Shown one piece after another: positions 1 through 64,000 of a stretch of 64,000 nucleotides of DNA. The notes under the pieces are model-generated. The model saw only the letters and a list, made by a program, of their open reading frames with translations, was not told where the DNA came from and searched no databases. The stretch is from Nocardia spumae (GTDB lineage: Bacteria > Actinomycetota > Actinomycetes > Mycobacteriales > Mycobacteriaceae). The position numbers and the translations under genes are program-made. How positions within the stretch are numbered: position 1 is the stretch's first letter; each line of letters begins with the position of its first letter. The stretch covers positions 3,224,001-3,288,000 of the forward strand of contig NZ_JAJFZL010000001.1 in NCBI RefSeq assembly GCF_020733635.1, read 5' to 3'.

Positions 1-986
1 GTGCGTGCCGCCTCGCGCTCGTCGGCCGCACGTCCCCACCGTCCGGCCAGCGCGGCGCAGGTGATGAGCTGGATCTGGTGGAAGATCATCAGCGGCAGGA
101 CGATCAAGCCCACCGGATGCCCCGCGAACAACACCGTGGCCATCGGCAGGCCGGTGGCGAGACTCTTCTTGGAGCCGCAGAAGATCACCACGATCCGGTC
201 GGCGCGATCGAATCCGAACAATCTCGCCACGCCGGTGGTAACCCCCAGCACGACCGCCAGCAGGACGATCGCGACGCCCACGACGGCCAGCAGCCGGCCG
301 ATCGCCAGGCCCTGCCAGACGTGTTCGACCATGCCGGCGCTGAAGGCCGAGTACACAACCAGATAGACCGATCCGCGATCGACCACCTTGGTGAGCGTGG
401 TGTGCGACAGAATCCGATGCAGCTTGGGGCGCAACAACTGGCCCGCGATGAACGGCAGCAGCAGTTGGACCACGATCTGCAGGATCGACATCGGGGAGAC
501 GGTAGCGTTCCCGGTGGTCTGCATCAGCAGCATCACCAGCAGCGGGGTCAGGAACACGCCCAGCAGATTCGACACCGACGCGCTCACCACCGCGGCCGCC
601 ACATTGCCGCGCGCGATCGAGGTGAACGCGATCGAGGACTGCACCGTGGACGGCAGCAGGCACAGATAGAGCATGCCGGTGTAGAGATCGTCGGTGAGGA
701 CGGTCGGAACCAGCAGTCGCATCGCGAGTCCGAGCAGCGGGAACAACACGTATGTCGCGGTCAGCACGGTGGTGTGCAGGCGCCAGTGCCGCAGGCCCGC
801 GAGTGCCTCGCGGGGTTCGAGCCGGGTTCCGTACAGCAGGAACAGTACGGCGATCGCTACCTTGGTGGCCCACTCCAGAACGTCGGCGGCACCGCCGCGC
901 GCGGGCACGATCAGGCCGATGGCCATCGCGGCGAACAAGCCCAGCAGGAATCCGTCGATACGGAGTTTGGCCAGCAATCTCACCAC
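1..986 (-). CDS. bile acid:sodium symporter-like (SBF-like) transporter, C-terminus cut by window edge
   Basis: This is a membrane transporter of the BASS/SBF-like superfamily; the substrate cannot be read from the sequence. The reverse-strand translation is almost entirely hydrophobic with about nine membrane segments. It contains the family-typical FCGSKKSLATGLPMA stretch near the C-terminal end, followed by a GHPVGLIVLPLMIFHQIQL helix. Two GTG codons in tandem (986 and 983) are the likely starts. The gene is divergent from the LysR gene starting at 1052, with about 65 bp between them, so that regulator may control it. The last residues lie beyond base 1. Confidence 0.8.
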   Translation of the reverse strand, partial: MVRLLAKLRIDGFLLGLFAAMAIGLIVPARGGAADVLEWATKVAIAVLFLLYGTRLEPREALAGLRHWRLHTTVLTATYVLFPLLGLAMRLLVPTVLTDDLYTGMLYLCLLPSTVQSSIAFTSIARGNVAAAVVSASVSNLLGVFLTPLLVMLLMQTTGNATVSPMSILQIVVQLLLPFIAGQLLRPKLHRILSHTTLTKVVDRGSVYLVVYSAFSAGMVEHVWQGLAIGRLLAVVGVAIVLLAVVLGVTTGVARLFGFDRADRIVVIFCGSKKSLATGLPMATVLFAGHPVGLIVLPLMIFHQIQLITCAALAGRWGRAADEREAAR

Positions 987-1051
987 GCTACGGTACGGCC
1001 CGTCCAACTGATCGTGAAAGTCGATCGAAGCGATATCTATGAACGCGTAAT

Positions 1052-1909
1052 GTGATGAATATGTTCGACCCCGAACTTCTGCGTACCTTCCTGGCGGTGG
1101 AGCGGGCCGGTGGATTCACCGCCGCGGGCCGCATTCTGGGGCTGCGGCAATCCACGGTCAGCGGGCATATCGCCCGGCTGGAGCAGGCCGCCGGACGTGA
1201 ACTGATTCGCCGCGACACTCGTAATCTGGCGCTGACCGCAGACGGCGCCGCCATGGTCGGTTTCGCGCGCACGATCCTCGACGCGCAGGCCGAGGCCGAT
1301 CGTTACTTCTCCGATTCCAGGCTCACCGGCCTGATCCGGCTGGGCGCCTCCGACGATCTGGTGGCCCGCGAACTCCCCGATGTGCTGCTGGAATTCCAGC
1401 GCTCCCATCCCGGAGTGGATCTGGAACTGATCGTCGGGCTCAGTGAGAACCTCAAGACCAGAATGGCCGCGGGGGAGCTGGATCTGATGGTGGCCAAACG
1501 GCTGCCGGGGGAGCGGCACGGTGAACTGCTGTGGCGCGACCGGCTGGTGTGGGCCGGGCGCTCGGGGGTCGGGCCGATCGCCGATCCGGTTCCGGTGGTC
1601 ACCTATCCACCGCCGAGCCTGACCCGGCACGTGGCGCTGCGTGCGCTCGAACGTGAGGGCAGGACCTGGCGGATCGCGTGCGTCAGTGACAGTCAGCTCG
1701 GCCTGCGGGCGGCGGTGCTGGCCGGGCTCGGCGTGGTGGCCCATGCCGAAACACTGCTTCCGCCCGGGCTTTTCGCGGTCGCGGACGAGAAACTGCCGGA
1801 ACTGGGGGAGCTGGAGTTCGTCCTGCTGCGGCGCCACAGCCGGTTGTCGGAACCCGAACAGGCGCTCTGCGCCGCGATCATCGCCGGTGCGCATCGGATG
1901 CATCGGTGA
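1052..1909 (+). CDS. LysR-family transcriptional regulator
   Basis: This is a DNA-binding regulator of about 285 aa, the usual LysR length. The N-terminal winged helix-turn-helix (about residues 5-65) reads LLRTFLAVERAGGFTAAGRIL followed by QSTVSGHIARLEQAAGRELI. The rest is the effector-binding fold. The start is GTG 1052 or ATG 1055/1061; no strong ribosome site separates them. It is divergently transcribed from the SBF-like transporter, the classic arrangement for a LysR regulator and its target. The ligand is unknown. It ends 87 bp before uvrC and is probably not co-transcribed with it. Confidence 0.85.
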   Translation: MMNMFDPELLRTFLAVERAGGFTAAGRILGLRQSTVSGHIARLEQAAGRELIRRDTRNLALTADGAAMVGFARTILDAQAEADRYFSDSRLTGLIRLGASDDLVARELPDVLLEFQRSHPGVDLELIVGLSENLKTRMAAGELDLMVAKRLPGERHGELLWRDRLVWAGRSGVGPIADPVPVVTYPPPSLTRHVALRALEREGRTWRIACVSDSQLGLRAAVLAGLGVVAHAETLLPPGLFAVADEKLPELGELEFVLLRRHSRLSEPEQALCAAIIAGAHRMHR

Positions 1910-1996
1910 CGGGCGCGCGACGCGGCGCGATCGCCGGCGCCGGTGCGTGGTCATGGCGTGCGACCGGTGTCGGTGCCGGTCGTTAACCTGGTTCCC

Positions 1997-4051
1997 GTGG
2001 CAGATCCCGCGACCTATCGCCCCGCACCGGGCACCATTCCCGTCGAACCCGGCGTCTACAAATTCCGGGACTCCTACGGGCAGGTGATCTATGTCGGTAA
2101 GGCCAAGAGTCTGCGCAGCCGCCTGAATTCCTACTTCGCCGATGTGTCCTCGCTGCATCCGCGCACCCGGCAGATGGTGACCACCGCCGCGAGCGTGGAA
2201 TGGACGGTGGTCTCCACCGAGGTCGAAGCCCTGCAGTTGGAATACAACTGGATCAAGGAATTCGATCCGCGCTTCAACGTGCGCTACCGCGACGACAAGA
2301 CCTACCCGATGCTCGCGGTGAGCATGAACGAGGAGTATCCGCGGGTATTCGTCTACCGCGGCGCGCGCAAGAAGGGGGTGCGCTACTTCGGGCCGTACGC
2401 GCACGCCTGGGCTATTCGTGAGACCGTGGATCTGCTGTTGCGGGTCTTCCCGGTGCGGACCTGCTCGGCGGGAGTCTTCAAGCGGCACAGCCAGATCGGA
2501 CGCCCGTGCCTGCTCGGGTACATCGACAAGTGTTCGGCGCCGTGCATCGGCCGGGTCGACGCGGACGAGCATCGCCGGATCGCGGAGGACTTCTGCGACT
2601 TCCTGGCCGGCCGTACCGATCGGATGGTGCGTGAACTGGAACGCCGGATGCAGTCCGCGGCAGCGGATCTGGATTTCGAGACCGCGGCCCGGCTGCGCGA
2701 CGATGTGGCCGCGCTCAAACGTGCCCTCGAGAAGCAGGCGGTGGTGCTGGGCACCGGTACCGATGCCGATGTGATCGCCTTCGCCACCGACGACCTCGAG
2801 GCCGCGGTGCAGATCTTCCACGTCCGCGACGGGCGGGTACGCGGTCAGCGCGGCTGGGTGGTCGACAAATCCGGCGACGCGATCGATACGAACTGGCCGG
2901 GCGGCGAAGGCGCCGATACCGCCGCCGGTTCCGGTGAGATGGCCGCCCTGGTCGAGCAGTTCGTCACCCAGTTCTACGGTGAACAGGCCGCTTTCGCCGA
3001 ACACACCGATACCGAGACCCCGGCCACCGCGGTTCCGCGCGAGGTGCTGGTGCCCGAACTGCCCGGTGATCCGGAGCAGGTGCAGCGGTGGCTGTCGGAT
3101 CTGCGCGGCTCCGCGGTGGCCCTGCGGGTGCCGCAACGCGGCGACAAGAAGGCGCTCATGGAGACGGTCCAGCGCAACGCCCACGAGGCGCTGGCCCAGC
3201 ACAAGTTGAAGCGGGCCGGCGATCTGACCGCGAGATCCGCTGCGCTACAGGGCATTCAGGACGCACTCGATCTCGACAGCGCACCGCTGCGCATCGAATG
3301 TGTCGATATCAGCCATGTGCAGGGCACCGATGTGGTGGCTTCACTGGTGGTGTTCGAAGACGGTCTGCCGCGCAAATCCGAGTACCGCCACTACGCGATC
3401 AAGGAGGCTGCCGGCGAAGGCCGCTCCGACGATGTCGCGAGTATCGCCGAGGTGACCCGACGCCGGTTCCAGCGGCTGCGCCGGGACCTCGACGAGTTGA
3501 GCGGGCCACCGCCGCAGGAGTCGGCGGCGGCGCCGGGCACGACCGATATCGAGGCCGAACCGGCGGATCTGCCGCCCGGAATCGACCCCCGGACCGGCCG
3601 CCCGCGCAAGTTCTCCTATCCGCCGAATCTGTACGTCGTCGACGGTGGCGCCCCACAGGTGGCCGCGGCCGCCGAGGTGCTCGACGATCTGGGTATCACC
3701 GATGTCGCGGTGATCGGGCTGGCCAAGCGCCTGGAGGAGGTGTGGGTGCCGGGCGAACCCGATCCGGTGATCATGCCGCGGACCAGCGAATCGCTGTTCC
3801 TGCTGCAGCGAGTGCGCGATGAGGCCCACCGCTTCGCCATCACCTTCCACCGCAGCAAGCGCTCCCGGCGGATGACCGCCTCGGCGCTGGACTCGGTCCG
3901 CGGCCTCGGTGAGGCGCGCCGCACGGCGCTGGTGACCCACTTCGGTTCGGTCGCCAAACTCAAGCAGGCTACGGTGGAGGAAATCACCGAGGTGCCCGGT
4001 ATCGGGGTGGCGACGGCCAAGGCCGTACTCGCGGCACTCAACTCCGAATGA
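1997..4051 (+). CDS. uvrC: excinuclease ABC subunit C
   Basis: UvrC makes both incisions around bulky lesions in UvrABC nucleotide excision repair. The domains appear in order: an N-terminal GIY-YIG nuclease ([22 protein letters not shown]), a cysteine cluster ([20 protein letters not shown]), a UVR motif ([17 protein letters not shown]), an RNase H-like endonuclease domain starting at [17 protein letters not shown], and a C-terminal helix-hairpin-helix pair ([18 protein letters not shown] and [13 protein letters not shown]). GTG 1997 gives the canonical start ([21 protein letters not shown]) and 684 aa; an upstream in-frame start at 1943 would add an unconserved leader. It lies upstream of rapZ-yvcK-whiA, as in other actinobacteria. 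Confidence 0.95.
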
Positions 4052-4154
4052 CGTCTCGATCACGGCTCGGTTTCGCCCGCAGTGTGTGCGTCGCCGCGGC
4101 CGGTACGGGCGGGCAGGATGATCGAATGGCAGCCATGGACGGACCCGATAGGAC

Positions 4155-5090
4155 ATGACGAGCGTCGAATCCAACCCCAGCGCGAGTACTGGCACGCGGC
4201 CCGATGCACATCCGGTGGAGGTGGTCATCGTCACCGGCCTGTCCGGTGCCGGCCGTGGCACGGCGGCCCGGGTCCTCGAGGATCTGGGCTGGTATGTCGC
4301 GGACAACCTTCCGCCCGAACTGATCGGCAGGCTGATCGAGCTGGGTGCCGCGGCCGATCCGCCCATCACGAAATTGGCCCTGGTCATGGACGTGCGCAGC
4401 CGGTTCTTCACCGGTGATCTGTCCGGTGTGACCGATCAGTTGCGGGCCAACGGAGTGCGCACCCGGCTGCTGTTCCTCGAGGCGTCCGACGATGTGCTGA
4501 TCCGGCGGTTCGGCTTCGCGCGCCGCCGGCACCCGCTGCAGAGCGAGAGTGCCGATGGCACCCTGTCGGAGGGGATCGCCGCCGAGCGGCGTGCGCTCTC
4601 GAAGGTGAAGACCGCCGCCGATCTGGTGATCGATACGACGGCGCTGTCGGTACATCAGCTGCATCGCAAACTCGAGGAGGCCTACGGTGGCGGTGCCCCG
4701 GCGGCCCTGCAGGTGACCATCCAATCGTTCGGATTCAAATACGGCGTCCCCCTGGACGCCGACATGGTTTTCGACGTGCGATTCCTGCCGAATCCGCACT
4801 GGATTCCGGAACTGCGCGAACACACCGGCCAGGATGATGTGGTCAGCGAGTACGTTCTGTCCCGGCCCGGCGCCGAGGACTACGTCGATACCTGCCGCCA
4901 TCTGGTCGACCTGACCACCAGCGGCTACCGCCAGGAGGGCAAGCGATATATGACCGTGGCAGTGGGGTGTACCGGTGGTAAGCACCGCAGCGTGGCGATA
5001 GCCGAGGAGCTGGGTGAACTGCTGGGCCGGCCCGACAGTGCCTCGACCGATGTCGTGCGGGTGGTCCACCGGGATCTGGGGCGCGAATGA
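4155..5090 (+). CDS. rapZ: RapZ/YvcJ family nucleotide-binding protein
   Basis: This is a P-loop protein of the RapZ (YvcJ/YhbJ) family. In E. coli it is the RNase adapter controlling glmZ/glmS; the actinobacterial role is less clear, so only the family is firm. The Walker A-like loop is GLSGAGRGTAARVLEDLGWYVADNLPP near the N-terminus. The C-terminal signature DVRFLPNPHW and the CTGGKHRSVAIAEEL phosphate-binding loop are intact. The length of 311 aa is slightly above the usual 285-300 because of a variable N-terminal tail. Its stop overlaps the next start by 4 bp (ATGA), indicating translational coupling with yvcK. Confidence 0.92.
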   Translation: MTSVESNPSASTGTRPDAHPVEVVIVTGLSGAGRGTAARVLEDLGWYVADNLPPELIGRLIELGAAADPPITKLALVMDVRSRFFTGDLSGVTDQLRANGVRTRLLFLEASDDVLIRRFGFARRRHPLQSESADGTLSEGIAAERRALSKVKTAADLVIDTTALSVHQLHRKLEEAYGGGAPAALQVTIQSFGFKYGVPLDADMVFDVRFLPNPHWIPELREHTGQDDVVSEYVLSRPGAEDYVDTCRHLVDLTTSGYRQEGKRYMTVAVGCTGGKHRSVAIAEELGELLGRPDSASTDVVRVVHRDLGRE

Positions 5091-6181
5091 GCGACGCGGA
5101 ACCGGCCGAGGACACCTCCGTACACGGACAACGGGAACCGGATCCCGCGAGCGATCCCGCAGTGGTGGCGCTGGGGGGCGGGCACGGGCTGTACGCGACG
5201 CTGACCGCCGTGCGCCGGCTCACCGAGCGGATCACCGCCGTCGTCACCGTCGCAGACGACGGGGGATCCTCGGGGCGCCTGCGCTCCGAGCTGGGCATGC
5301 TGCCTCCGGGGGACCTGCGTATGGCCCTGGCCGCCCTCGCGGAGGACCCCGAGGGTGTCTGGGCCCGCACCGCCCAGCACCGCTTCGGTGGCACCGGGGC
5401 GCTGGCCGGGCATTCGGTCGGCAACCTCGTCCTGGCCGGACTGGCCGAGGTGCTCGGCGACCCGGTCGCCGCGCTCGACGAGATGGGCGCGATCCTGCGC
5501 TGTACGGGCCGGGTCCTGCCGATGTCGCCGACCGCGCTGACGATCGAAGCCGATGTCTCCGGCCTCGAGGCCGACCCCAGGGTGAGTCGCTGCATCCGAG
5601 GTCAGGTGGCGGTGGCGACCACGCCGGGGAAGGTGCGCCGGGTGCGGCTGATCCCGTCCGACCCGCCGGCCAGTGTCGACGCGACGTCCGCGATCGGGCA
5701 CGCCGACGTCGTCGTACTGGGTCCGGGATCGTGGTTCACCAGCGTGATTCCGCATATGCTCGTGCCCGATCTGCGGACGGCGCTGATGCAAACTCAGGCG
5801 GTGAAAGTGCTGGTCCTGAACCTGGCGGCCGAGCCCGGAGAGACCACAGGATTCTCCGCCGAGCGGCATGTGCATGTATTGTCCCAGCACGCACCGGATT
5901 TCGCTGTCGACCATGTGTTGGTGGACTCCGGCTCCGTACCCGAGGGTAGGGAGCGCGAACATGTGGCAAGAGCTGCCGAACAGCTGCGTGCGCGAGTAAC
6001 CTTCGCTGATGTCGCCGAGGCGGGGACGGACCGGCACCACCCTGGAAAGTTGGCCGCCGCACTGGATCAGGTGATCCGCCAACCTCGGCCGGAATTGGCA
6101 GGGCTTCGAGTCGAAGGACGGCATCCGGTCCAGCAGGTGCGGTCCGTGTCGGGTGGAAAGGAGCGGGTCTCGTGGCGATGA
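5087..6181 (+). CDS. gluconeogenesis factor YvcK/CofD-like protein
   Basis: This is a YvcK-type protein of the CofD-like superfamily, required in other bacteria for growth on gluconeogenic carbon and for cell-wall precursor balance; mycobacterial orthologues are called CuvA. The N-terminal [11 protein letters not shown] nucleotide-sugar-binding loop, [15 protein letters not shown] and PPGDLRMAL are textbook family motifs. [19 protein letters not shown] segment follows about two thirds along. It overlaps rapZ by 4 bp and whiA by 10 bp, so the three are almost certainly translated as one coupled unit. The first 20 or so residues are a variable acidic leader. Confidence 0.92.
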
Positions 6182-7155
6182 CAGCCGAGGTGAAGGACGA
6201 GTTGAGCCGTCTGTCCGTCTCGCAGGTGAGCGCACGCAAGGCGGAATTGTCGGCACTACTCCGGTTCGCCGGTGGTCTGCACATCGTGGGCGGTCGGGTG
6301 ATCGTCGAGGCAGAGGTCGATATGGGTTCGATCGCGCGGCGGTTGCGCCGCGAGATCTTCGAGCTCTACGGCTACGGATCGGATGTGCACGTGCTGGGTG
6401 CCGGCGGATTGCGCAAGACGTCCCGCTACGTCGTTCGGGTGTCCAAGGAAGGCGAGGCGCTGGCGCGCCAGACCGGGTTGCTCGATGTGCGCGGTCGCCC
6501 GGTCCGGGGTCTGCCCGCGCAGGTCGTCGGCGGCAGCATCACCGATTCGGAAGCGGCGTGGCGTGGGGCCTTCCTGGCTCACGGTTCGCTGACCGAGCCC
6601 GGGCGCTCGTCGGCGCTCGAGGTGAGCTGCCCCGGTCTCGAAGCGGCCCAGGCGCTGGTGGGCGCGGCCCGCCGAATGGGTATCTCGGCGAAGTGGCGCG
6701 AGGTGCGCGGTACCGATCGGGTAGTGGTCCGCGACGGTGAGGCCATCGGTGCGCTGCTCACCCGGATGGGTGCGCAGGACACGCGCCTGACCTGGGAGGA
6801 GCGCCGCATGCGGCGCGAGGTCCGCGCCACCGCGAACCGCCTCGCCAACTTCGACGACGCGAATCTGCGCCGCTCGGCACGTGCGGCGGTGGCCGCCGCG
6901 GCCCGGGTGGAGCGGGCGCTCGAGATCCTCGGCGACGATGTGCCCGACCATCTGGCCGCGGCCGGACGGTTGCGGGTGCAGCACCGGCAGGCCTCACTGG
7001 AGGAACTGGGGCAGCTGGCCGACCCGCCGATGACCAAGGACGCGGTCGCCGGTCGTATCCGGCGCCTGCTGTCGATGGCCGATCGTCGCGCGAAGGAACT
7101 CGGCATCCCCGATACCGAGTCGGCGGTCACCGCCGAGCTGCTCGAAGACGCCTGA
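6172..7155 (+). CDS. whiA: DNA-binding protein WhiA
   Basis: WhiA is the actinobacterial transcription factor that works with WhiB to trigger the end of aerial growth in Streptomyces and affects division in other Gram-positives. It begins [32 protein letters not shown], the diagnostic N-terminus of the degenerate LAGLIDADG-type domain. It ends in a C-terminal helix-turn-helix with [30 protein letters not shown]. At 327 aa it is full length. GTG 6172 or ATG 6178 are both served by an AAGGAG at about 6158-6163; the start lies inside the yvcK coding end. Confidence 0.95.
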
Positions 7156-8555
<1,400 letters not shown>

Positions 8556-8559
8556 TCCC

Positions 8560-9780
8560 ATGGCAGTCAAGACCCTTCAGGATCTCCTGGCCGAGGGTGT
8601 CGAGGGTCGGGGCGTGCTCGTGCGCTCCGACCTGAACGTCCCCCTCGACAACGGCGTGATCACCGACCCGGGCCGCATCCTGGCCTCGGTCCCCACTATC
8701 AAGGCGCTGGCCGAGGCCGGGGCCAAGGTCGTCGTCACCGCTCATCTGGGCCGCCCGAAGGGTGAGCCGGATCCGGCACTGTCGCTGGCGCCCGTGGCCG
8801 CGAAGCTCGGCGAAGAGCTGGGCCGCAACGTGCAGCTCGCCGGCGATGTGGTGGGCCAGGACGCGCTCGCGCGTTCGGAGGGCCTCACCGACGGTGATGT
8901 GCTGCTGCTGGAGAACATTCGCTTCGATCCGCGCGAGACCAGCAAGGACGACGCGCAGCGGCAGAAGCTGGCTCGTGCGCTCGTGGAGCTGGTCGGTGAC
9001 GACGGCGCGTTCGTCTCCGACGGATTCGGTGTGGTGCATCGCAAGCAGGCCTCGGTCTACGACGTGGCACAGCTGCTGCCGCACTACGCGGGCACACTGG
9101 TGGCAGCGGAGGTCGACGTGCTGCGCAAGCTCACCACCGAGACCGAGCGCCCCTATGCGGTCGTGCTGGGTGGTTCCAAGGTGTCGGACAAGCTCGCTGT
9201 CATCGAGGCGCTGGCCCCCAAGGTCGACACCCTGGTCATCGGCGGCGGCATGTGCTTCACCTTCCTTGCCGCGCAAGGCATCTCGGTCGGATCCTCACTG
9301 CTGCAGGAGGAGATGATCGACACCTGCAAGGATCTGCTGGAGCGTTTCGCCGACGTCATCCACCTGCCGGTGGACATCGTGGCGGCCGATGAATTCGCGG
9401 CCGGCGCGGAGTCGAAGACGGTGGCGGCCAACGAGATTCCCGATGGCTGGATGGGCCTGGACATCGGCCCCGAGTCCGCGAAGCGGTTCGCCGCCCTGCT
9501 GACCGAGGCGAAGACGGTGTTCTGGAACGGCCCGATGGGTGTGTTCGAGTTCGAGGCGTTCGCCGCGGGCACTCGGGCGGTCGCCGAGGCCATCGTGACG
9601 GCCACCGGCAAGGGCGCGTTCACCGTGGTCGGTGGTGGCGACTCGGCCGCGGCCGTGCGCACACTCGGCCTGCCGGAGGACGGGTTCTCCCATATCTCCA
9701 CCGGTGGCGGCGCCTCGCTGGAGTATCTCGAGGGCAAGCAGCTTCCGGGCATCGCGGTCCTCGAAGACGGGCAGGTGTGA
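8560..9780 (+). CDS. pgk: phosphoglycerate kinase
   Basis: This enzyme transfers the acyl phosphate of 1,3-bisphosphoglycerate to ADP. Visible signatures are the substrate loop [18 protein letters not shown], the TAHLGRPKG loop, [12 protein letters not shown], the hinge region [17 protein letters not shown], and the nucleotide loop [13 protein letters not shown] with [13 protein letters not shown]. The length of 406 aa is normal. ATG 8560 lies 4 bp after gap, and the stop lies 2 bp before the tpiA ATG, so the three are one operon. Confidence 0.97.
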
Positions 9781-9782
9781 CC

Positions 9783-10568
9783 ATGGCACGCAAACCGCTG
9801 ATCGCCGGTAACTGGAAGATGAACCTCAATCACCTCGAGGCCATCGCTCTGGTGCAGAAGATCGCATTCGCCCTGCCGGACAAGTACTTCGACAAGGTGG
9901 ATGTCACAGTCATCCCGCCGTACACCGATATCCGCAGTATTCAGACCCTCATCGAGGGCGACCGGTTGCGGCTCACTTTCGGTGCCCAGGATGTCTCGGT
10001 GCACGAGTCGGGCGCCTACACCGGTGAGGTCAGTGCGGCCATGCTGGCGAAGCTGTCGTGCAGTTTCGTCGTGGTCGGCCATTCGGAGCGGCGGCAGTAC
10101 CACAACGAGGACGACGCCACCGTGCTGGCGAAGGCCAAGAAGGTGCTGCAGTACGAGATGACGCCGATCGTCTGCATCGGTGAGGGCCTGGGTGTGCGCG
10201 AGGCGCAGACTCATGTCGCGTACAACCTCGAGCAGTTGCGCGGTTCGCTCAAGGGCCTGACCGCGGAACAGATCGCCAAGGTCGTCATCGCCTACGAACC
10301 CGTCTGGGCTATCGGCACCGGTCGTGTCGCGACCCCGGCGGATGCGCAGGAAGTCTGCGGTGCGCTGCGGACCGAATTGGTGGATCTGGCCGGTGAAGAG
10401 GTCGCGGCGAGTGTCCGCATCCTCTACGGCGGCTCCGTGAACGCCAAGAACGTCGGCGAATTGATCGCATCGCCCGATATCGACGGTGCTCTCGTCGGTG
10501 GCGCCTCGCTGAAGGGTGACGAATTCGCCACCCTGTCGGCGATCGCCGCCGGTGGCCCGCTGCCCTGA
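9783..10568 (+). CDS. tpiA: triosephosphate isomerase
   Basis: This enzyme interconverts dihydroxyacetone phosphate and glyceraldehyde-3-phosphate. The 261-aa TIM barrel has the N-terminal GNWKMN with the catalytic lysine, the catalytic histidine in VVGHSERR, the catalytic glutamate in [22 protein letters not shown] (loop 6), and the C-terminal phosphate site [14 protein letters not shown] 9783 gives the standard [14 protein letters not shown] start. In most relatives secG follows directly; here a 16-kb accessory block intervenes. Confidence 0.97.
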
Positions 10569-10603
10569 TCGCCGCGGGCGCTCAACCGCCTCGAGCACAA
10601 CAT

Positions 10604-10639
10604 GTCGGCCCCGGTACCAATGGCGGTACCGGGGCCGAC
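10604..10639. terminator. perfect 15-bp hairpin between convergent tpiA and methyltransferase
   Basis: GTCGGCCCCGGTACC at 10604-10618 is the exact reverse complement of 10625-10639, with a 6-nt loop (AATGGC). It lies between convergent genes and so can end transcription from both sides. There is no U-tract. Confidence 0.85.
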
Positions 10640-10661
10640 GTATGAGATCAGGTGTTCGACC

Positions 10662-11504
10662 TCAGGGCTTGCGGGCCACCGCGCCGAGCATGGACACCGC
10701 TTCCGGCCGCGGGTGGGGGCGGTGGGACTCGGTGGGCCAGTTGATGACCGACACGATTCCGGGGTCGACCAGTTCCAGACCGGTGAAGAAGCGGCCGAAC
10801 TCGGCGGTCGAACGCAGCTGGAACGGAATGCCGCTGCGCTTGTTGGCCCGCACGCTCTCGGCGAGGTCCTCCTCGGACAGGTGATCGCTGGTCGCGTGCG
10901 ACATCACCAGATAGCTGCCCGGCGCCAGGGCGTCGGTCAATCGCCGTACCACCTCCAACGGCCGGTCGTCGTCGGTGAAGAAGTGCACCACCGCGAGCAT
11001 GATCAGCGCCATCGGCCGGGACGGGTCCACAGTGGCGAGCACATCCGGATGGGTCAGAATCCGCTCCGGGTCGCGGGCGTCGGCCTGCAGATACGTGGTA
11101 GCGCCGGCGGCGGTGGAGTCGAGCAGACTCTGGGCGTGCAGGGCCACGATCGGGTCGTTGTCGACGTAGACGATGCGAGATTCGGGCGCCGCCGCCTGGG
11201 CGATCTCGTGGACATTGCCCGCGGTCGGCAGCCCGGCTCCCAGATCGAGGAACTGGCGTATTCCGGCCTGTGTGGCCAGGTACCCGACGGCCCGGTGCAG
11301 GAACGCGCGGTTCTCGAGCGCGGCGATCTGGACACTGGGGAAGGCCTCCGCGACAGCCTCGGCGGACGCGCGATCGGCCTCGAAATTGTCCTTACCGCCC
11401 AGCCAGTAGTCGTAGCGGCGGGCTGGATGCGGAGTGGTGATGTCGATTCCGGGGGGAGCCACCGGATCCACGTGTGGACCCTGTGATCCGTTTTCCGGTT
11501 CCAT
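10662..11504 (-). CDS. SAM-dependent methyltransferase, DUF574 (PF04672) family
   Basis: This is a predicted methyltransferase of the DUF574 family, common in multi-copy form in Nocardia and Streptomyces; substrates are unknown. The family signature DITTPHPARRYDYWLGGKDNFEADR lies near the N-terminus. The SAM-binding region FLDLGAGLPTAGNVHEIAQ is followed by VYVDNDPIVALHAQSLL with the acidic ribose-binding residue. At 280 aa it is full length. ATG 11504 has AGGAGAG upstream. It is divergent from the P450 at 11616 with about 110 bp between, so they may share control. Confidence 0.85.
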   Translation of the reverse strand: MEPENGSQGPHVDPVAPPGIDITTPHPARRYDYWLGGKDNFEADRASAEAVAEAFPSVQIAALENRAFLHRAVGYLATQAGIRQFLDLGAGLPTAGNVHEIAQAAAPESRIVYVDNDPIVALHAQSLLDSTAAGATTYLQADARDPERILTHPDVLATVDPSRPMALIMLAVVHFFTDDDRPLEVVRRLTDALAPGSYLVMSHATSDHLSEEDLAESVRANKRSGIPFQLRSTAEFGRFFTGLELVDPGIVSVINWPTESHRPHPRPEAVSMLGAVARKP

Positions 11505-11615
11505 GACATCTCTCCTCTCGTCGTCGACGACGCGCGGTGATCGACTACTGTCATCCTGTCAGCTCGGATGACGAACCGGCGCGGCAACCTGCCGTGCGGC
11601 TGGGGAGGCTCGAAG

Positions 11616-12791
11616 ATGTCAGTGCAATTCAGTCCGTACGATTTCGGCATCCACGACGACCCTTATCCCGTGTACGCGCGACTGCGGGCGCAGGCCCCGG
11701 TGTTCCGCAATACCGACGACGACTTCTGGGCGCTGTCACGCTACGCCGATGTCATTGCCGCGCTGCGTGATTCGGATCGTTACTCGAGCGCCAACGGGTT
11801 GCGGATGGAACCGGCGTTCTGGGGGCCGCAGGCCGAGCAGTTCTTCTCGTTCGTGGCGATGGACCCGCCGAAGCACACCCGGATGCGTGGCCTGGTCACG
11901 CGCGCGTTCACCGCCCGGCGGGTGCAGGCGCTCGCACCCAGACTGCGGGAGATCGCGACCGATCTGCTGGCACCGCTGCTGGAACGCGGCAGTTTCGACC
12001 TGATGACCGAATTCGCGGGCCCCTATCCGACCGAGGTCATCTCCGAACTGGTCGGTGTTCCGAGTGCGGATCGCGATCTGGTGCGCAAACTCGGGATGGA
12101 GATCATGTACACCGAGGAGGAGTCGACCGATCTGCGGCCCGAGGCGATGCAAGCGATCGGCGCACTCGTCGGCTACTACACCGAGCTGACCATCGAACGC
12201 AGTAAGCACCGCACCGACGATCTGCTGTCGGGGCTGTTGGACGCCGCCGACGGTGATGACCGGCTCAGCCCGGAGGAGATCGTCGGTGTGCTGATCCTGC
12301 TGGTCGGCGCCGGGATCGAAACGACCATGCTGACTCTGGGCAATATCTGGCACGCCGCGTGGTCGCATCCCGATCGGCGGGTCGAGGCCCTGGGGCGCGT
12401 CGACGACTGGATCGCCGAGGGCATGCGCTACGACCCGGCGACCCAGTCACAGCTGCGCACCACCACCGAGCCGATCGAACTGCACGGGGTGACCGTTCCG
12501 GCGGGCGCGCGGATGCTGCTCCTGACCGGGGCCGCCAATCGCGATCCCGAGGTCTTCGACCGGCCCGACGTCTTCGATCTCGATCGCGACACCGGCAACG
12601 CGCTGGTGTTCGGCAGCGGACGTCATCACTGCCTGGGCTCGAATCTGGGGTTGCTGGAACTTCGGACCGCACTCGGGGAGATCAGCTCGCGAGTCGCCGA
12701 CTACGACATCGATCCGGCCGGAGCGCGCCGCATTCACTCCTCCAATAATCGCGGATTCGCGAATCTGCCGACGACGGTCACCCCGCGCTGA
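11616..12791 (+). CDS. cytochrome P450
   Basis: This is a soluble bacterial class I P450 of 391 aa. The haem-binding loop FGSGRHHCLGSNLGLLE supplies the thiolate cysteine. The I-helix LLVGAGIETTML has the oxygen-activation AGxET/T pattern. The PKHTRMRGLVTRAFTARRV segment is the usual C-helix region. The K-helix E-x-x-R is present but weakly placed (EGMRYDPATQSQLR). ATG 11616 is preceded by GGGGAGG; an upstream frame-open extension to 11568 lacks conserved residues. No ferredoxin or reductase is adjacent. The substrate is unknown. It ends 7 bp from the convergent E1 gene. Confidence 0.9.
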   Translation: MSVQFSPYDFGIHDDPYPVYARLRAQAPVFRNTDDDFWALSRYADVIAALRDSDRYSSANGLRMEPAFWGPQAEQFFSFVAMDPPKHTRMRGLVTRAFTARRVQALAPRLREIATDLLAPLLERGSFDLMTEFAGPYPTEVISELVGVPSADRDLVRKLGMEIMYTEEESTDLRPEAMQAIGALVGYYTELTIERSKHRTDDLLSGLLDAADGDDRLSPEEIVGVLILLVGAGIETTMLTLGNIWHAAWSHPDRRVEALGRVDDWIAEGMRYDPATQSQLRTTTEPIELHGVTVPAGARMLLLTGAANRDPEVFDRPDVFDLDRDTGNALVFGSGRHHCLGSNLGLLELRTALGEISSRVADYDIDPAGARRIHSSNNRGFANLPTTVTPR

Positions 12792-12798
12792 CGGCCGG

Positions 12799-15066
12799 TC
12801 ACGTCGGATCTTGAGCGGGACGCAGCAGCCGGGTGGCCGCGGTGACGATCGCCGTCTCGCTCAGCAGCACCAGATCGGCGGCCGGGCCCAGCGGTACGAA
12901 CGTGTCGTCACTGGTGACCCGTGCCAGGCGTCCGTCGAAGCCGCTGTCGATCAGCGCCGCGCACACCGATTCCGAGACACCGCCGCTGCGGCGGGTCTCG
13001 TCGGCGACGAGAACCGCACCGGTCGCGGTGGCGTGGTCGCGCAGATCGCCGACGGGAAGCGGTGTGAGCCAGCGCAGGTCGAGCACGCGGGCGTGAATGC
13101 CGGCGGCGGCCAGTCGCCGCGCGGCGCGCAGGCTCATCGGCACGCCGTTGGCGAAGGTGACGATCGTGAGATCGGTACCGTCGCCGTGGATTCGAGCTCG
13201 GGCGAACGCGCCCGGCTCCTCGCTGGGAACGGCCGACCAGCGGTCGTCGCCGGACTCGAACAGATCCCGCGTGTGATACAGCGCGATCGGTTCGAGGTAC
13301 AGGCATACTCTTCCGTCGGCGCGGGCGATCTCCACACAGCTGCGCAGCAGGGCCGCGGCATCGTCGGCGCGCGCGGGCGTCGCGACCACCAGTCCGGGGA
13401 TGTCGCGCAGTGCGGCAACGGAATTGTCGTTGTGGAAGTGCCCGCCGAAGCCGCGCTGGTAGGCGAACGAGGCGATCCGCACGACCATCGGATTGTGGTA
13501 CTGCCCGGCGGAGAAGTACGACAGGGTCGCCGCCTCACCGCGGATCTGGTCGAGCGCGTTGTGGAGGTAGGCCAGGTATTGGATCTCCGGAATCGGCACG
13601 AATCCCGCCAGTCCCGCTCCCAGCGCGGTACCCAGCACACTCTGTTCGTCCAGGAGCGTGTCGAAGACACGCCGTGCGCCGAACGTTCGCTGCAATCCCT
13701 TGGTGACGCCGTATACGCCACCCTTGCGGCCCACATCCTCACCGAAGACCAGCAGGTCGGGATCGTGTCGGAGTAGAACGGCGAGAGTATGGTTGATCGA
13801 CTGCGCCAGGGTCGTGGGGGAGCGATCGGAGTCCGGCGATACTTCGTCGGCCGTACCGGAAGCCGGTGTCGTAGTGAAGGTTTCGGTCGGTGTCGTGATG
13901 CCGGGCCGAACCGGCGGGTAGGCCAGTGGTGCGCGCACCTCGGCGGCCGAGGCCAGACGCGGCGCCCCGTCCAGCCGCGCGGCAATCGCCGCGACCCGGG
14001 CGCCGATCGCGTCGTAGCGGCTCAGCACCTGGTCGGCGCTCGCCGCACCGGCCTCGATCAGCAGGCGAGCGGTCGCCGCCACCGGATCGCGCCGACGATC
14101 GGCCTCGATATCGCTCGCGCTCCGGTACGCGGTCTCCACATCCGATCCCGCGTGCCCGAACAACCTGACGGTGCGCAGCCGCAGCATCGCAGGTCGGCGG
14201 GTGCCGCGCACCCAGCGCGCGGCCTCCTCCGAAACCGACAGGGCGGCAAGCAGGTCAGATCCATCGGCGTCGAAATATCGCAGGCCCGGCCGTGATCCGT
14301 AGATCGTTTCGATCCAGTCCGGGGGAGTGGGCACACTGATGCCGATGCCGTTGTCCTCGCACACGAACAACACCGGCATCGGAATGCCCTGGTGCGCGGT
14401 GTGAATCGCGGTGTTGACGGCACCGGTGGCGGTCGAGTGGTTGGCGGAGGCATCGCCGAGAGTGCACAGCACGACAGCGTCCGCCGGCCACGGCGTGTCT
14501 CGGCCCAGGCGCCGGGCACGGTCGAGTGCGAAGGCCAGCCCGACCGCCCGCGGCAGATGCGAGGCGATGGTGGAGGTCTGCGGAATCACCGCCGCGGCCC
14601 GGTTGCCGAACACCTTGTGCCGCCCGCCCGCGATCGGTTCCGCCGCGGCGGCGATCACCCCGAGCAGCACATCGCGGATCGGATCCAGCCCCGCGATCCG
14701 GTGGCAGCGATGAACGAAGAACGCTCCCGAACGGTAGTGCAACAGTGCCGGATCGGAGGGTCGCAGCGCGTGCGCGAGTGCGACATTGCCCTCGTGTCCA
14801 CTGGATCCGATGCTGTAGAAGCCTGTGCCGGCGGCGGTGAGTCGCCGGGCCGTGAGATCCAGATGCCGGCTGGTGGCCTGGGCGTCGAACAACTCCAGAC
14901 AGGTCGCGACTGTGATCGCGCTCCCGGGCACGACCGCGTCGGCACCGCCGCGCGGCGGACCCGGCGGTACCGCGGTCACCGTGGCGCGCAGCAGATCGTC
15001 GAGTAGTCGTTCCGGTCCGGCCGTCACCACTCCATCATCGCGGCGATCGCGGGATCGGCACGGCAT
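12799..15066 (-). CDS. fused alpha/beta 2-oxoacid dehydrogenase E1 component
   Basis: This is a thiamine-diphosphate-dependent decarboxylating E1 with the alpha and beta subunits joined in one 755-aa chain. The alpha half (about 1-370) has the TPP motif beginning GDASANHSTATGAVNTA and ending CEDNGIGIS, plus GSSGHEGN. A low-complexity Thr/Ser linker (about 390-425) leads to the beta half: VFGEDVGRKGGVYGVTKGL, FDTLLDEQSVLGTALGAGLAG, PIPEIQYLAYLHNALDQI and FGGHFHNDNSVAALRD. No E2 or E3 gene is nearby, so the partner must be elsewhere. Substrate choice (pyruvate or branched-chain oxoacids) cannot be fixed from sequence. GTG at 15030 is an alternative start. Confidence 0.85.
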   Translation of the reverse strand: MPCRSRDRRDDGVVTAGPERLLDDLLRATVTAVPPGPPRGGADAVVPGSAITVATCLELFDAQATSRHLDLTARRLTAAGTGFYSIGSSGHEGNVALAHALRPSDPALLHYRSGAFFVHRCHRIAGLDPIRDVLLGVIAAAAEPIAGGRHKVFGNRAAAVIPQTSTIASHLPRAVGLAFALDRARRLGRDTPWPADAVVLCTLGDASANHSTATGAVNTAIHTAHQGIPMPVLFVCEDNGIGISVPTPPDWIETIYGSRPGLRYFDADGSDLLAALSVSEEAARWVRGTRRPAMLRLRTVRLFGHAGSDVETAYRSASDIEADRRRDPVAATARLLIEAGAASADQVLSRYDAIGARVAAIAARLDGAPRLASAAEVRAPLAYPPVRPGITTPTETFTTTPASGTADEVSPDSDRSPTTLAQSINHTLAVLLRHDPDLLVFGEDVGRKGGVYGVTKGLQRTFGARRVFDTLLDEQSVLGTALGAGLAGFVPIPEIQYLAYLHNALDQIRGEAATLSYFSAGQYHNPMVVRIASFAYQRGFGGHFHNDNSVAALRDIPGLVVATPARADDAAALLRSCVEIARADGRVCLYLEPIALYHTRDLFESGDDRWSAVPSEEPGAFARARIHGDGTDLTIVTFANGVPMSLRAARRLAAAGIHARVLDLRWLTPLPVGDLRDHATATGAVLVADETRRSGGVSESVCAALIDSGFDGRLARVTSDDTFVPLGPAADLVLLSETAIVTAATRLLRPAQDPT

Positions 15067-15095
15067 TTCCGCGGTGACGGGCCCCGCGGCCGTGA

Positions 15096-15776
15096 CTACC
15101 GCTGGTCTGCCCGCTGGTGTGGCTGCTCTACGTGACCGGTGTGCCCGGCCAGGAGCTTGCTGAACGGTGTCACCTCACCCAGCTGGTTACCCGACCGGCG
15201 TGGCCGGGCGGGTTCGGGCAGGAACCCCGCGACAGCGGTCGGCACCGCCACCACGAGGGCGGCGAATTCGGCGGCAGCGCGATGGATACGTTCGCCCAGT
15301 CCGGTCGATCCGAAATCCTCCGTCGCGGCGAAGACCCCGGTCGGCACCACGACTGCCCGCAGATAGGTGAACAGCGGCCGCATCGCGTGGTCGAGCACCA
15401 GCGCGTGCCGGGCGGTACCGGCGGTCGCGGCTATCAGGACCGGCATCGCGTTGAGTGCCTCGGTGTCCAGCACATCGATGAACATCTTGAACAGGCCCGA
15501 ATAGCTCGCCGCGAAGACCGGTGTGACGGCGATGAGGCCGTCGGCCGCCGACACCTTCTCCCGCGCCGCGGCCACCGCGGGTGTGGGCAGCCCGCCGGAG
15601 ACCATGGTGGCGGCGAGATCGGCAGCCAGATCCCGCAATTCGATGATCTCGATATCGACGGCCTCACCGCGCGCGGCGACCGCGGCGGAGACGGCATCGG
15701 CGAGCTGGTCGGCGAGCAGGCGCGTGCTCGACGGCTGCGACAACCCGGCGGTGAGTACGACGACAGTGTACGACAT
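15096..15776 (-). CDS. NADPH-dependent FMN reductase, partner of LLM oxygenase (CE1759-like)
   Basis: This is a flavodoxin-fold reductase of 226 aa supplying reduced FMN. The N-terminus SYTVVVLTAGLSQPSSTRLLAD is the flavin phosphate-binding loop, and ADGLIAVTPVFAASYSGLFKMFIDVLD is the family core. It sits 39 bp downstream of the LLM-class oxygenase on the same strand. That pairing is the known two-gene arrangement of the CE1758/CE1759-type systems, so the product most likely feeds reduced flavin to its neighbour. The last ~20 residues are charged and variable. Confidence 0.85.
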   Translation of the reverse strand: MSYTVVVLTAGLSQPSSTRLLADQLADAVSAAVAARGEAVDIEIIELRDLAADLAATMVSGGLPTPAVAAAREKVSAADGLIAVTPVFAASYSGLFKMFIDVLDTEALNAMPVLIAATAGTARHALVLDHAMRPLFTYLRAVVVPTGVFAATEDFGSTGLGERIHRAAAEFAALVVAVPTAVAGFLPEPARPRRSGNQLGEVTPFSKLLAGHTGHVEQPHQRADQR

Positions 15777-15815
15777 GGGTTTTCGTCCTCGTTTCGATGC
15801 TGCGGAGGTCTGTGG

Positions 15816-16955
15816 TCAAGCCTGTTCGGCGGCGGCGAGCAGCCGCTCCCGGGCCGGCTCGACCAGGTGATGCGGCGCGTCCGGTCCGGCGGCCACCAGC
15901 GAGGCGTGGGTCGGGGGATCGCTGGGAACGTGTGCGGGACGGCGCAATTCGAATTCCTTGCGCAGCACCGGCACGACTTCCTCGCCCAGGATCCGGACCT
16001 GCTCCAGCGCCACGTCGAGGGGCAGTCCCGCGTGGTCGATCAGGAACAGCTGCCGCTGGTAGTCACCGGCGTAATCGGCGAAGCCCAGTGTCCGTTCGAT
16101 GACCTGCTCCGGGGTGCCCACCGTCAGCGGCGTCATTTCGGTGAAATCCTCCAGCGACGGACCGTGCCCGTAGACCGGAGCGTTGTCGAAGTACGGCCGG
16201 AAGAACTTCTTGGCCGCGGCCTCGGTCTCGGCCATGAACACCTGCCCACCGAGTCCGACGAAGGCCTGATCGGCCGCGCCGTGACCGTAGTGCTCGAACC
16301 GCTGCCGGTACAGCCGAACCATCTGCTCGGTGTGTTCCTTGTTCCAGAAGATGTTGTTGTGGAAGAAGCCGTCACCGTAGTAGGCGGCCTGTTCGGCGAT
16401 CTCGGGGGAGCGGATGGAGCCGTGCCACACGAACGGCGGGGTGCCGTCCAGCGGTGCGGGGGTGGCGGTGAATCCCTGCAGCGGGGTGCGGAACTGGCCC
16501 TGCCAGTCGACGACGCGTTCGCGCCACAGCCGGCGCAGCAGGTGGTAGTTCTCGATCGCGAGATCGACGCCCTTGCGGATGTCCTTGCCGAACCACGGAT
16601 AGACCGGTCCGGTGTTGCCGCGTCCCATCATGAGATCGACGCGTCCGCCGGACAGGTGCTGCAGCATCGCGTAGTCCTCGGCGATCTTCACCGGATCGTT
16701 GGTGGTGATCAGCGTGGTCGAGGTCGACAGCTGCAGTTTCTCGGTGCGGGCGGCGACCCAGCCGAGCATGGTCGTGGGCGAGGAGGGCACGAACGGCGGG
16801 TTGTGGTGCTCACCGGTGGCGAACACGTCCAAGCCGACCTTCTCGGCCTCGAGTGCGAGACGCATCATCGCGTCGATGCGTTCGCCCTCGGTGGGCGCGA
16901 CGCCCGTGGTCGGGTCGACGGTGACGTCGCCGACGGTGAAGATACCGAACTGCAT
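15816..16955 (-). CDS. LLM-class flavin-dependent monooxygenase (CE1758-like)
   Basis: This is a luciferase-like monooxygenase of 379 aa, expected to use reduced FMN from the adjacent reductase and O2. The N-terminus MQFGIFTVGDVTVDPTTG and the LGWVAARTEKLQLSTSTTLITTNDPVKIAEDYAMLQHLSGGRVDLMMGRG block (about residues 64-115) are classic for the family. WHGSIRSPEIAEQAAYYGDGFF follows. ATG 16955 has a perfect AGGAGG 6 nt upstream. A GTTCA-N6-TGAAC inverted repeat lies about 28 bp upstream of the start. The substrate is unknown. Confidence 0.88.
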   Translation of the reverse strand: MQFGIFTVGDVTVDPTTGVAPTEGERIDAMMRLALEAEKVGLDVFATGEHHNPPFVPSSPTTMLGWVAARTEKLQLSTSTTLITTNDPVKIAEDYAMLQHLSGGRVDLMMGRGNTGPVYPWFGKDIRKGVDLAIENYHLLRRLWRERVVDWQGQFRTPLQGFTATPAPLDGTPPFVWHGSIRSPEIAEQAAYYGDGFFHNNIFWNKEHTEQMVRLYRQRFEHYGHGAADQAFVGLGGQVFMAETEAAAKKFFRPYFDNAPVYGHGPSLEDFTEMTPLTVGTPEQVIERTLGFADYAGDYQRQLFLIDHAGLPLDVALEQVRILGEEVVPVLRKEFELRRPAHVPSDPPTHASLVAAGPDAPHHLVEPARERLLAAAEQA

Positions 16956-16982
16956 GGCCGCCTCCTGGTTGTCTGATCAAAA

Positions 16983-16998
16983 GTTCAATCACCTGAAC
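16983..16998. promoter_or_regulatory. inverted repeat upstream of the LLM oxygenase, possible operator
   Basis: GTTCA at 16983-16987 and TGAAC at 16994-16998 form a perfect 5-bp inverted repeat with 6-nt spacing, immediately upstream of the LLM gene. No regulator gene is adjacent, so the cognate factor is unknown. Confidence 0.35.
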
Positions 16999-17269
16999 GA
17001 GGAGCCCGCCCGAGGTATTCCTTGACATGTCCACCAATTGTGAGCGGTAGTGCGCCGGCCCGCCGCGGGCAGCCACGATTCGTGGGTCGGCTCGTGCCCG
17101 ATACCCGCGGGCAGCCCCCGGCTCCGGAGGCCGGCGAGCGGGAGGCGTCCACGGTTTACCGCGGTCGGCTCGGGATACCACCGAGGTGTCGGCGAATCAT
17201 CGCATCACCCCATCGGCGGGGGAGGCGATGACCTGACTGCACGGTGGGCGCGGCGACGGCCGTGCGAAT

Positions 17270-17328
17270 GCAGGAGGACGCGCAAGCAGGAGGACGCGCA
17301 AGCAGGAGGACGCGCAAGCAGGAGGACG
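17270..17328 (+). repeat. 16-bp tandem repeat, each unit containing AGGAGG
   Basis: The unit GCAGGAGGACGCGCAA occurs three times exactly (17270-17285, 17286-17301, 17302-17317). A partial fourth copy, GCAGGAGGACG, follows at 17318-17328. Each copy carries a perfect Shine-Dalgarno core AGGAGG, at 17272, 17288, 17304 and 17320. The last copy is 8 nt upstream of ATG 17334. Because 16 is not a multiple of 3, the repeat would be read in shifting frames if translated, which argues for a role as RNA or DNA rather than as a protein repeat. Confidence 0.9.
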
Positions 17329-17333
17329 ATGAC

Positions 17334-17429
17334 ATGAGGCCCCCTGACAGAGATCCGGCGACCCCGCAAGCGATGGAACCGGATCGCAGCGCCCGCACCG
17401 AGTTCGCTATCGAAGGAGACGATCGATGA
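17334..17429 (+). CDS. putative small ORF (31 aa) behind a tandem Shine-Dalgarno array
   Basis: This is a 31-codon frame, MRPPDRDPATPQAMEPDRSA and onward, ending in TGA. It is hydrophilic and charged, with no recognised domain. Its support is positional: an ideal AGGAGG (17320-17325) lies 8 nt before ATG 17334, and its stop overlaps the start of the following small membrane ORF (ATGA). The frame could be opened further upstream from ATG 17268, through the repeat. It may be a leader peptide. Protein-level evidence is lacking. Confidence 0.35.
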   Translation: MRPPDRDPATPQAMEPDRSARTEFAIEGDDR

Positions 17430-17569
17430 GTGTTCCCAGCCTTCCGATCCGGCGCCGGCGTCATCTCGCGGTTGCGCCGTGCTACGGCCGCGGTCCCTCT
17501 GCTGTCGGCGTCTGGATCGCGTGGATCGCTTCGATACTCGTGGTGAGCGTGCTGCTGGTCGCGGTATAA
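17426..17569 (+). CDS. putative small single-pass membrane protein (47 aa)
   Basis: This is a 47-aa frame starting ATG 17426, with AAGGAG at 17413-17418 (7-nt spacing) and a 4-bp overlap with the preceding small ORF. The N-terminal half is basic (PIRRRRH). The C-terminal 21 residues (AVGVWIAWIASILVVSVLLV and one more) form a clear hydrophobic segment ending at the stop codon, so it looks like a tail-anchored or single-span peptide. No family is recognised. It faces the convergent hydrolase gene, 45 bp away. Confidence 0.45.
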   Translation: MSVPSLPIRRRRHLAVAPCYGRGPSAVGVWIAWIASILVVSVLLVAV

Positions 17570-17614
17570 CGGCGACGATCGCGCGAGGCCGCGGCTCGGC
17601 ATCGGCCCCACGGC

Positions 17615-18400
17615 TCAGCTTCCGACCAGCGCGTCGCGCAGGATAGGCAGCAGGACTTTCGCATCGGCCATATGGTCCTGAGCGTCGAGCACCCGGTAGC
17701 CCGATCCCGGTACGGCTTCGGCGATGCTGCGGGCGACATCGAGCAGACCTGCCGGACTCCGCCCGCCGGCGAGGACCTGCACGGGTACCTCGATTTCCGT
17801 GAAGCGGTCGACCGGCGGCAGGTCGGCGGTCAGGGCGATGTCGTAGCGCAGCGTGGGAGCGAGCGCTTTCATCGTCGTCCAGCCGGGAACGACCGGAAGC
17901 AGATGAACGAAGAAGCGTGGCATCCCGATGCCGCACAGGAATTGCTTTATCGCACGGCTGTTTTCGCCTCGGTCGAGCAATGAGCCGACGTGTCGGGACA
18001 GTGTCGCGTACGCGGCCCGCTCCGGTTCGTCGTGTACGTAGGACGCGTCGTAGATCACAACCCGGTCGACTTTGCGCGGCAGGCGCAGTGCCGCCTCGAG
18101 TGCGAGTGCCGCACCGGACGAATGGCCGTACAGATGTGCCCTGCCGCCGGCGGCGTCGATCATCGCCTCGACGTCCTCGATCTCGTTGGCGACTCGGTAG
18201 GGGAGGGTGTCGCCGCTGTCGCCACGGCCCCGGCGGTCGTAGGTGTACACGGTGAACGCGGTGGCGAACACCTTCGCGTCGGCCACCACCGGGCGAAAGG
18301 TGCGGAAACAGGTGGCGCCGGTGATGTAGATCAGAGCGGGCCCGTCACCGCGGACGTCGTAGGCCACGTTCGTGCCGTCCTTCGACAGTGTGGTGCGCAC
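17615..18400 (-). CDS. alpha/beta hydrolase
   Basis: This is a 261-aa alpha/beta-hydrolase-fold protein. Visible features are the oxyanion region ALIYITGATCFRTF, the YDRRGRGDSG loop, the nucleophile elbow LYGHSSGAALALEAAL with Ser in GxSxG, and a C-terminal DAQDHMADA histidine. GTG 18400 gives the start VRTTLSKDGTNVAYDVRG with AAAGGG upstream. The open frame continues far upstream, but that part is only the shadow of the next gene. The substrate is unknown. It lies 128 bp downstream of the FAD oxidoreductase on the same strand. Confidence 0.82.
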   Translation of the reverse strand: MRTTLSKDGTNVAYDVRGDGPALIYITGATCFRTFRPVVADAKVFATAFTVYTYDRRGRGDSGDTLPYRVANEIEDVEAMIDAAGGRAHLYGHSSGAALALEAALRLPRKVDRVVIYDASYVHDEPERAAYATLSRHVGSLLDRGENSRAIKQFLCGIGMPRFFVHLLPVVPGWTTMKALAPTLRYDIALTADLPPVDRFTEIEVPVQVLAGGRSPAGLLDVARSIAEAVPGSGYRVLDAQDHMADAKVLLPILRDALVGS

Positions 18401-18528
18401 GTGCCACGCCCTTTCCGGTGCTCCGTCGACGCCGCCCGGCGGCGGTCCGTGTCCTGTAGACGAGGAACAGACACGAGACTCATCGGTGCCGGCGGCATTT
18501 CGCGCCGCCGGCGAGCTCGGCGCGGCGA

Positions 18529-19983
18529 TCAGGTTCCGGGCCGGTCGCGGTAGGTCTCCAGCAGCCGTAACCAGACCTCGCTGATGGTCGGGAACGCCGG
18601 CACCGCGTGCCAGAGCCGGTCGAGTGGCACTTCGCCGGTGATGGCGATGGTCGCCGAATGCAGTAGTTCGGCCACACCGGATCCGGCGAAGGTGGCGCCG
18701 ACGATCGTCTGCCGTCGCGGGTCGATCAGGATGCGCGCTCGGCCCCGGTATTCGGGATCGTGCTGGATCGCACCCGCGACCCGGCCGATGTCGTAGTCGA
18801 CCACATCCACCGCTCGGCCGGTGCGGGCCGCCTCGGCGGTGGTGAGGCCGACGGCCGCGACCTCCGGATCGGTGAACACGACCTGCGGGACCGCCTCGTG
18901 ATCGGCGGTGGCGCTGTGCGGACTCCACCGGCGGGTGTCGAGCCGCTGCCCTCGGGCACGAGCGGCGATCACCGCCCCCGCGATCCGTGCCTGATATTTG
19001 CCCTGATGGGTGAGCAGGGCCCGGTGCGTGACGTCGCCGACCGCGTACAACCAGTCGCCGTCGACCGCATCCACGGTGAAGCTGTCGTCGGTGGTCAGCC
19101 ATTGCCCCGGGCACAGGCCGACGGTGTCCAGGCCGACATCGTCGGTGCGGGGTGCGCGTCCGGTCGCGAGGAGCAGTTGGTCCGCGATCAGCTGGGTGCC
19201 GTCGGCGAGAGTGAGACGGACGCTGTCGTCGGGTTCGCCGACGCGTTCCGTGGCGGTGATGGTGGTGTCGAATCGCAGGTCGACACCGGCTTGGCGAAGA
19301 CGGTCGGCGACCAGGTCCGCGGCGAAGTCCTCCACCCGGCCGAGTAGCCGTGATTCCCGGGCGATGAGGGTGACCCGCGCGCCCAATGCCTGCCAGGCGG
19401 CCGCCATCTCGGTGGCCACCACCCCCGCGCCGAGGATCGCGAGACGGCGCGGCACCTCCCGGGCGCTCGTGGCTTCGCGGCTGGTCCACGCCCGCACCGA
19501 GTCCAGGCCCGGTAGCGGTGGCAGGGCGGCGGTGGTGCCGGTACACACGACCACCGCGTGCCGGGCGAGCAACCGCACGGTGTCCCCGCCGGGGGTCCGG
19601 ACCGCCACCCGGCGTGGTCCGTCGAGCCGGCCGTGCCCGCGCACGACATCGACGTGGACCGATTCGAGCCAGGTGATCTGGTCGCGGTCGTCCCAGTCCG
19701 CGGTCATGCGGTCACGATGTGTCAGCACCGCGGCCGCGTCCAGCGGGCCGGTGACCGCGGTGGCGACGCCGGGGAAACGTGCGGCTTCGCGGTAGAGCAG
19801 AGCCGGGCGCAGCAGGGCCTTACTGGGCTCGCAGGCCCAGTAGGAGCATTCGCCCCCGGCCAGTTCGGATTCGACGACCACGGTGGCCAGCCCGGCGGCG
19901 CGGGTGCGGTCGGCGACGTTCTCGCCGACCGGTCCGGCCCCGATGATCACCACGTCGTAGGTGTGGATGTGCGTGTCGGACAT
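18529..19983 (-). CDS. class I pyridine nucleotide-disulfide oxidoreductase
   Basis: This is an FAD/NAD(P)-binding disulfide oxidoreductase of 484 aa, related to mercuric reductase and dihydrolipoamide dehydrogenase. It has the FAD loop DVVIIGAGPVGENVADR and the second nucleotide loop LAILGAGVVATEMAAAW. The FAD-contacting LYAVGDVTHRALLTHQGKYQ comes before a C-terminal dimerisation domain. The redox-active pair reads GGECSYWACEPSK: the C-x4-C spacing is kept, but the surrounding residues differ from the usual GGTCxNxGCxPSK. The C-terminal histidine-glutamate pair of thiol reductases is not evident (HAVPAFPTISEVWLRLLE). The in vivo substrate is open. Confidence 0.85.
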   Translation of the reverse strand: MSDTHIHTYDVVIIGAGPVGENVADRTRAAGLATVVVESELAGGECSYWACEPSKALLRPALLYREAARFPGVATAVTGPLDAAAVLTHRDRMTADWDDRDQITWLESVHVDVVRGHGRLDGPRRVAVRTPGGDTVRLLARHAVVVCTGTTAALPPLPGLDSVRAWTSREATSAREVPRRLAILGAGVVATEMAAAWQALGARVTLIARESRLLGRVEDFAADLVADRLRQAGVDLRFDTTITATERVGEPDDSVRLTLADGTQLIADQLLLATGRAPRTDDVGLDTVGLCPGQWLTTDDSFTVDAVDGDWLYAVGDVTHRALLTHQGKYQARIAGAVIAARARGQRLDTRRWSPHSATADHEAVPQVVFTDPEVAAVGLTTAEAARTGRAVDVVDYDIGRVAGAIQHDPEYRGRARILIDPRRQTIVGATFAGSGVAELLHSATIAITGEVPLDRLWHAVPAFPTISEVWLRLLETYRDRPGT

Positions 19984-20004
19984 GGGGAATCGCTTTCGCG
20001 TCGA

Positions 20005-20451
20005 TCAGCGGCCGGGGGCGCGCTGGGTGACTTCCTGCAGGAACCAGGCGTTGCCGTCCGGATCGGTGAACGCGGCGAACGAGCCGTAGCTGCGCCGCCG
20101 CGGGTCCGCGCCCGGTACCCGGCTCTCGGCGCCGGCGTGGTGGAACACGCCGGTGGCGTCACGGAACGGGCCCTCCACCACGACCCCGTGCCCGGTCAGC
20201 GCGGCGACGGCCTCCTCGATATCGGTGACGATCAGGTGGAGTCCGTGCAGGCTGCCGGGTGCGGCCTCGGTGAGGCCGGTACCGAAGATGATCGAGCACT
20301 CCGAACCGGGCGGGGTCACCTGGACGACCCGATAGCCGTCGTCGACCGGGAAGTCGGCGTCGAGCCGGAATCCGAGCTCGTCGGTATAGAAGGCCTTGGC
20401 GCGGTCGACGTCGGCGACGGGGAGTACGACGACTTCCAGCTTCATATCCAT
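20005..20451 (-). CDS. VOC (glyoxalase/bleomycin resistance) family protein
   Basis: This is a 148-aa single-chain vicinal-oxygen-chelate protein: MDMKLEVVVLPVADVDRAKAF opens the first beta-alpha-beta unit, FGTGLTEAAPGSLHGLHLIV the second, and FTDPDGNAWFLQEV is the typical C-terminal strand. ATG 20451 is preceded by AGGAGAACACATC, an excellent ribosome site, which decides the start over longer frames. It lies 21 bp upstream of the FAD oxidoreductase on the same strand and is probably co-transcribed with it. The function (isomerase, dioxygenase or binding protein) cannot be told. Confidence 0.85.
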   Translation of the reverse strand: MDMKLEVVVLPVADVDRAKAFYTDELGFRLDADFPVDDGYRVVQVTPPGSECSIIFGTGLTEAAPGSLHGLHLIVTDIEEAVAALTGHGVVVEGPFRDATGVFHHAGAESRVPGADPRRRSYGSFAAFTDPDGNAWFLQEVTQRAPGR

Positions 20452-20859
20452 GATGTGTTCTCCTGCAGCGGTTCTCGGTTGCGCTCCCCACTGTCGCCGC
20501 CCGGCGCCGCCGAACGCATCCGTCGGATGACGCTGTGCGCGACGTAATCGCCGGACCGGCCGTCGGTCCGTAGTCCTCGGGCGTTCCCCTGTGTCGTGAT
20601 CGCGCGTGCGCCCGTTCCCGTCGGGCGTCTTCATCAACGGCGCCGACGTGGCCGCGCACCGGTGCGGACTTCCGGCGCGATCGACCACGGTGCCGTCATG
20701 GTTTCGTCACCGCATTGCCCGACACGAGAGTCTCCGAGTGCGGGATGATCATCAACACGACTTCGTGCGGCAACTGCGAGCAGGGCACCGATCGGCAAGG
20801 CGGATCACACCGGACAAGGCACCTCGGACAGCAGAGGGCGACCGACGAAGGAGAACGAG
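20452..20859. other. 408-bp divergent intergenic region upstream of the CqsA-like gene
   Basis: This separates the leftward VOC gene from the rightward autoinducer-synthase-like gene and must carry both promoters. I see a strong ribosome site AAGGAG before GTG 20860. No clear operator palindrome or sigma-70 -35/-10 pair stands out. A short open frame beginning MIINTTSCGNCEQG at 20745 overlaps the next gene start and has no ribosome site. Confidence 0.4.
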
Positions 20860-21972
20860 GTGGCAACAGTCGCCGAGCGCATCCGGCAGCGCATCGATCG
20901 CGGCCGAGCAGCGGATCTGCGGGACGCCAGACTGTTCTTGTCCGCTGACACCTCCGCCGCCGACATCAGACTGTCGACCAGCGACTACCTGGCCTTATCC
21001 CGCGACAGCCGGATCACCGGCGCTATGACCGCGGCGCTGCTCGCCCCGGTCGAGTCCGGAACTCGCCCGCTGGCGCGCCGCCTGGCCGGCTACATGGGCG
21101 CCGGCGCGGCGGTGATGTGCCAGTCGGGCTGGGAGGCCAACATCGGTTTGCTGCAGGTCATAGCGGCGCCGGGAGTTCCGGTCCATATCGGCGAGTACTC
21201 CCACATGTCCTGGCGGCAGGCGGCGGCCGCCGCCGGCGCGCCGGCGCACACCTTCGCCCGCAACGATCCCGCCGAACTGGCTTCCCGGATCCACGCCCAC
21301 GGCCCGGGCATCATCGCCGTCGACGCGATCGACAACACCACGGGCGCTCGCAGCCCCCTGGCCGAGCTGTGCGACGTCGCCGACGAGACCGGCTCCGTCC
21401 TCGTGGTCGACGAATCGCATTCGCTCGGCGTCGACGGCCCGCACGGGGCCGGTGCGGTGGCCGAGCTCGGGCTGACCCAGCGGATTCCGTTCCGCACAGC
21501 CAGTCTGGCCAAGGCATTCGTCGGACGAGCCGGAGTGGTCACCGCGCTGGACCCCGATTTCGCGCCCTATTTCGAGTCGGTGGCCTACCCCGCGATCTTC
21601 TCCACGGCTCTGCGCGCCCACGACATCGCGGGCCTTTCCGCCGCGCTGGACGTGATCCGGGCCGAGGACGGCCGCCGCACCCGGCTTCGCGAGATTGCCC
21701 ACACCGTCCGCAACGCGCTCATCCACCTGGGTTCGGATATGGCGGGGGCGGACAGCCACATCGTGGCATTGCCCACCGGGACCGAAGCCGCCGGCAGAGC
21801 GGCCCGCGCGGTCCTGCAGGCGCACGGGGTGATCGGCGCCCCGTTCTGCCCGCCGGCCACCCCCCGCGGCCGCTGGCTGATCCGTCTGTCCCTGCACGCC
21901 GCGCTGACCGCCGGGCAGATCGAACGGATCATCACCGCATGCGAGCAGGTCCGCTCCCGAGCCGGACGGTGA
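20860..21972 (+). CDS. CqsA-like alpha-hydroxyketone autoinducer synthase (PLP-dependent alpha-oxoamine synthase family)
   Basis: This is a 370-aa fold-type I PLP enzyme. General alpha-oxoamine synthase features are the aspartate/histidine in LVVDESHSLGVDGPHGAG and the Schiff-base lysine in TASLAKAF. Several blocks match what I remember of Vibrio CqsA better than KAPA synthase (BioF): SGWEANIGLLQVI, HMSWRQAAAAAGAPAH, HGPGIIAVDAIDNTTGARSP, AYPAIFSTAL and the C-terminal HGVIGAPFCPPATPRGRWLI. CqsA condenses an acyl-CoA with SAM or 2-aminobutyrate to the precursor of CAI-1 signals. The N-terminal segment before RRLAGYMG seems about a dozen residues shorter than in CqsA. No CqsS/LqsS-type sensor kinase is nearby. 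GTG 20860 follows GAAGGAGAACGAG. Confidence 0.72.
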   Translation: MATVAERIRQRIDRGRAADLRDARLFLSADTSAADIRLSTSDYLALSRDSRITGAMTAALLAPVESGTRPLARRLAGYMGAGAAVMCQSGWEANIGLLQVIAAPGVPVHIGEYSHMSWRQAAAAAGAPAHTFARNDPAELASRIHAHGPGIIAVDAIDNTTGARSPLAELCDVADETGSVLVVDESHSLGVDGPHGAGAVAELGLTQRIPFRTASLAKAFVGRAGVVTALDPDFAPYFESVAYPAIFSTALRAHDIAGLSAALDVIRAEDGRRTRLREIAHTVRNALIHLGSDMAGADSHIVALPTGTEAAGRAARAVLQAHGVIGAPFCPPATPRGRWLIRLSLHAALTAGQIERIITACEQVRSRAGR

Positions 21973-22096
21973 GTCGGGGGCGCTGACCTCACCTCCCGTT
22001 CGTTCCGGCAGGCGCTGTTTGGCCTCACCGTCATCGGCTATTGCGGGAGCAGGTAGGCGGCGACTGCCGCCGACCATCTCGCGAAGGGAGACAGTC

Positions 22097-22270
22097 TTGA
22101 GCGCCACGGACAAAGCCAAGAACAAGCTCGATGATCTCGCAGGTCAGGCCAAGGAAAAGTTCGGTCAGGCGACCGGTGACAAGGACAAGAAGAATGAGGG
22201 CAAGGCCGATCAGGCCAAGTCCAATCTCAAAGACGCCGGCGAGAAGGTGAAAGACGCCTTCGACAAGTAG
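22097..22270 (+). CDS. CsbD family stress-response protein
   Basis: This is a 57-aa, highly charged, lysine-rich protein of the CsbD type, named for a sigma-B-controlled gene of Bacillus. The sequence ATDKAKNKLDDLAGQAKEK with a second imperfect repeat (KADQAKSNLKDAGEKVKDAF) matches the helical-hairpin repeat of the family. TTG 22097 is chosen because GAAGGGAG lies 7 nt upstream and the conserved region begins there. The molecular role is unknown even in model organisms. It ends before a perfect terminator hairpin. Confidence 0.85.
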   Translation: MSATDKAKNKLDDLAGQAKEKFGQATGDKDKKNEGKADQAKSNLKDAGEKVKDAFDK

Positions 22271-22327
22271 ACCCTTGTCGGCTCTTCGGTGCGCTGTTCG
22301 AGTCGCCCGATCGTAGGACCGACCGCC

Positions 22328-22357
22328 GTGGCGGGGCCGGATATCCGGCCCCGCCAC
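22328..22357. terminator. perfect 13-bp hairpin between csbD-like gene and convergent reductase
   Basis: GTGGCGGGGCCGG at 22328-22340 is the exact reverse complement of 22345-22357, with an ATAT loop; the whole 30-bp element is a perfect palindrome. It lies between convergent genes and probably acts in both directions. Confidence 0.85.
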
Positions 22358-22435
22358 ACGTGCGTTCCGGATGACCGGTCGTGGCCGGCCCGAATGACAG
22401 ACGAACATCCGCCGCACAGTGGCGGATGAGTTGTG

Positions 22436-23824
22436 TCAGCAGGTCCGGTCCGGATGATGCAGGTCCAACAGCGCGCGTTCGACGATCTCACTGGGCGCGG
22501 GATGGACCCAGAGCGGCCGCTGTGCCAGTTGCTGCGCCCGGATCCCGAAACTCATGGCCACGACGAAGATTTGGATCAGCGTCGCGGCCTGTGGGCCGAG
22601 GATATGGGCCCCGACTATCTGCCCGTCGGCGTCGGTGAGCACCTTGCAGAAGCCGGTGTCGTCCCGGCACGCCCAGCCGTAGGCGATCCGGCGATAGTGG
22701 GCGACCCCGACCCGGTAGTCGAGACCCGCTGCGCGACACTGATTCTCCGTACGGCCGACCGCGGCGATCTGCGGGGTGGTGAACACCGCCGACGGTACCG
22801 GGACGTCGTCGACCGACACCGGGTCGTCCGGATGCAGCAGGTTGTGCGCGACGACGCGGGCTTCACGGTTGGCGACGTGTTTGAGCGGCACCGTGTCGCA
22901 CGCGTCGCCCAGCGCGTAGATGCCCTCGGCGCTGGTGCGCCCGAATCGGTCGACGATCACCCCACCGTGTTCGTCGATCTCGACACCGGCCGCGGCCACT
23001 GCGAGGCGATCGGTGTTGGGGGTGCGACCCGCGGCGACCAGCAGGATGTCCGCTTCGACCGGGTCGCCGGAGTCCAGGTCGAGACGGAGCTGCCCGTCCC
23101 GCCCTGCGGCCTCGACGACTTCCGCGCCCAGGCGCAGCGCGTAGCGCTCGGTCGCGAGGGCGGTGTAGGTGGCGCGGATATCGTCGTCCTGTGCCGCGCC
23201 GAGCAACGTGTGTTGTTGCTCGATGAGCGTGATCCGGCTACCGGCGGCGGCGAAGACCTGGGCCAGTTCCGCCGCGACGTAACCGCCCCCGAGGATCGCC
23301 AGATGCCGGGGCGCCCGGCCGATCCGCATGATGGTGTCGGAGGTTTCGTAGGCCACTCCGGCTTCGCGCACCGGCGCCGGGACAGCCGGTCGTCCACCCA
23401 CGGCGATCACGATCTGTTCGGCGGTGATCTCCTCGATCCGGCCGTCGGCCCGCGATATCTCGATCGTCCGGGGGCCGCGGAACCGGGCGTGCCCCTCGTA
23501 CACCGTGACGAAATCGGACTCGATCCGGTCGCGCCGACCCGCTGCCGCGACCTTATCGGTGTGGTCGAACACTCGTGTGCTGACCTGTTCCCAGTCCAGG
23601 CCCCGGCCGTGCGCTCGGACTCCGAGAGCCGGGGCCGCTGCCAGCGAATCCACGACCTGAGCCGGATATACCAGCATCTTCGAGGGGATACATCCGAAGT
23701 TCAGGCACGTTCCGCCGAATGCGCGTTCTTCTACGATCGCCACGTCCCGTCCGGAGAACTCGTCTCCGATCACCATGTTGCCCGAACCCGCTCCCAGCAC
23801 GACCACATCGAATCGCCGCATCAC
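22436..23824 (-). CDS. mycothione reductase-like disulfide oxidoreductase
   Basis: This is a 462-aa FAD/NADPH disulfide reductase. The FAD loop reads FDVVVLGAGSGNMVIGDEFS, with the GSGN seen in mycothione reductases. The redox disulfide is in FGGTCLNFGCIPSKMLVY. NADPH binding is in LAILGGGYVAAELAQVF, FAD contacts are in IYALGDACDTVPLKHVANREARVVAHNLL, and the C-terminal base is in WVHPAPSEIVERALL. These features fit Mtr, which regenerates mycothiol, the main actinobacterial thiol; dihydrolipoamide dehydrogenase is the alternative. A second copy elsewhere in the genome cannot be excluded. GTG 23824 or ATG 23821 starts it. Confidence 0.78.
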   Translation of the reverse strand: MMRRFDVVVLGAGSGNMVIGDEFSGRDVAIVEERAFGGTCLNFGCIPSKMLVYPAQVVDSLAAAPALGVRAHGRGLDWEQVSTRVFDHTDKVAAAGRRDRIESDFVTVYEGHARFRGPRTIEISRADGRIEEITAEQIVIAVGGRPAVPAPVREAGVAYETSDTIMRIGRAPRHLAILGGGYVAAELAQVFAAAGSRITLIEQQHTLLGAAQDDDIRATYTALATERYALRLGAEVVEAAGRDGQLRLDLDSGDPVEADILLVAAGRTPNTDRLAVAAAGVEIDEHGGVIVDRFGRTSAEGIYALGDACDTVPLKHVANREARVVAHNLLHPDDPVSVDDVPVPSAVFTTPQIAAVGRTENQCRAAGLDYRVGVAHYRRIAYGWACRDDTGFCKVLTDADGQIVGAHILGPQAATLIQIFVVAMSFGIRAQQLAQRPLWVHPAPSEIVERALLDLHHPDRTC

Positions 23825-23983
23825 ACCTCGCCTGTCGTCTCGCCTCGTTCCGTCCTGAGATGACGCGATTCCCGGCTGCGGACTGTCGAAACCGAGTCGG
23901 CCGGACCGCCCCGGTGGTCGCGTGGCCGTCGGTCTGCCGGCACGGCGTTCGCGCTCGCGAACTCCAGGTGTTCCTCACACTGA

Positions 23984-24000
23984 TTCAATCAATGATTGAA
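23984..24000. promoter_or_regulatory. 17-bp palindrome, likely TetR operator
   Basis: TTCAATCA at 23984-23991 and TGATTGAA at 23993-24000 are exact reverse complements around a single A. The element is AT-rich in a GC-rich genome and ends 31 bp before the TetR start, the usual position for an autoregulatory operator. Confidence 0.65.
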
Positions 24001-24031
24001 ACCTGTTCTGTGTCGTGGTTCACTAGCGGTC

Positions 24032-24628
24032 ATGAGCGAGAAGGTGGTGTCGGGTACCAGGGAACGGCTGCTGGCGGCCGCGGAGCGGCTCCTGCTCACC
24101 GAGCGCTACGACGATGTCTCGGTGCGGGCGATCTGCACCGCCGCCGGTGCCAATCCGGCCGCGGTCCACTATCACTTCGGATCCAAGGAAGCGCTGATCG
24201 CCGCGCTGATCGAGGATCGGCTCGGACCGCTGTGGGCCGAAGGTCTGGCCGCGGCCACCGGCGCCGAACCGCGCTCGGTTCCGGCGGTCGTGGACGCGGT
24301 CATCGAGCCGTTCGTCGGGCTCGCGGCCGATCCGGTGGGCCGGTTGCATCTGCGGCTGCTGGCCGGGCTGATCCTGCGCCGGCGGCCGATGTCGTGGCAG
24401 CACGAGTGGTTCCGGATGGAGTCGTGGTCGCGGCTGCTGCCCGGACTGCCCCCCGCTGAGGGACGCCGGCGCTGGCAGCTGGCCTTCGACCTGATCATCA
24501 TGCGTTTCGGCAGCACCGAGGACTACGACATCGCACCCTCGTCGGTCGCGACATTGCGCGAATTCGTCATCGCCGGACTGACGGCCCCGCCCGGCCCGGC
24601 CCCTGCACGGACAGCCACACAGGAGTAG
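24032..24628 (+). CDS. TetR-family transcriptional regulator
   Basis: This is a 198-aa TetR repressor. The N-terminal helix-turn-helix (about residues 8-55) reads TRERLLAAAERLLLTERYDD, then VRAICTAAGANPAAVHYHFG and SKEALIAALIEDR; the C-terminal half is a helical ligand pocket. ATG 24032 is chosen because the conserved helix begins just after it and the 17-bp palindrome lies upstream. It is followed 2 bp later by the old-yellow-enzyme gene and then an SDR, so it probably controls an operon of which it is the first gene. The inducer is unknown. Confidence 0.88.
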   Translation: MSEKVVSGTRERLLAAAERLLLTERYDDVSVRAICTAAGANPAAVHYHFGSKEALIAALIEDRLGPLWAEGLAAATGAEPRSVPAVVDAVIEPFVGLAADPVGRLHLRLLAGLILRRRPMSWQHEWFRMESWSRLLPGLPPAEGRRRWQLAFDLIIMRFGSTEDYDIAPSSVATLREFVIAGLTAPPGPAPARTATQE

Positions 24629-24630
24629 CA

Positions 24631-25815
24631 GTGAACGATATCTTCGAACCCGTCGATCTGGGCCCGATCACCTTGCGCAACAGGGTGATCAAGGCCGCCA
24701 CCTTCGAAGGCCGGACCCCCGAGGCGCTGGTCACCGACGAACTCATCGACTTCCACCGGGAGATGGCGGCCGGCGGGCTCGGGATGAGTACCGTCGCCTA
24801 CTGCGCGACCGCGCCGGGCGGCCGCACCGATCGCCACCAGATCTGGATGCGCCCCGCGGCGGTTCCGGGCCTGCGGCGGCTCACCGATGCCATTCACGCC
24901 GAGGGGGCCAAAGCCAGCGCTCAGATCGGTCACGCCGGACCGGTCGCCAACGCCGCCTCCAATCAGGCTCCGACGCTGGCGCCCACCCGATTGCTGTCGC
25001 CGCTGAGTATGAAGATGATGCAGTCGCCGTCGGTGGCCGAGATCCAGGATCTGGTCGCCGCGCACGCCCGGGCGGCCCTGCTGGCCGAAGAGGCCGGATT
25101 CGACGCCGTGGAACTGCATTTCGGTCACAACTATCTGGTCAGCTCGTTCCTGAGTCCGCTGCTGAATCGGCGCAAGGACGGCTACGGCGGGTCGCTGGCC
25201 AACCGCGCCCGCATGGCCCGCGAGATCGCCACCGCGGTGCGCGAGGCCGTCGGTGGCCGCCTCGCGATTCTGGCCAAGCTGAATATGGAAGACGGTGTGC
25301 GCGGCGGCTTCTCACTCGCCGAATCGATTCGGGTCGCGTCCTGGCTCGAGGCCGACGGCGGACTGGACGCCCTCGAGCTCACCGCGGGCAGTTCGCTGCT
25401 CAATCCCATGCTCTACTTCCACGGCGATGCGCCGCGGCAGGCGTTCGCCAAAGTCCTGCCCGGCCCGGCGCGGTTCGGCTTCAGGCTCATCGGCAAGGCT
25501 TTTCTGCGCGAATACCCGTATCACGGAACGTATCTGCTCGAGCGCGCCCGCCAGTTCCGGCGCGAATTGTCGATGCCGCTGATCCTGCTCGGCGGGGTCA
25601 CCGATATCGACGATATGGAGCGGGCGCGGCGCGAGGGATTCGAATTCGTCGCCATGGGCCGTGCGCTGCTGCGGGAACCCGATCTGCTGCAACGGATCCG
25701 CTTCGACGCCACCACCCGCTCGGCCTGCATCCACTGCAACGAATGTATGCCGAGCATCTACACCGGCACCCGATGTGTCCTGCGGTTGCACGGGCCCGCC
25801 GTGCCCGCGAGCTGA
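24631..25815 (+). CDS. NADH:flavin oxidoreductase (old yellow enzyme family)
   Basis: This is a 394-aa TIM-barrel FMN enzyme reducing activated C=C bonds or related substrates. It starts VNDIFEPVDLGPITLRNRVI, typical for the family. HFGHNYLVSSFLSPLLNRRK with DGYGGSLANRARMAREI is the core FMN/substrate motif, and ILLGGVTDIDDMERAREGF-like sequence forms the phosphate site. A C-terminal cysteine group (CIHCNECM ... TRC) resembles the Fe-S-binding motif of 2,4-dienoyl-CoA reductase relatives. GTG 24631 follows AGGAG and lies 2 bp after the tetR stop. Confidence 0.85.
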   Translation: MNDIFEPVDLGPITLRNRVIKAATFEGRTPEALVTDELIDFHREMAAGGLGMSTVAYCATAPGGRTDRHQIWMRPAAVPGLRRLTDAIHAEGAKASAQIGHAGPVANAASNQAPTLAPTRLLSPLSMKMMQSPSVAEIQDLVAAHARAALLAEEAGFDAVELHFGHNYLVSSFLSPLLNRRKDGYGGSLANRARMAREIATAVREAVGGRLAILAKLNMEDGVRGGFSLAESIRVASWLEADGGLDALELTAGSSLLNPMLYFHGDAPRQAFAKVLPGPARFGFRLIGKAFLREYPYHGTYLLERARQFRRELSMPLILLGGVTDIDDMERARREGFEFVAMGRALLREPDLLQRIRFDATTRSACIHCNECMPSIYTGTRCVLRLHGPAVPAS

Positions 25816-25861
25816 TTCCCGCACCGATCACCGGCGACAGTTGAGAGAGCGAGAGATATTC

Positions 25862-26608
25862 ATGAGTGGACGTTTAGCCGGACGAGTCGCCCTGATCAGC
25901 GGCGGTGCCTCGGGTATGGGCGCCTCCCACGCGCGGGCCTTCGTGGCCGAGGGGGCGCGGGTGATGCTGGGTGATATCGCCGACGACGCGGGGCGCGCGC
26001 TGGCCGCCGAACTCGGTGAACACGCCGCCTACGTGCACCTCGACGTCACCGAGTCCACCGATTGGGAGGCCGCGGTCGCCGCGACCGTCGAACGGTTCGG
26101 CCGGTTGAACGTCCTGGTCAACAATGCGGGCGTGCTCGACGGCGGGCCGCTGGGCACCTACACCGAGAAGCAGTGGCAGCGGGTCATCGATATCAACCTG
26201 ACCGGTCCGTTCCTGGGCTTGAGCGCCGCCCGCGACGCACTGGTGGCCGCCCGGCCCGCCGCGGTGGTCAATATCTCCTCCGCCGCCGGGATGCAGGGCG
26301 TCGGCGGGATGCACGGCTATACCGCGTCCAAATTCGGGGTGCGGGGTCTGACCAAGTCGGCCGCGCTGGAACTCGCGCCCGAGGGCGTGCGGGTCAACTC
26401 GGTGCATCCCGGCGGCATCATGACCCCCATGATCGGTGTCACCGGGGAGGTCGTGGTCGATCGCGCCGACAATGTGCGCGCCCGGCTGGGAATGCCCGGT
26501 GAGGTGTCGGATGTGGTGGTCTTTCTGGCCAGTACCGAATCCAGCTACTGCACCGGTGCGGAATTCGTCGTCGACGGCGGCATGACGGCCGGTTCGGTGG
26601 TGGGCTGA
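25862..26608 (+). CDS. SDR-family NAD(P)-dependent oxidoreductase
   Basis: This is a 248-aa classical short-chain dehydrogenase. The cofactor loop is ALISGGASGMGASHARAF (an SGGASGMG variant of TGxxxGxG). NNAG is in VLVNNAGVLDGG, the catalytic serine in VVNISSAAGMQG, and the tyrosine/lysine pair in YTASKFG. The C-terminus VDGGMTAGSVVG is typical. It resembles 3-alpha(20-beta)-hydroxysteroid dehydrogenases, but the substrate is not proven. ATG 25862 sits 46 bp after the old-yellow-enzyme gene; the two may act in sequence on one substrate. Confidence 0.88.
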   Translation: MSGRLAGRVALISGGASGMGASHARAFVAEGARVMLGDIADDAGRALAAELGEHAAYVHLDVTESTDWEAAVAATVERFGRLNVLVNNAGVLDGGPLGTYTEKQWQRVIDINLTGPFLGLSAARDALVAARPAAVVNISSAAGMQGVGGMHGYTASKFGVRGLTKSAALELAPEGVRVNSVHPGGIMTPMIGVTGEVVVDRADNVRARLGMPGEVSDVVVFLASTESSYCTGAEFVVDGGMTAGSVVG

Positions 26609-26629
26609 GCATCCGCATAAACTGTCGGC

Positions 26630-26863
26630 ATGGAAATGTTCCTGGATATCCTCCTGGTGATCACCAGCGTGTTGCTGGTGCTGCTGGTGTTGTTGCACCG
26701 TGCGAAGGGTGGAGGCTTGTCCAGCCTGTTCGGTGGCGGTGTGCAGTCGAGCCTGTCCGGATCCACGGTGGTCGAGAAGAACCTCGACCGCATCACCATT
26801 TTCGTGGGCCTGATCTGGTTCATCGCCGTCATCGGTATCGGCTTCGAGATCAAGTTCGCCTGA
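26630..26863 (+). CDS. secG: preprotein translocase subunit SecG
   Basis: SecG is the small auxiliary subunit of the SecYEG membrane channel. The 77-aa product has two membrane segments (about 4-23 and 55-74) joined by the diagnostic loop RAKGGGLSSLFGGGVQSSLS. In most actinobacteria secG directly follows tpiA; here it lies 16 kb away, at the right border of the accessory block. ATG 26630 starts it 21 bp after the SDR stop. Its 3' end overlaps the convergent MFS gene by 14 bp. Confidence 0.95.
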   Translation: MEMFLDILLVITSVLLVLLVLLHRAKGGGLSSLFGGGVQSSLSGSTVVEKNLDRITIFVGLIWFIAVIGIGFEIKFA

Positions 26864-28022
26864 CCGGGGCAGGCGGTTCCGCGTCGGCGGGACCGCCGCG
26901 ACTCCGCCGGCGCGGCACGATCGCCAGCGCCGCACCGGCGGCCACCACCAGAGTCACCGCCGCGATGGTGAACGCGGCGTCGTAGCTGTCTCCCAGTACC
27001 GGTGCCACGACCAGCGGCCCGAGCATCTGACCCAGCCCGTAGCCGGCGGTCAGCGTCGCCGCCGCCCCCGGTCCGGCCAGATCGCTGCCGATTTCCAGGG
27101 CCAGCAGCGTGATGCCCATGAAGGTCGCGCCGAACAGCGCCGCCGAGACGACCGCGGGCCAGATACCGGCCGACAGTGCGGGCAGCAGAGCCGAGACGGT
27201 CTGCAGAAGGAGCGCGCAGACCAGCGCCACCGCCGGGGTCATCCGGCGCGCCATCGCACCCCAGACGATCGTCGCCGGCGCCGCGGCGAGGCCCACCACG
27301 ATCCAGATCGCGGTTCCGGCCGCGCGGTGACCCGCCGCATCGACCGCGGCGACGAGGAATGTGCCCAGCACGATATAGCCGACGCCCTCGAGGAAATAGG
27401 TCAGCTGCAGCAACCGCCACGAGCTCCGCACACGTACCGTCGCCGCCCCCGTGCGGGTACCGCCGCGAATATCGAGACTCAGTGCGGGCCACACCAGCAC
27501 GGCGGTGAGCGCGGCCGAGGCCAGCCACAGTGCCTGCCACGACAGCGCCGATTGCGCGATCAGAACGAGCGCGCCCGTGGCCGCGATGCCCGACCCGACG
27601 CCGGCGAAGGCGATACCCGCCGCGCGCCTGCGATTTTCGTGACGGGCGGCGATCTGGGCGCAGCCGATGAACAACACCGCGCTGGCGATACCGGCGATCA
27701 CCCGCAGAACCACCGGAAACAGTGTCGGCGCGGGGACGGCCATCGCCGCCTCGCTCAGGATCAGCGCCGCACCGGCCACGCGAAAAGCGCTGCGGCCCTG
27801 ATATTCCGGAAATCTCGCCGCTGCCACCGCGCCGATGAGGTAGCCGGCGTAGTTGGCGGCGGCGACGACCGCTCCGGTATGGGCACTGAGCCGTCCGGCG
27901 TCGATCATCACCGGCAGTAGCGGCGTGAAGGCGAAACGGCCGATTCCCATGGCCGCGGCCAAACCCGCCGAGGCGCGCAGCGCGGGCGCCAAGGAGGCGT
28001 GTCGGGTGGGTGCGATGGTCAC
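26850..28022 (-). CDS. MFS transporter (YbfB/YjiJ-like)
   Basis: This is a 390-aa integral membrane protein with about twelve hydrophobic segments. The N-terminal part ALRASAGLAAAMGIGRFAFT followed by PLLPVM resembles the YbfB/YjiJ group of major facilitator transporters. Midway a short charged loop (DIRGGTRTGAATVRVRSS) separates the two six-helix halves. GTG 28022 starts it. It is divergent from a LysR gene, 70 bp apart, its likely regulator. The substrate is unknown; arabinose- or drug-type efflux are only guesses. Confidence 0.82.
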   Translation of the reverse strand: MTIAPTRHASLAPALRASAGLAAAMGIGRFAFTPLLPVMIDAGRLSAHTGAVVAAANYAGYLIGAVAAARFPEYQGRSAFRVAGAALILSEAAMAVPAPTLFPVVLRVIAGIASAVLFIGCAQIAARHENRRRAAGIAFAGVGSGIAATGALVLIAQSALSWQALWLASAALTAVLVWPALSLDIRGGTRTGAATVRVRSSWRLLQLTYFLEGVGYIVLGTFLVAAVDAAGHRAAGTAIWIVVGLAAAPATIVWGAMARRMTPAVALVCALLLQTVSALLPALSAGIWPAVVSAALFGATFMGITLLALEIGSDLAGPGAAATLTAGYGLGQMLGPLVVAPVLGDSYDAAFTIAAVTLVVAAGAALAIVPRRRSRGGPADAEPPAPVRRT

Positions 28023-28092
28023 GTCATCCGACGCTACGGACCGTTCGCCGACCTGTGAAATGCTTCTTGTGCACGATGTATACGCTGAATGT

Positions 28093-28935
28093 ATGAATCT
28101 GGAGTTGCGGCATCTGCGCGCCTACCTCGTGCTGTGCGAGGAGCGCAACTACACCCGCGCCGCCGCCCGGCTGCACACGACTCAACCGTCTCTGACCCGC
28201 ACGGTGCAGCAGGCCGAACGGGTGTTCGATTGCCGGTTGATCGAACGCAGTGCGCGCCGGTTCGCGCTGACCGAGGAGGGGGAGTACCTGCTCGCGGCCG
28301 CGCGGCGCATCCTCGGTGACGTGGACACCGTGGTCTCGGACTTGCGCATGCGGGCGGGGGTGTCGGTCGGGTTCTCCTGGCTGCTGCCCGACGACTGGTT
28401 CACCGATGTGCGAACGCGCTTCGAAGCCCGCGGCGGGCGAGTCGAAATCCATCGAATCGACGATCCGATCGCGGCGGTGACGGCCGGACAGATCGATATC
28501 GCGTTGTATCGCAAGGATATTCGCCTGCCCGCTACGGTGGCGGGCCGGATCATCGGTACCGAGCGGCGGGTGGCCGCGGTCGCGGCGAACTCGGCGCCGG
28601 CGGGCGCGGGCGCGTTGCGCTGGCAGGATCTCGTTCGTTACCCGCTGGTGGTCAACACCGTCTCGGGCACCACCGACGAAACCAGCTGGCCCGCAACCGA
28701 TGCCGACCGTGAGATCATCACCTGCACGAATTTCGACGAATGGATCGAATTGATCGCCGCCGGCCGGGGCATCGGCGCCGTCCCCGAACTCGCCCGATCC
28801 CGGGCTCCCCATCCGGGGGTGGTCTACCTCGATATCCCGGATGCTCCGGCCTCACAACTGCGGCTGGCCTGGCGCACCCGCCCCGTTCCGGGCCGATCGG
28901 TGCAGAGCTTTCTCGATATGGCGCTGGGTGGGTAG
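28093..28935 (+). CDS. LysR-family transcriptional regulator
   Basis: This is a 280-aa LysR protein. The helix-turn-helix is in LRHLRAYLVLCEERNYTRAA with RLHTTQPSLTRTVQQAERVF; the remainder is the co-inducer-binding domain. ATG 28093 (MNLELRHLRAY) is the conserved start; an upstream in-frame extension overlaps the neighbouring promoter. The divergent MFS gene 70 bp away is the probable target. The intergenic stretch contains GTGCAC and GTATAC palindromes that could be part of its binding site. Confidence 0.88.
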   Translation: MNLELRHLRAYLVLCEERNYTRAAARLHTTQPSLTRTVQQAERVFDCRLIERSARRFALTEEGEYLLAAARRILGDVDTVVSDLRMRAGVSVGFSWLLPDDWFTDVRTRFEARGGRVEIHRIDDPIAAVTAGQIDIALYRKDIRLPATVAGRIIGTERRVAAVAANSAPAGAGALRWQDLVRYPLVVNTVSGTTDETSWPATDADREIITCTNFDEWIELIAAGRGIGAVPELARSRAPHPGVVYLDIPDAPASQLRLAWRTRPVPGRSVQSFLDMALGG

Positions 28936-28945
28936 TTCACGTGGC

Positions 28946-29437
28946 TCAGGCGGGATGTCCCGGAGTCAGTCCGGCGAGATCGTCGGCGCGCAGGCCCTCG
29001 ATCCCCGCCGAGGGTGCCGCACCACCGATCGGCGTGAGCAGCAGGCCCACATGATCACCGAAATCGTGGCGTTCGAGGATTTCGGCGGCGAACCAGGCGG
29101 CGGCGTCATCGAGCACCACCACACCGGCAGGTCCCGGATGCCACCGGCACCAACTGAATTTATCCAGTTCGTCACCGGTTTCGGCGCCGAAGAGCCGGGC
29201 CAGCGCGTGCGAGCCGGAATCGACCAGGTGCACCGCCACATGTGAGGCCTCGACGGCCACCCGATAGGTGTAGTTGAGTTTCGACAGGCACAGCAGAAAC
29301 CGGCGCGGATCGACGCTGACCTGGGTGGCGAATCCGACCACGCAGCCCGCGCGTTGCGACCGGTTCGTCACGGTCACGACGTAGATCGGGGCGTCTGCCG
29401 CTGCGATCACCGCGTCGAACACCTCCGTGTCATCCAT
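28946..29437 (-). CDS. flavin reductase-like FMN-binding protein
   Basis: This is a 163-aa protein of the flavin reductase-like (PF01613) fold. YVVTVTNRSQRAGCVVGFATQVSVDPRRFLLCLSKLNYTY is the flavin-binding core, and the ARLFGAETGDELDKFSWCRWHPG segment matches relatives in actinobacteria. It may supply reduced FMN/FAD to a monooxygenase or bind FMN structurally. It ends 11 bp from the convergent LysR gene. ATG 29437 is the start; no operon partner is adjacent. Confidence 0.82.
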   Translation of the reverse strand: MDDTEVFDAVIAAADAPIYVVTVTNRSQRAGCVVGFATQVSVDPRRFLLCLSKLNYTYRVAVEASHVAVHLVDSGSHALARLFGAETGDELDKFSWCRWHPGPAGVVVLDDAAAWFAAEILERHDFGDHVGLLLTPIGGAAPSAGIEGLRADDLAGLTPGHPA

Positions 29438-29509
29438 TTCACCCCTCCTGCGCTGGGGCCCGCGCGGGCCTTCGCCTCAGGGTAGGGGACGAAAGGGACC
29501 GGAAATGGT

Positions 29510-30349
29510 TTATCCGGTACGGGGCACGCGGCCGTCGACATCGGTGAAACCGTAGGTCTCGGCCAGATCGGCCACCCGCCAGGATCGCCCGGTGCGGTCG
29601 CGCCGGGACGGGTCGGCGGCCAGTGCCACCACAGCGCGCCCGGCGAAACGCGGGGTCTCCGCGTCGTTGAGATCGAAGGTCCCCTCGCCGGGCAGCGTGA
29701 TCAGTCGGCGCCCCTGCGCATCGGCCGGAACCAGTTGCAGCAGTTCGGTATCGACGATGCCGGGCCACAGCGACACCACCGTGACGTCGGTCCCGGACAG
29801 ATCGTGCGCCATATCCGCGGTGAGCCGGTCGACGGCGGCCTTGCCGACGCCATAGACCACGTTGTGGGTGAAGTGTTCCGCGCCCGGGGAGGAGATGTCG
29901 ACGATCAGCCCGCCGGATTCGATCAGTAGCGGCGCCGCGTAATGGGCGGCGGCGTAATGGGAGCGCACGCCGACATCGAAGCCTTCGTCCCAGGCGGACG
30001 GCGGCACCTCCCAGAACGGCTTGCCCAGCCAGCGTGCCGAGGCGGGAGAGTTGTAGACATTGTTGACCAGGACATCGAGCCGGCCCTGTGCGGAGCGCAC
30101 GGTCTCGAACAACCGCGCCACCGCGTCGTCGTCGCGGTGATCACAGACGAACGGCACGCCGTGCCCGCCCAGTTCGTCGATCTCGGCGGCGGTCCCGGCC
30201 ACGGTGCCGGGAAGTTGTCCGGTCTGCTCGGAGCGGCCGGTCACGTACACCGTCGCGCCGGCCGCACCGAGTTCCAGCGCGATCCCCTTGCCGATTCCGC
30301 GGCTGGCTCCGGTGACGACCGCTACCCGGTCGGTGAGTATTCCGTTCAC
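29510..30349 (-). CDS. SDR-family oxidoreductase
   Basis: This is a 279-aa short-chain dehydrogenase. The cofactor loop is VAVVTGASRGIGKGIALELG, with TGR after strand 2 suggesting NADP(H). The structural NNVYN replaces the usual NNAG. The serine lies in GGLIVDISSPGAEHF, and YGVGKAAVDR supplies Tyr-x3-Lys. The C-terminal DVDGRVPRTG extension resembles a dehydrogenase/reductase DHRS1-like subgroup. GTG 30349 starts it. It is divergent from the epoxide-hydrolase-like gene, with a KstR-like box between them. Confidence 0.82.
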   Translation of the reverse strand: MNGILTDRVAVVTGASRGIGKGIALELGAAGATVYVTGRSEQTGQLPGTVAGTAAEIDELGGHGVPFVCDHRDDDAVARLFETVRSAQGRLDVLVNNVYNSPASARWLGKPFWEVPPSAWDEGFDVGVRSHYAAAHYAAPLLIESGGLIVDISSPGAEHFTHNVVYGVGKAAVDRLTADMAHDLSGTDVTVVSLWPGIVDTELLQLVPADAQGRRLITLPGEGTFDLNDAETPRFAGRAVVALAADPSRRDRTGRSWRVADLAETYGFTDVDGRVPRTG

Positions 30350-30373
30350 GACTCCGGGACACTACCGTGAAAC

Positions 30374-30387
30374 GAGAACGTGTTCTA
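30374..30387. promoter_or_regulatory. KstR-like operator (AGAACGTGTTCT)
   Basis: AGAACGTGTTCT at 30375-30386 is a perfect AGAAC-N2-GTTCT inverted repeat. It matches the TNNAACNNGTTNNA consensus of KstR, the TetR-type repressor of cholesterol catabolism genes, at all but the first fixed position. It lies between divergent SDR and hydrolase genes, and inside the hydrolase only if an unlikely GTG 30367 start were used. Confidence 0.55.
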
Positions 30388-30402
30388 GTACCAGGAGGCG
30401 CA

Positions 30403-31383
30403 GTGGGGCCGACGCATCGGTTCGTGGAGACCAACGGGATTCGGTTGCATATCGCCGAACAGGGCCAGGGGTATCCGGTGGTCTTCTGTCACGGATTTCC
30501 GCACGGCTGGTTCGTATGGCATCGGCAGGTGGGGGCCCTCGCGGCGGCGGGATATCACGCGATCGCCCCGGACCTGCGTGGTTACGGGAGCACCGAGGCG
30601 CCCGCAGGTGTGGAGGCGTGCACCAATCGCGCGGTGATCGATGATCTGCTCGGCCTGCTCGACGATATCGGCGCCGACCGCGCCGTCTTCGTGGGCCTGG
30701 ACTTCGGTGCGCAGCTGGTCTGGGAGCTGGCCCTGCGCGCACCGGAACGGGTCGCCGGGATCGTGGTACTGAACAATCCCTATGCGCCGCGTCCGCCGAA
30801 GGCGCCCTCGGAGTTCTGGACCCGTGCGGCACAACGGCATTTCCTGCACCTGTCGTATTTCCAGGAGCCCGGTGTGGCCGACGCCGAACTCGCCGCCCGC
30901 CCCCGGGAATTCCTGTCCCGCGTCTACTACGCGCTCAGCGGTGAGTTCCACTACCTGGACACCTGGAAGAACCCGCCGGGCATCGGCTACCTCGACGCGC
31001 TGCCGCAGGCACCCGCGCTGCCCTGGTCATGGTTGCCCGAAGCCGAATTCGACACGCTGGCGGCGGAATTCGACCGGACCGGCTTCACCGGCGGCCTGAC
31101 CTGGTATCGGGCCCTGGACCGCAACTGGGAACTGACCGAGGGACTGCCGACCACGGTGCCGGTGCCGACCTACTTCCTCTACGGCGAGAACGATCCGGAT
31201 ATGGAGGGGTTCAGCGGGCGTGATCCACTGGCGGTGCTGCGCGCGCACGTGCCGGATCTGCGTGCGGTGGAGAAGGTTCCGGGTGCGGGGCATCTCGTGC
31301 AGCTGGAAAGAACCGGCGCGGTGAACGACTTCCTGCTGCGTCACCTCTCCGAACTGCGGGGGAGCGACCCGGCGCCGCGGTGA
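30403..31383 (+). CDS. alpha/beta hydrolase, epoxide hydrolase-like
   Basis: This is a 326-aa alpha/beta hydrolase with epoxide-hydrolase character. It has FCHGFPHGWFVWHRQV (the HGxP oxyanion motif), YHAIAPDLRGYGSTEAP, and a nucleophile elbow FVGLDFGAQLVWELA with Asp (G-x-D-x-G) in place of serine, as expected for epoxide or haloalkane hydrolysis. The lid contains tyrosine-rich stretches, and the C-terminal histidine is in VPGAGHLVQLE. GTG 30403 with AGGAGG 4 nt upstream is preferred over GTG 30367, which would place the KstR-like box in coding sequence. Confidence 0.82.
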   Translation: MGPTHRFVETNGIRLHIAEQGQGYPVVFCHGFPHGWFVWHRQVGALAAAGYHAIAPDLRGYGSTEAPAGVEACTNRAVIDDLLGLLDDIGADRAVFVGLDFGAQLVWELALRAPERVAGIVVLNNPYAPRPPKAPSEFWTRAAQRHFLHLSYFQEPGVADAELAARPREFLSRVYYALSGEFHYLDTWKNPPGIGYLDALPQAPALPWSWLPEAEFDTLAAEFDRTGFTGGLTWYRALDRNWELTEGLPTTVPVPTYFLYGENDPDMEGFSGRDPLAVLRAHVPDLRAVEKVPGAGHLVQLERTGAVNDFLLRHLSELRGSDPAPR

Positions 31384-31405
31384 GCAGGCGTGGCATGCTG
31401 GCGGC

Positions 31406-31765
31406 GTGCCTTTGATCGATCTCACCTGCTCGCACCGTGTTACCGACGACGCCAAGCGGCGGCTGGTCGACGAGTTGCCGCATATCGTTTCGGTCGCAGT
31501 GGCGTGTGCGGCGGAACCGTACGACGGATGCCTGCATCCCGGCGATGTCCTGGTGCGCTGTCGCGTCGTGGAGCCGTTCGATCGGTTCGACATCGACGTG
31601 CTGGTCGAGGTGCGGTCGAAATGGTTCGAGGACCGTGCTGCCGACCGTGATCGCCGAGTCGCCCACATCCGTGACGAGGTGGCCCGCATCCTGCCCGCGG
31701 ACCACCTCATCGGCGTCTATCTCAGCCTGCCTGTCGCCGCCTGGGCGCAGACGGAGGACGAATAG
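31406..31765 (+). CDS. tautomerase-like small protein
   Basis: This is a 119-aa protein starting V(M)-P-L-I-D-L-T. Proline immediately after the start residue is the hallmark of the tautomerase superfamily (catalytic Pro1 after Met removal). The length and the LVRCRVVEPFDRFDIDVLVEVRS middle section recall 5-carboxymethyl-2-hydroxymuconate isomerase-type chains. The evidence is a short N-terminal match only. It lies 22 bp after the hydrolase and may be co-transcribed. Confidence 0.55.
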   Translation: MPLIDLTCSHRVTDDAKRRLVDELPHIVSVAVACAAEPYDGCLHPGDVLVRCRVVEPFDRFDIDVLVEVRSKWFEDRAADRDRRVAHIRDEVARILPADHLIGVYLSLPVAAWAQTEDE

Positions 31766-31774
31766 CCCGCTGCC

Positions 31775-32506
31775 TCAGGCCAGTTCGGCGGCCGCGCTCT
31801 CGTCCAGCAGCCACGTCGTGGTGTGGCTCCCGTGCGCACCGGCCGCCGGGATGTCGAGTGGGGAGGCGCCCGCCAGCGCCGCGGCGACCGCCTCGGCCTT
31901 GGCCGCGCCGCCGACCACCAGCACCACATGCCGGGCCTGGGCGACCGCGGGCAGGGTCAGGGTAACCCGCACCGACGGCGGCTTCGGCGAATCCGTCACG
32001 GCGACAACGAGTTCGTGTTCCTCGGCGACCGCAGCGGTGTGGGGGAACAGCGAATTCACATGTCCCTCGCCACCCATCCCGAGCAGATGCAGATCGAATG
32101 CGCCGTGCTCGGCGAGGTGGGCGTGGAGGGCGGTGGAGTATTCGGCGGCGGCCTCCACCGGATCCGGATACTCGCCGTCGGAGGTCGCGACCGGATGCAC
32201 CCGGGCGGGATCGACCGGGACATGATCCAGCAGTGCCCGCCGCGCCTGCAGTTCGTTGCGTTCGGCGTCGCCGGCCGGTACGAACCGCTCATCGCCCCAG
32301 AACACGTCCAACGTGCCGAAGTCGATGGCGCCGGGAGATTTCCGCACGAGTTCGAGGAGTCCGATTCCGGTACCGCCGCCGGTGAGTACCACCGAGGCCG
32401 AACCGCGCTCGGCCTGTGCGGCGGTCACGATCTCCACGAATCGCGCCGCGGCCGCGGCCACCAGTTCCTCGGTCCCGGCGAACACCTCGACCTGTGGCTT
32501 ACTCAT
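31775..32506 (-). CDS. pgl: 6-phosphogluconolactonase
   Basis: This enzyme hydrolyses 6-phosphogluconolactone in the oxidative pentose phosphate branch. The 243-aa protein of the DevB/SOL family shows VVLTGGGTGIGLLELV, DVFWGDERFVPAGDAERN and HLLGMGGEGHVNSLFPH, all diagnostic. ATG 32506 overlaps the opcA stop by 8 bp. It is the last gene of tkt-tal-zwf-opcA-pgl, in the usual actinobacterial order. Confidence 0.95.
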   Translation of the reverse strand: MSKPQVEVFAGTEELVAAAAARFVEIVTAAQAERGSASVVLTGGGTGIGLLELVRKSPGAIDFGTLDVFWGDERFVPAGDAERNELQARRALLDHVPVDPARVHPVATSDGEYPDPVEAAAEYSTALHAHLAEHGAFDLHLLGMGGEGHVNSLFPHTAAVAEEHELVVAVTDSPKPPSVRVTLTLPAVAQARHVVLVVGGAAKAEAVAAALAGASPLDIPAAGAHGSHTTTWLLDESAAAELA

Positions 32507-33403
32507 AGACCACCTTCTCGATTCCGGCCAGGGCCTCGGCATAGACTTCGTCGGCGTCGAGTCGCCGCAATTCCTCGGCGAGACAATCCTTGGTTTCCCG
32601 GCGCGCGAGTGCGAACGGCTGATCGGGTTCACCGGTCCGGCTGAGAGTGGCGGTGCGGCCGGTCTGCGGGCGCATGATGCCCACCGTCACCGACGGTCGA
32701 TGCAGCTCGACCTTCAGCTCACCGATACGACGCCGGATCGGGCAGTCCAGTCTGGCGGCGAGCCAACCCGCCAGGATGTCGAGTGCCGGCTCCTCCGCCA
32801 GTCCCGAGACCGTCACCGATTCGATCGGCTCGTACGGCGGCACATCCAGGGCCGAGGCCAGCAGCGCACGCCAGAACGTGATGCGGCTCCACGCCAGATC
32901 GGTATCGCCCGGTGCGTAGGAATCCAGGCGCCGGGTGATCGCGACGCGTGGATCGGGAGCATACGTGGCGTCGGTGATGCGGCGAATCGCCAAGCGGCCC
33001 ACCGAATCCCGCGACGGAAAATCCGGAGCCCCGCGCGGCCACCAGGCCACCACCGGAGTGTCGGGCAGCAGGAACGGGATCACCACGCTGCTCTCGTTGT
33101 TGACCAGCTCGCCCTGCAGCCGGAGCACTATCACCTCGGCCGCCCCGGCGTCACCGCCGACCCGGATCTGGGCGTCCAGCTTGGTCTCGGCGAACCGGTC
33201 CCCGCGGGCGAGCACGATCACCCGGCAGGGGTGTTCGCGACTGGCGTCGTTGGCGGCGTCGATGGCGTCCTCGGCCTCGGAGGAGTCGAGGGTGCACACC
33301 ACCAGCGTGAGCACCCGGCCCATCGCGATGACCCCGTTGCTCTCCCGCAGGCTGACCAGGCGTTTGGTCACCTCGCGGGTGCTGGTGTCGGGCATGTCCA
33401 CGA

Positions 33404-33407
<4 letters not shown>
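32499..33407 (-). CDS. opcA: glucose-6-phosphate dehydrogenase assembly protein OpcA
   Basis: OpcA is the accessory protein needed for full activity of glucose-6-phosphate dehydrogenase in actinobacteria and cyanobacteria. The 302-aa chain starts MIVDMPDTSTREVTKRLVSL and contains VIPFLLPDTPVVAWWPRGAP and the RRIGELKVELHRPSVTVGIM C-terminal region. ATG 33407 overlaps the zwf stop by 4 bp (ATGA), which fixes the start; longer frames upstream are antisense or shadow sequence inside zwf. Confidence 0.93.
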
Positions 33408-34966
<1,559 letters not shown>

Positions 34967-34971
34967 CGCGG

Positions 34972-36102
34972 TCAGTTGCTTCCGGTGCTCTTCAACTCGG
35001 CGGTCGTCGCGGTGAGCAGTTCCTCCCACGACTTCTCGAACTTCTCCACACCTTCACGCTCGAGGACGGCGAAGACGTCGTCGAGGTCGACGCCGGCGGC
35101 GGTGAGAGCGTCGAAGACGCCCTGCGCCTCGGCCGCGGTGCCCGATACCGTGTCGCCGCGCAGCTCGCCGTGGTCGGCATAGGCCTCGAGCGTCTTCTCC
35201 GGCAAGGTGTTGACCGTATTCGGCGCCACCAGCTCGGTGATGTACATCGTGTCGGGGTAATCCGGATTCTTCACACCCGTCGAGGCCCACAGCGGCCGCT
35301 GACGGTTGGCGCCACCGGAGGCCAGATGCGAGTACGTGGAGGTGTGCTCGCCACCGTCGAAGACATCCTGGTACGCGGCATAGGCCAAACGTGCGTTGGC
35401 GATTCCGGCCTTACCACGCAGCGCCAGTGCCTCCGGCGTTCCGATCGCGTCGAGACGCTTGTCGATCTCGCTGTCGACCCGGGAGACGAAGAACGACGCG
35501 ACCGAGTGGATGTGGGCGATGTCGTGCCCGGCGATGCGGGCCTTGCGGACACCGTCGAGGTAGGCGCCCATCACGCTGCGGTAGCGCTCGACGGAGAAGA
35601 TCAGCGTGACGTTGACGCTGATGCCCTCGGTGATCACCTTGGTGATCGCGGGCAGGCCCTCCTCGGTGGCCGGAATCTTGATGAACAGATTCGGCCGGTC
35701 GACGATCTTCCACAGCTCGACCGCCTGCGCGACGGTCTTGTCGGCGTCGAATGCCAGCCGCGGGTCGACCTCGATCGACACCCGGCCGTCCACCCCGCCG
35801 GTGGCCTCGAAGACCTCGCCCAGCACATCGCAGGCCGAGCGCACATCGTCGGTGGTGATGGTGCGGATCGCGGCGTCGGCATCGGCGCCCTGGGCGGCGA
35901 GCTCCTTCACCTGATCGTCGTAGGTGTGGCCCTGGCTCAAGGCGCCCTGGAAGATGGTCGGGTTGGTGGTGACGCCCACGATGCTGCGGGTGGCGACGAG
36001 CTCGGCCAGGTTACCCGAGCGGATCCGGTCGCGTGACAGATCGTCGAGCCATACCGATACGCCGGCCTTCGACAGTTCGGCGAGATTCTCGTTCTGTGCC
36101 AT
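34972..36102 (-). CDS. tal: transaldolase
   Basis: This enzyme transfers a dihydroxyacetone unit between sedoheptulose-7-phosphate and glyceraldehyde-3-phosphate. The 376-aa barrel starts [33 protein letters not shown] is an N-terminal signature, and [16 protein letters not shown] carries the Schiff-base lysine. [20 protein letters not shown] is the conserved substrate-binding strand. ATG 36102 lies 3 bp after the tkt stop. Confidence 0.96.
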
Positions 36103-36105
36103 TGG

Positions 36106-38250
36106 TTATCCCTTCACCTTGGCGAGTGAGCGCTGCGCGGCGTCGACGACAGCTTCGGCGGTCAGGCCGAACTCGCGGAACAGGACCTTGTACGGGGCCG
36201 AGGCACCGAAGTGCTCGATCGAGACGTTCTCACCGTCGCTGCCGGTGAAGCGGTGCCACGGCATCGCGATACCGGCCTCGACCGTGACGCGGGCGGTGAT
36301 CTGCGGGGGCAGTACCTCGTCGCGGTAGGACTGATCCTGCGCGTCGAACCATTCCACGCACGGCATGGACACCACCCGGGTGCCGATGCCCTGCTCCTCC
36401 AGGGTAGTGCGCGCGGCCACGGCGAGCTGGAGTTCGGAACCGGTGGCGATCAGGATCACCTGCGGTGTGGCGGTGGAGGATTCGGCCAGGATGTAACCAC
36501 CGCGCGAGACGCCCTCGTAGGAGGTGCCCTCCTGCGTCGGCACGTCCTGGCGGGTCAGCGCGAGCGCCGACGGACCGTCGGTGTGCGGGTGGTCGGCGGG
36601 CACGAAATGCGAGTGCTGCTCGGCGCTTTCGAGTTCGAGGATCGTGCGCCAGGCGTACACGGTCTCGTTGGCGTCGCCGGGTCGCACCACGTTCAGGCCG
36701 GGGATGGCACGGAGCGCGGCCAGGTGTTCGATCGGCTGGTGGGTGGGACCGTCCTCACCCAGGCCGATGGAGTCGTGGGTCCAGACGTAGATCGCCGGCA
36801 CCCGCATGAGCGCGGCCAGCCGGACGGCGGGGCGCATGTAGTCGGAGAACACCAGGAAGGTGCCGCCGTAGGGACGGGTCGGGCCGTGCAGGGCGATGCC
36901 GTTGAGGATCGAACCCATCGCGTGTTCGCGCACGCCGAAGTGCAGGGTGCGACCGTAGGGCTGCGCTTTCCACATACCGGTCGAGATCGACTCCGGACCG
37001 AAGGAGGGCACACCGGGCATCGTGGTGTTGTTGGATTCGGCGAGGTCGGCCGAACCGCCCCACAGTTCCGGCAGCACCGGCGCCAGCGCGGCCAGTACCT
37101 TGCCCGAGGCCTTGCGGGTGGCCATTCCCTTCTCGTCGGCCTCGAACGAGGGCAGCGCCTCGGCCCAGCCCTGCGGGAGGCGGCGCTGCTCGAGGCGGTC
37201 GAACAGAGCCTTGTTCTCGGTGTTGGCCTGGGCCCAGGCGTCGTAGGCCTCCTGCCAGGCGGCGCGGGCGGACTTGGCGCGATCGGCGGCGTTACCTCGG
37301 GTGTGCGCGATGACCTCGTCGTCGACGGCGAAGCTCTGGTCCGGATCGAAGCCCAGTGCCTTCTTGACCCCGGCGACCTCGTCGGCGCCCAGGGCGGCGC
37401 CGTGCGCGGCGCCGGTGTTCATCTTGGTGGGCGCCGGATAGCCGATAATGGTGCGGAGCAGGATGAACGACGGCTTGTCGGTGACCGCCTTGGCGGCCTC
37501 GACGGCCTCGAGGATGCCGGTGACGTTCTCCCCGCCCTCGACGATCTGCACGTGCCAGCCGTAGGCGCGGTAGCGCTCGGCGGTGTCCTCGGTCAGCGCG
37601 ATCGAGGTGTCGTCCTCGATGGAGATCTTGTTGTCGTCGTAGAAGACGATGAGATTGCCCAGCTGCTGGGTGCCCGCCAGCGAACTGGCCTCGGAGGTCA
37701 CGCCCTCTTCGATATCGCCGTCGGAGGCGATGACGTAGATGTGGTGGTCGAACGGGCTGGTGCCCTGCGGTGCGGCCGGGTCGAACAGGCCGCGCTCGCG
37801 GCGGGCGGCCATCGCCATACCGACCGCGGAGGCCAGGCCCTGGCCGAGCGGACCGGTGGTGATCTCCACACCCTTGGTGTGACGGAACTCCGGGTGGCCG
37901 GGGGTGAGCGAACCCCACTGCCGCAGATGCTTCAGGTCGTCGAGCTCGAGCCCGATACCCGACAGGTAGAGCTGGATGTACTGGGTCAGGCTGGAATGCC
38001 CGCACGAGAGCACGAATCGGTCGCGGCCGACCCACTCCGGATCGCTCGGGTCGTACCGCAGCACCCGCTGATAGAGGGTGTAGGCCAACGGCGCCAGGCT
38101 CATCGCGGTACCGGGATGGCCGTTGCCGGCGTTCTGGACCGCGTCGGCGGCCAGGACACGAACGGTGTCGACCGCTCTGGTGTCCAATTCGGTCCAGTCG
38201 GCCGGATGTGCGGGCTGGGTGAGGGCGCGGATGTCGTCTGTGACTGACAC
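36106..38250 (-). CDS. tkt: transketolase
   Basis: This thiamine-diphosphate enzyme shifts two-carbon units in the pentose phosphate pathway. The 714-aa chain shows NAGNGHPGTAMSLAPLAYTL, the TPP motif ASDGDIEEGVTSEASSLAG (ending YDDNKIS) and the pyrimidine-domain motif RTLHFGVREHAMGSILNGIA. THDSIGLGEDGPTHQPIEHL follows. GTG 38250 is chosen because AGGAGAACCTC precedes it; the frame is open 63 codons further but with no conserved residues. It is first in the tkt-tal-zwf-opcA-pgl operon. Confidence 0.96.
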   Translation of the reverse strand: MSVTDDIRALTQPAHPADWTELDTRAVDTVRVLAADAVQNAGNGHPGTAMSLAPLAYTLYQRVLRYDPSDPEWVGRDRFVLSCGHSSLTQYIQLYLSGIGLELDDLKHLRQWGSLTPGHPEFRHTKGVEITTGPLGQGLASAVGMAMAARRERGLFDPAAPQGTSPFDHHIYVIASDGDIEEGVTSEASSLAGTQQLGNLIVFYDDNKISIEDDTSIALTEDTAERYRAYGWHVQIVEGGENVTGILEAVEAAKAVTDKPSFILLRTIIGYPAPTKMNTGAAHGAALGADEVAGVKKALGFDPDQSFAVDDEVIAHTRGNAADRAKSARAAWQEAYDAWAQANTENKALFDRLEQRRLPQGWAEALPSFEADEKGMATRKASGKVLAALAPVLPELWGGSADLAESNNTTMPGVPSFGPESISTGMWKAQPYGRTLHFGVREHAMGSILNGIALHGPTRPYGGTFLVFSDYMRPAVRLAALMRVPAIYVWTHDSIGLGEDGPTHQPIEHLAALRAIPGLNVVRPGDANETVYAWRTILELESAEQHSHFVPADHPHTDGPSALALTRQDVPTQEGTSYEGVSRGGYILAESSTATPQVILIATGSELQLAVAARTTLEEQGIGTRVVSMPCVEWFDAQDQSYRDEVLPPQITARVTVEAGIAMPWHRFTGSDGENVSIEHFGASAPYKVLFREFGLTAEAVVDAAQRSLAKVKG

Positions 38251-38686
38251 GACCGAGGTTCTCCTGACCTTCTCGTGTGTGCAACGGCGGCTTGCGGGCT
38301 GTACCCACCACCCTAGAGGTCGCCTGATCGCCGTGAGTGGGGAACCCTTCGCCCGCACCCCGTGCGGGAGCTCGGGGTTACGGTGAATGATGACAGCGCT
38401 CGAGGCCGCGGTGTGCACCGATTCCGCACAGCGGCCCACGGCGAATGTGTGACGTGCGACGTAGGTCCGGCGGCGGGGGAGCCGATCGCCTGCGGCAGGG
38501 GCGGTTTCGCGACGGGTGGGTGCCGGAGCACCATGTGCGAGGGTCTACCATCGTCTGTAGTAGAGGCTGCGCCGCCCGCGCCGCGCTCTGCGGTGACAGC
38601 GGAAACGGCTGCGCGCGCGATGGTCCGCGCCGCCGCCGGACCGCTGGTTCCCTACCGGATCGATGCACCACCTGCGAGGAGAAACA
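38251..38686. other. 436-bp divergent intergenic region between tkt and ctaB
   Basis: This carries the promoters of the pentose-phosphate operon (left) and of ctaB (right). I see a perfect hairpin CCCGCAC/GTGCGGG (38352-38368, 3-nt loop) in the tkt leader and a BlaI-type inverted repeat at 38544-38564 on the ctaB side. No coding region is supported. Confidence 0.5.
38544..38564. promoter_or_regulatory. BlaI/CopY-type operator candidate upstream of ctaB
   Basis: TCTACCATC (38544-38552), a 3-nt spacer and TGTAGTAGA (38556-38564) form an imperfect inverted repeat (6 of 9 positions). The right arm matches the TGTAGTA half-site typical of BlaI/MecI/CopY winged-helix repressors. A similar element lies upstream of ctaA. 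Confidence 0.45.
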
Positions 38687-39673
38687 GTGCGGATTGGGCA
38701 ACAGCCGGGTGATGCGCATGGTTCCTCCGCGACGGCGCTCGCCGACCGTGTCCAGGGCAGTGGCCCGCTGTCGGCGCTGACCCGCCGGGTGCTCGCCTAC
38801 ATCGCCCTGACCAAGCCGCGCGTCATCGAGCTGCTGCTGGTCGCCACGATTCCGACCATGTTGCTCGCGGACCGCGGCCATGTCGACATCCGGCTCATCG
38901 TGGCCACCCTGTTCGGCGGCTGGATGGGCGCGGCCAGCGCCAATACGCTCAACTGTGTCGCCGACGCCGATATCGACAAGGTGATGAAGCGGACGTCCAA
39001 ACGTCCGCTCGCGCGCGAGGCGGTGCCGACGCGCAACGCCTTCGTCTTCGGCGTGCTCCTGGGCGCGGGCTCGTTCGCCTGGCTGTGGTGGCAGGCGAAT
39101 CTGCTGTCCGGGCTGCTCGTGGTCGCGACCATCCTGTTCTACGTCTTCGTCTACACCCTGGGCCTCAAGCGACGGACCTCGCAGAACGTGGTGTGGGGCG
39201 GTGCGGCCGGATGTATGCCGGTGCTCGTCGGCTGGTCGGCGGTCACCGGGACCATCGGATGGCCCGCGGTCGCGCTGTTCGCCGTCATCTTCTTCTGGAC
39301 GCCGCCGCACACCTGGGCGCTGGCCATGCGCTACAAGGACGACTACCGCGCCGCCGGGGTGCCGATGCTGCCGGTGGTGGCGACCGAACGCGCGGTCACC
39401 AAGCAGATCGTGGTCTACACCTGGTTGACGGTGCTGGCGACCTTGGCCCTGATTCCCGCGACCGGGGTGGTCTATGCCGCCGTGGCCATCGTGGCGGGCG
39501 CCTGGTTCCTGCTGATGGCCCATCAGCTCTATTCCGGTGTGCGGCGCGGTGCGTCGGTGAAACCGCTGCGACTGTTCCTGCAGTCGAACAACTACCTGGC
39601 CGTCGTGTTCTGCGGGCTGGCCGTGGACTCGGTCCTCGGCTGGCACACCATCGGCTCCACGCTGTTCGGCTGA
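38687..39673 (+). CDS. ctaB: protoheme IX farnesyltransferase (haem O synthase)
   Basis: This integral membrane prenyltransferase converts haem B to haem O for cytochrome aa3 oxidase. The 328-aa UbiA-family protein has the first Asp-rich motif [20 protein letters not shown] with [13 protein letters not shown], the second motif [20 protein letters not shown], and about nine membrane segments. GTG 38687 is chosen because GAGGAGAAACA lies just before it; an ATG 24 bp upstream has no ribosome site. CtaA, the next enzyme, is encoded 9 kb away. Confidence 0.95.
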
Positions 39674-39696
39674 CGCCGATCTCTCGGTGATCCTTC

Positions 39697-39728
39697 CCCC
39701 CGGATCTCGGTCGGCCCGAGACCGGGGG
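39697..39728. terminator. bidirectional hairpin between ctaB and convergent gene
   Basis: CCCCCGG-A-TCTCGG (39697-39710) pairs with CCGAGA-CCGGGGG (39716-39728) around a 5-nt loop, with a single bulged A. It lies between convergent genes. Confidence 0.75.
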
Positions 39729-39737
39729 TCGTTCGTG

Positions 39738-40904
39738 TCAGCCGGGGCAGCCGGGCTGGAACGGGTAGCAGGCGCGGCCGGGCGTCTGCGCCGGCACACT
39801 GAGTTCCGGGGCGGGGGTGTAATGCGTACTCGTCGTCGCGGTGTGATCGGTGGCCGGCCCGTGGGCCGGGCCGGTGTCACTGCGGCCACCCGCGGTGCAC
39901 ATGGCGACCGCGGCCAGCACCACCACCAGCAGGCCGAGCAGGACGAGTGGAACCACACCGCGGCGGCCGCCTCGCTGCGGCGGGGGCGCGGCCGGGCGTG
40001 GATCGAAGGGCACCGAATACGGCTGCTGATGCTGCTGTGCGTAGCCCGCTTCGGGCCGGGGCGGCACCGGCTGTCCCGGGAATCCGCCCGGCCCGCCGGT
40101 GGGCGGACCGGGCACCGGTCCCGGACCGGGCGCGGGCTGCCGCTCCGGGCCCGGCCGTGCCATCGATACCCCGCCCTGACCGGGCATGGCGGCGCCGACC
40201 GGCACGGGTGCGCCGCTGGGCACCGGGGCGCGGCCGGACCTACGTGAGGGGCGCGCCGCGCCGGGCGGGGCGGGCGGGGGAGTGCGCACGGTCTGGGCCG
40301 GGAAGCCCGCGGCGGTCAGGTCCGAATGAGTTGCGGCGGCGGCGAATCCGAACGCGCCGAGAGCCTGGGCGACCTGCGTCGCGTCCCAGGTGTCGGGCGC
40401 ATCGGCGGTGATCCGGGCGAAGTAGCTGCGCAGCGCGGCCGGTCCATCGCCGAGGACGATATCCATGCCGTCGGGCAGATCGCCCTTGTCGAGGGTGACC
40501 CTGCTGCCGAGTTGCGGCATGACCAACACCATCCCGGTGACGCCCACCCGCTCGCGTCCCGGCGCGGCGCGCAGCAGCTGCGCGATCTCACCGGTGCGCG
40601 CGCGGATCTCGGTCATCGGTTCGGTGCCGGCCTCGGTGCCCGCCAGTGGCGCGATCCGGTCGCCGATGGTCCAGGGCCGGTAACCGGAGACGGCCAGGGT
40701 GCCGCTCGCCCGCTCGGTGAAATCCTTGATCACCACGACGACGCAGGTCTTGGGCGTCCACACGATCACGTCCGCGGCTCCGGCCGCGACCACGGCGATA
40801 CCCGGTAGTGCGTGTGCGCCGGTCCAGGTCTTGAGCCAGTTCGCCACCGTCCGTTCGGAATTGGACAGCCGCGACGGATCGTCGTTGCGAACCTTCACCA
40901 ACAT
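39738..40904 (-). CDS. hypothetical protein with soluble N-terminal domain, proline-rich linker and one membrane segment
   Basis: I do not recognise a named family. The 388-aa product has an N-terminal globular domain (about 1-200; ERTVANWLKTWTGAHALPGI and VWTPKTCVVVVIKDF) faintly like NERD-type nuclease-related folds. A very proline/glycine-rich stretch (about 215-320) follows, then one membrane helix (VVPLVLLGLLVVVLAAVAMC) and a short outer tail with two cysteines (ACYPFQPGC). The topology suggests a cytosolic sensor or enzyme tethered to the membrane. ATG 40904 is the preferred start; 40949 is possible. It is convergent with ctaB. Confidence 0.65.
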   Translation of the reverse strand: MLVKVRNDDPSRLSNSERTVANWLKTWTGAHALPGIAVVAAGAADVIVWTPKTCVVVVIKDFTERASGTLAVSGYRPWTIGDRIAPLAGTEAGTEPMTEIRARTGEIAQLLRAAPGRERVGVTGMVLVMPQLGSRVTLDKGDLPDGMDIVLGDGPAALRSYFARITADAPDTWDATQVAQALGAFGFAAAATHSDLTAAGFPAQTVRTPPPAPPGAARPSRRSGRAPVPSGAPVPVGAAMPGQGGVSMARPGPERQPAPGPGPVPGPPTGGPGGFPGQPVPPRPEAGYAQQHQQPYSVPFDPRPAAPPPQRGGRRGVVPLVLLGLLVVVLAAVAMCTAGGRSDTGPAHGPATDHTATTSTHYTPAPELSVPAQTPGRACYPFQPGCPG

Positions 40905-41050
40905 CTGGATCAACCCCTGACCGATGCCTGCTGTGCCGGCCGCCCGCAACGGCCCGCGCGATCACGGTACGAGGGTACGGCGAAGCGGGCGAATCGGCTT
41001 GGGCGGCAGCACAGATCATCCACTATCGATGCGGCGGGGTCGTCGGCGGG

Positions 41051-42295
41051 TCACCCTTGCCGATGCCAGGCCGGATATCCGTCCGGCCGGACCAGTACCC
41101 GGGTGCCGTCGGTGGCGGCGTAGTCGGCGAAGGCGTGACCGCCGGTCGCCACCAGTTGATCGGGCTCGGCCGGTGTCCCTGGTGCGACGATCGAATATGC
41201 CCGCAGCCCTGCCCCTTCCACGCTGTGATCCGGTGTGCCGAACGACAGGTGTGTCGCGTGCGGGTCTCGGAACAGGTCGAACAGCCGCACGCTCGATCCG
41301 TCGGCCCGGTGCGGCGGGGCATCGGGTGCGCGATCTCCGGCGGTGAGCACACCGGTGTCGGCCGGGGCGCGGTAGCTGATGCCGAGCTGATGGGTCTCCG
41401 GGCCGCGCTCGAGCGCGGCCTCGCGGCCGTCGAGGTGTTTGTCGAGTAGTTCCGCGCTCAGGCCGAGTACACGCTGGGCCACTCCGCGGCGTTCGGATTC
41501 GTAGGTGCCCAGCGGTCGCTCGTCGCCGTCGAGGGCCGCGGCCAGTTTCCAGCCGAGGTTGTAGGCGTCCTGGATACCGGTGTTCATGCCCTGCCCGCCG
41601 GTCGGCGGGTGGGCATGGGCGGCGTCACCGGCGAGCAGGACCCGTCCCGCGCGGAAGTGCCGGGCCAGGCGAATGTTGGGCCGCCACAGCGTCGACCAGA
41701 TGGGCTCGCCGATGGTGATGCCGGTGCGGCCCGACATCCGATCCACATACCCCTGCAACAGCTCGCGAGACGGTTCGGCGGCCTGACCCAGCGGGGCCGC
41801 GAACTGGAACAGGGCGCCGCCCGGCAGTGGGGTCAGTGCGATCCCCTCGGTCGGAGCGTCCGCGGGGGCGAACCAGTAGCCGAAATCATGATCGAGCCCG
41901 TCGGCGGTGACGTCACCGAGCAGCATGCGGAGGGATTCGTCGGTGGTGCCCTCGAACGCGATGCCCAGGGCGCGGCGCACCGTGCTCGCCCCGCCGTCGG
42001 CGCCCACGAGATGGTCCGCGATCACCGTTTCGGTCCCGTCCGCGGTGGCCAGGGTGCCACCGATGTGGATGCGCATGAGCGGAGGTGGCGTTGCCGCGGC
42101 CAGGATCGCGTCGAGGACGCCGAGATCGTCGAAGACCTCCAGGGTGCGGGGCTGTATTCCGTCGCCCCGCGATCCGGAGAAGGGCGTCTCGGCCTTGTCG
42201 GCGACGCGCACGGCGATCCCGCGGCGCGCGAGGTCGATGGCGAGGGTGAGTCCGGTCGGACCGGCTCCGGCGATCAACACCGAGATCGTCGACAT
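41051..42295 (-). CDS. FAD-dependent aromatic-ring monooxygenase, internally shortened
   Basis: This is a class A flavoprotein hydroxylase (PheA/TfdB type) of 414 aa. It keeps the N-terminal ISVLIAGAGPTGLTLAIDLA, the DG motif LVGADGGASTVRRALGI and the GD motif GRVLLAGDAAHAHPPTGGQG followed by MNTGIQDAYNLGWKLA. The DG motif sits at about residue 100, whereas 150-160 is usual, so some 50-60 residues of the FAD/substrate domain are missing between IHIGG and TLATADGTE. The chain remains in frame but may be inactive. ATG 42295 abuts a broken tetR on the other strand. Confidence 0.7.
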   Translation of the reverse strand: MSTISVLIAGAGPTGLTLAIDLARRGIAVRVADKAETPFSGSRGDGIQPRTLEVFDDLGVLDAILAAATPPPLMRIHIGGTLATADGTETVIADHLVGADGGASTVRRALGIAFEGTTDESLRMLLGDVTADGLDHDFGYWFAPADAPTEGIALTPLPGGALFQFAAPLGQAAEPSRELLQGYVDRMSGRTGITIGEPIWSTLWRPNIRLARHFRAGRVLLAGDAAHAHPPTGGQGMNTGIQDAYNLGWKLAAALDGDERPLGTYESERRGVAQRVLGLSAELLDKHLDGREAALERGPETHQLGISYRAPADTGVLTAGDRAPDAPPHRADGSSVRLFDLFRDPHATHLSFGTPDHSVEGAGLRAYSIVAPGTPAEPDQLVATGGHAFADYAATDGTRVLVRPDGYPAWHRQG

Positions 42296-42787
42296 CACCA
42301 CGGCCGCCGGGCGCTCGGCGGGGTCGTTCTACAACCACTGCGCCGGCAAGGAGCAGCTCCTGCAGGCGCTGCTGGAAGACTTTGCCGCGGAAGGGATTCC
42401 TCTGCCGAGGACAGTGCCCACGATCCGGACTTCACCAAGCCCGACGCGGTCGGTTTCCATATCGAGCAGTACTGGACGTTCGCGCGCCGGCATTGGCCGG
42501 TGCTGCGGGCGGTCGCGCAGGCGGCTCTCGTGGACGAGGATTTCGCGCGGCCGGCGAGCAGATTCGGGATGGCCCAGCTGGAGGAGGTCGCCGATCACCT
42601 CGACGGATTCGACGCGGCCGGACTCCGGCTGCCCGGCACGCCCGAATTCAGTGTGGCGATGATGTTCCCGCTCGTACGGGCGGTGGTCGAGGCCGTCGAG
42701 GAGGGTGCGATCGACCTCGGGGACGAGCAGGCGGTCGCCGCGCTCACCCGATTCGTCTACCGCGGTCTCACCGGCCGCGACTACTGA
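42296..42787 (+). pseudogene. broken TetR-family regulator
   Basis: The remnant starts in the middle of a TetR helix-turn-helix (TTAAGRSAGSFYNHCAGKEQ, then LLQALLEDFAAE) with no start codon or first helix. Around 42385-42415 the reading frame shifts. The ligand domain continues in another frame (DPDFTKPDAVGFHIEQYW, then VLRAVAQAALVDEDF) to the stop at 42785-42787. Both the N-terminal loss and the frameshift argue for a pseudogene. It is head-to-head with the shortened monooxygenase, whose start codon touches the break, as if a deletion removed the shared promoter. Confidence 0.75.
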
Positions 42788-42791
42788 GCGA

Positions 42792-43757
42792 TCAGGGCAC
42801 CAGCACGATCGAACCGGTGGTGCGGCGCGCTTCCAGATCTCGATGGGCCCTTGCCGCGTCGGCGAGCGGATACTCCGCGCCGATCCGCAGCCGCAGCGAA
42901 CCGCCGGCGATGGCGTCGAGGACATCGCCCGCGCGCCAGACCAGTTCGGCCCGGTCCCGGGTGTAGTGGGCGAGTGTCGGCCGGGTGACGAACAACGATC
43001 CGGCCGGATTGAGCCGCTGCAGATCGAACGGCGGCACCTGACCGCTGGCGGCGCCGAAGAGCGCGAGCATGCCGCGGATGCGCAATGACGCCAGACTCGC
43101 TTCGAAGGTCGCCGCACCCACGCCGTCGTAGACCGCCGCCACGCCCGCGCCGTCGGTCAGCTCGCGAACCCGCTGGGCGAGATCGTCGCCGTAGCGCAGC
43201 ACGTGGGCGGCGCCGGCGCCGCGGGACAACTCCTCCTTGGCATCGGTGGAGACCGTGGTGATCACCCGGATATCGCGGGCCGCGGCCAGCTGGGTCAGCA
43301 GCAGGCCCACTCCGCCGGCGCCGGCGTGGACCAGAATCGTCTCCCCGGGCTCGGGCTTGTAGACCGATTCGATCAGATAGTGCGCGGTCATGCCCTGCAG
43401 CAGCGCCGAGGCCGCGACCGCCGCGGGCACCGCATCCGGTACCGCGACGGCTACCGCCTCGTTCACGGCGACCCGTTCGGCGTAGCTGCCCGGCGCGGCC
43501 GCCCACGCCACGCGATCACCGACGGTGAAATCGGTCACCTCGGAGCCGATCGCGGCGACCACGCCGGTGCCCTCCGACCCCGGAATGTAGGGCACCGCCT
43601 GCGGATAGGTCCCGGTGCGGATATAGGTGTCGATGAAATTGACACCGGCCGCCTCGGTGTCGACGAGCAGCTGATTCGGCCCGATGACGGGATCGTCGAC
43701 CTCGGTCGCGACGAGGACTTCGGGACCGCCGTGTTCGCTGACCTGGATGGCGCGCAT
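42792..43757 (-). CDS. quinone oxidoreductase / MDR-family NADPH reductase
   Basis: This is a 321-aa zinc-free medium-chain reductase of the quinone oxidoreductase group. The N-terminus MRAIQVSEHGGPEVLVATEV, VNFIDTYIRTGTYP, YIPGSEGTGVVAAIG and the cofactor loop LVHAGAGGVGLLLTQLA are all typical. It reduces quinones or enones with NADPH; the physiological substrate is unknown. It corresponds in position to the M. tuberculosis qor gene near ctaB. It ends 4 bp from the tetR remnant and starts at ATG 43757. Confidence 0.88.
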   Translation of the reverse strand: MRAIQVSEHGGPEVLVATEVDDPVIGPNQLLVDTEAAGVNFIDTYIRTGTYPQAVPYIPGSEGTGVVAAIGSEVTDFTVGDRVAWAAAPGSYAERVAVNEAVAVAVPDAVPAAVAASALLQGMTAHYLIESVYKPEPGETILVHAGAGGVGLLLTQLAAARDIRVITTVSTDAKEELSRGAGAAHVLRYGDDLAQRVRELTDGAGVAAVYDGVGAATFEASLASLRIRGMLALFGAASGQVPPFDLQRLNPAGSLFVTRPTLAHYTRDRAELVWRAGDVLDAIAGGSLRLRIGAEYPLADAARAHRDLEARRTTGSIVLVP

Positions 43758-43840
43758 GGAATCCAGTTCTACACCCGCGCCGGGGCCGGGCCACCGGTAG
43801 GGCGGCGAGGCGTCGACTACCGGGCGGTAAACTCGCCGTC

Positions 43841-44191
43841 ATGAGCGAAACCGCCACCGCGGCCCCGGTGCAGCCGTCCTCCGCCGTCATCGATTCGGTC
43901 AAGAAGTTCGTCGCCGAACACGGTGGCTCCGGAACCGCCGTACTGCAGCAGATCGGCCGGGTCGGGGTCCGCATCACCCTCGTCGGCGCCGATGGTGTGC
44001 TCGGCGATCGGGTGGTCGCGGATCTGGCGACCGCCAAGGCCGTGGTCGAGGCGGTCGACGGCCTCGCCGAGACCGAGCACTGGGATCGTGATCTGAGCGC
44101 CGCGGCCACCCCGGCCAAGGGACACTGGGCGCGGATGGCCGGATGGGTCGCCCATCAGACCCGGTTCCCGAAGGCGCGCAACGAGCGCTGA
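43841..44191 (+). CDS. conserved hypothetical protein (116 aa)
   Basis: This is a 116-aa soluble protein with no named domain I recognise. It is alpha/beta in character: SSAVIDSVKKFVAEHGGSGT, then VRITLVGADGVLGDRVVADL. It ends with a basic tail WARMAGWVAHQTRFPKARNER. The AKAVVEAVDGLAE stretch could be an amphipathic helix. It lies 83 bp from the divergent quinone reductase and 17 bp before the secreted dehydratase-like gene, so it may be co-transcribed with the latter. Confidence 0.6.
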   Translation: MSETATAAPVQPSSAVIDSVKKFVAEHGGSGTAVLQQIGRVGVRITLVGADGVLGDRVVADLATAKAVVEAVDGLAETEHWDRDLSAAATPAKGHWARMAGWVAHQTRFPKARNER

Positions 44192-44208
44192 CCCCGGCCG
44201 AGGTAATT

Positions 44209-44988
44209 GTGGTGATGCGATCGCGGGTGATCGCGGCCGCGACGGGTGCGGTAGCGGCGCTGCTGGCGCTGGTCGCCCCGGCGCGAGCACAGGCTCCGGA
44301 TGCGTTGCGCGTGTGTACGACAGGCGATTACCCGCCCTATTCGGTGACCGACGGCCAGGGCGGCTATCGCGGCATCGATATCGATCTGGTGCGCGATATG
44401 GCCGATGCGCTGCACCGGCAGGTGCGTTTCGTGCCGACCAGCTGGTCGTCGATGGGTGCCGACTTCGGCTCGCGCGCTTGTGATCTCGCGGTCGGCGGCA
44501 TCTCCGACTCCGCCGCGCGGCGGTCCTACGCCGATTTCTCGCTGAGCTACGGCACCGATGGTAAGGCGCCGATCGTGCGGGCCGCCGACGGCGACCGGTA
44601 CGCCACTGTCGCGGAGATCGATCAGCCGCAGGTCAGGGTGATCGTGAATCGTGGTGGTACCAACGAGCAGTTCGCTCGCGCCCACTTCCCGCACGCGCAA
44701 CTGACGGTGTGGCCGGACAACGTGACGATCTTCGATCAGATCTCGGCCGGTCGCGCCGATGTCTTCGTCACCGACTCGGTCGAGGGCCGCTATCGTGCCC
44801 GGCAGCATCCGGATCTGCGTGTGCTGCACCCCGAGGCGCCGTTCGACTCCTTCGGCAAGGTGTTCCTCGTGCCGAAGAACGATGCCCTCACCCTGCTGAT
44901 GGTGAACGGCTGGCTGGCGAGCCGCCTCGCCACCGGCGATATCGACCGCCGGTTCGACGCGTGGATCGGGCCGCACGCCACCGCCTGA
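44209..44988 (+). CDS. secreted cyclohexadienyl dehydratase-like / periplasmic-binding-fold protein
   Basis: This is a 259-aa exported protein. The N-terminus (RSRVIAAATGAVAALLALVA, then PARAQA) is a signal peptide with a probable cut after ARA. The mature part has the solute-binding (SBP type 3) fold beginning LRVCTTGDYPPYSVTDGQGG. Internal blocks DLAVGGISDSAARRSYADFS, DGKAPIVRA, NRGGTNEQFARAHFP, PDNVTIFDQISAGRADVFVT and DSVEGRYRARQHPDLRV resemble my recollection of Pseudomonas cyclohexadienyl dehydratase (PheC) more than amino-acid-binding proteins. No transporter permease is adjacent, which fits an enzyme. GTG 44209 (GAGG 5 nt upstream) or ATG 44215 starts it. Confidence 0.65.
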   Translation: MVMRSRVIAAATGAVAALLALVAPARAQAPDALRVCTTGDYPPYSVTDGQGGYRGIDIDLVRDMADALHRQVRFVPTSWSSMGADFGSRACDLAVGGISDSAARRSYADFSLSYGTDGKAPIVRAADGDRYATVAEIDQPQVRVIVNRGGTNEQFARAHFPHAQLTVWPDNVTIFDQISAGRADVFVTDSVEGRYRARQHPDLRVLHPEAPFDSFGKVFLVPKNDALTLLMVNGWLASRLATGDIDRRFDAWIGPHATA

Positions 44989-45022
44989 GCGCCGGGCGCG
45001 GCCGACGACGATAATCGGCGGG

Positions 45023-45895
45023 GTGACGGATAAACCGGCGAGCCGGACCGCGGTCCTGGTATGTCAGGGCCGGGCGGTGGCACACGACCGACTGGCGATC
45101 GGCGCGTTCTCCGATCCGATTGCGGCACAACTGCTTCGCGAGGACGAACGCGAAGCGGTGCGGCGCGCGCGGGCGGGGGAGCCGCCGCGGGGCTGGCGTG
45201 ACCGGCTCGAATACGAGATGCTCACCGCGACCGCCGCGGTACTGGCGACCCGGACGGCCGTCATCGACGATGCGATTCGCGCGGGCGGTGCCGGCCAGCT
45301 GGTGATTCTCGGCGCCGGCCTCGACGGGCGAGCCTGGCGGATGAGTGAACCGGCGGCCGAGGTCTTCGAGGTCGATCATCCTGCCTCACAAGCGGATAAG
45401 CGTGAGCGTGCGGCGGCACTGTCGCCCGTCGCGAAGTCGCTCACCCATGTTCCCGTGGAATTCGGCCGCGACGATCTGGGCGCGAGGCTGGCCGACGCGG
45501 GCCATCGGAACGCGGTAGCCACCACCTGGATCTGGGAAGGGGTGCTGCCGTATCTGACCCAGGCCCAGGTCGAGTCGACGCTGGCGATCGTCGCCGCTCG
45601 CAGTGCGCCGGGCAGCCGGCTGATCGCGACCTACCCCACGCCGAATCGGTTCGCCGGGCTCGGCCGCGCGGGGATGCGGATCTACAGCACGCTGACCGGT
45701 GCTCGCGATCCGCTGGCAGACGAACCACATCTGTCGGCGTGGTCACCGGCCGAGATGGACGCGCTGCTGACCCGGTTCGGGCTCACCGTGACCTCCGATG
45801 TCGAATTGATCGAGGTGGCCCGCCGGCTCGAGGTGCCGGCGCACCGGTCGCGAGCCTACGGACTGGGCCGCGTGGTGATCGCCGACCGGGAGTAG
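45023..45895 (+). CDS. class I SAM-dependent methyltransferase (LCM-like family)
   Basis: This is a 290-aa methyltransferase of the leucine-carboxyl-methyltransferase-like group that is greatly expanded in mycobacteria and nocardiae. Signatures are SRTAVLVCQGRAVAHDRLAI, FSDPIAAQLLREDE, QLVILGAGLDGRAWRM (SAM loop), VFEVDHPASQADKRER and TTWIWEGVLPYLTQAQVEST. The substrate is unknown. It begins 34 bp after the dehydratase-like gene. GTG 45023 is the start. Confidence 0.85.
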   Translation: MTDKPASRTAVLVCQGRAVAHDRLAIGAFSDPIAAQLLREDEREAVRRARAGEPPRGWRDRLEYEMLTATAAVLATRTAVIDDAIRAGGAGQLVILGAGLDGRAWRMSEPAAEVFEVDHPASQADKRERAAALSPVAKSLTHVPVEFGRDDLGARLADAGHRNAVATTWIWEGVLPYLTQAQVESTLAIVAARSAPGSRLIATYPTPNRFAGLGRAGMRIYSTLTGARDPLADEPHLSAWSPAEMDALLTRFGLTVTSDVELIEVARRLEVPAHRSRAYGLGRVVIADRE

Positions 45896-45901
45896 CCGGG
45901 A

Positions 45902-46117
45902 TCAGCCGCAGCAGCCGCCGCCGCAACAACCACCACCGGCGGCCGGGGCGGCGGGCGCGGCGGGCGCGGCCGATCCGGTGATGGCGACGGTGGTGAGCAG
46001 TTTGACCGTGTCCCGGTGACCGCCCGGACAGATCGCCGGGTCCCCGGATTCGCTCATGGGCCGGGTCAGTTCGAACGACTCCGTACATTCCCGGCAGCGG
46101 TAGGCATAGGTCGGCAT
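45902..46117 (-). CDS. FmdB-type zinc ribbon protein with cysteine-rich tail
   Basis: This is a 71-aa protein starting MPTYAYRCRECTESFELTRP, the CxxC half of the FmdB/CxxC regulatory zinc ribbon. The second metal pair is only partly present (ICPGGHRD: one cysteine and a histidine). After an Ala/Pro linker it ends in GGGCCGGGCCG, two vicinal cysteine pairs in a glycine-rich tail. The role is unknown; such proteins are proposed metal-dependent regulators. ATG 46117 is the start; the longer open frame upstream has no support. Confidence 0.75.
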   Translation of the reverse strand: MPTYAYRCRECTESFELTRPMSESGDPAICPGGHRDTVKLLTTVAITGSAAPAAPAAPAAGGGCCGGGCCG

Positions 46118-46274
46118 GGATGAATTATGTCCCAGCTCCGGCACCTGTGGTCGCGGGGTGAGCATCGGCCGTTCCTGTTGTCCGGCCGCGCATATTTCGC
46201 TTCGGCCCGGTGTATCCCGTGTTACCGTCCCGGACAAGTGTCCGGCCTTATGTCCGGGCGGAGGGAGTGCGGAG

Positions 46275-47333
46275 ATGTCGGCAACCTCGGGCGTCGTGGT
46301 CGACGCCGGGCAGATCTCACCGGATTGGCTGACCAACGCGCTGTCGGCGCCGGTGCGGGCGGTGACCGCGACGCCGGTCGGCACCGGGCAGATCGGTTCG
46401 GTCTTCCGGCTGGAGATCACCGGCGACGCCGCGCCGCGGCGCCTGATGGCGAAACTGCCTGCGGCCGATCCCGCCGCGCGCGCGATGCTGGCGGGCGCGT
46501 ATCGGCAGGAGATCCGCTTCTACACCGAGATCGCGCCGACCGTCGCGGTGCGCGTCCCCGGCTGCCGATACGCCGAATTCACCGCGGGCGGCGCGGAATT
46601 CACCCTGTTGCTCGACGATCTGGCCCCCGCTCGCCAGGGTGACCAGTTGTCGGGATGCTCGGTGGCGCAGGCTTACGCGGCGGTGCGCAACCTCGCCGGG
46701 TTGCACGGACCGCGCTGGTGCGACCCCGCGCTGGCCGACATCGACGGACTCGACCCCAACGGCCCGGCCGAGGCCGAGGCGCTGGCCGAATTGTACGGTC
46801 CCGCAACGGAGATCTTCCTCGAGCGGCTGGGGGAGCGGCTGGCGATCGAGGATCACGCCACCTTGCGCGGCTGTGTGCCCGATATCGCGGCGTGGCTCCT
46901 CGCGGCACCGGAGCGGTTCGCCCCGATCCACGGTGACTACCGGCTCGACAATCTGATGTTCGGCGCGGCCGGCGACACCGGCGACGTCGAAGTCTGGGCG
47001 GTGGACTGGCAGACGCTGGGAATCGGGCTGCCGGCGCGCGACCTGGCGTATTTCATCGCCACGAGTCTGGAACCCGAAGATCGGCGAGCACACGAAGACG
47101 ACCTCATCGAGGCGTATCACGGTGCTCTGAGCGCGCACGGTGTCACCGGATACACCCTCGAGTGCTGCCGGGCGGATTACGGCTTCGCGCTGGTGCAGTG
47201 CCCGCTGGTGGCGGTATTCGGCGCCGCCTACGGCACTCCGACCGCGCGCGGCGAGCAGATGTTCGCCGCGATGGTCCGCCGCAGCTGTGCCGCGATCCGC
47301 GACTGGGACGCGATCGGGCGACTGCCCGGATGA
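46275..47333 (+). CDS. APH-family phosphotransferase
   Basis: This is a 352-aa aminoglycoside-phosphotransferase-like kinase (EcKinase/APH fold). TGQIGSVFRLEITG is the glycine-rich loop, and the catalytic loop FAPIHGDYRLDNLMFG has the HGDxxxxN pattern. The metal-binding aspartate is in VWAVDWQTLGIGLPARDLAY. Relatives act on small alcohols, including antibiotics, choline or acyl-CoA-pathway intermediates; the substrate is unknown. ATG 46275 follows GGAGGGAG. It ends 13 bp before the convergent ctaA. Confidence 0.8.
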   Translation: MSATSGVVVDAGQISPDWLTNALSAPVRAVTATPVGTGQIGSVFRLEITGDAAPRRLMAKLPAADPAARAMLAGAYRQEIRFYTEIAPTVAVRVPGCRYAEFTAGGAEFTLLLDDLAPARQGDQLSGCSVAQAYAAVRNLAGLHGPRWCDPALADIDGLDPNGPAEAEALAELYGPATEIFLERLGERLAIEDHATLRGCVPDIAAWLLAAPERFAPIHGDYRLDNLMFGAAGDTGDVEVWAVDWQTLGIGLPARDLAYFIATSLEPEDRRAHEDDLIEAYHGALSAHGVTGYTLECCRADYGFALVQCPLVAVFGAAYGTPTARGEQMFAAMVRRSCAAIRDWDAIGRLPG

Positions 47334-47346
47334 GTCCGGGCCCGGA

Positions 47347-48321
47347 TCAGGCCGGGTGTGGCGCCGCCTCGGGCGCGGGTGCGGTGACCTGTTCGCGGAC
47401 CCGCATCGATGCCCACAGCGCGGCGGTGGCGGCGATACAGGCGGTGGCGCCGCCGACGTGGAACACGACCAGTGCCGCCGGAACGTGGGTGAAGTACTGG
47501 ACGATGCCGATCAACGCCTGTGCGCAGACCGTCGCGATCACCACGATCAGCCGGACGCGGATCGCGCGGGTCATGCCGACCGCGGCCAGGCCGAAGCTCA
47601 AGCCGACGAGCAGCGCCAGATACGCCACCAGCATTTCGGCGTGCGCGTGGACCAGGGTGACGATCTCGACCTGCAGCCGTGCCACCGGTCGCTCCACGCT
47701 CTTGTCGCCGGCGTGCGGGCCGGCGCCGGTCACCAGGGTGCCGGCGATGAGGGTGCCGGTCATCGCGACCGCGGTCAACGCCGTGAGCCAGCGCAGCGGG
47801 GCGGGAACCTGCACCACGTCGACGCCGTCGTCCGGTTCGCCGACCTTCGCGAACAGCAGGGTGGCCAGCCACACCATCAGCATCGAGGCGAGCAGGTGGA
47901 CCGACACGGTCCACCAGAGCAGACCGGTGCGCACGGTGATGCCGCCGATCACGGCCTGCAGCACCGTTCCGCCGGGCATCAGCCAGGCGTAGACGAGCAC
48001 CTCCCGCCGCCGCCGGGCGCGCACCACAGCCAGCACCACCAGCGCGGCGCACAGGGTGACGGCGAAGGTCAGCAGCCGGTTGGAGAACTCGACCGCCTGG
48101 TGCAGCGCCGGCACCTCGGCATGAGCGACGGGGGTGAAACTGCCGGGGAAGCACTGCGGCCAGGTCGGGCAGCCCAGTCCGGAGGACGTGACGCGCACGA
48201 CCGCGCCGGTGACCGAGATTCCGGCCTGAGACAGGATCACCGCGAGCGCGATGATCCGCTGCACCCGCGGAGAGGGCAGCGGCAGAAAGTCGACGAGTCG
48301 CACAAACGCGCGTGACAGCAC
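47347..48321 (-). CDS. ctaA: haem A synthase
   Basis: CtaA oxidises the C8 methyl of haem O to the formyl of haem A for aa3-type oxidase. The 324-aa protein has eight membrane segments in two four-helix halves. An extracellular loop cysteine pair is in SGLGCPTWPQCFPG, and haem-ligand histidines are in VPALHQAVEFSNRL, VSVHLLASML, LVHAHAEML and LVVFHVGGAT. GTG 48321 is the start. A BlaI-type inverted repeat lies 43 bp upstream. The position matches M. tuberculosis Rv1456c. Confidence 0.92.
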   Translation of the reverse strand: MLSRAFVRLVDFLPLPSPRVQRIIALAVILSQAGISVTGAVVRVTSSGLGCPTWPQCFPGSFTPVAHAEVPALHQAVEFSNRLLTFAVTLCAALVVLAVVRARRRREVLVYAWLMPGGTVLQAVIGGITVRTGLLWWTVSVHLLASMLMVWLATLLFAKVGEPDDGVDVVQVPAPLRWLTALTAVAMTGTLIAGTLVTGAGPHAGDKSVERPVARLQVEIVTLVHAHAEMLVAYLALLVGLSFGLAAVGMTRAIRVRLIVVIATVCAQALIGIVQYFTHVPAALVVFHVGGATACIAATAALWASMRVREQVTAPAPEAAPHPA

Positions 48322-48363
48322 GAAACGATGGTAGACGCAGCCGGATCGGCGCCCGCAGCGGGG

Positions 48364-48382
48364 CTACTACGTTGTGTCGTTG
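48364..48382. promoter_or_regulatory. BlaI-type operator candidate upstream of ctaA
   Basis: CTACTACG (48364-48371), a 3-nt spacer and TGTCGTTG (48375-48382) form an imperfect inverted repeat (5 of 8). Its left arm CTACTAC equals the strong arm of the site upstream of ctaB, and the spacing is the same. My recollection is that the M. tuberculosis counterpart Rv1456c is a BlaI target. Confidence 0.45.
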
Positions 48383-48409
48383 CTCTCTCGGCCGCGTCGC
48401 GGCGAAGTC

Positions 48410-49198
48410 CTAGTCGAAGCGGAACAGCCGGGTCGCGAGCCAGCCGGTGACCGCACCCCAGACGACCAGCACCACGATCCCGTACCAGTCCAGGCCGGTG
48501 TGCAGTGCCCGGTCCAATGCCTCGGCCAGGGCGCCGGACGGGATCAAGCGGGCGGCGATCGTCACCCCGTGCGGCAGGCTGTCGGAGGCGAACACCAGGC
48601 TCGCGACGCCGAGCATCGCGAACCAGAGAATATTCGCCAGCGCCAGCACGATCTCGGCTTTCAGGGTGCCGCCCAGCAGCAGTCCCATCGCGGCGAAGGA
48701 GGCGGTGCCCAGGGCGATGACGATCGCCCCGAGAATCAGGCCGCCGATCGAGGGCCGCCAGCCCAGAGCCACGCCGATCAGGCCGAGCAGAATCGATTGC
48801 AGGACCACGACGATCAGCACCGCGGCGCATTTGCCGCCGACGATGCCCCAGCGTGGTAAGGCGGTGGCGCCCAGGCGTTTCAGCGCACCGTAGCGTCGGT
48901 CGAAGCCGACCGCGATGGCCTGACCCGTGAAGGCGGTGGACATGATCGCGACCATCATCACCGCGGGCACGATCCGGTCGACCTTGTGATGCTCGCCGAG
49001 ACTGGAACCCAGCGGCAGCAGGGTGAGCCCGATCAGCAACGTGATCGGGATGAACATGGTCAGCAGCAACTGTTCGCCGTTGCGCAGCAACAGGATCAGC
49101 TCCATGCGGGTCTGCGCGGCCAGCATCGCCGCGCGCGGGGCCGGGCGCGGCGAGGGGCTGAAGGTGCCGGGGGCGAATCGATCGGCGCTCCGGGTCAT
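48410..49198 (-). CDS. ABC-2 type transporter permease
   Basis: This is a 262-aa membrane protein with six hydrophobic segments. It belongs to the ABC-2 exporter permease family: TRMELILLLRNGEQLLLTMF, then IPITLLIGLTLLPL; a reentrant VMMVAIMSTAFTGQAIAVGF; RYGALKRLGATALPRW on the cytosolic side. ATG 49198 overlaps the stop of the ATPase gene by 4 bp, which fixes the start. It pairs with the upstream ATPase, probably as an exporter of a drug, lipid or haem-related compound; the position matches the Rv1457c/Rv1458c pair. Confidence 0.9.
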   Translation of the reverse strand: MTRSADRFAPGTFSPSPRPAPRAAMLAAQTRMELILLLRNGEQLLLTMFIPITLLIGLTLLPLGSSLGEHHKVDRIVPAVMMVAIMSTAFTGQAIAVGFDRRYGALKRLGATALPRWGIVGGKCAAVLIVVVLQSILLGLIGVALGWRPSIGGLILGAIVIALGTASFAAMGLLLGGTLKAEIVLALANILWFAMLGVASLVFASDSLPHGVTIAARLIPSGALAEALDRALHTGLDWYGIVVLVVWGAVTGWLATRLFRFD

Positions 49199-50130
49199 CC
49201 GCGCAGCTCCCGTCCGGTGAGTTCGAGGAACACATCCTCCAGGCGGCGCTGGTCGATGCGGATGTCGGTGGGCAGTACGTCGATCCGCGCGCACCAGGCG
49301 GTCATGGTCGCCAGGACCTGCGGGGTGATGTCGCCGCGCAGCAGATAGGAGCCGGGTGTGGTCTCACACGGTGAGAACCCTTCCGGCAGTGCGGTTTCCA
49401 GCAGCGTCAGATCGAGTTTCGGTGGCGCGGTGAAGCGCAACTGTCCCTCGGCGCCGGTGGAGGTGACCTCCGCCGGGGTTCCGGCGGCCACGATCCGGCC
49501 GTGATCGATGATGACCAGCCGATCGGCGAGCTGTTCGGCCTCGTCCATCATGTGCGTGGTGAGCAGGATGCCGACGCCGTCGCGGCGCAGCGCGTCGATC
49601 AGTTCCCACACCAGATGCCGTGCCTGGGCGTCCATTCCGGCGGTGGGCTCGTCGAGGAAGACCAGTTCCGGCCGGCCGACGAGGGCGCACGCCAGCGCGA
49701 GTCGCTGTTGCTGCCCGCCCGAGAGCCGGCGATACGGGGTCCGGCGGGCGTCCTGCAGGCCGAGGGTATCGAGCAGCCATTGCGGATCCAGCGGATCGGC
49801 GGCGTAGGAGGCGACCAGGTCGAGCATCTCCCCGGCACGCGACCCGGGATAGGCGCCACCACCCTGCAACATCACCCCGATGCGCGGGCGCAGCCGATCG
49901 GAGTCGGCGACCGGATCCAATCCGAGCACCCGCACCGATCCGGCGTCGGGGGACAGGAAGCCCTCGCACATCTCGACGGTGGTGGTTTTCCCGGCGCCGT
50001 TGGGACCCAGCAGTGCCAGCACTTCCGCGCGACCGACCTCGAAGGTGATCCCGTCCACGGCGGTGGTGTCGCCGTAGCGTTTCACGACGCCATCGATGCT
50101 GACGGCGGATTGTGACGCGCGCTCACTCAC
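49195..50130 (-). CDS. ABC transporter ATP-binding protein
   Basis: This is a 311-aa ATPase of the drug/lipid exporter type. Walker A is LLGPNGAGKTTTVEMCEGFL, the Q-loop region is GVMLQGGGAYPG, the signature is YRRLSGGQQQRLALACAL, Walker B is LVFLDEPTAGMD, and the H-loop is LLTTHMMDEAEQLADR. A C-terminal accessory domain ends in RRLEDVFLELTGRELRG, as in DrrA-like proteins. GTG 50130 overlaps the mptB stop by 4 bp. It drives the permease encoded next. Confidence 0.93.
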   Translation of the reverse strand: MSERASQSAVSIDGVVKRYGDTTAVDGITFEVGRAEVLALLGPNGAGKTTTVEMCEGFLSPDAGSVRVLGLDPVADSDRLRPRIGVMLQGGGAYPGSRAGEMLDLVASYAADPLDPQWLLDTLGLQDARRTPYRRLSGGQQQRLALACALVGRPELVFLDEPTAGMDAQARHLVWELIDALRRDGVGILLTTHMMDEAEQLADRLVIIDHGRIVAAGTPAEVTSTGAEGQLRFTAPPKLDLTLLETALPEGFSPCETTPGSYLLRGDITPQVLATMTAWCARIDVLPTDIRIDQRRLEDVFLELTGRELRG

Positions 50131-51833
50131 GATGACACACCGTATGCCGGGCCCGGCTGTGACGGAGCAGACACCCCCGTCCGGCTGCGCCACGGCAGGA
50201 TATTGCGGGTCACCGCGATGAATCCGAGCGAGACGACGACCACCGCGACCGCGGCCTCGATGATCTGGAAGACCCCGAAGTCGGCGCCGCGTGGCATCAG
50301 CATCACGCTGACCACCGCGGAGAAGATCACCGCGGGCACGCGGAAGGCCGCGGTGGTCGCCCAGGCGGCCAGCGGCACGATGGCCCACAGCAGATACCAG
50401 GGCTGGACGACCGGGAACAGCAGCACGATCGCGGCGAGCGCGACACCCATCGCGCCGACCGGTTGCAGGCGTCCGGTCCAGGTGGCGATGAGCATGCGCA
50501 CGGTGATCAGCGCGGCCACCGCGCCGGCGATGGGGCGGGTGATGCTCAGCAGCGCGGTGGTGTGATCACCCAGGCCGAGCAGGACGCCACCGAAGCCGGT
50601 GATGATGCCGATCGCGGTGGGCAGTGACATCCAGCTGCGCACCGCGCTGGCGGTGTTGACGGTGTGGATCCAGCCGAAACCCAGGCCGGAGGTATAGCTG
50701 ACGAACAGTGTGGTGACCGCGGTGATCGCGAAAAGTACCGCGGCGGAGGTCAGCAGCGGCCGCCAGCCGCGTCCCCAGCGCCGGGCCAGGGCCATGCCGA
50801 CGAATCCGAGCGCGATGATCGAGGTGATCTTCACCGCCGACGACAGGGTGATGACCACCGTCCCGAAGGTCAGCAGCAGCCATCCGCGCTGATCGAATCC
50901 GCCGAGTCCGGCACTGCGTTCGGTGGCCAGCGCGCGCAGGCAGAACTCCATCCCGGCCAGCATGAGACCGAGCATCAGCGCATCGTTGTGCACGCCGCCG
51001 ACCAGGTGGAACAGTACGAGCGGATTGGCCGCGCCGAGCCACAGCGCGCTGACGGGCGCGACTCCGCAGCGTCGCGACAGCCGCGGCAGCGCCCACACGA
51101 TCAATGCCACACCGGCCAGCGCCAGCAGCCGGTGCGCCCAGACGCCGACGATGATGTTGTCGCCGGTCACGTGCGCGATACCGCGGCCCATCCAGACGAA
51201 CAGCGGCCCGTACGGGGCCGGGGTGTCGCGCCAGATGTTGGGCACGTTGTAGGTCAGGACGTTGTGCAGGCCGAGGCCGGTGGCCGGACCCACCTCGTAG
51301 GGATCCAGTCCGCGGGCGGCGATCTCGCTCTGGGCCAGATAGGAGTAGACGTCGTTGGAGAACAGTGGTGGCGCCACCGACAGCGGGATGATCCACAGCA
51401 GCAGCGTGCGATCGAGCTGGGACCGGCTCAGCCGGTGCACCGGAGAACCGCCGAAACCGCCGACCGCGAACCGGCCGAGCAGCAGCCAGGCCATCACCAC
51501 GAAGACGGTGCCGATCATGCACAGCGCCAGTGACGAGGTCTGCCAGCGCGCGAACACCCCGATGACCCGGACTCCGGACACCGGATTCTGCAGGACCGGC
51601 TGGGCCGCGACGCCGAGCGCGCTGATCGCCATCAATACCGATCCGGTGGCACCGAGCAGCCGGATGCGGGTGAACTGCGCGGTCTCGCGCGCGTCCAGTC
51701 CGGGCGCGTCGGGCTCGACGGTGTGCAGCACCGCGATGGTGTGATCGGCGGGCGGCACGTCCAGGCCGAGTGCCCGGCGTCCGATCTCGATGCTCCTACG
51801 CCATGCGCCTGCCACAACCGCCACGGAGGTCAA
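50127..51833 (-). CDS. mptB: polyprenol-phosphomannose-dependent alpha-(1->6)-mannosyltransferase MptB
   Basis: MptB is a GT-C membrane glycosyltransferase that starts the mannan core of lipomannan in Corynebacteriales. The 568-aa protein has some thirteen hydrophobic segments. The first extracytoplasmic loop carries the GT-C acidic motif region SNDVYSYLAQSEIAARGLDP and YEVGPATGL, and then NVPNIWRDTPAPYGPLFVW. The position beside sufR and the ABC exporter equals Rv1459c, which supports MptB rather than MptA. It is divergent from sufR; its C-terminus overlaps the ABC ATPase start. Confidence 0.9.
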   Translation of the reverse strand: MTSVAVVAGAWRRSIEIGRRALGLDVPPADHTIAVLHTVEPDAPGLDARETAQFTRIRLLGATGSVLMAISALGVAAQPVLQNPVSGVRVIGVFARWQTSSLALCMIGTVFVVMAWLLLGRFAVGGFGGSPVHRLSRSQLDRTLLLWIIPLSVAPPLFSNDVYSYLAQSEIAARGLDPYEVGPATGLGLHNVLTYNVPNIWRDTPAPYGPLFVWMGRGIAHVTGDNIIVGVWAHRLLALAGVALIVWALPRLSRRCGVAPVSALWLGAANPLVLFHLVGGVHNDALMLGLMLAGMEFCLRALATERSAGLGGFDQRGWLLLTFGTVVITLSSAVKITSIIALGFVGMALARRWGRGWRPLLTSAAVLFAITAVTTLFVSYTSGLGFGWIHTVNTASAVRSWMSLPTAIGIITGFGGVLLGLGDHTTALLSITRPIAGAVAALITVRMLIATWTGRLQPVGAMGVALAAIVLLFPVVQPWYLLWAIVPLAAWATTAAFRVPAVIFSAVVSVMLMPRGADFGVFQIIEAAVAVVVVSLGFIAVTRNILPWRSRTGVSAPSQPGPAYGVSS

Positions 51834-51952
51834 GCGTAGCGGGGTCGGGCGGCGTATCCGTCACAACGTCGCGGGGCGGACTGTGGCGTATTGCACGGGC
51901 GGGTAACGCCCTGGTGAGAGCAGTGCCGGACCGCTGGTCAGGGGACCCTTAC

Positions 51953-51958
51953 TAGAAT
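51953..51958 (+). promoter_or_regulatory. candidate -10 element of the suf operon
   Basis: TAGAAT in the context ACTAGAATGC matches the TANNNT -10 consensus. It would start transcription near 51964-51966, just upstream of the SufR site. No convincing -35 is seen, which is common for mycobacterial-type promoters. Confidence 0.45.
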
Positions 51959-51976
51959 GCGGGAAGTAATTCCGTC

Positions 51977-51991
51977 ACACTGATGTTGTGA
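51977..51991. promoter_or_regulatory. SufR operator (ACACT-N5-TGTGA)
   Basis: ACACT (51977-51981), GATGT spacer, TGTGA (51987-51991) is an exact match to the inverted-repeat form I recall for the M. tuberculosis SufR site. It lies between the candidate -10 and the GTG start of sufR, overlapping that start codon (51988-51990). Confidence 0.7.
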
Positions 51992-52806
51992 AAACCGTGG
52001 GTTTGCGGGAGAACGAGGTGAATACCGGGCGTCGGCAGGACGCGCGGTCTTCGGCCGCGCCCGCCGCCGGCGAGGGGCATACACGCGCTGCCGTCGTGCG
52101 GCTGCTGCTGGAGGAGGGGCCGATCACCGCGACCGCGATCGGTCGCCGATTGGGCCTGAGTCCGGCCGGTGTGCGCCGCCATCTGGACGCGCTGATCGAG
52201 TCCGGCGAGGCTCGGGCCATGCGTTCGGCGCCGTGGCAGCAGCAGGGTCGCGGCCGTCCCGCCAAGCAGTTCCAGCTGACCGCCGCCGGTCGAGGCCGGC
52301 TCGGGCACGCCTACGACGATCTGGCCGGCGCCGCCATGCGGCAGCTGCGTGAAATCGGCGGTGAAACGGCGATCATGGATTTCGCCCGTCGCCGCGTCGG
52401 CGTGATCGTCGCCGGTATCGACCGCCTCGCCCAGCACACTCCGGCGGCGACGGCGGACAAGGCCGGTGAGATCGCCGAGGCGTTCAGTGATGCCGGATTC
52501 GCGGCCACCACCCGCGAAGTCGGCTCCGGAGTGCAGATATGCCAGCATCACTGCCCGGTGTCGCATGTGGCCGAGGAGTTCCCGGAACTGTGCGCCGCCG
52601 AGCTCGAGGCGTTTCGCGAGTTGCTGGGCACCCACGTGCAGCGACTGGCCACCATCGCCAACGGTGACTGCGCCTGCACCACCCACGTCCCCCTGTCCGT
52701 TCCCCCTACGAGCACCGCCTCTACGAGCACCGCTCAGCCCGCACCCCGCACCGTTGCACAGCCCGCAACGGCCGCTCGAAACGACTCCGGAAGGAGTGCC
52801 GAATGA
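51988..52806 (+). CDS. sufR: Fe-S cluster-sensing repressor SufR
   Basis: SufR is the autoregulated repressor of the suf operon. The 272-aa protein has an N-terminal winged helix-turn-helix (about residues 30-80; [33 protein letters not shown]). Its C-terminal Fe-S ligand cysteines are C185 and C189 (CQHHCPVSH), C202 (PELCAAE), and C228/C230 near the end (GDCACTTH). GTG 51988 overlaps the operator; GTG 51997 is an alternative. Its stop overlaps sufB by 4 bp. It is divergent from mptB. Confidence 0.93.
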
Positions 52807-54263
52807 CGTCGACCACCACGGCGAGCCGTGAATCCGATGCGCCCCAGAATCAGCCGCTGACCCAAGAGGAGACCATCGCCTCGCTGGGGACCTACGGCTA
52901 CGGGTGGGCGGATTCGGATGCTGCCGGCGCCAGCGCCAAGCGCGGCCTGTCCGAGGATGTCGTGCGCGATATCTCGGCGAAGAAGAACGAGCCCGAGTGG
53001 ATGCTCGACGCCCGCCTGAAGGCGCTGCGGATCTTCGATCGCAAGCCGATGCCGAGCTGGGGTTCCAATCTCGAGGGTATCGACTTCGACAACATCAAGT
53101 ACTTCGTGCGCTCGACCGAGAAGCAGGCGGAGAGCTGGGAAGATCTGCCCGAGGACATCAAGAACACCTACGACAAGCTGGGGATCCCGGAGGCGGAGAA
53201 GCAGCGTCTGGTCGCCGGTGTGGCCGCGCAGTACGAGTCCGAGGTGGTCTACCACCAGATCCGCGAGGATCTCGAGGCCCAGGGCGTGATCTTCCTCGAC
53301 ACCGATACCGGTCTCAAGGAGCACCCGGAGATCTTCCAGAAGTACTTCGGCTCGGTGATTCCGGCCGGTGACAACAAGTTCTCCGCGCTCAACACCGCGG
53401 TGTGGTCGGGCGGTTCGTTCATCTACGTGCCGCCGGGCGTGCACGTCGACATTCCGCTGCAGGCCTACTTCCGGATCAATACCGAGAACATGGGCCAGTT
53501 CGAGCGGACGCTGATCATCGTCGACGAGGGCGCCTACGTGCACTACGTCGAGGGTTGCACCGCCCCGATCTACAAGTCCGACTCGCTGCACTCGGCGGTC
53601 GTGGAGATCATCGTCAAGAAGGGCGGCCGCTGCCGCTACACCACCATCCAGAACTGGTCGAACAACGTCTACAACCTGGTCACCAAGCGGGCCAAGGCGG
53701 AGGCGGGAGCGACCATGGAGTGGATCGACGGCAATATCGGCTCCAAGGTCACCATGAAGTACCCCGCGGTCTGGATGACCGGCGAGTACGCCAAGGGCGA
53801 GGTGCTGTCGGTGGCGTTCGCGGGCGAGGGCCAGCACCAGGACACCGGTTCGAAGATGCTGCACCTGGCGCCGAACACCTCGTCGAACATCGTGTCGAAG
53901 TCGGTGGCGCGCGGCGGTGGCCGGGCGTCCTACCGCGGCCTGGTCCAGGTCAACAAGGGCGCGCACGGGTCGAGGTCGACGGTGAAATGCGATGCGCTGC
54001 TGGTGGATACGATCAGCCGCTCCGACACCTACCCCTACGTCGACATCCGCGAGGACGACGTGACGATGGGGCATGAGGCCACCGTCTCGAAGGTCTCCGA
54101 CGACCAGCTGTTCTACCTGATGAGCCGCGGTCTCACCGAGGACGAGGCGATGGCGATGGTGGTGCGTGGCTTCGTCGAGCCCATCGCCAAGGAACTGCCC
54201 ATGGAATACGCCCTCGAACTCAACCGGCTCATCGAGCTGCAGATGGAAGGAGCGGTCGGCTAG
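52803..54263 (+). CDS. sufB: Fe-S cluster assembly protein SufB
   Basis: SufB is the scaffold subunit of SufBC2D on which Fe-S clusters form. The 486-aa protein has [40 protein letters not shown], the core beta-helix with [20 protein letters not shown] and the C-terminal [20 protein letters not shown]. The length shows it is free of the intein found in some mycobacterial SufB proteins. ATG 52803 overlaps sufR; the stop shares a base with the sufD GTG. Confidence 0.96.
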
Positions 54264-55480
54264 TGAGTGAGCTTGCGAACGAGCAGATCAACACAGCCGG
54301 AATTCCCATGAACAACGTTGCTGTCGCGGGCGAGGCCCGCGTCCCGGCCGTCAACAAGGGCGAGCTGTTCGCCTCGTACGACGTGGCCGCCTTCGAGGTG
54401 CCCTCGGCGCACGACGAGGCGTGGCGGTTCACTCCGCTGCGCCGGCTGCGCGGTCTGCACGACGGCACCGCGGTGCGCGACGCGCAGGCCGGTGTCGAGG
54501 TGGAGGCGGTCGACGGGGTGACCGTCGAGACCGTCGGCCGCGACGACGCGCGCCTCGGGCAGGGCGGTGTGCCCACCGATCGCATCGCGGCCCAGGCCTA
54601 TTCCGGCTTCGAACAAGCGACCGTGGTGTCGGTGGGTGCCGAGACCGAGATCGCGCAGCCGGTCGTCGTCACGATCACCGGCCCCGGTGAGAGCAGAACC
54701 GCCTTCGGTCATCTGCAGATCCGCCTCGGCAATTTCGCGGTCGCCACCGTGGTCATCGACCAGCGCGGCAGCGGAACCTACGCCGAGAACGTGGAATTCG
54801 TACTCGGCGACAGCGCCAAGCTCACCGTGGTCGCGGTGCAGGACTGGGCCGACGACGCGGTGCACGTGACCGCCCACCACGCCGAGCTCGGCCGCGACGC
54901 CGTGCTGCGGCACACCGCAGTCACCCTCGGCGGGGATCTGGTCCGGTTCACCGCGACCGTCCGCTACGCCGGCCCGGGCGGCGACGCCGAACTGCTCGGC
55001 CTGTACTTCGCCGACGACGGCCAGCATTTCGAGCAGCGCCTGCTGGTCGACCACGCGCAGCCGCACTGCAAGTCCAATGTGCTGTACAAGGGTGCGCTGC
55101 AGGGCGATCCGACGTCGTCCAAGCCCGACGCCCGCACCGTATGGGTCGGCGATGTGCTGATCCGCGCCGAGGCCGAGGGCACCGACACCTACGAGGCCAA
55201 CCGCAACCTGGTGCTCACCGACGGCGCCCGCGCCGATTCGGTGCCGAACCTCGAGATCGAGACCGGCGAGATCATCGGCGCCGGCCACGCTTCGGCCACG
55301 GGGCGTTTCGACGACGAGCAGCTGTTCTATCTGCGCGCTCGCGGAATTCCGGAGGAGGCCGCCCGCCGTCTGGTGGTGCGTGGTTTCTTCCACGAGATCA
55401 TCCAGAAGATCGCGGTCGTCGAGCTCCGGGAGCGGCTGGAGTCGGCCATCGAGGCCGAACTCGCCGCCATCGGTGTGTAG
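54263..55480 (+). CDS. sufD: Fe-S cluster assembly protein SufD
   Basis: SufD is the paralogous partner of SufB in the SufBCD scaffold. The 405-aa chain has the N-terminal helical region DEAWRFTPLRRLRGLHDGTA, beta-helix strands with CKSNVLYKGALQGDPTSSKP, and the C-terminal GRFDDEQLFYLRARGIPEEA with the LVVRGFFHEIIQKIAV that contacts SufC. GTG 54263 follows the sufB stop by overlap; ATG 54309 is an alternative start. Confidence 0.95.
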   Translation: MSELANEQINTAGIPMNNVAVAGEARVPAVNKGELFASYDVAAFEVPSAHDEAWRFTPLRRLRGLHDGTAVRDAQAGVEVEAVDGVTVETVGRDDARLGQGGVPTDRIAAQAYSGFEQATVVSVGAETEIAQPVVVTITGPGESRTAFGHLQIRLGNFAVATVVIDQRGSGTYAENVEFVLGDSAKLTVVAVQDWADDAVHVTAHHAELGRDAVLRHTAVTLGGDLVRFTATVRYAGPGGDAELLGLYFADDGQHFEQRLLVDHAQPHCKSNVLYKGALQGDPTSSKPDARTVWVGDVLIRAEAEGTDTYEANRNLVLTDGARADSVPNLEIETGEIIGAGHASATGRFDDEQLFYLRARGIPEEAARRLVVRGFFHEIIQKIAVVELRERLESAIEAELAAIGV

Positions 55481-55525
55481 CACCGCCCGGCAGCCCGAAA
55501 CCTCCACCAGCCCAGAAGGAATGCA

Positions 55526-57563
<2,038 letters not shown>

Positions 57564-57596
57564 ACGCGGTGAGCGCGAGCGACCAGTGAACGGGGC

Positions 57597-58106
57597 GTGA
57601 ATTCGCAAATGCGTATGGAACAGATGTACCAGGAAGTGATCCTGGACCACTACAAGCATCCGCACCACCGCGGGCTGCGGGAGCCGTTCGGTGCCGAGGT
57701 GCACCACGTCAACCCGACCTGCGGCGACGAGGTGACACTGCGGGTGCACATCGACGACAACGGCGATGTCGCCGACGTGTCCTACGACGGGCAGGGCTGC
57801 TCGATCAGCCAGGCCGCCACCTCGATCCTCACCGATCAGGTCATCGGCCAGCCCGTGCAGCAGGCACTGAAGGTGGTCGACTCCTACAGCGAGATGATCT
57901 CGAGCCGCGGCACCGTCGAAGGTGACGAGGACGTGATCGGCGACGGTATCGCCCTGGCCGGTGTCGCGAAGTATCCGGCACGGGTCAAATGCGCACTGCT
58001 GGGCTGGATGGCGTTCAAGGACGCTGTGGTCCGGATAACCTCGGCGGAAGAGACCAAGCGGATCATGGGAAACGGATCCGCCGGAAATGGGGAACGTCAT
58101 GAGTGA
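57597..58106 (+). CDS. sufU: SufU-type zinc-dependent sulfurtransferase
   Basis: SufU accepts sulfur from SufS and passes it to SufB in Gram-positive and actinobacterial SUF systems. The 169-aa protein has the three conserved cysteines in NPTCGDEVTL, GQGCSISQAATSIL and RVKCALLGWMAFKDAV, with the zinc-ligand aspartate in the first motif. GTG 57597 (or ATG 57609 in MRMEQMYQEVILDHYKHPHH) starts it. Its stop overlaps the next gene by 8 bp. Confidence 0.93.
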   Translation: MNSQMRMEQMYQEVILDHYKHPHHRGLREPFGAEVHHVNPTCGDEVTLRVHIDDNGDVADVSYDGQGCSISQAATSILTDQVIGQPVQQALKVVDSYSEMISSRGTVEGDEDVIGDGIALAGVAKYPARVKCALLGWMAFKDAVVRITSAEETKRIMGNGSAGNGERHE

Positions 58107-58470
58107 GACGCAGGAAACCGAACAGCCGGCCACCGAGGTCGAGCTCACCCAGGAACAGGTGGCGCTGCTCGACGATCTGGAGGAGGCGATGCGTGACGTC
58201 GTCGACCCCGAGCTCGGTATCAACGTCGTCGATCTGGGCCTGGTGTACGGAATGCGGCTGGAGGACGAGGTCGCGGTGCTCGATATGACTCTGACCTCCG
58301 CGGCCTGCCCGCTCACCGATGTGATCGAGGATCAGTCCCGCAACGCGCTGGTACGCAGCGGCTTGGTGGAGGACCTGAAGATCAACTGGGTCTGGATGCC
58401 GCCGTGGGGGCCGGACAAGATCACCGACGACGGCCGCGAACAGCTGCGCGCTCTCGGTTTCACGGTGTAG
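58099..58470 (+). CDS. sufT: SufT-like metal-sulfur cluster assembly factor (MIP18/DUF59 family)
   Basis: This is a 123-aa MIP18-family protein that helps mature Fe-S proteins. EEAMRDVVDPELGINVVDLG and LVYGMRLED form the conserved DPE...NVVDLGLV motif. TLTSAACPLTDVIEDQ contains the active cysteine, and VWMPPWGPDKITDDGREQLR is the C-terminal signature. ATG 58099 overlaps sufU. It is the last gene of the suf operon, matching Rv1466. Confidence 0.93.
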   Translation: MSETQETEQPATEVELTQEQVALLDDLEEAMRDVVDPELGINVVDLGLVYGMRLEDEVAVLDMTLTSAACPLTDVIEDQSRNALVRSGLVEDLKINWVWMPPWGPDKITDDGREQLRALGFTV

Positions 58471-58575
58471 CTCGGCCGTAAACCACCTGCCAGGACCGGG
58501 AATTGGACATTCGGGCCCGGTGTGGAGAAGGATCGCCTGCGTCACATACGCAGAGTTGATCGGGGTGGATTTCGG

Positions 58576-59013
58576 ATGTCTCTTATCGTTTCGCGGCGAG
58601 TGCGGTCGACGGCTGTGGCCGTGCTCGCCGGTTCGGCGCTCGCGGTGGGCGGGGCCGCCGGTTCGGCTCAGGCCGACGGTGACCTGCACGGCGCGATCGC
58701 CTTCTCCGACAGCACCGGTGTGGTGGCCGCGGCCGCCAACTACGCCGACGCGCCCAGCGCGGACACTGCCGCGAGGCAGCATTGCGGCCGCGGTGACTGC
58801 CGGGTGATTCTCGATTTCAGCAATGGCTGCGGCGCGGTGGCCCAGGGAGCGGACGGGCGTATCGCGGTCGGCTGGGGTCCCACCCAGGTCGAGGCGGAGA
58901 AGCAGGCCCGCGATTTCCTCGGGCCCAGCGCACCGCCCTTCCCGGATCTGGGTAGCGCCAGCCCGCGCCCGGCCACCATCGCGTTGACCAGCTGCACCGC
59001 TAACGCGCACTGA
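58576..59013 (+). CDS. secreted DUF4189 protein
   Basis: This is a 145-aa protein with an N-terminal signal peptide (SRRVRSTAVAVLAGSALAVG, cut likely after AQA). A DUF4189-like domain follows: HGAIAFSDSTGVVAAAANYA, then AARQHCGRGDCRVILDFSNG. Three cysteines in RQHCGRGDC...NGC and a fourth near the C-terminus (TSCTANAH) could form two disulfides outside the cell. ATG 58576 is the start, 105 bp after sufT. Function unknown; it is followed by a strong terminator. Confidence 0.78.
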   Translation: MSLIVSRRVRSTAVAVLAGSALAVGGAAGSAQADGDLHGAIAFSDSTGVVAAAANYADAPSADTAARQHCGRGDCRVILDFSNGCGAVAQGADGRIAVGWGPTQVEAEKQARDFLGPSAPPFPDLGSASPRPATIALTSCTANAH

Positions 59014-59050
59014 CCGTTTCGCGCTCCGGCGCGACGGCACTACCCGGCGA

Positions 59051-59081
59051 ATCGCGCCCACTCCGACGGTGTGGGCGCGAT
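59051..59081 (+). terminator. 11-bp hairpin terminator after the DUF4189 gene
   Basis: ATCGCGCCCAC (59051-59061) and GTGGGCGCGAT (59071-59081) are perfect reverse complements around a 9-nt loop, 38 bp after the stop and 46 bp before the next start. Confidence 0.8.
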
Positions 59082-59127
59082 ATCGTGGTGGACCGATCTG
59101 GATCCGGCCGAAACGGTAGGAGCAGCT

Positions 59128-60390
59128 GTGGATTTCGACATACCGCGTGATCTCACCGACTACCTGGCCGAACTGGATGCCTTCATCGAACGGGAGATCG
59201 TGCCGCTCGAGCGCGCCGACGACAACATCAGATTCTTCGATCACCGCCGCGAGGACGCGCGCACCGACTGGGAGAACGGCGGAACCCCCAGCGCCGACTG
59301 GGAAGCGCTGCTGGCCCGCGCCCGCCGGGTAGCCGACGCGGCCGGGCACTATCGGTACGCCTTCCCGCCCGAATTCGGCGGCCGCGGCGGCAGCAATCTC
59401 GATATGGCAGTCATCCGTGAGCATCTCGCTCATCGCGGGCTCGGCCTGCATTGCGACCTGCAGAACGAGCATGCGGTCGTCGCCAACAATGTGGGCCTGT
59501 TGTTGATGCTGGAATACGGTTCGCCCGAGCAGCAGGACGAGTGGGTCGAGGGGCTGGCCGCCGGTACCCGGTTCTTCGCCTTCGGCATCACCGAATCCGA
59601 ACACGGCTCCGATGCGACCCATATGGAGACTCGCGCGGTCCGCGACGGCGACGACTGGGTGATCACCGGCGAGAAGACCTGGAACAGCGGAATTCACACC
59701 GCCGACGCGGATCTCGTCTTCGCCCGCACGGCGGGCAGCCCCGGCGACGCGACCGGTATCACCGCATTCCTGGTGCCCACCGATATTCGCGGATTCACCG
59801 TGGAGGAATATCTGTGGACGTTCAACATGCCCACCGATCACGGGCGGGTGACCCTGCGTGATGTGCGGGTGGGCGCGGATGCGGTATTCGGCCCGGAGGG
59901 CCGCGGACTCGCGGTGGTGCAGCATTTCTTCAACGAGAACCGCATCCGGCAGGCCGCGTCGAGTCTGGGTGCGGCGCAGTACTGTATCGATCAGGCGGTG
60001 GCGTACGCCAAGCAGCGCAAGCCGTTCGGTAAACCGCTGGCCGAGAATCAGGCGATTCAGTTCCCCCTGGTGGAATTGCACACCCAGTGCGAGATGCTGC
60101 GGACCCTGATTCACAAGACCGCGTGGACGATGGACCGCTACGGCACCTTCGCCGCCTCCGAGCAGGTGTCGATGTGCAATTACTGGGCCAACCGGCTGTG
60201 CTGTGAGGCGGCCGATCGGGCCATGCAGGTCTACGGCGGACTCGGGTACTCCCGGCATCAGCCGTTCGAACACATCTATCGTCATCATCGCCGTTACCGA
60301 ATTACCGAGGGCGCGGAGGAGATTCAGATGCGCCGGGTGGCGGGGTATCTGTTCGGATTCATGTCCGCACGCGCTCCCAAAGGCGTGTGA
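59128..60390 (+). CDS. acyl-CoA dehydrogenase
   Basis: This is a 420-aa FAD-dependent acyl-CoA dehydrogenase. FAD and substrate contacts are in FFAFGITESEHGSDATHMET, WVITGEKTWNSGIHTADADL, RVTLRDVRVGADAVFGPEGR, QRKPFGKPLAENQAIQFPLV and the C-terminal QVYGGLGYSRHQPFEHIYRH with RRYRITEGAEEIQMRRVAG. The E in RITEGAEE is near the usual base position for long- or branched-chain enzymes. GTG 59128 follows GTAGGAG; a longer ATG frame is unsupported. The substrate is unknown. Confidence 0.9.
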   Translation: MDFDIPRDLTDYLAELDAFIEREIVPLERADDNIRFFDHRREDARTDWENGGTPSADWEALLARARRVADAAGHYRYAFPPEFGGRGGSNLDMAVIREHLAHRGLGLHCDLQNEHAVVANNVGLLLMLEYGSPEQQDEWVEGLAAGTRFFAFGITESEHGSDATHMETRAVRDGDDWVITGEKTWNSGIHTADADLVFARTAGSPGDATGITAFLVPTDIRGFTVEEYLWTFNMPTDHGRVTLRDVRVGADAVFGPEGRGLAVVQHFFNENRIRQAASSLGAAQYCIDQAVAYAKQRKPFGKPLAENQAIQFPLVELHTQCEMLRTLIHKTAWTMDRYGTFAASEQVSMCNYWANRLCCEAADRAMQVYGGLGYSRHQPFEHIYRHHRRYRITEGAEEIQMRRVAGYLFGFMSARAPKGV

Positions 60391-60409
60391 GCCGGCGGCC
60401 GGTATGAAA

Positions 60410-60442
60410 CGACCCCGCGGCCCGGGGCGGGCGGCGGGGTCG
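60410..60442. terminator. hairpin between convergent acyl-CoA dehydrogenase and RDD genes
   Basis: CGACCCCGC (60410-60418) and GCGGGGTCG (60434-60442) pair perfectly across a 15-nt GC-rich loop between convergent genes. Confidence 0.7.
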
Positions 60443-60465
60443 CGACGAGAGGCAGTAGCCGAGGG

Positions 60466-61248
60466 TTACCTCGGCGCCTGGACGACGATAGTGCCGATGA
60501 TCTTGTCGGCGAAGGTCTGGTTCTTCTCGTCCCACAGCGGCCACAGGTAGCCGAGGCCGCACAGTGCGTTGTCGAGGATGTGGCACAGCTTGCGCACGAT
60601 CGCCATGCCGAAGCCCAGCACCTGACCGTCGGCTTCCTTGATGACGCGGATACCGACGACCTTCTTACCGGGCGTCTGACCGGTGGTGCCTTCCTGGTAC
60701 AGGATCCAGAGCCCGAGACCGATGCCGACGGCGATGGCCAGCAGCAGCAGGATGATGCCGATGGCCGTCAGGCCGCCGCCGGTGCACGAGCTGGAGTACG
60801 AGTACGAGGAACTGTAGGGGTCGTCGTCGAACGAGCAGCTCACATCCTTGGTGCCGAGACCGAACGCGAGTCCGTACAGGATGCCGAACGGCACGCCGAT
60901 GATCAGCGCGTCGATCAGGTACCCCCCGACCCGGGCGAACCAGTGCGCATACGGCGCGGGCGGGCCGTACCCGGGCTGCGGATAGCCGTATCCCGGGCCG
61001 GGCGGCGGGTAGCCGGGACCCGGCTGGGGGGTGCCGTAGTTCGGTTGCGGCGCACCGTATCCCGGGGTGGGCGCGCCGTACCCCGGTGGTGGGGTGCCGT
61101 ATCCGGGCTGGGGCTGCGCGCCATATCCGGGAGGCGGGGCGGCGTATCCTGGTTGCGGTGCGCCGTATCCCGGTTGCGGGCCCGGCGGCGGATGCCCGTA
61201 GCCCGGCTGCCCCGGCTGCTGGCCGTACGGGTCCGACGGGTTGGTCAT
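60466..61248 (-). CDS. RDD-family membrane protein with Pro/Gly/Tyr repeat N-terminus
   Basis: This is a 260-aa protein. The first ~95 residues are a low-complexity array of PGYG/PPGYG/QPGYG units, and the rest is an RDD domain ([60 protein letters not shown]) with about three membrane helices. An insertion after the second helix is rich in serine and tyrosine (SSSYSYSSS) between two cysteines. RDD proteins are implicated in ion transport; the repeat may bind partners. ATG 61248 is the start. Confidence 0.85.
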
Positions 61249-61441
61249 ATGCGATTCCCTCCGAAAAAATGTGGTTCGGGACGATCCGGGCCCCGACCGG
61301 GTCGAACTGTGATTGCACCGTACGGTAGCTGCCCGTCCCCGCCAAAGTATGGCCGACCCACGCGCAAACGGCGCGCCGAATCAGTCGGATATCTCACGAT
61401 TGCCGGATTTGCTGGGGCGTGGCGGTCGGGCCGCCCTGTGC

Positions 61442-62401
61442 CTACGCGCCCTTGCGAGTCTGTTTGGCCGCCTTGGGCGCCGACTTCTTCGCCGTGGATT
61501 TCGACGCACCGGATTTCGAACTCGACGCCGACTTCGTCGCCCGGCCGGTCGATTTCGTGGCCTTGCTCGCCGCCTTCTTCGTGCCGCGCCCCTCGGAGGA
61601 GGCGTCGGATTTCCCGCCGCGGCCGGTGGCTTCGAGGCTGCGCTGCAGTGCCGCCACCAGATCGACGACCTCGGCATCCTGTTGTGCCGGTTCGGGTTCC
61701 TCGTGCCGGGTGACTCGATCGGACCCGGATTCGATGGCCTCGTCGAGCATCTTCTTCAGCTCGATCTGATAGTCGTCGGTGAACTGGCCCGGATCGAAAT
61801 CCTCGGACATGCTGTCGACCAGCGTCTGCGCCATCGCCACCTCCTGGGACCGGGGTGCGGCGGCATCGTCGAGCGAGGAGAATTCCGCGGCACGGACCTC
61901 GTCCGGCCACAACAGGGTCTGCAGGACGAGCACACCGTCGCGCACGCGCAGCGCGGCCAGTCGCGTCTTCTGCCGCAGCGTGAAATGCACGAGGGCCACC
62001 CGATCGACCTGATCCAAGGTTTTCGCCAGCAACACGTACGCTTTCGGCGTCGTCGAATCGGGCTCCAGATAATAACTGCGATCGAACAGAATGGGATCGA
62101 TCTGCTCGGACGGCACGAATTGCAGGACCGGGATTTCGTGCTTCTCGGCGACCGGGAGCTTCGCGAAGTCCTCGTCGGTGAGAATCACCTTGTCACCCTC
62201 GGGCGATTCGTAGGCCTTATCGATATCGGCAAAGGCCACGGATTCCCCGCACACAGTGCAGACACGGTCGTACTTGATCCGGCCGCCGTCCTTGGCGTGG
62301 ACCTGATGAAACCTGATGTCATGGTCCTCGGTGGCGGTATAGACCTTCACCGGGACGTTCACCAGCCCGAACGCGATGGAACCCTTCCAGATCGATCGCA
62401 T
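61442..62401 (-). CDS. ku: Ku DNA-end-binding protein
   Basis: Ku binds double-strand breaks and recruits LigD for non-homologous end joining. The 319-aa protein begins MRSIWKGSIAFGLVNVPVKV. Its core has KDGGRIKYDRVCTVCGESVA, ILFDRSYYLEPDSTTPKAYV and QEVAMAQTLVDSMSEDFDPG. The C-terminal ~60 residues are Lys/Ser/Ala-rich (KKAASKATKSTGRATKSASS), like the extended tails of mycobacterial Ku that aid DNA binding. No ligD is in the window. Confidence 0.95.
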   Translation of the reverse strand: MRSIWKGSIAFGLVNVPVKVYTATEDHDIRFHQVHAKDGGRIKYDRVCTVCGESVAFADIDKAYESPEGDKVILTDEDFAKLPVAEKHEIPVLQFVPSEQIDPILFDRSYYLEPDSTTPKAYVLLAKTLDQVDRVALVHFTLRQKTRLAALRVRDGVLVLQTLLWPDEVRAAEFSSLDDAAAPRSQEVAMAQTLVDSMSEDFDPGQFTDDYQIELKKMLDEAIESGSDRVTRHEEPEPAQQDAEVVDLVAALQRSLEATGRGGKSDASSEGRGTKKAASKATKSTGRATKSASSSKSGASKSTAKKSAPKAAKQTRKGA

Positions 62402-62995
62402 CCTTAGATGCTACTGATGACCGGTTGGTTTTGTCCGGCGAAGCGGCGCGACCTGCGGGTTCGTGGTTGTTGATGAGTGTTGCCGGTTGGTGTTTGTTGC
62501 TGTTTGTGGACCTGTGACGTCCTGTGGACGTCCTGATACAGACGTCGTTTGCCCACGTGCAGTGCTATTTCGAGACCTTTCGCGCCGACAGCTGAACCGC
62601 CCGTCAGGGTCGATTCGTCGTCTTTGCATGCGTTGGCATCAATCTGCGCTACGAATACATGCGCATCTTGACATTAGCTGCCCGCTGTGTCGTTCACGTC
62701 GTCAACGTGCGGCGGCAGGATCGGGTAGATCTGCGCCGCGGGCGGCCATACGAGGGACCTGCTTGGTTGTCACTGTGGCGCCGTTGCTTCGGTGGGCCCC
62801 GCGGGCGTGGCCAGGCGGATGAGCGAGTCCACCCGTCTTTGACCGTTGTGTCCCGAGGTGCAATCGGGTTTCGGGTGTGCCGGTGGTTGGTATCGGCCGC
62901 GAATCGTCGATTTGCGTGGCGCATCGGGCCGGCGGAGCAGACGACGGCCGTTGGACCGAGATCTGTCGATACCCGTGGGCGCGTGCCGAAGACCC
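62402..62995. other. 594-bp intergenic region of lower GC upstream of ku
   Basis: The stretch is T/G-rich on the plus strand and visibly less GC-rich than its surroundings. I see three GACGTC palindromes (62516-62521, 62527-62532, 62541-62546) with a repeated GACGTCCTG, and a TTGACA hexamer at 62672. No tRNA cloverleaf or convincing gene is seen; the open frame from 62659 runs into the 3' end of the next gene and shows no recognisable feature. Confidence 0.45.
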
Positions 62996-64000
62996 CTAAT
63001 CGGCCGGTCGAAGCTCGACGAACGGGATCAGATTGCCTCTCTCATCGATGCTGTTGAGGATGTCCCGGTGAGGGACGTCGTCGACTGACCACTGATAGCG
63101 GCGAGTGAGGAGTTCTCGCAGCGCGCCTTCATTACGTACTTCGGTCCGGCCGCGCAACTTCCAGCGGGATGCCACCGCCGCCATCGATACCTGCGCGCTC
63201 ATCTCGACAGCGGCACTGTCGCAAAAAATTTCCAGCGGCACCTCCGGTGAATCAGGAGTCTCTGGTCGCATGGCCAAACTTCGGACTTTGGACGGATTAT
63301 TGAGATCTAATGTCGTTCCAGATTTCTTGATGCGCCAGTTGAATACCAGGTTCGATAGAGTGATTAAGATCTGCCAGTCAAGCCAGCCAGCGCCGCGTAG
63401 CCGCTCGATAGTAGCTCGGCTGTTCTCGTCGGCGAGAATGCGGCGGTAGGTGTACCGCAGTGTTGTGAAACCAACCTCGTACCGTTCGTGGATTGCTTGT
63501 AGTGCCTCCTTGTGGTCGTAGTCGGGGCCGGGTTTGGCTGTGGCAGTAAGGGGAGTTGCCTCCGTCGGTTTGAATTGTGCTGACGAAGCTGGGCGGGACG
63601 CTGCGGCGCATCGTTGGTAGTGCTCAGGTGAAAGAAGGCCGGCTGCCTCTTCATACGGGCGGCCCGCGAATAACTTGTGGGAAAGACCGTCTATGAACAT
63701 GGGTTCCATCAGGTCCAACAGGTCACTGGAAGGGCGGGCATTGACGACATCTAGGAGCTGGAAGGCCCGCGATGCCGCGACTGCGCTGTTCGGCTGGTCA
63801 CTGAGGATGTGGGCTGGCAATCTAATGGTGACCGCGGGTTCGGGTGAGGATAGGTCGACGGTGAAGCTGTCGGTTTCGTAGCCGTCGTCACCTCCGACTT
63901 CGACGTTGATTCGCACAGTGCTCTTGATCAACACGGGGTCGCGCGTCGCGATGTCTGCGAGAAACACCTGGAAGGTACCGCAGAGCCCTTCGGCGCCCAG
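62996..64000 (-). CDS. unrecognised protein, N-terminus beyond the window
   Basis: This is an open frame running from the right edge to TAG/TGA at 62996, at least 334 residues (the frame is still open at base 64000; a GTG at 63967 is possible but not compelling). I recognise no family. There is an N-terminal beta-rich portion (VRINVEVGGDDGYETDSFTV), a middle linker with Ala/Pro/Thr, and a helical part with HKEALQAIHERYEVGFTTLR and LRGAGWLDWQILITLSNLVF. Codon use and GC are clearly lower than neighbouring genes, suggesting acquisition by transfer. It follows a long non-coding stretch beside ku. Confidence 0.6.
   Translation of the reverse strand: MGAEGLCGTFQVFLADIATRDPVLIKSTVRINVEVGGDDGYETDSFTVDLSSPEPAVTIRLPAHILSDQPNSAVAASRAFQLLDVVNARPSSDLLDLMEPMFIDGLSHKLFAGRPYEEAAGLLSPEHYQRCAAASRPASSAQFKPTEATPLTATAKPGPDYDHKEALQAIHERYEVGFTTLRYTYRRILADENSRATIERLRGAGWLDWQILITLSNLVFNWRIKKSGTTLDLNNPSKVRSLAMRPETPDSPEVPLEIFCDSAAVEMSAQVSMAAVASRWKLRGRTEVRNEGALRELLTRRYQWSVDDVPHRDILNSIDERGNLIPFVELRPAD

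Follow-up and report, generated by a model that had tools for sequence, protein, structure and literature searches.

The locus and its surroundings

By "the window" we mean the whole stretch of DNA analyzed here, i.e., 64,000 nucleotides of Nocardia spumae (assembly GCF_020733635.1, contig NZ_JAJFZL010000001.1, positions 3,224,001 to 3,288,000 of the forward strand). In window coordinates, the gene under study and its surroundings comprise the following features:

18529-19983, minus strand: pyridine-nucleotide-disulphide reductase (domain match)
20005-20451, minus strand: VOC protein (domain match)
20848..20853, plus strand: AAGGAG, likely ribosome-binding site, six bases 5' of the GTG (read from the sequence)
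20860..21972, plus strand: CqsA-clade alpha-oxoamine synthase gene, orphan, 370 amino acids, GTG start (ORF translation, models, tree)
21049..21054, plus strand: codons 64-65, junction left by the absence of a substrate-gating stretch present in other alpha-oxoamine synthases (alignment)
21202..21204, plus strand: codon of H115, PLP-pocket histidine by alignment
21409..21411, plus strand: codon of D184, the VDESH aspartate (alignment)
21418..21420, plus strand: codon of H187 (alignment)
21511..21513, plus strand: codon of K218, PLP Schiff-base lysine and the protein's sole lysine (alignment)
21883..21885, plus strand: codon of R342, aligned with the ThAOS substrate-carboxylate R366 by our count (alignment)
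22097-22270, plus strand: CsbD protein (domain match)
22436-23824, minus strand: second pyridine-nucleotide-disulphide reductase (domain match)

A preliminary description, made from the letters alone, had presented this gene as an orphan CqsA-like autoinducer synthase in an actinobacterium. All six motifs that it quoted were recovered in the ORF translation, the host is indeed an actinobacterium (Nocardia), and domain matches confirmed the flanks it had named, namely the VOC protein, the two pyridine-nucleotide-disulphide reductases, and the CsbD protein. The start and the N-terminus of the protein (MATVAERVQ...) are common to its relatives in the alignment. Among the best 80 of 544 confirmed loci, the closest named proteins, at 75-77% identity, belong to N. 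mikamii, N. aobensis, N. kruczakiae, N. elegans, N. nova, and Nocardia sp. BSTN01. Because the reductase next to cqsA was matched at best at 37% across eight close relatives, the stretch around the gene is probably accessory DNA. Signs of a mobile element were sought around the gene and the idea was dropped, as the repeats found were short and imperfect, and no RNA family reached its gathering threshold in 15000-28000 of the window. Phage records gave 14 matches to the protein; the five of them listed were ~26% identical, and two of these five were annotated as Kbl. Elsewhere in the window (12799-15030, minus strand), a single ORF of 743 codons fuses E1 dehydrogenase, transketolase-type pyrimidine-binding, and C-terminal domains.

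Descent from the CqsA family

Upon comparing the window protein with the NCBIfam models, we obtained the highest score with the CqsA-type model NF005526 (359.6 bits, E 1.6e-107), followed at a distance by bioF (158.9 bits) and a serine palmitoyltransferase model (152.3 bits), which agrees with the original reading of the protein as CqsA-like rather than BioF or serine palmitoyltransferase. Both curated cut-offs were missed, that of NF005526 at 428 bits as well as that of the BioF model TIGR00858 at 426.45 bits. The best match among solved structures was V. cholerae CqsA with 243.5 bits, the next being Kbl with 105.4 bits. The protein fits the fold of the solved members of the alpha-oxoamine synthase superfamily; its predicted structure is a monomer without ligand, and the active site sits between two subunits.

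In a maximum-likelihood tree of 80 rows, rooted with an outgroup of five further synthases (HemA, two BioF, and two more, some on long branches, with no SPT or Kbl rows), the 75 CqsA-type rows formed one clade (100/100) apart from the 5 outgroup rows. Within it, the window protein was nested in a 62-row, largely actinobacterial clade (98/96), in an 18-row Nocardia clade (99/98), and in a 7-row clade (100/100). The HMM search and tree proposed in the preliminary description thus both place the protein with CqsA, and the tree, with its two BioF rows, excludes the BioF and HemA placement that had been named as the outcome against it. As SPT and Kbl are absent from the outgroup, the HMM scores are the evidence against these two identities.

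The window gene also has no biotin gene context. Such a context surrounds a separate bioF-like gene of the same genome (C1:4617380), whose best model is bioF with 397.9 bits, under the cut-off of 426.45, and which is flanked on its two sides by bioA (597.4 bits, cut-off 494) and bioD (101 bits, cut-off 83.3). A third synthase of the genome (L003, G000:C1:5496989-5498011) adjoins an ORF whose best models are polyketide synthases, with scores below their cut-offs, and is probably part of a polyketide cluster.

A complete PLP site and a missing substrate loop

The window protein retains H115, D184, H187, S215, K218, and R342 in the alignment. When we mapped the 14 PLP-pocket residues given in PMC8301110 for a CqsA model built on entry 3kki, 13 were shared by the window protein and Vibrio CqsA, with an S to T change at the remaining one. 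K218 is the sole lysine of the protein and the sole all-lysine column of the 7-row clade, a pattern suggesting that the Schiff base is still under selection. Nei-Gojobori dN/dS with bootstrap was 0.225 (0.181-0.284) in the window clade (7 sequences, 346 codons), indicating that the gene is under purifying selection.

Between I52 and A76, the window protein has 25 residues, as have the equivalent stretches of six sister species, compared to 37 in the Vibrio, Cupriavidus, and Tistrella copies; the deletion of a dozen residues suspected from the letters is hence real. It lies outside the 14 PLP-pocket residues. In a 26-row alignment, the gap spans the ThAOS stretch AGSGAVRTIAGT, whose valine is V79, as read from the one-residue difference between PDB entries 7poa and 8s1y. 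All BioF, HemA, ThAOS, and proteobacterial CqsA rows of this alignment have the loop, several other actinobacterial rows are without it, and none of the 55 non-actinobacterial loci among the best 80 of 544 cqsA-type loci has 31 residues or fewer there.

Published work on ThAOS describes the V79 stretch as an amino-acid gate, where small residues widen the amino-acid range and extend the acyl range somewhat. As this reported gate is what is absent here, a changed amino donor is better founded than the altered acyl-chain choice first proposed, which we regard as possible; by analogy with ThAOS, the deleted loop would be mainly a gate for the amino-acid substrate and not an acyl-chain selector. 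As the BioF, HemA, ThAOS, and proteobacterial CqsA rows all keep the loop, its loss may also cripple catalysis. In CqsA biosynthesis, according to a review (PMC10491745), the amino substrate is SAM, which is condensed with acyl-CoA and decarboxylated.

Search for a CqsS-type receptor

We built a profile of the CqsS/JqsS sensor domain from two sequences, V. campbellii and Cupriavidus, leaving out LqsS, and found no match to it in any of 148 Nocardia genomes, the window's own included. The same profile detected sensors outside its own making, namely in a Vibrio record (6.5e-84) and, more distantly related, on a Tistrella plasmid (2.5e-27). Full-length CqsS gave 28 matches in the window's genome, all of them to kinase or receiver parts (query residue 178 onward) and none within the window, so that the earlier statement that no CqsS sensor lies there holds, and the genome search for CqsS homologues that it had suggested returned no sensor domain.

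Among the best 80 of 544 loci, the stretch fetched around the gene contained a CqsS sensor for most Pseudomonadota (42 of 47) and Chlorobiota (5 of 7), and for neither the single cyanobacterium nor any of the 25 Actinomycetota; some of these stretches end at contig ends, beyond which a receptor could sit, and the whole-genome receptor search within the Actinomycetota covered Nocardia. A kinase- or receiver-like ORF was nearby in 9 of the 25 actinobacterial loci in this set, which leaves room for a link with some other kind of sensor. The cqsA-type gene of a Tistrella plasmid, with no sensor seen within 6 kb, had seemed a receptor-less precedent and was ruled out as such upon finding a CqsS-type sensor ~34 kb off on the same plasmid. 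Because of this distance, receptors need not adjoin cqsA, and the whole-genome search rather than the neighborhood count is our main evidence on the receptor. The plasmid in question, Tistrella mobilis pTM3 (L075, L189), is typed as conjugative, and its pairing of a cqsA-type gene with a CqsS-type sensor is possibly a transferable signal circuit.

Since three tested features are lacking, i.e., the NF005526 cut-off score, the loop, and the receptor, we count the protein as a CqsA relative by descent and leave it out of the alpha-hydroxyketone autoinducer synthases. The name "autoinducer synthase", taken in its working sense, is therefore not supported for a protein that misses the family cut-off and for which no CqsS-type receptor was found in any of 148 Nocardia genomes, its own included. 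The label "orphan" stands insofar as no receptor was found, whereas the gene is not singular, with relatives in 41 of 150 Nocardia genomes, many of them named autoinducer synthases by NCBI.

Distribution and gene neighborhoods

By our count, relatives scoring above 220 bits occupy 42 places in these 41 Nocardia genomes, one genome (G135) having two. In a class-wide draw, 6 of 394 genomes, including the window's own, had a match with E of at most 1e-40. The second copy in G135 (L065) shares 42% identity with the window protein and clusters with L087 in a mostly proteobacterial part of the tree, a placement that is possibly wrong given the long branches.

Clustering the neighborhoods of 40 of the 42 Nocardia copies (leaving out G107 and the partial G069, which did not cluster) showed that cqsA sits in several unrelated settings. 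The idea of a conserved partner was abandoned, as no neighbor was common to all of the 40 Nocardia loci or of 27 actinobacterial loci, 26 of which fell in the CqsA cluster. Gene order around cqsA is not conserved and indicates no pathway.

One setting is a block of a DUF2064 protein, a family-2 glycosyltransferase, an unassigned protein, and an epimerase, found near cqsA in ten Nocardia loci, nine of which also had a response regulator and a kinase called. In the six sister species, cqsA is beside or within two genes of this block, and five of these loci also have a regulator and a histidine kinase; in four further Nocardia, it lies at the opposite end of the same block. We rejected the block as a dedicated receptor because its marker, the gene for the unassigned protein, is present in 95 of 150 genomes and in most of these has no cqsA close by; the two are ~783 kb apart in the window's genome. 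Another candidate was a solute-binding lipoprotein with an extra C-terminal part, encoded 3' of cqsA on the same strand in five loci (L049, at 10329-12760, L052, L054, L055, and L060) with differing neighborhoods, and overlapping cqsA by 4 bases in L049 and L060. It was set aside as a partner upon finding full-length copies in genomes that lack cqsA (e.g., G003, G099, G132); the window's genome has two matches, of which the one listed covers residues 27-263 of 400.

The copies of G024 (only the part after residue 162 of the close relative P0021) and G069 are partial, and that of G130 has an in-frame TGA inside its open frame.

Loop and lysine losses among actinobacterial relatives

Taking 30 residues or fewer as a short loop (our own cut), we found the loop short in 18, full in 21, and its region missing in one of the 40 Nocardia copies. 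Among the best 80 of 544 loci, 16 of the 25 actinobacterial loci were short-looped, a share biased upwards by the ranking of loci by likeness to the query, while the 55 non-actinobacterial loci in the same set all had the lysine and never a short loop. Within Herbidospora (L116, L118, L119, L121, L137), one species has a 36-residue loop and four others have loops of 23-28 residues, the gene order being largely similar among the loci.

The PLP lysine is absent from 8 of the 40 Nocardia copies, having changed to T in L051, L061, L063, L069, and L072, to G in L052 and L054, and to A in L067, which consists of only the part after residue 162 of the full-length relative P0021. In six others (L045, L050, L053, L064, L070, L071), H115 is N and the lysine is retained. 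A change of the lysine to N was seen in P0095, a metagenome protein inside a largely actinobacterial clade. On an 80-row tree computed with the loop and lysine columns removed, the minimum was four replacements of the lysine (by T, A, G, and N), three events that shortened the loop, and two changes of H to N. Using the rooted tree described above, we assign the loop losses to the 18-row clade of the window protein, another Nocardia clade, and Herbidospora; the K to G clade keeps the full loop.

Lysine-less genes are not decaying where we measured them, as judged from codon changes: a dN/dS of 0.158 (0.116-0.205) was obtained for the five sequences of the K to T clade and of 0.104 for a single K to G pair, as against 0.204 for five lysine-bearing siblings. 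In the wider set, the PLP lysine is missing in 17 of the 119 other proteins listed, 12 of which bear the name "alpha-hydroxyketone-type quorum-sensing autoinducer synthase" or "CAI-1 autoinducer synthase". Two lysine-less proteins that we tested exceeded the NF005526 cut-off (437.7 and 435.9 bits), whereas the window protein with its full PLP site falls short of it.

All five K to T copies (L072, 3764-6341; L051, L061, L063, L069) lie between a divergent response-regulator/kinase pair and a second HAMP kinase, placed end to end, and three of the five have a second regulator beyond. These surroundings could reflect a tie to a sensor or the chance of one shared locus.

Interpretation

Building on the fold indicated by the models and, from sequence comparison, the descent, the complete PLP site, the lost gating stretch, the CqsS-type receptor that was not found, and the purifying selection, we lean toward the view that the window protein is an active PLP-dependent alpha-oxoamine synthase of the CqsA clade that has been separated from the CqsS circuit, has changed its choice of donor, and makes a product that CqsS does not read. 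Such an enzyme would use an amino acid or vinylglycine derived from SAM in a condensation with acyl-CoA that runs via an external aldimine and a quinonoid, and would release a decarboxylated alpha-aminoketone; without the gating loop, its amino donor would be different from, or looser than, that of Vibrio CqsA. Aminoketones can turn into hydroxyketones or pyrazines, and the product might serve metabolism or another role outside CqsS quorum sensing. Against this explanation stands the fact that related Nocardia copies have lost even the PLP lysine.

The same fact feeds the strongest competitor, which we consider unlikely: the window protein may be non-catalytic or barely catalytic and be kept to bind a ligand (PLP, acyl-CoA, or aminoketone) or a partner, having taken the path of its lysine-less Nocardia relatives. 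It has lost its gating loop, and the lysine was lost four times in related lineages at a dN/dS of 0.158 (K to T, 5 sequences) and 0.104 (K to G pair); however, the window clade keeps all PLP residues, and it would be difficult to account for K218 as the sole lysine if the Schiff base were not under selection. Somewhat less probable still is that the gene encodes a true alpha-hydroxyketone synthase for quorum sensing, paired with a receptor of a different kind that has escaped recognition. Membership of the CqsA clade, the response regulator and histidine kinase in the neighboring block of five of six sister loci, and the regulator/kinase pair with second kinase that flank 5 of 5 K to T loci would all suit it, whereas the lost substrate loop, the search of 148 Nocardia genomes that found no CqsS-type sensor, and the spread of the sister-block marker (in 95 of 150 genomes, with cqsA close by in a minority of them, and ~783 kb off in the window's genome) argue against it.

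We find it improbable that the gene is in decay, with a function recently relaxed and not broken yet. While its patchy presence (41 of 150 genomes), unstable gene order, the partial copies in G024 and G069, and the in-frame TGA in G130 are of the kind expected from decay, the gene is intact in the window and in six sister species, its dN/dS of 0.225 is well below 1, and it has a good ribosome-binding site next to a complete PLP site. An ordinary BioF, Kbl, SPT, or ALAS enzyme is very improbable: the superfamily is the same and bioF is the second-best HMM (158.9 bits), but the score gap amounts to 200 bits, the tree excludes BioF and HemA, and a separate bioF-like gene (397.9 bits, under 426.45) with bioA and bioD as neighbors sits elsewhere in the genome.

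For the Actinomycetota at large, we offer a more speculative proposal, namely that the loss of CqsS freed CqsA for rebuilding, in that the gating loop was removed at least three times, giving rise to synthases for new substrates such as the window gene, and the catalytic lysine at least four times, giving rise to pseudoenzymes kept for ligand binding or regulation. If true, this would mean that a family of signal makers is giving rise to other enzymes, and perhaps to sensors, for the most part inside a single genus. An actinobacterial gene of CqsA type is, on its own, no evidence of alpha-hydroxyketone quorum sensing, and databases are likely to be misread in this respect. As Nocardia and Herbidospora hold both loop states, they provide a natural test of the role of the gating loop in alpha-oxoamine synthases, and the family offers a natural series from enzyme to possible pseudoenzyme within a well-known signaling family.

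Relation to known systems

The gene family is already annotated in databases, so that what is new here is confined to the variant and the pattern. Within the open-licence literature, we found no study of a CqsA relative in Nocardia, the co-mentions concerning a fish vaccine and shark jelly, and the terms CqsA, hydroxyketone, and CAI-1 do not appear in a review of actinobacterial quorum sensing (PMC4748050). Compared with Vibrio CqsA (PDB 2wk7, 2wk8, 2wk9, 3hqt), the window protein is 12 residues shorter at the substrate loop, has no CqsS partner that we could find, and scores below the curated NF005526 value. The Cupriavidus JqsA-type copy is 45.9% identical to it over 89% of the query. In Janthinobacterium, as stated in PMC3566124, the JqsA gene adjoins that of JqsS; likewise, in Cupriavidus (L074), JqsA adjoins JqsS and the loop is intact, whereas the window gene has neither. 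ThAOS (PDB 7poa, 8s1y) has the V79 stretch that the window protein lacks.

The relatives in Nocardia, Herbidospora, Streptomyces, and Actinomadura nearly all fall in one clade with the window protein, and no CqsS sensor was found near actinobacterial copies (0 of 25 fetched stretches among the best 80 of 544); many of them keep the full loop and some Nocardia copies are without the PLP lysine, while the window protein combines a short loop with a retained lysine. For the lysine-less Nocardia cousins, the superfamily holds a precedent in SPTLC1/LCB1, a serine palmitoyltransferase subunit that lacks the lysine and is kept nonetheless, as described in PMC6148460. This precedent does not extend to the window protein, which keeps its lysine. 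SPTLC1/LCB1 depends on a partner that has the lysine; in each of the eight Nocardia genomes where the copy is lysine-less, one match above 200 bits was seen.
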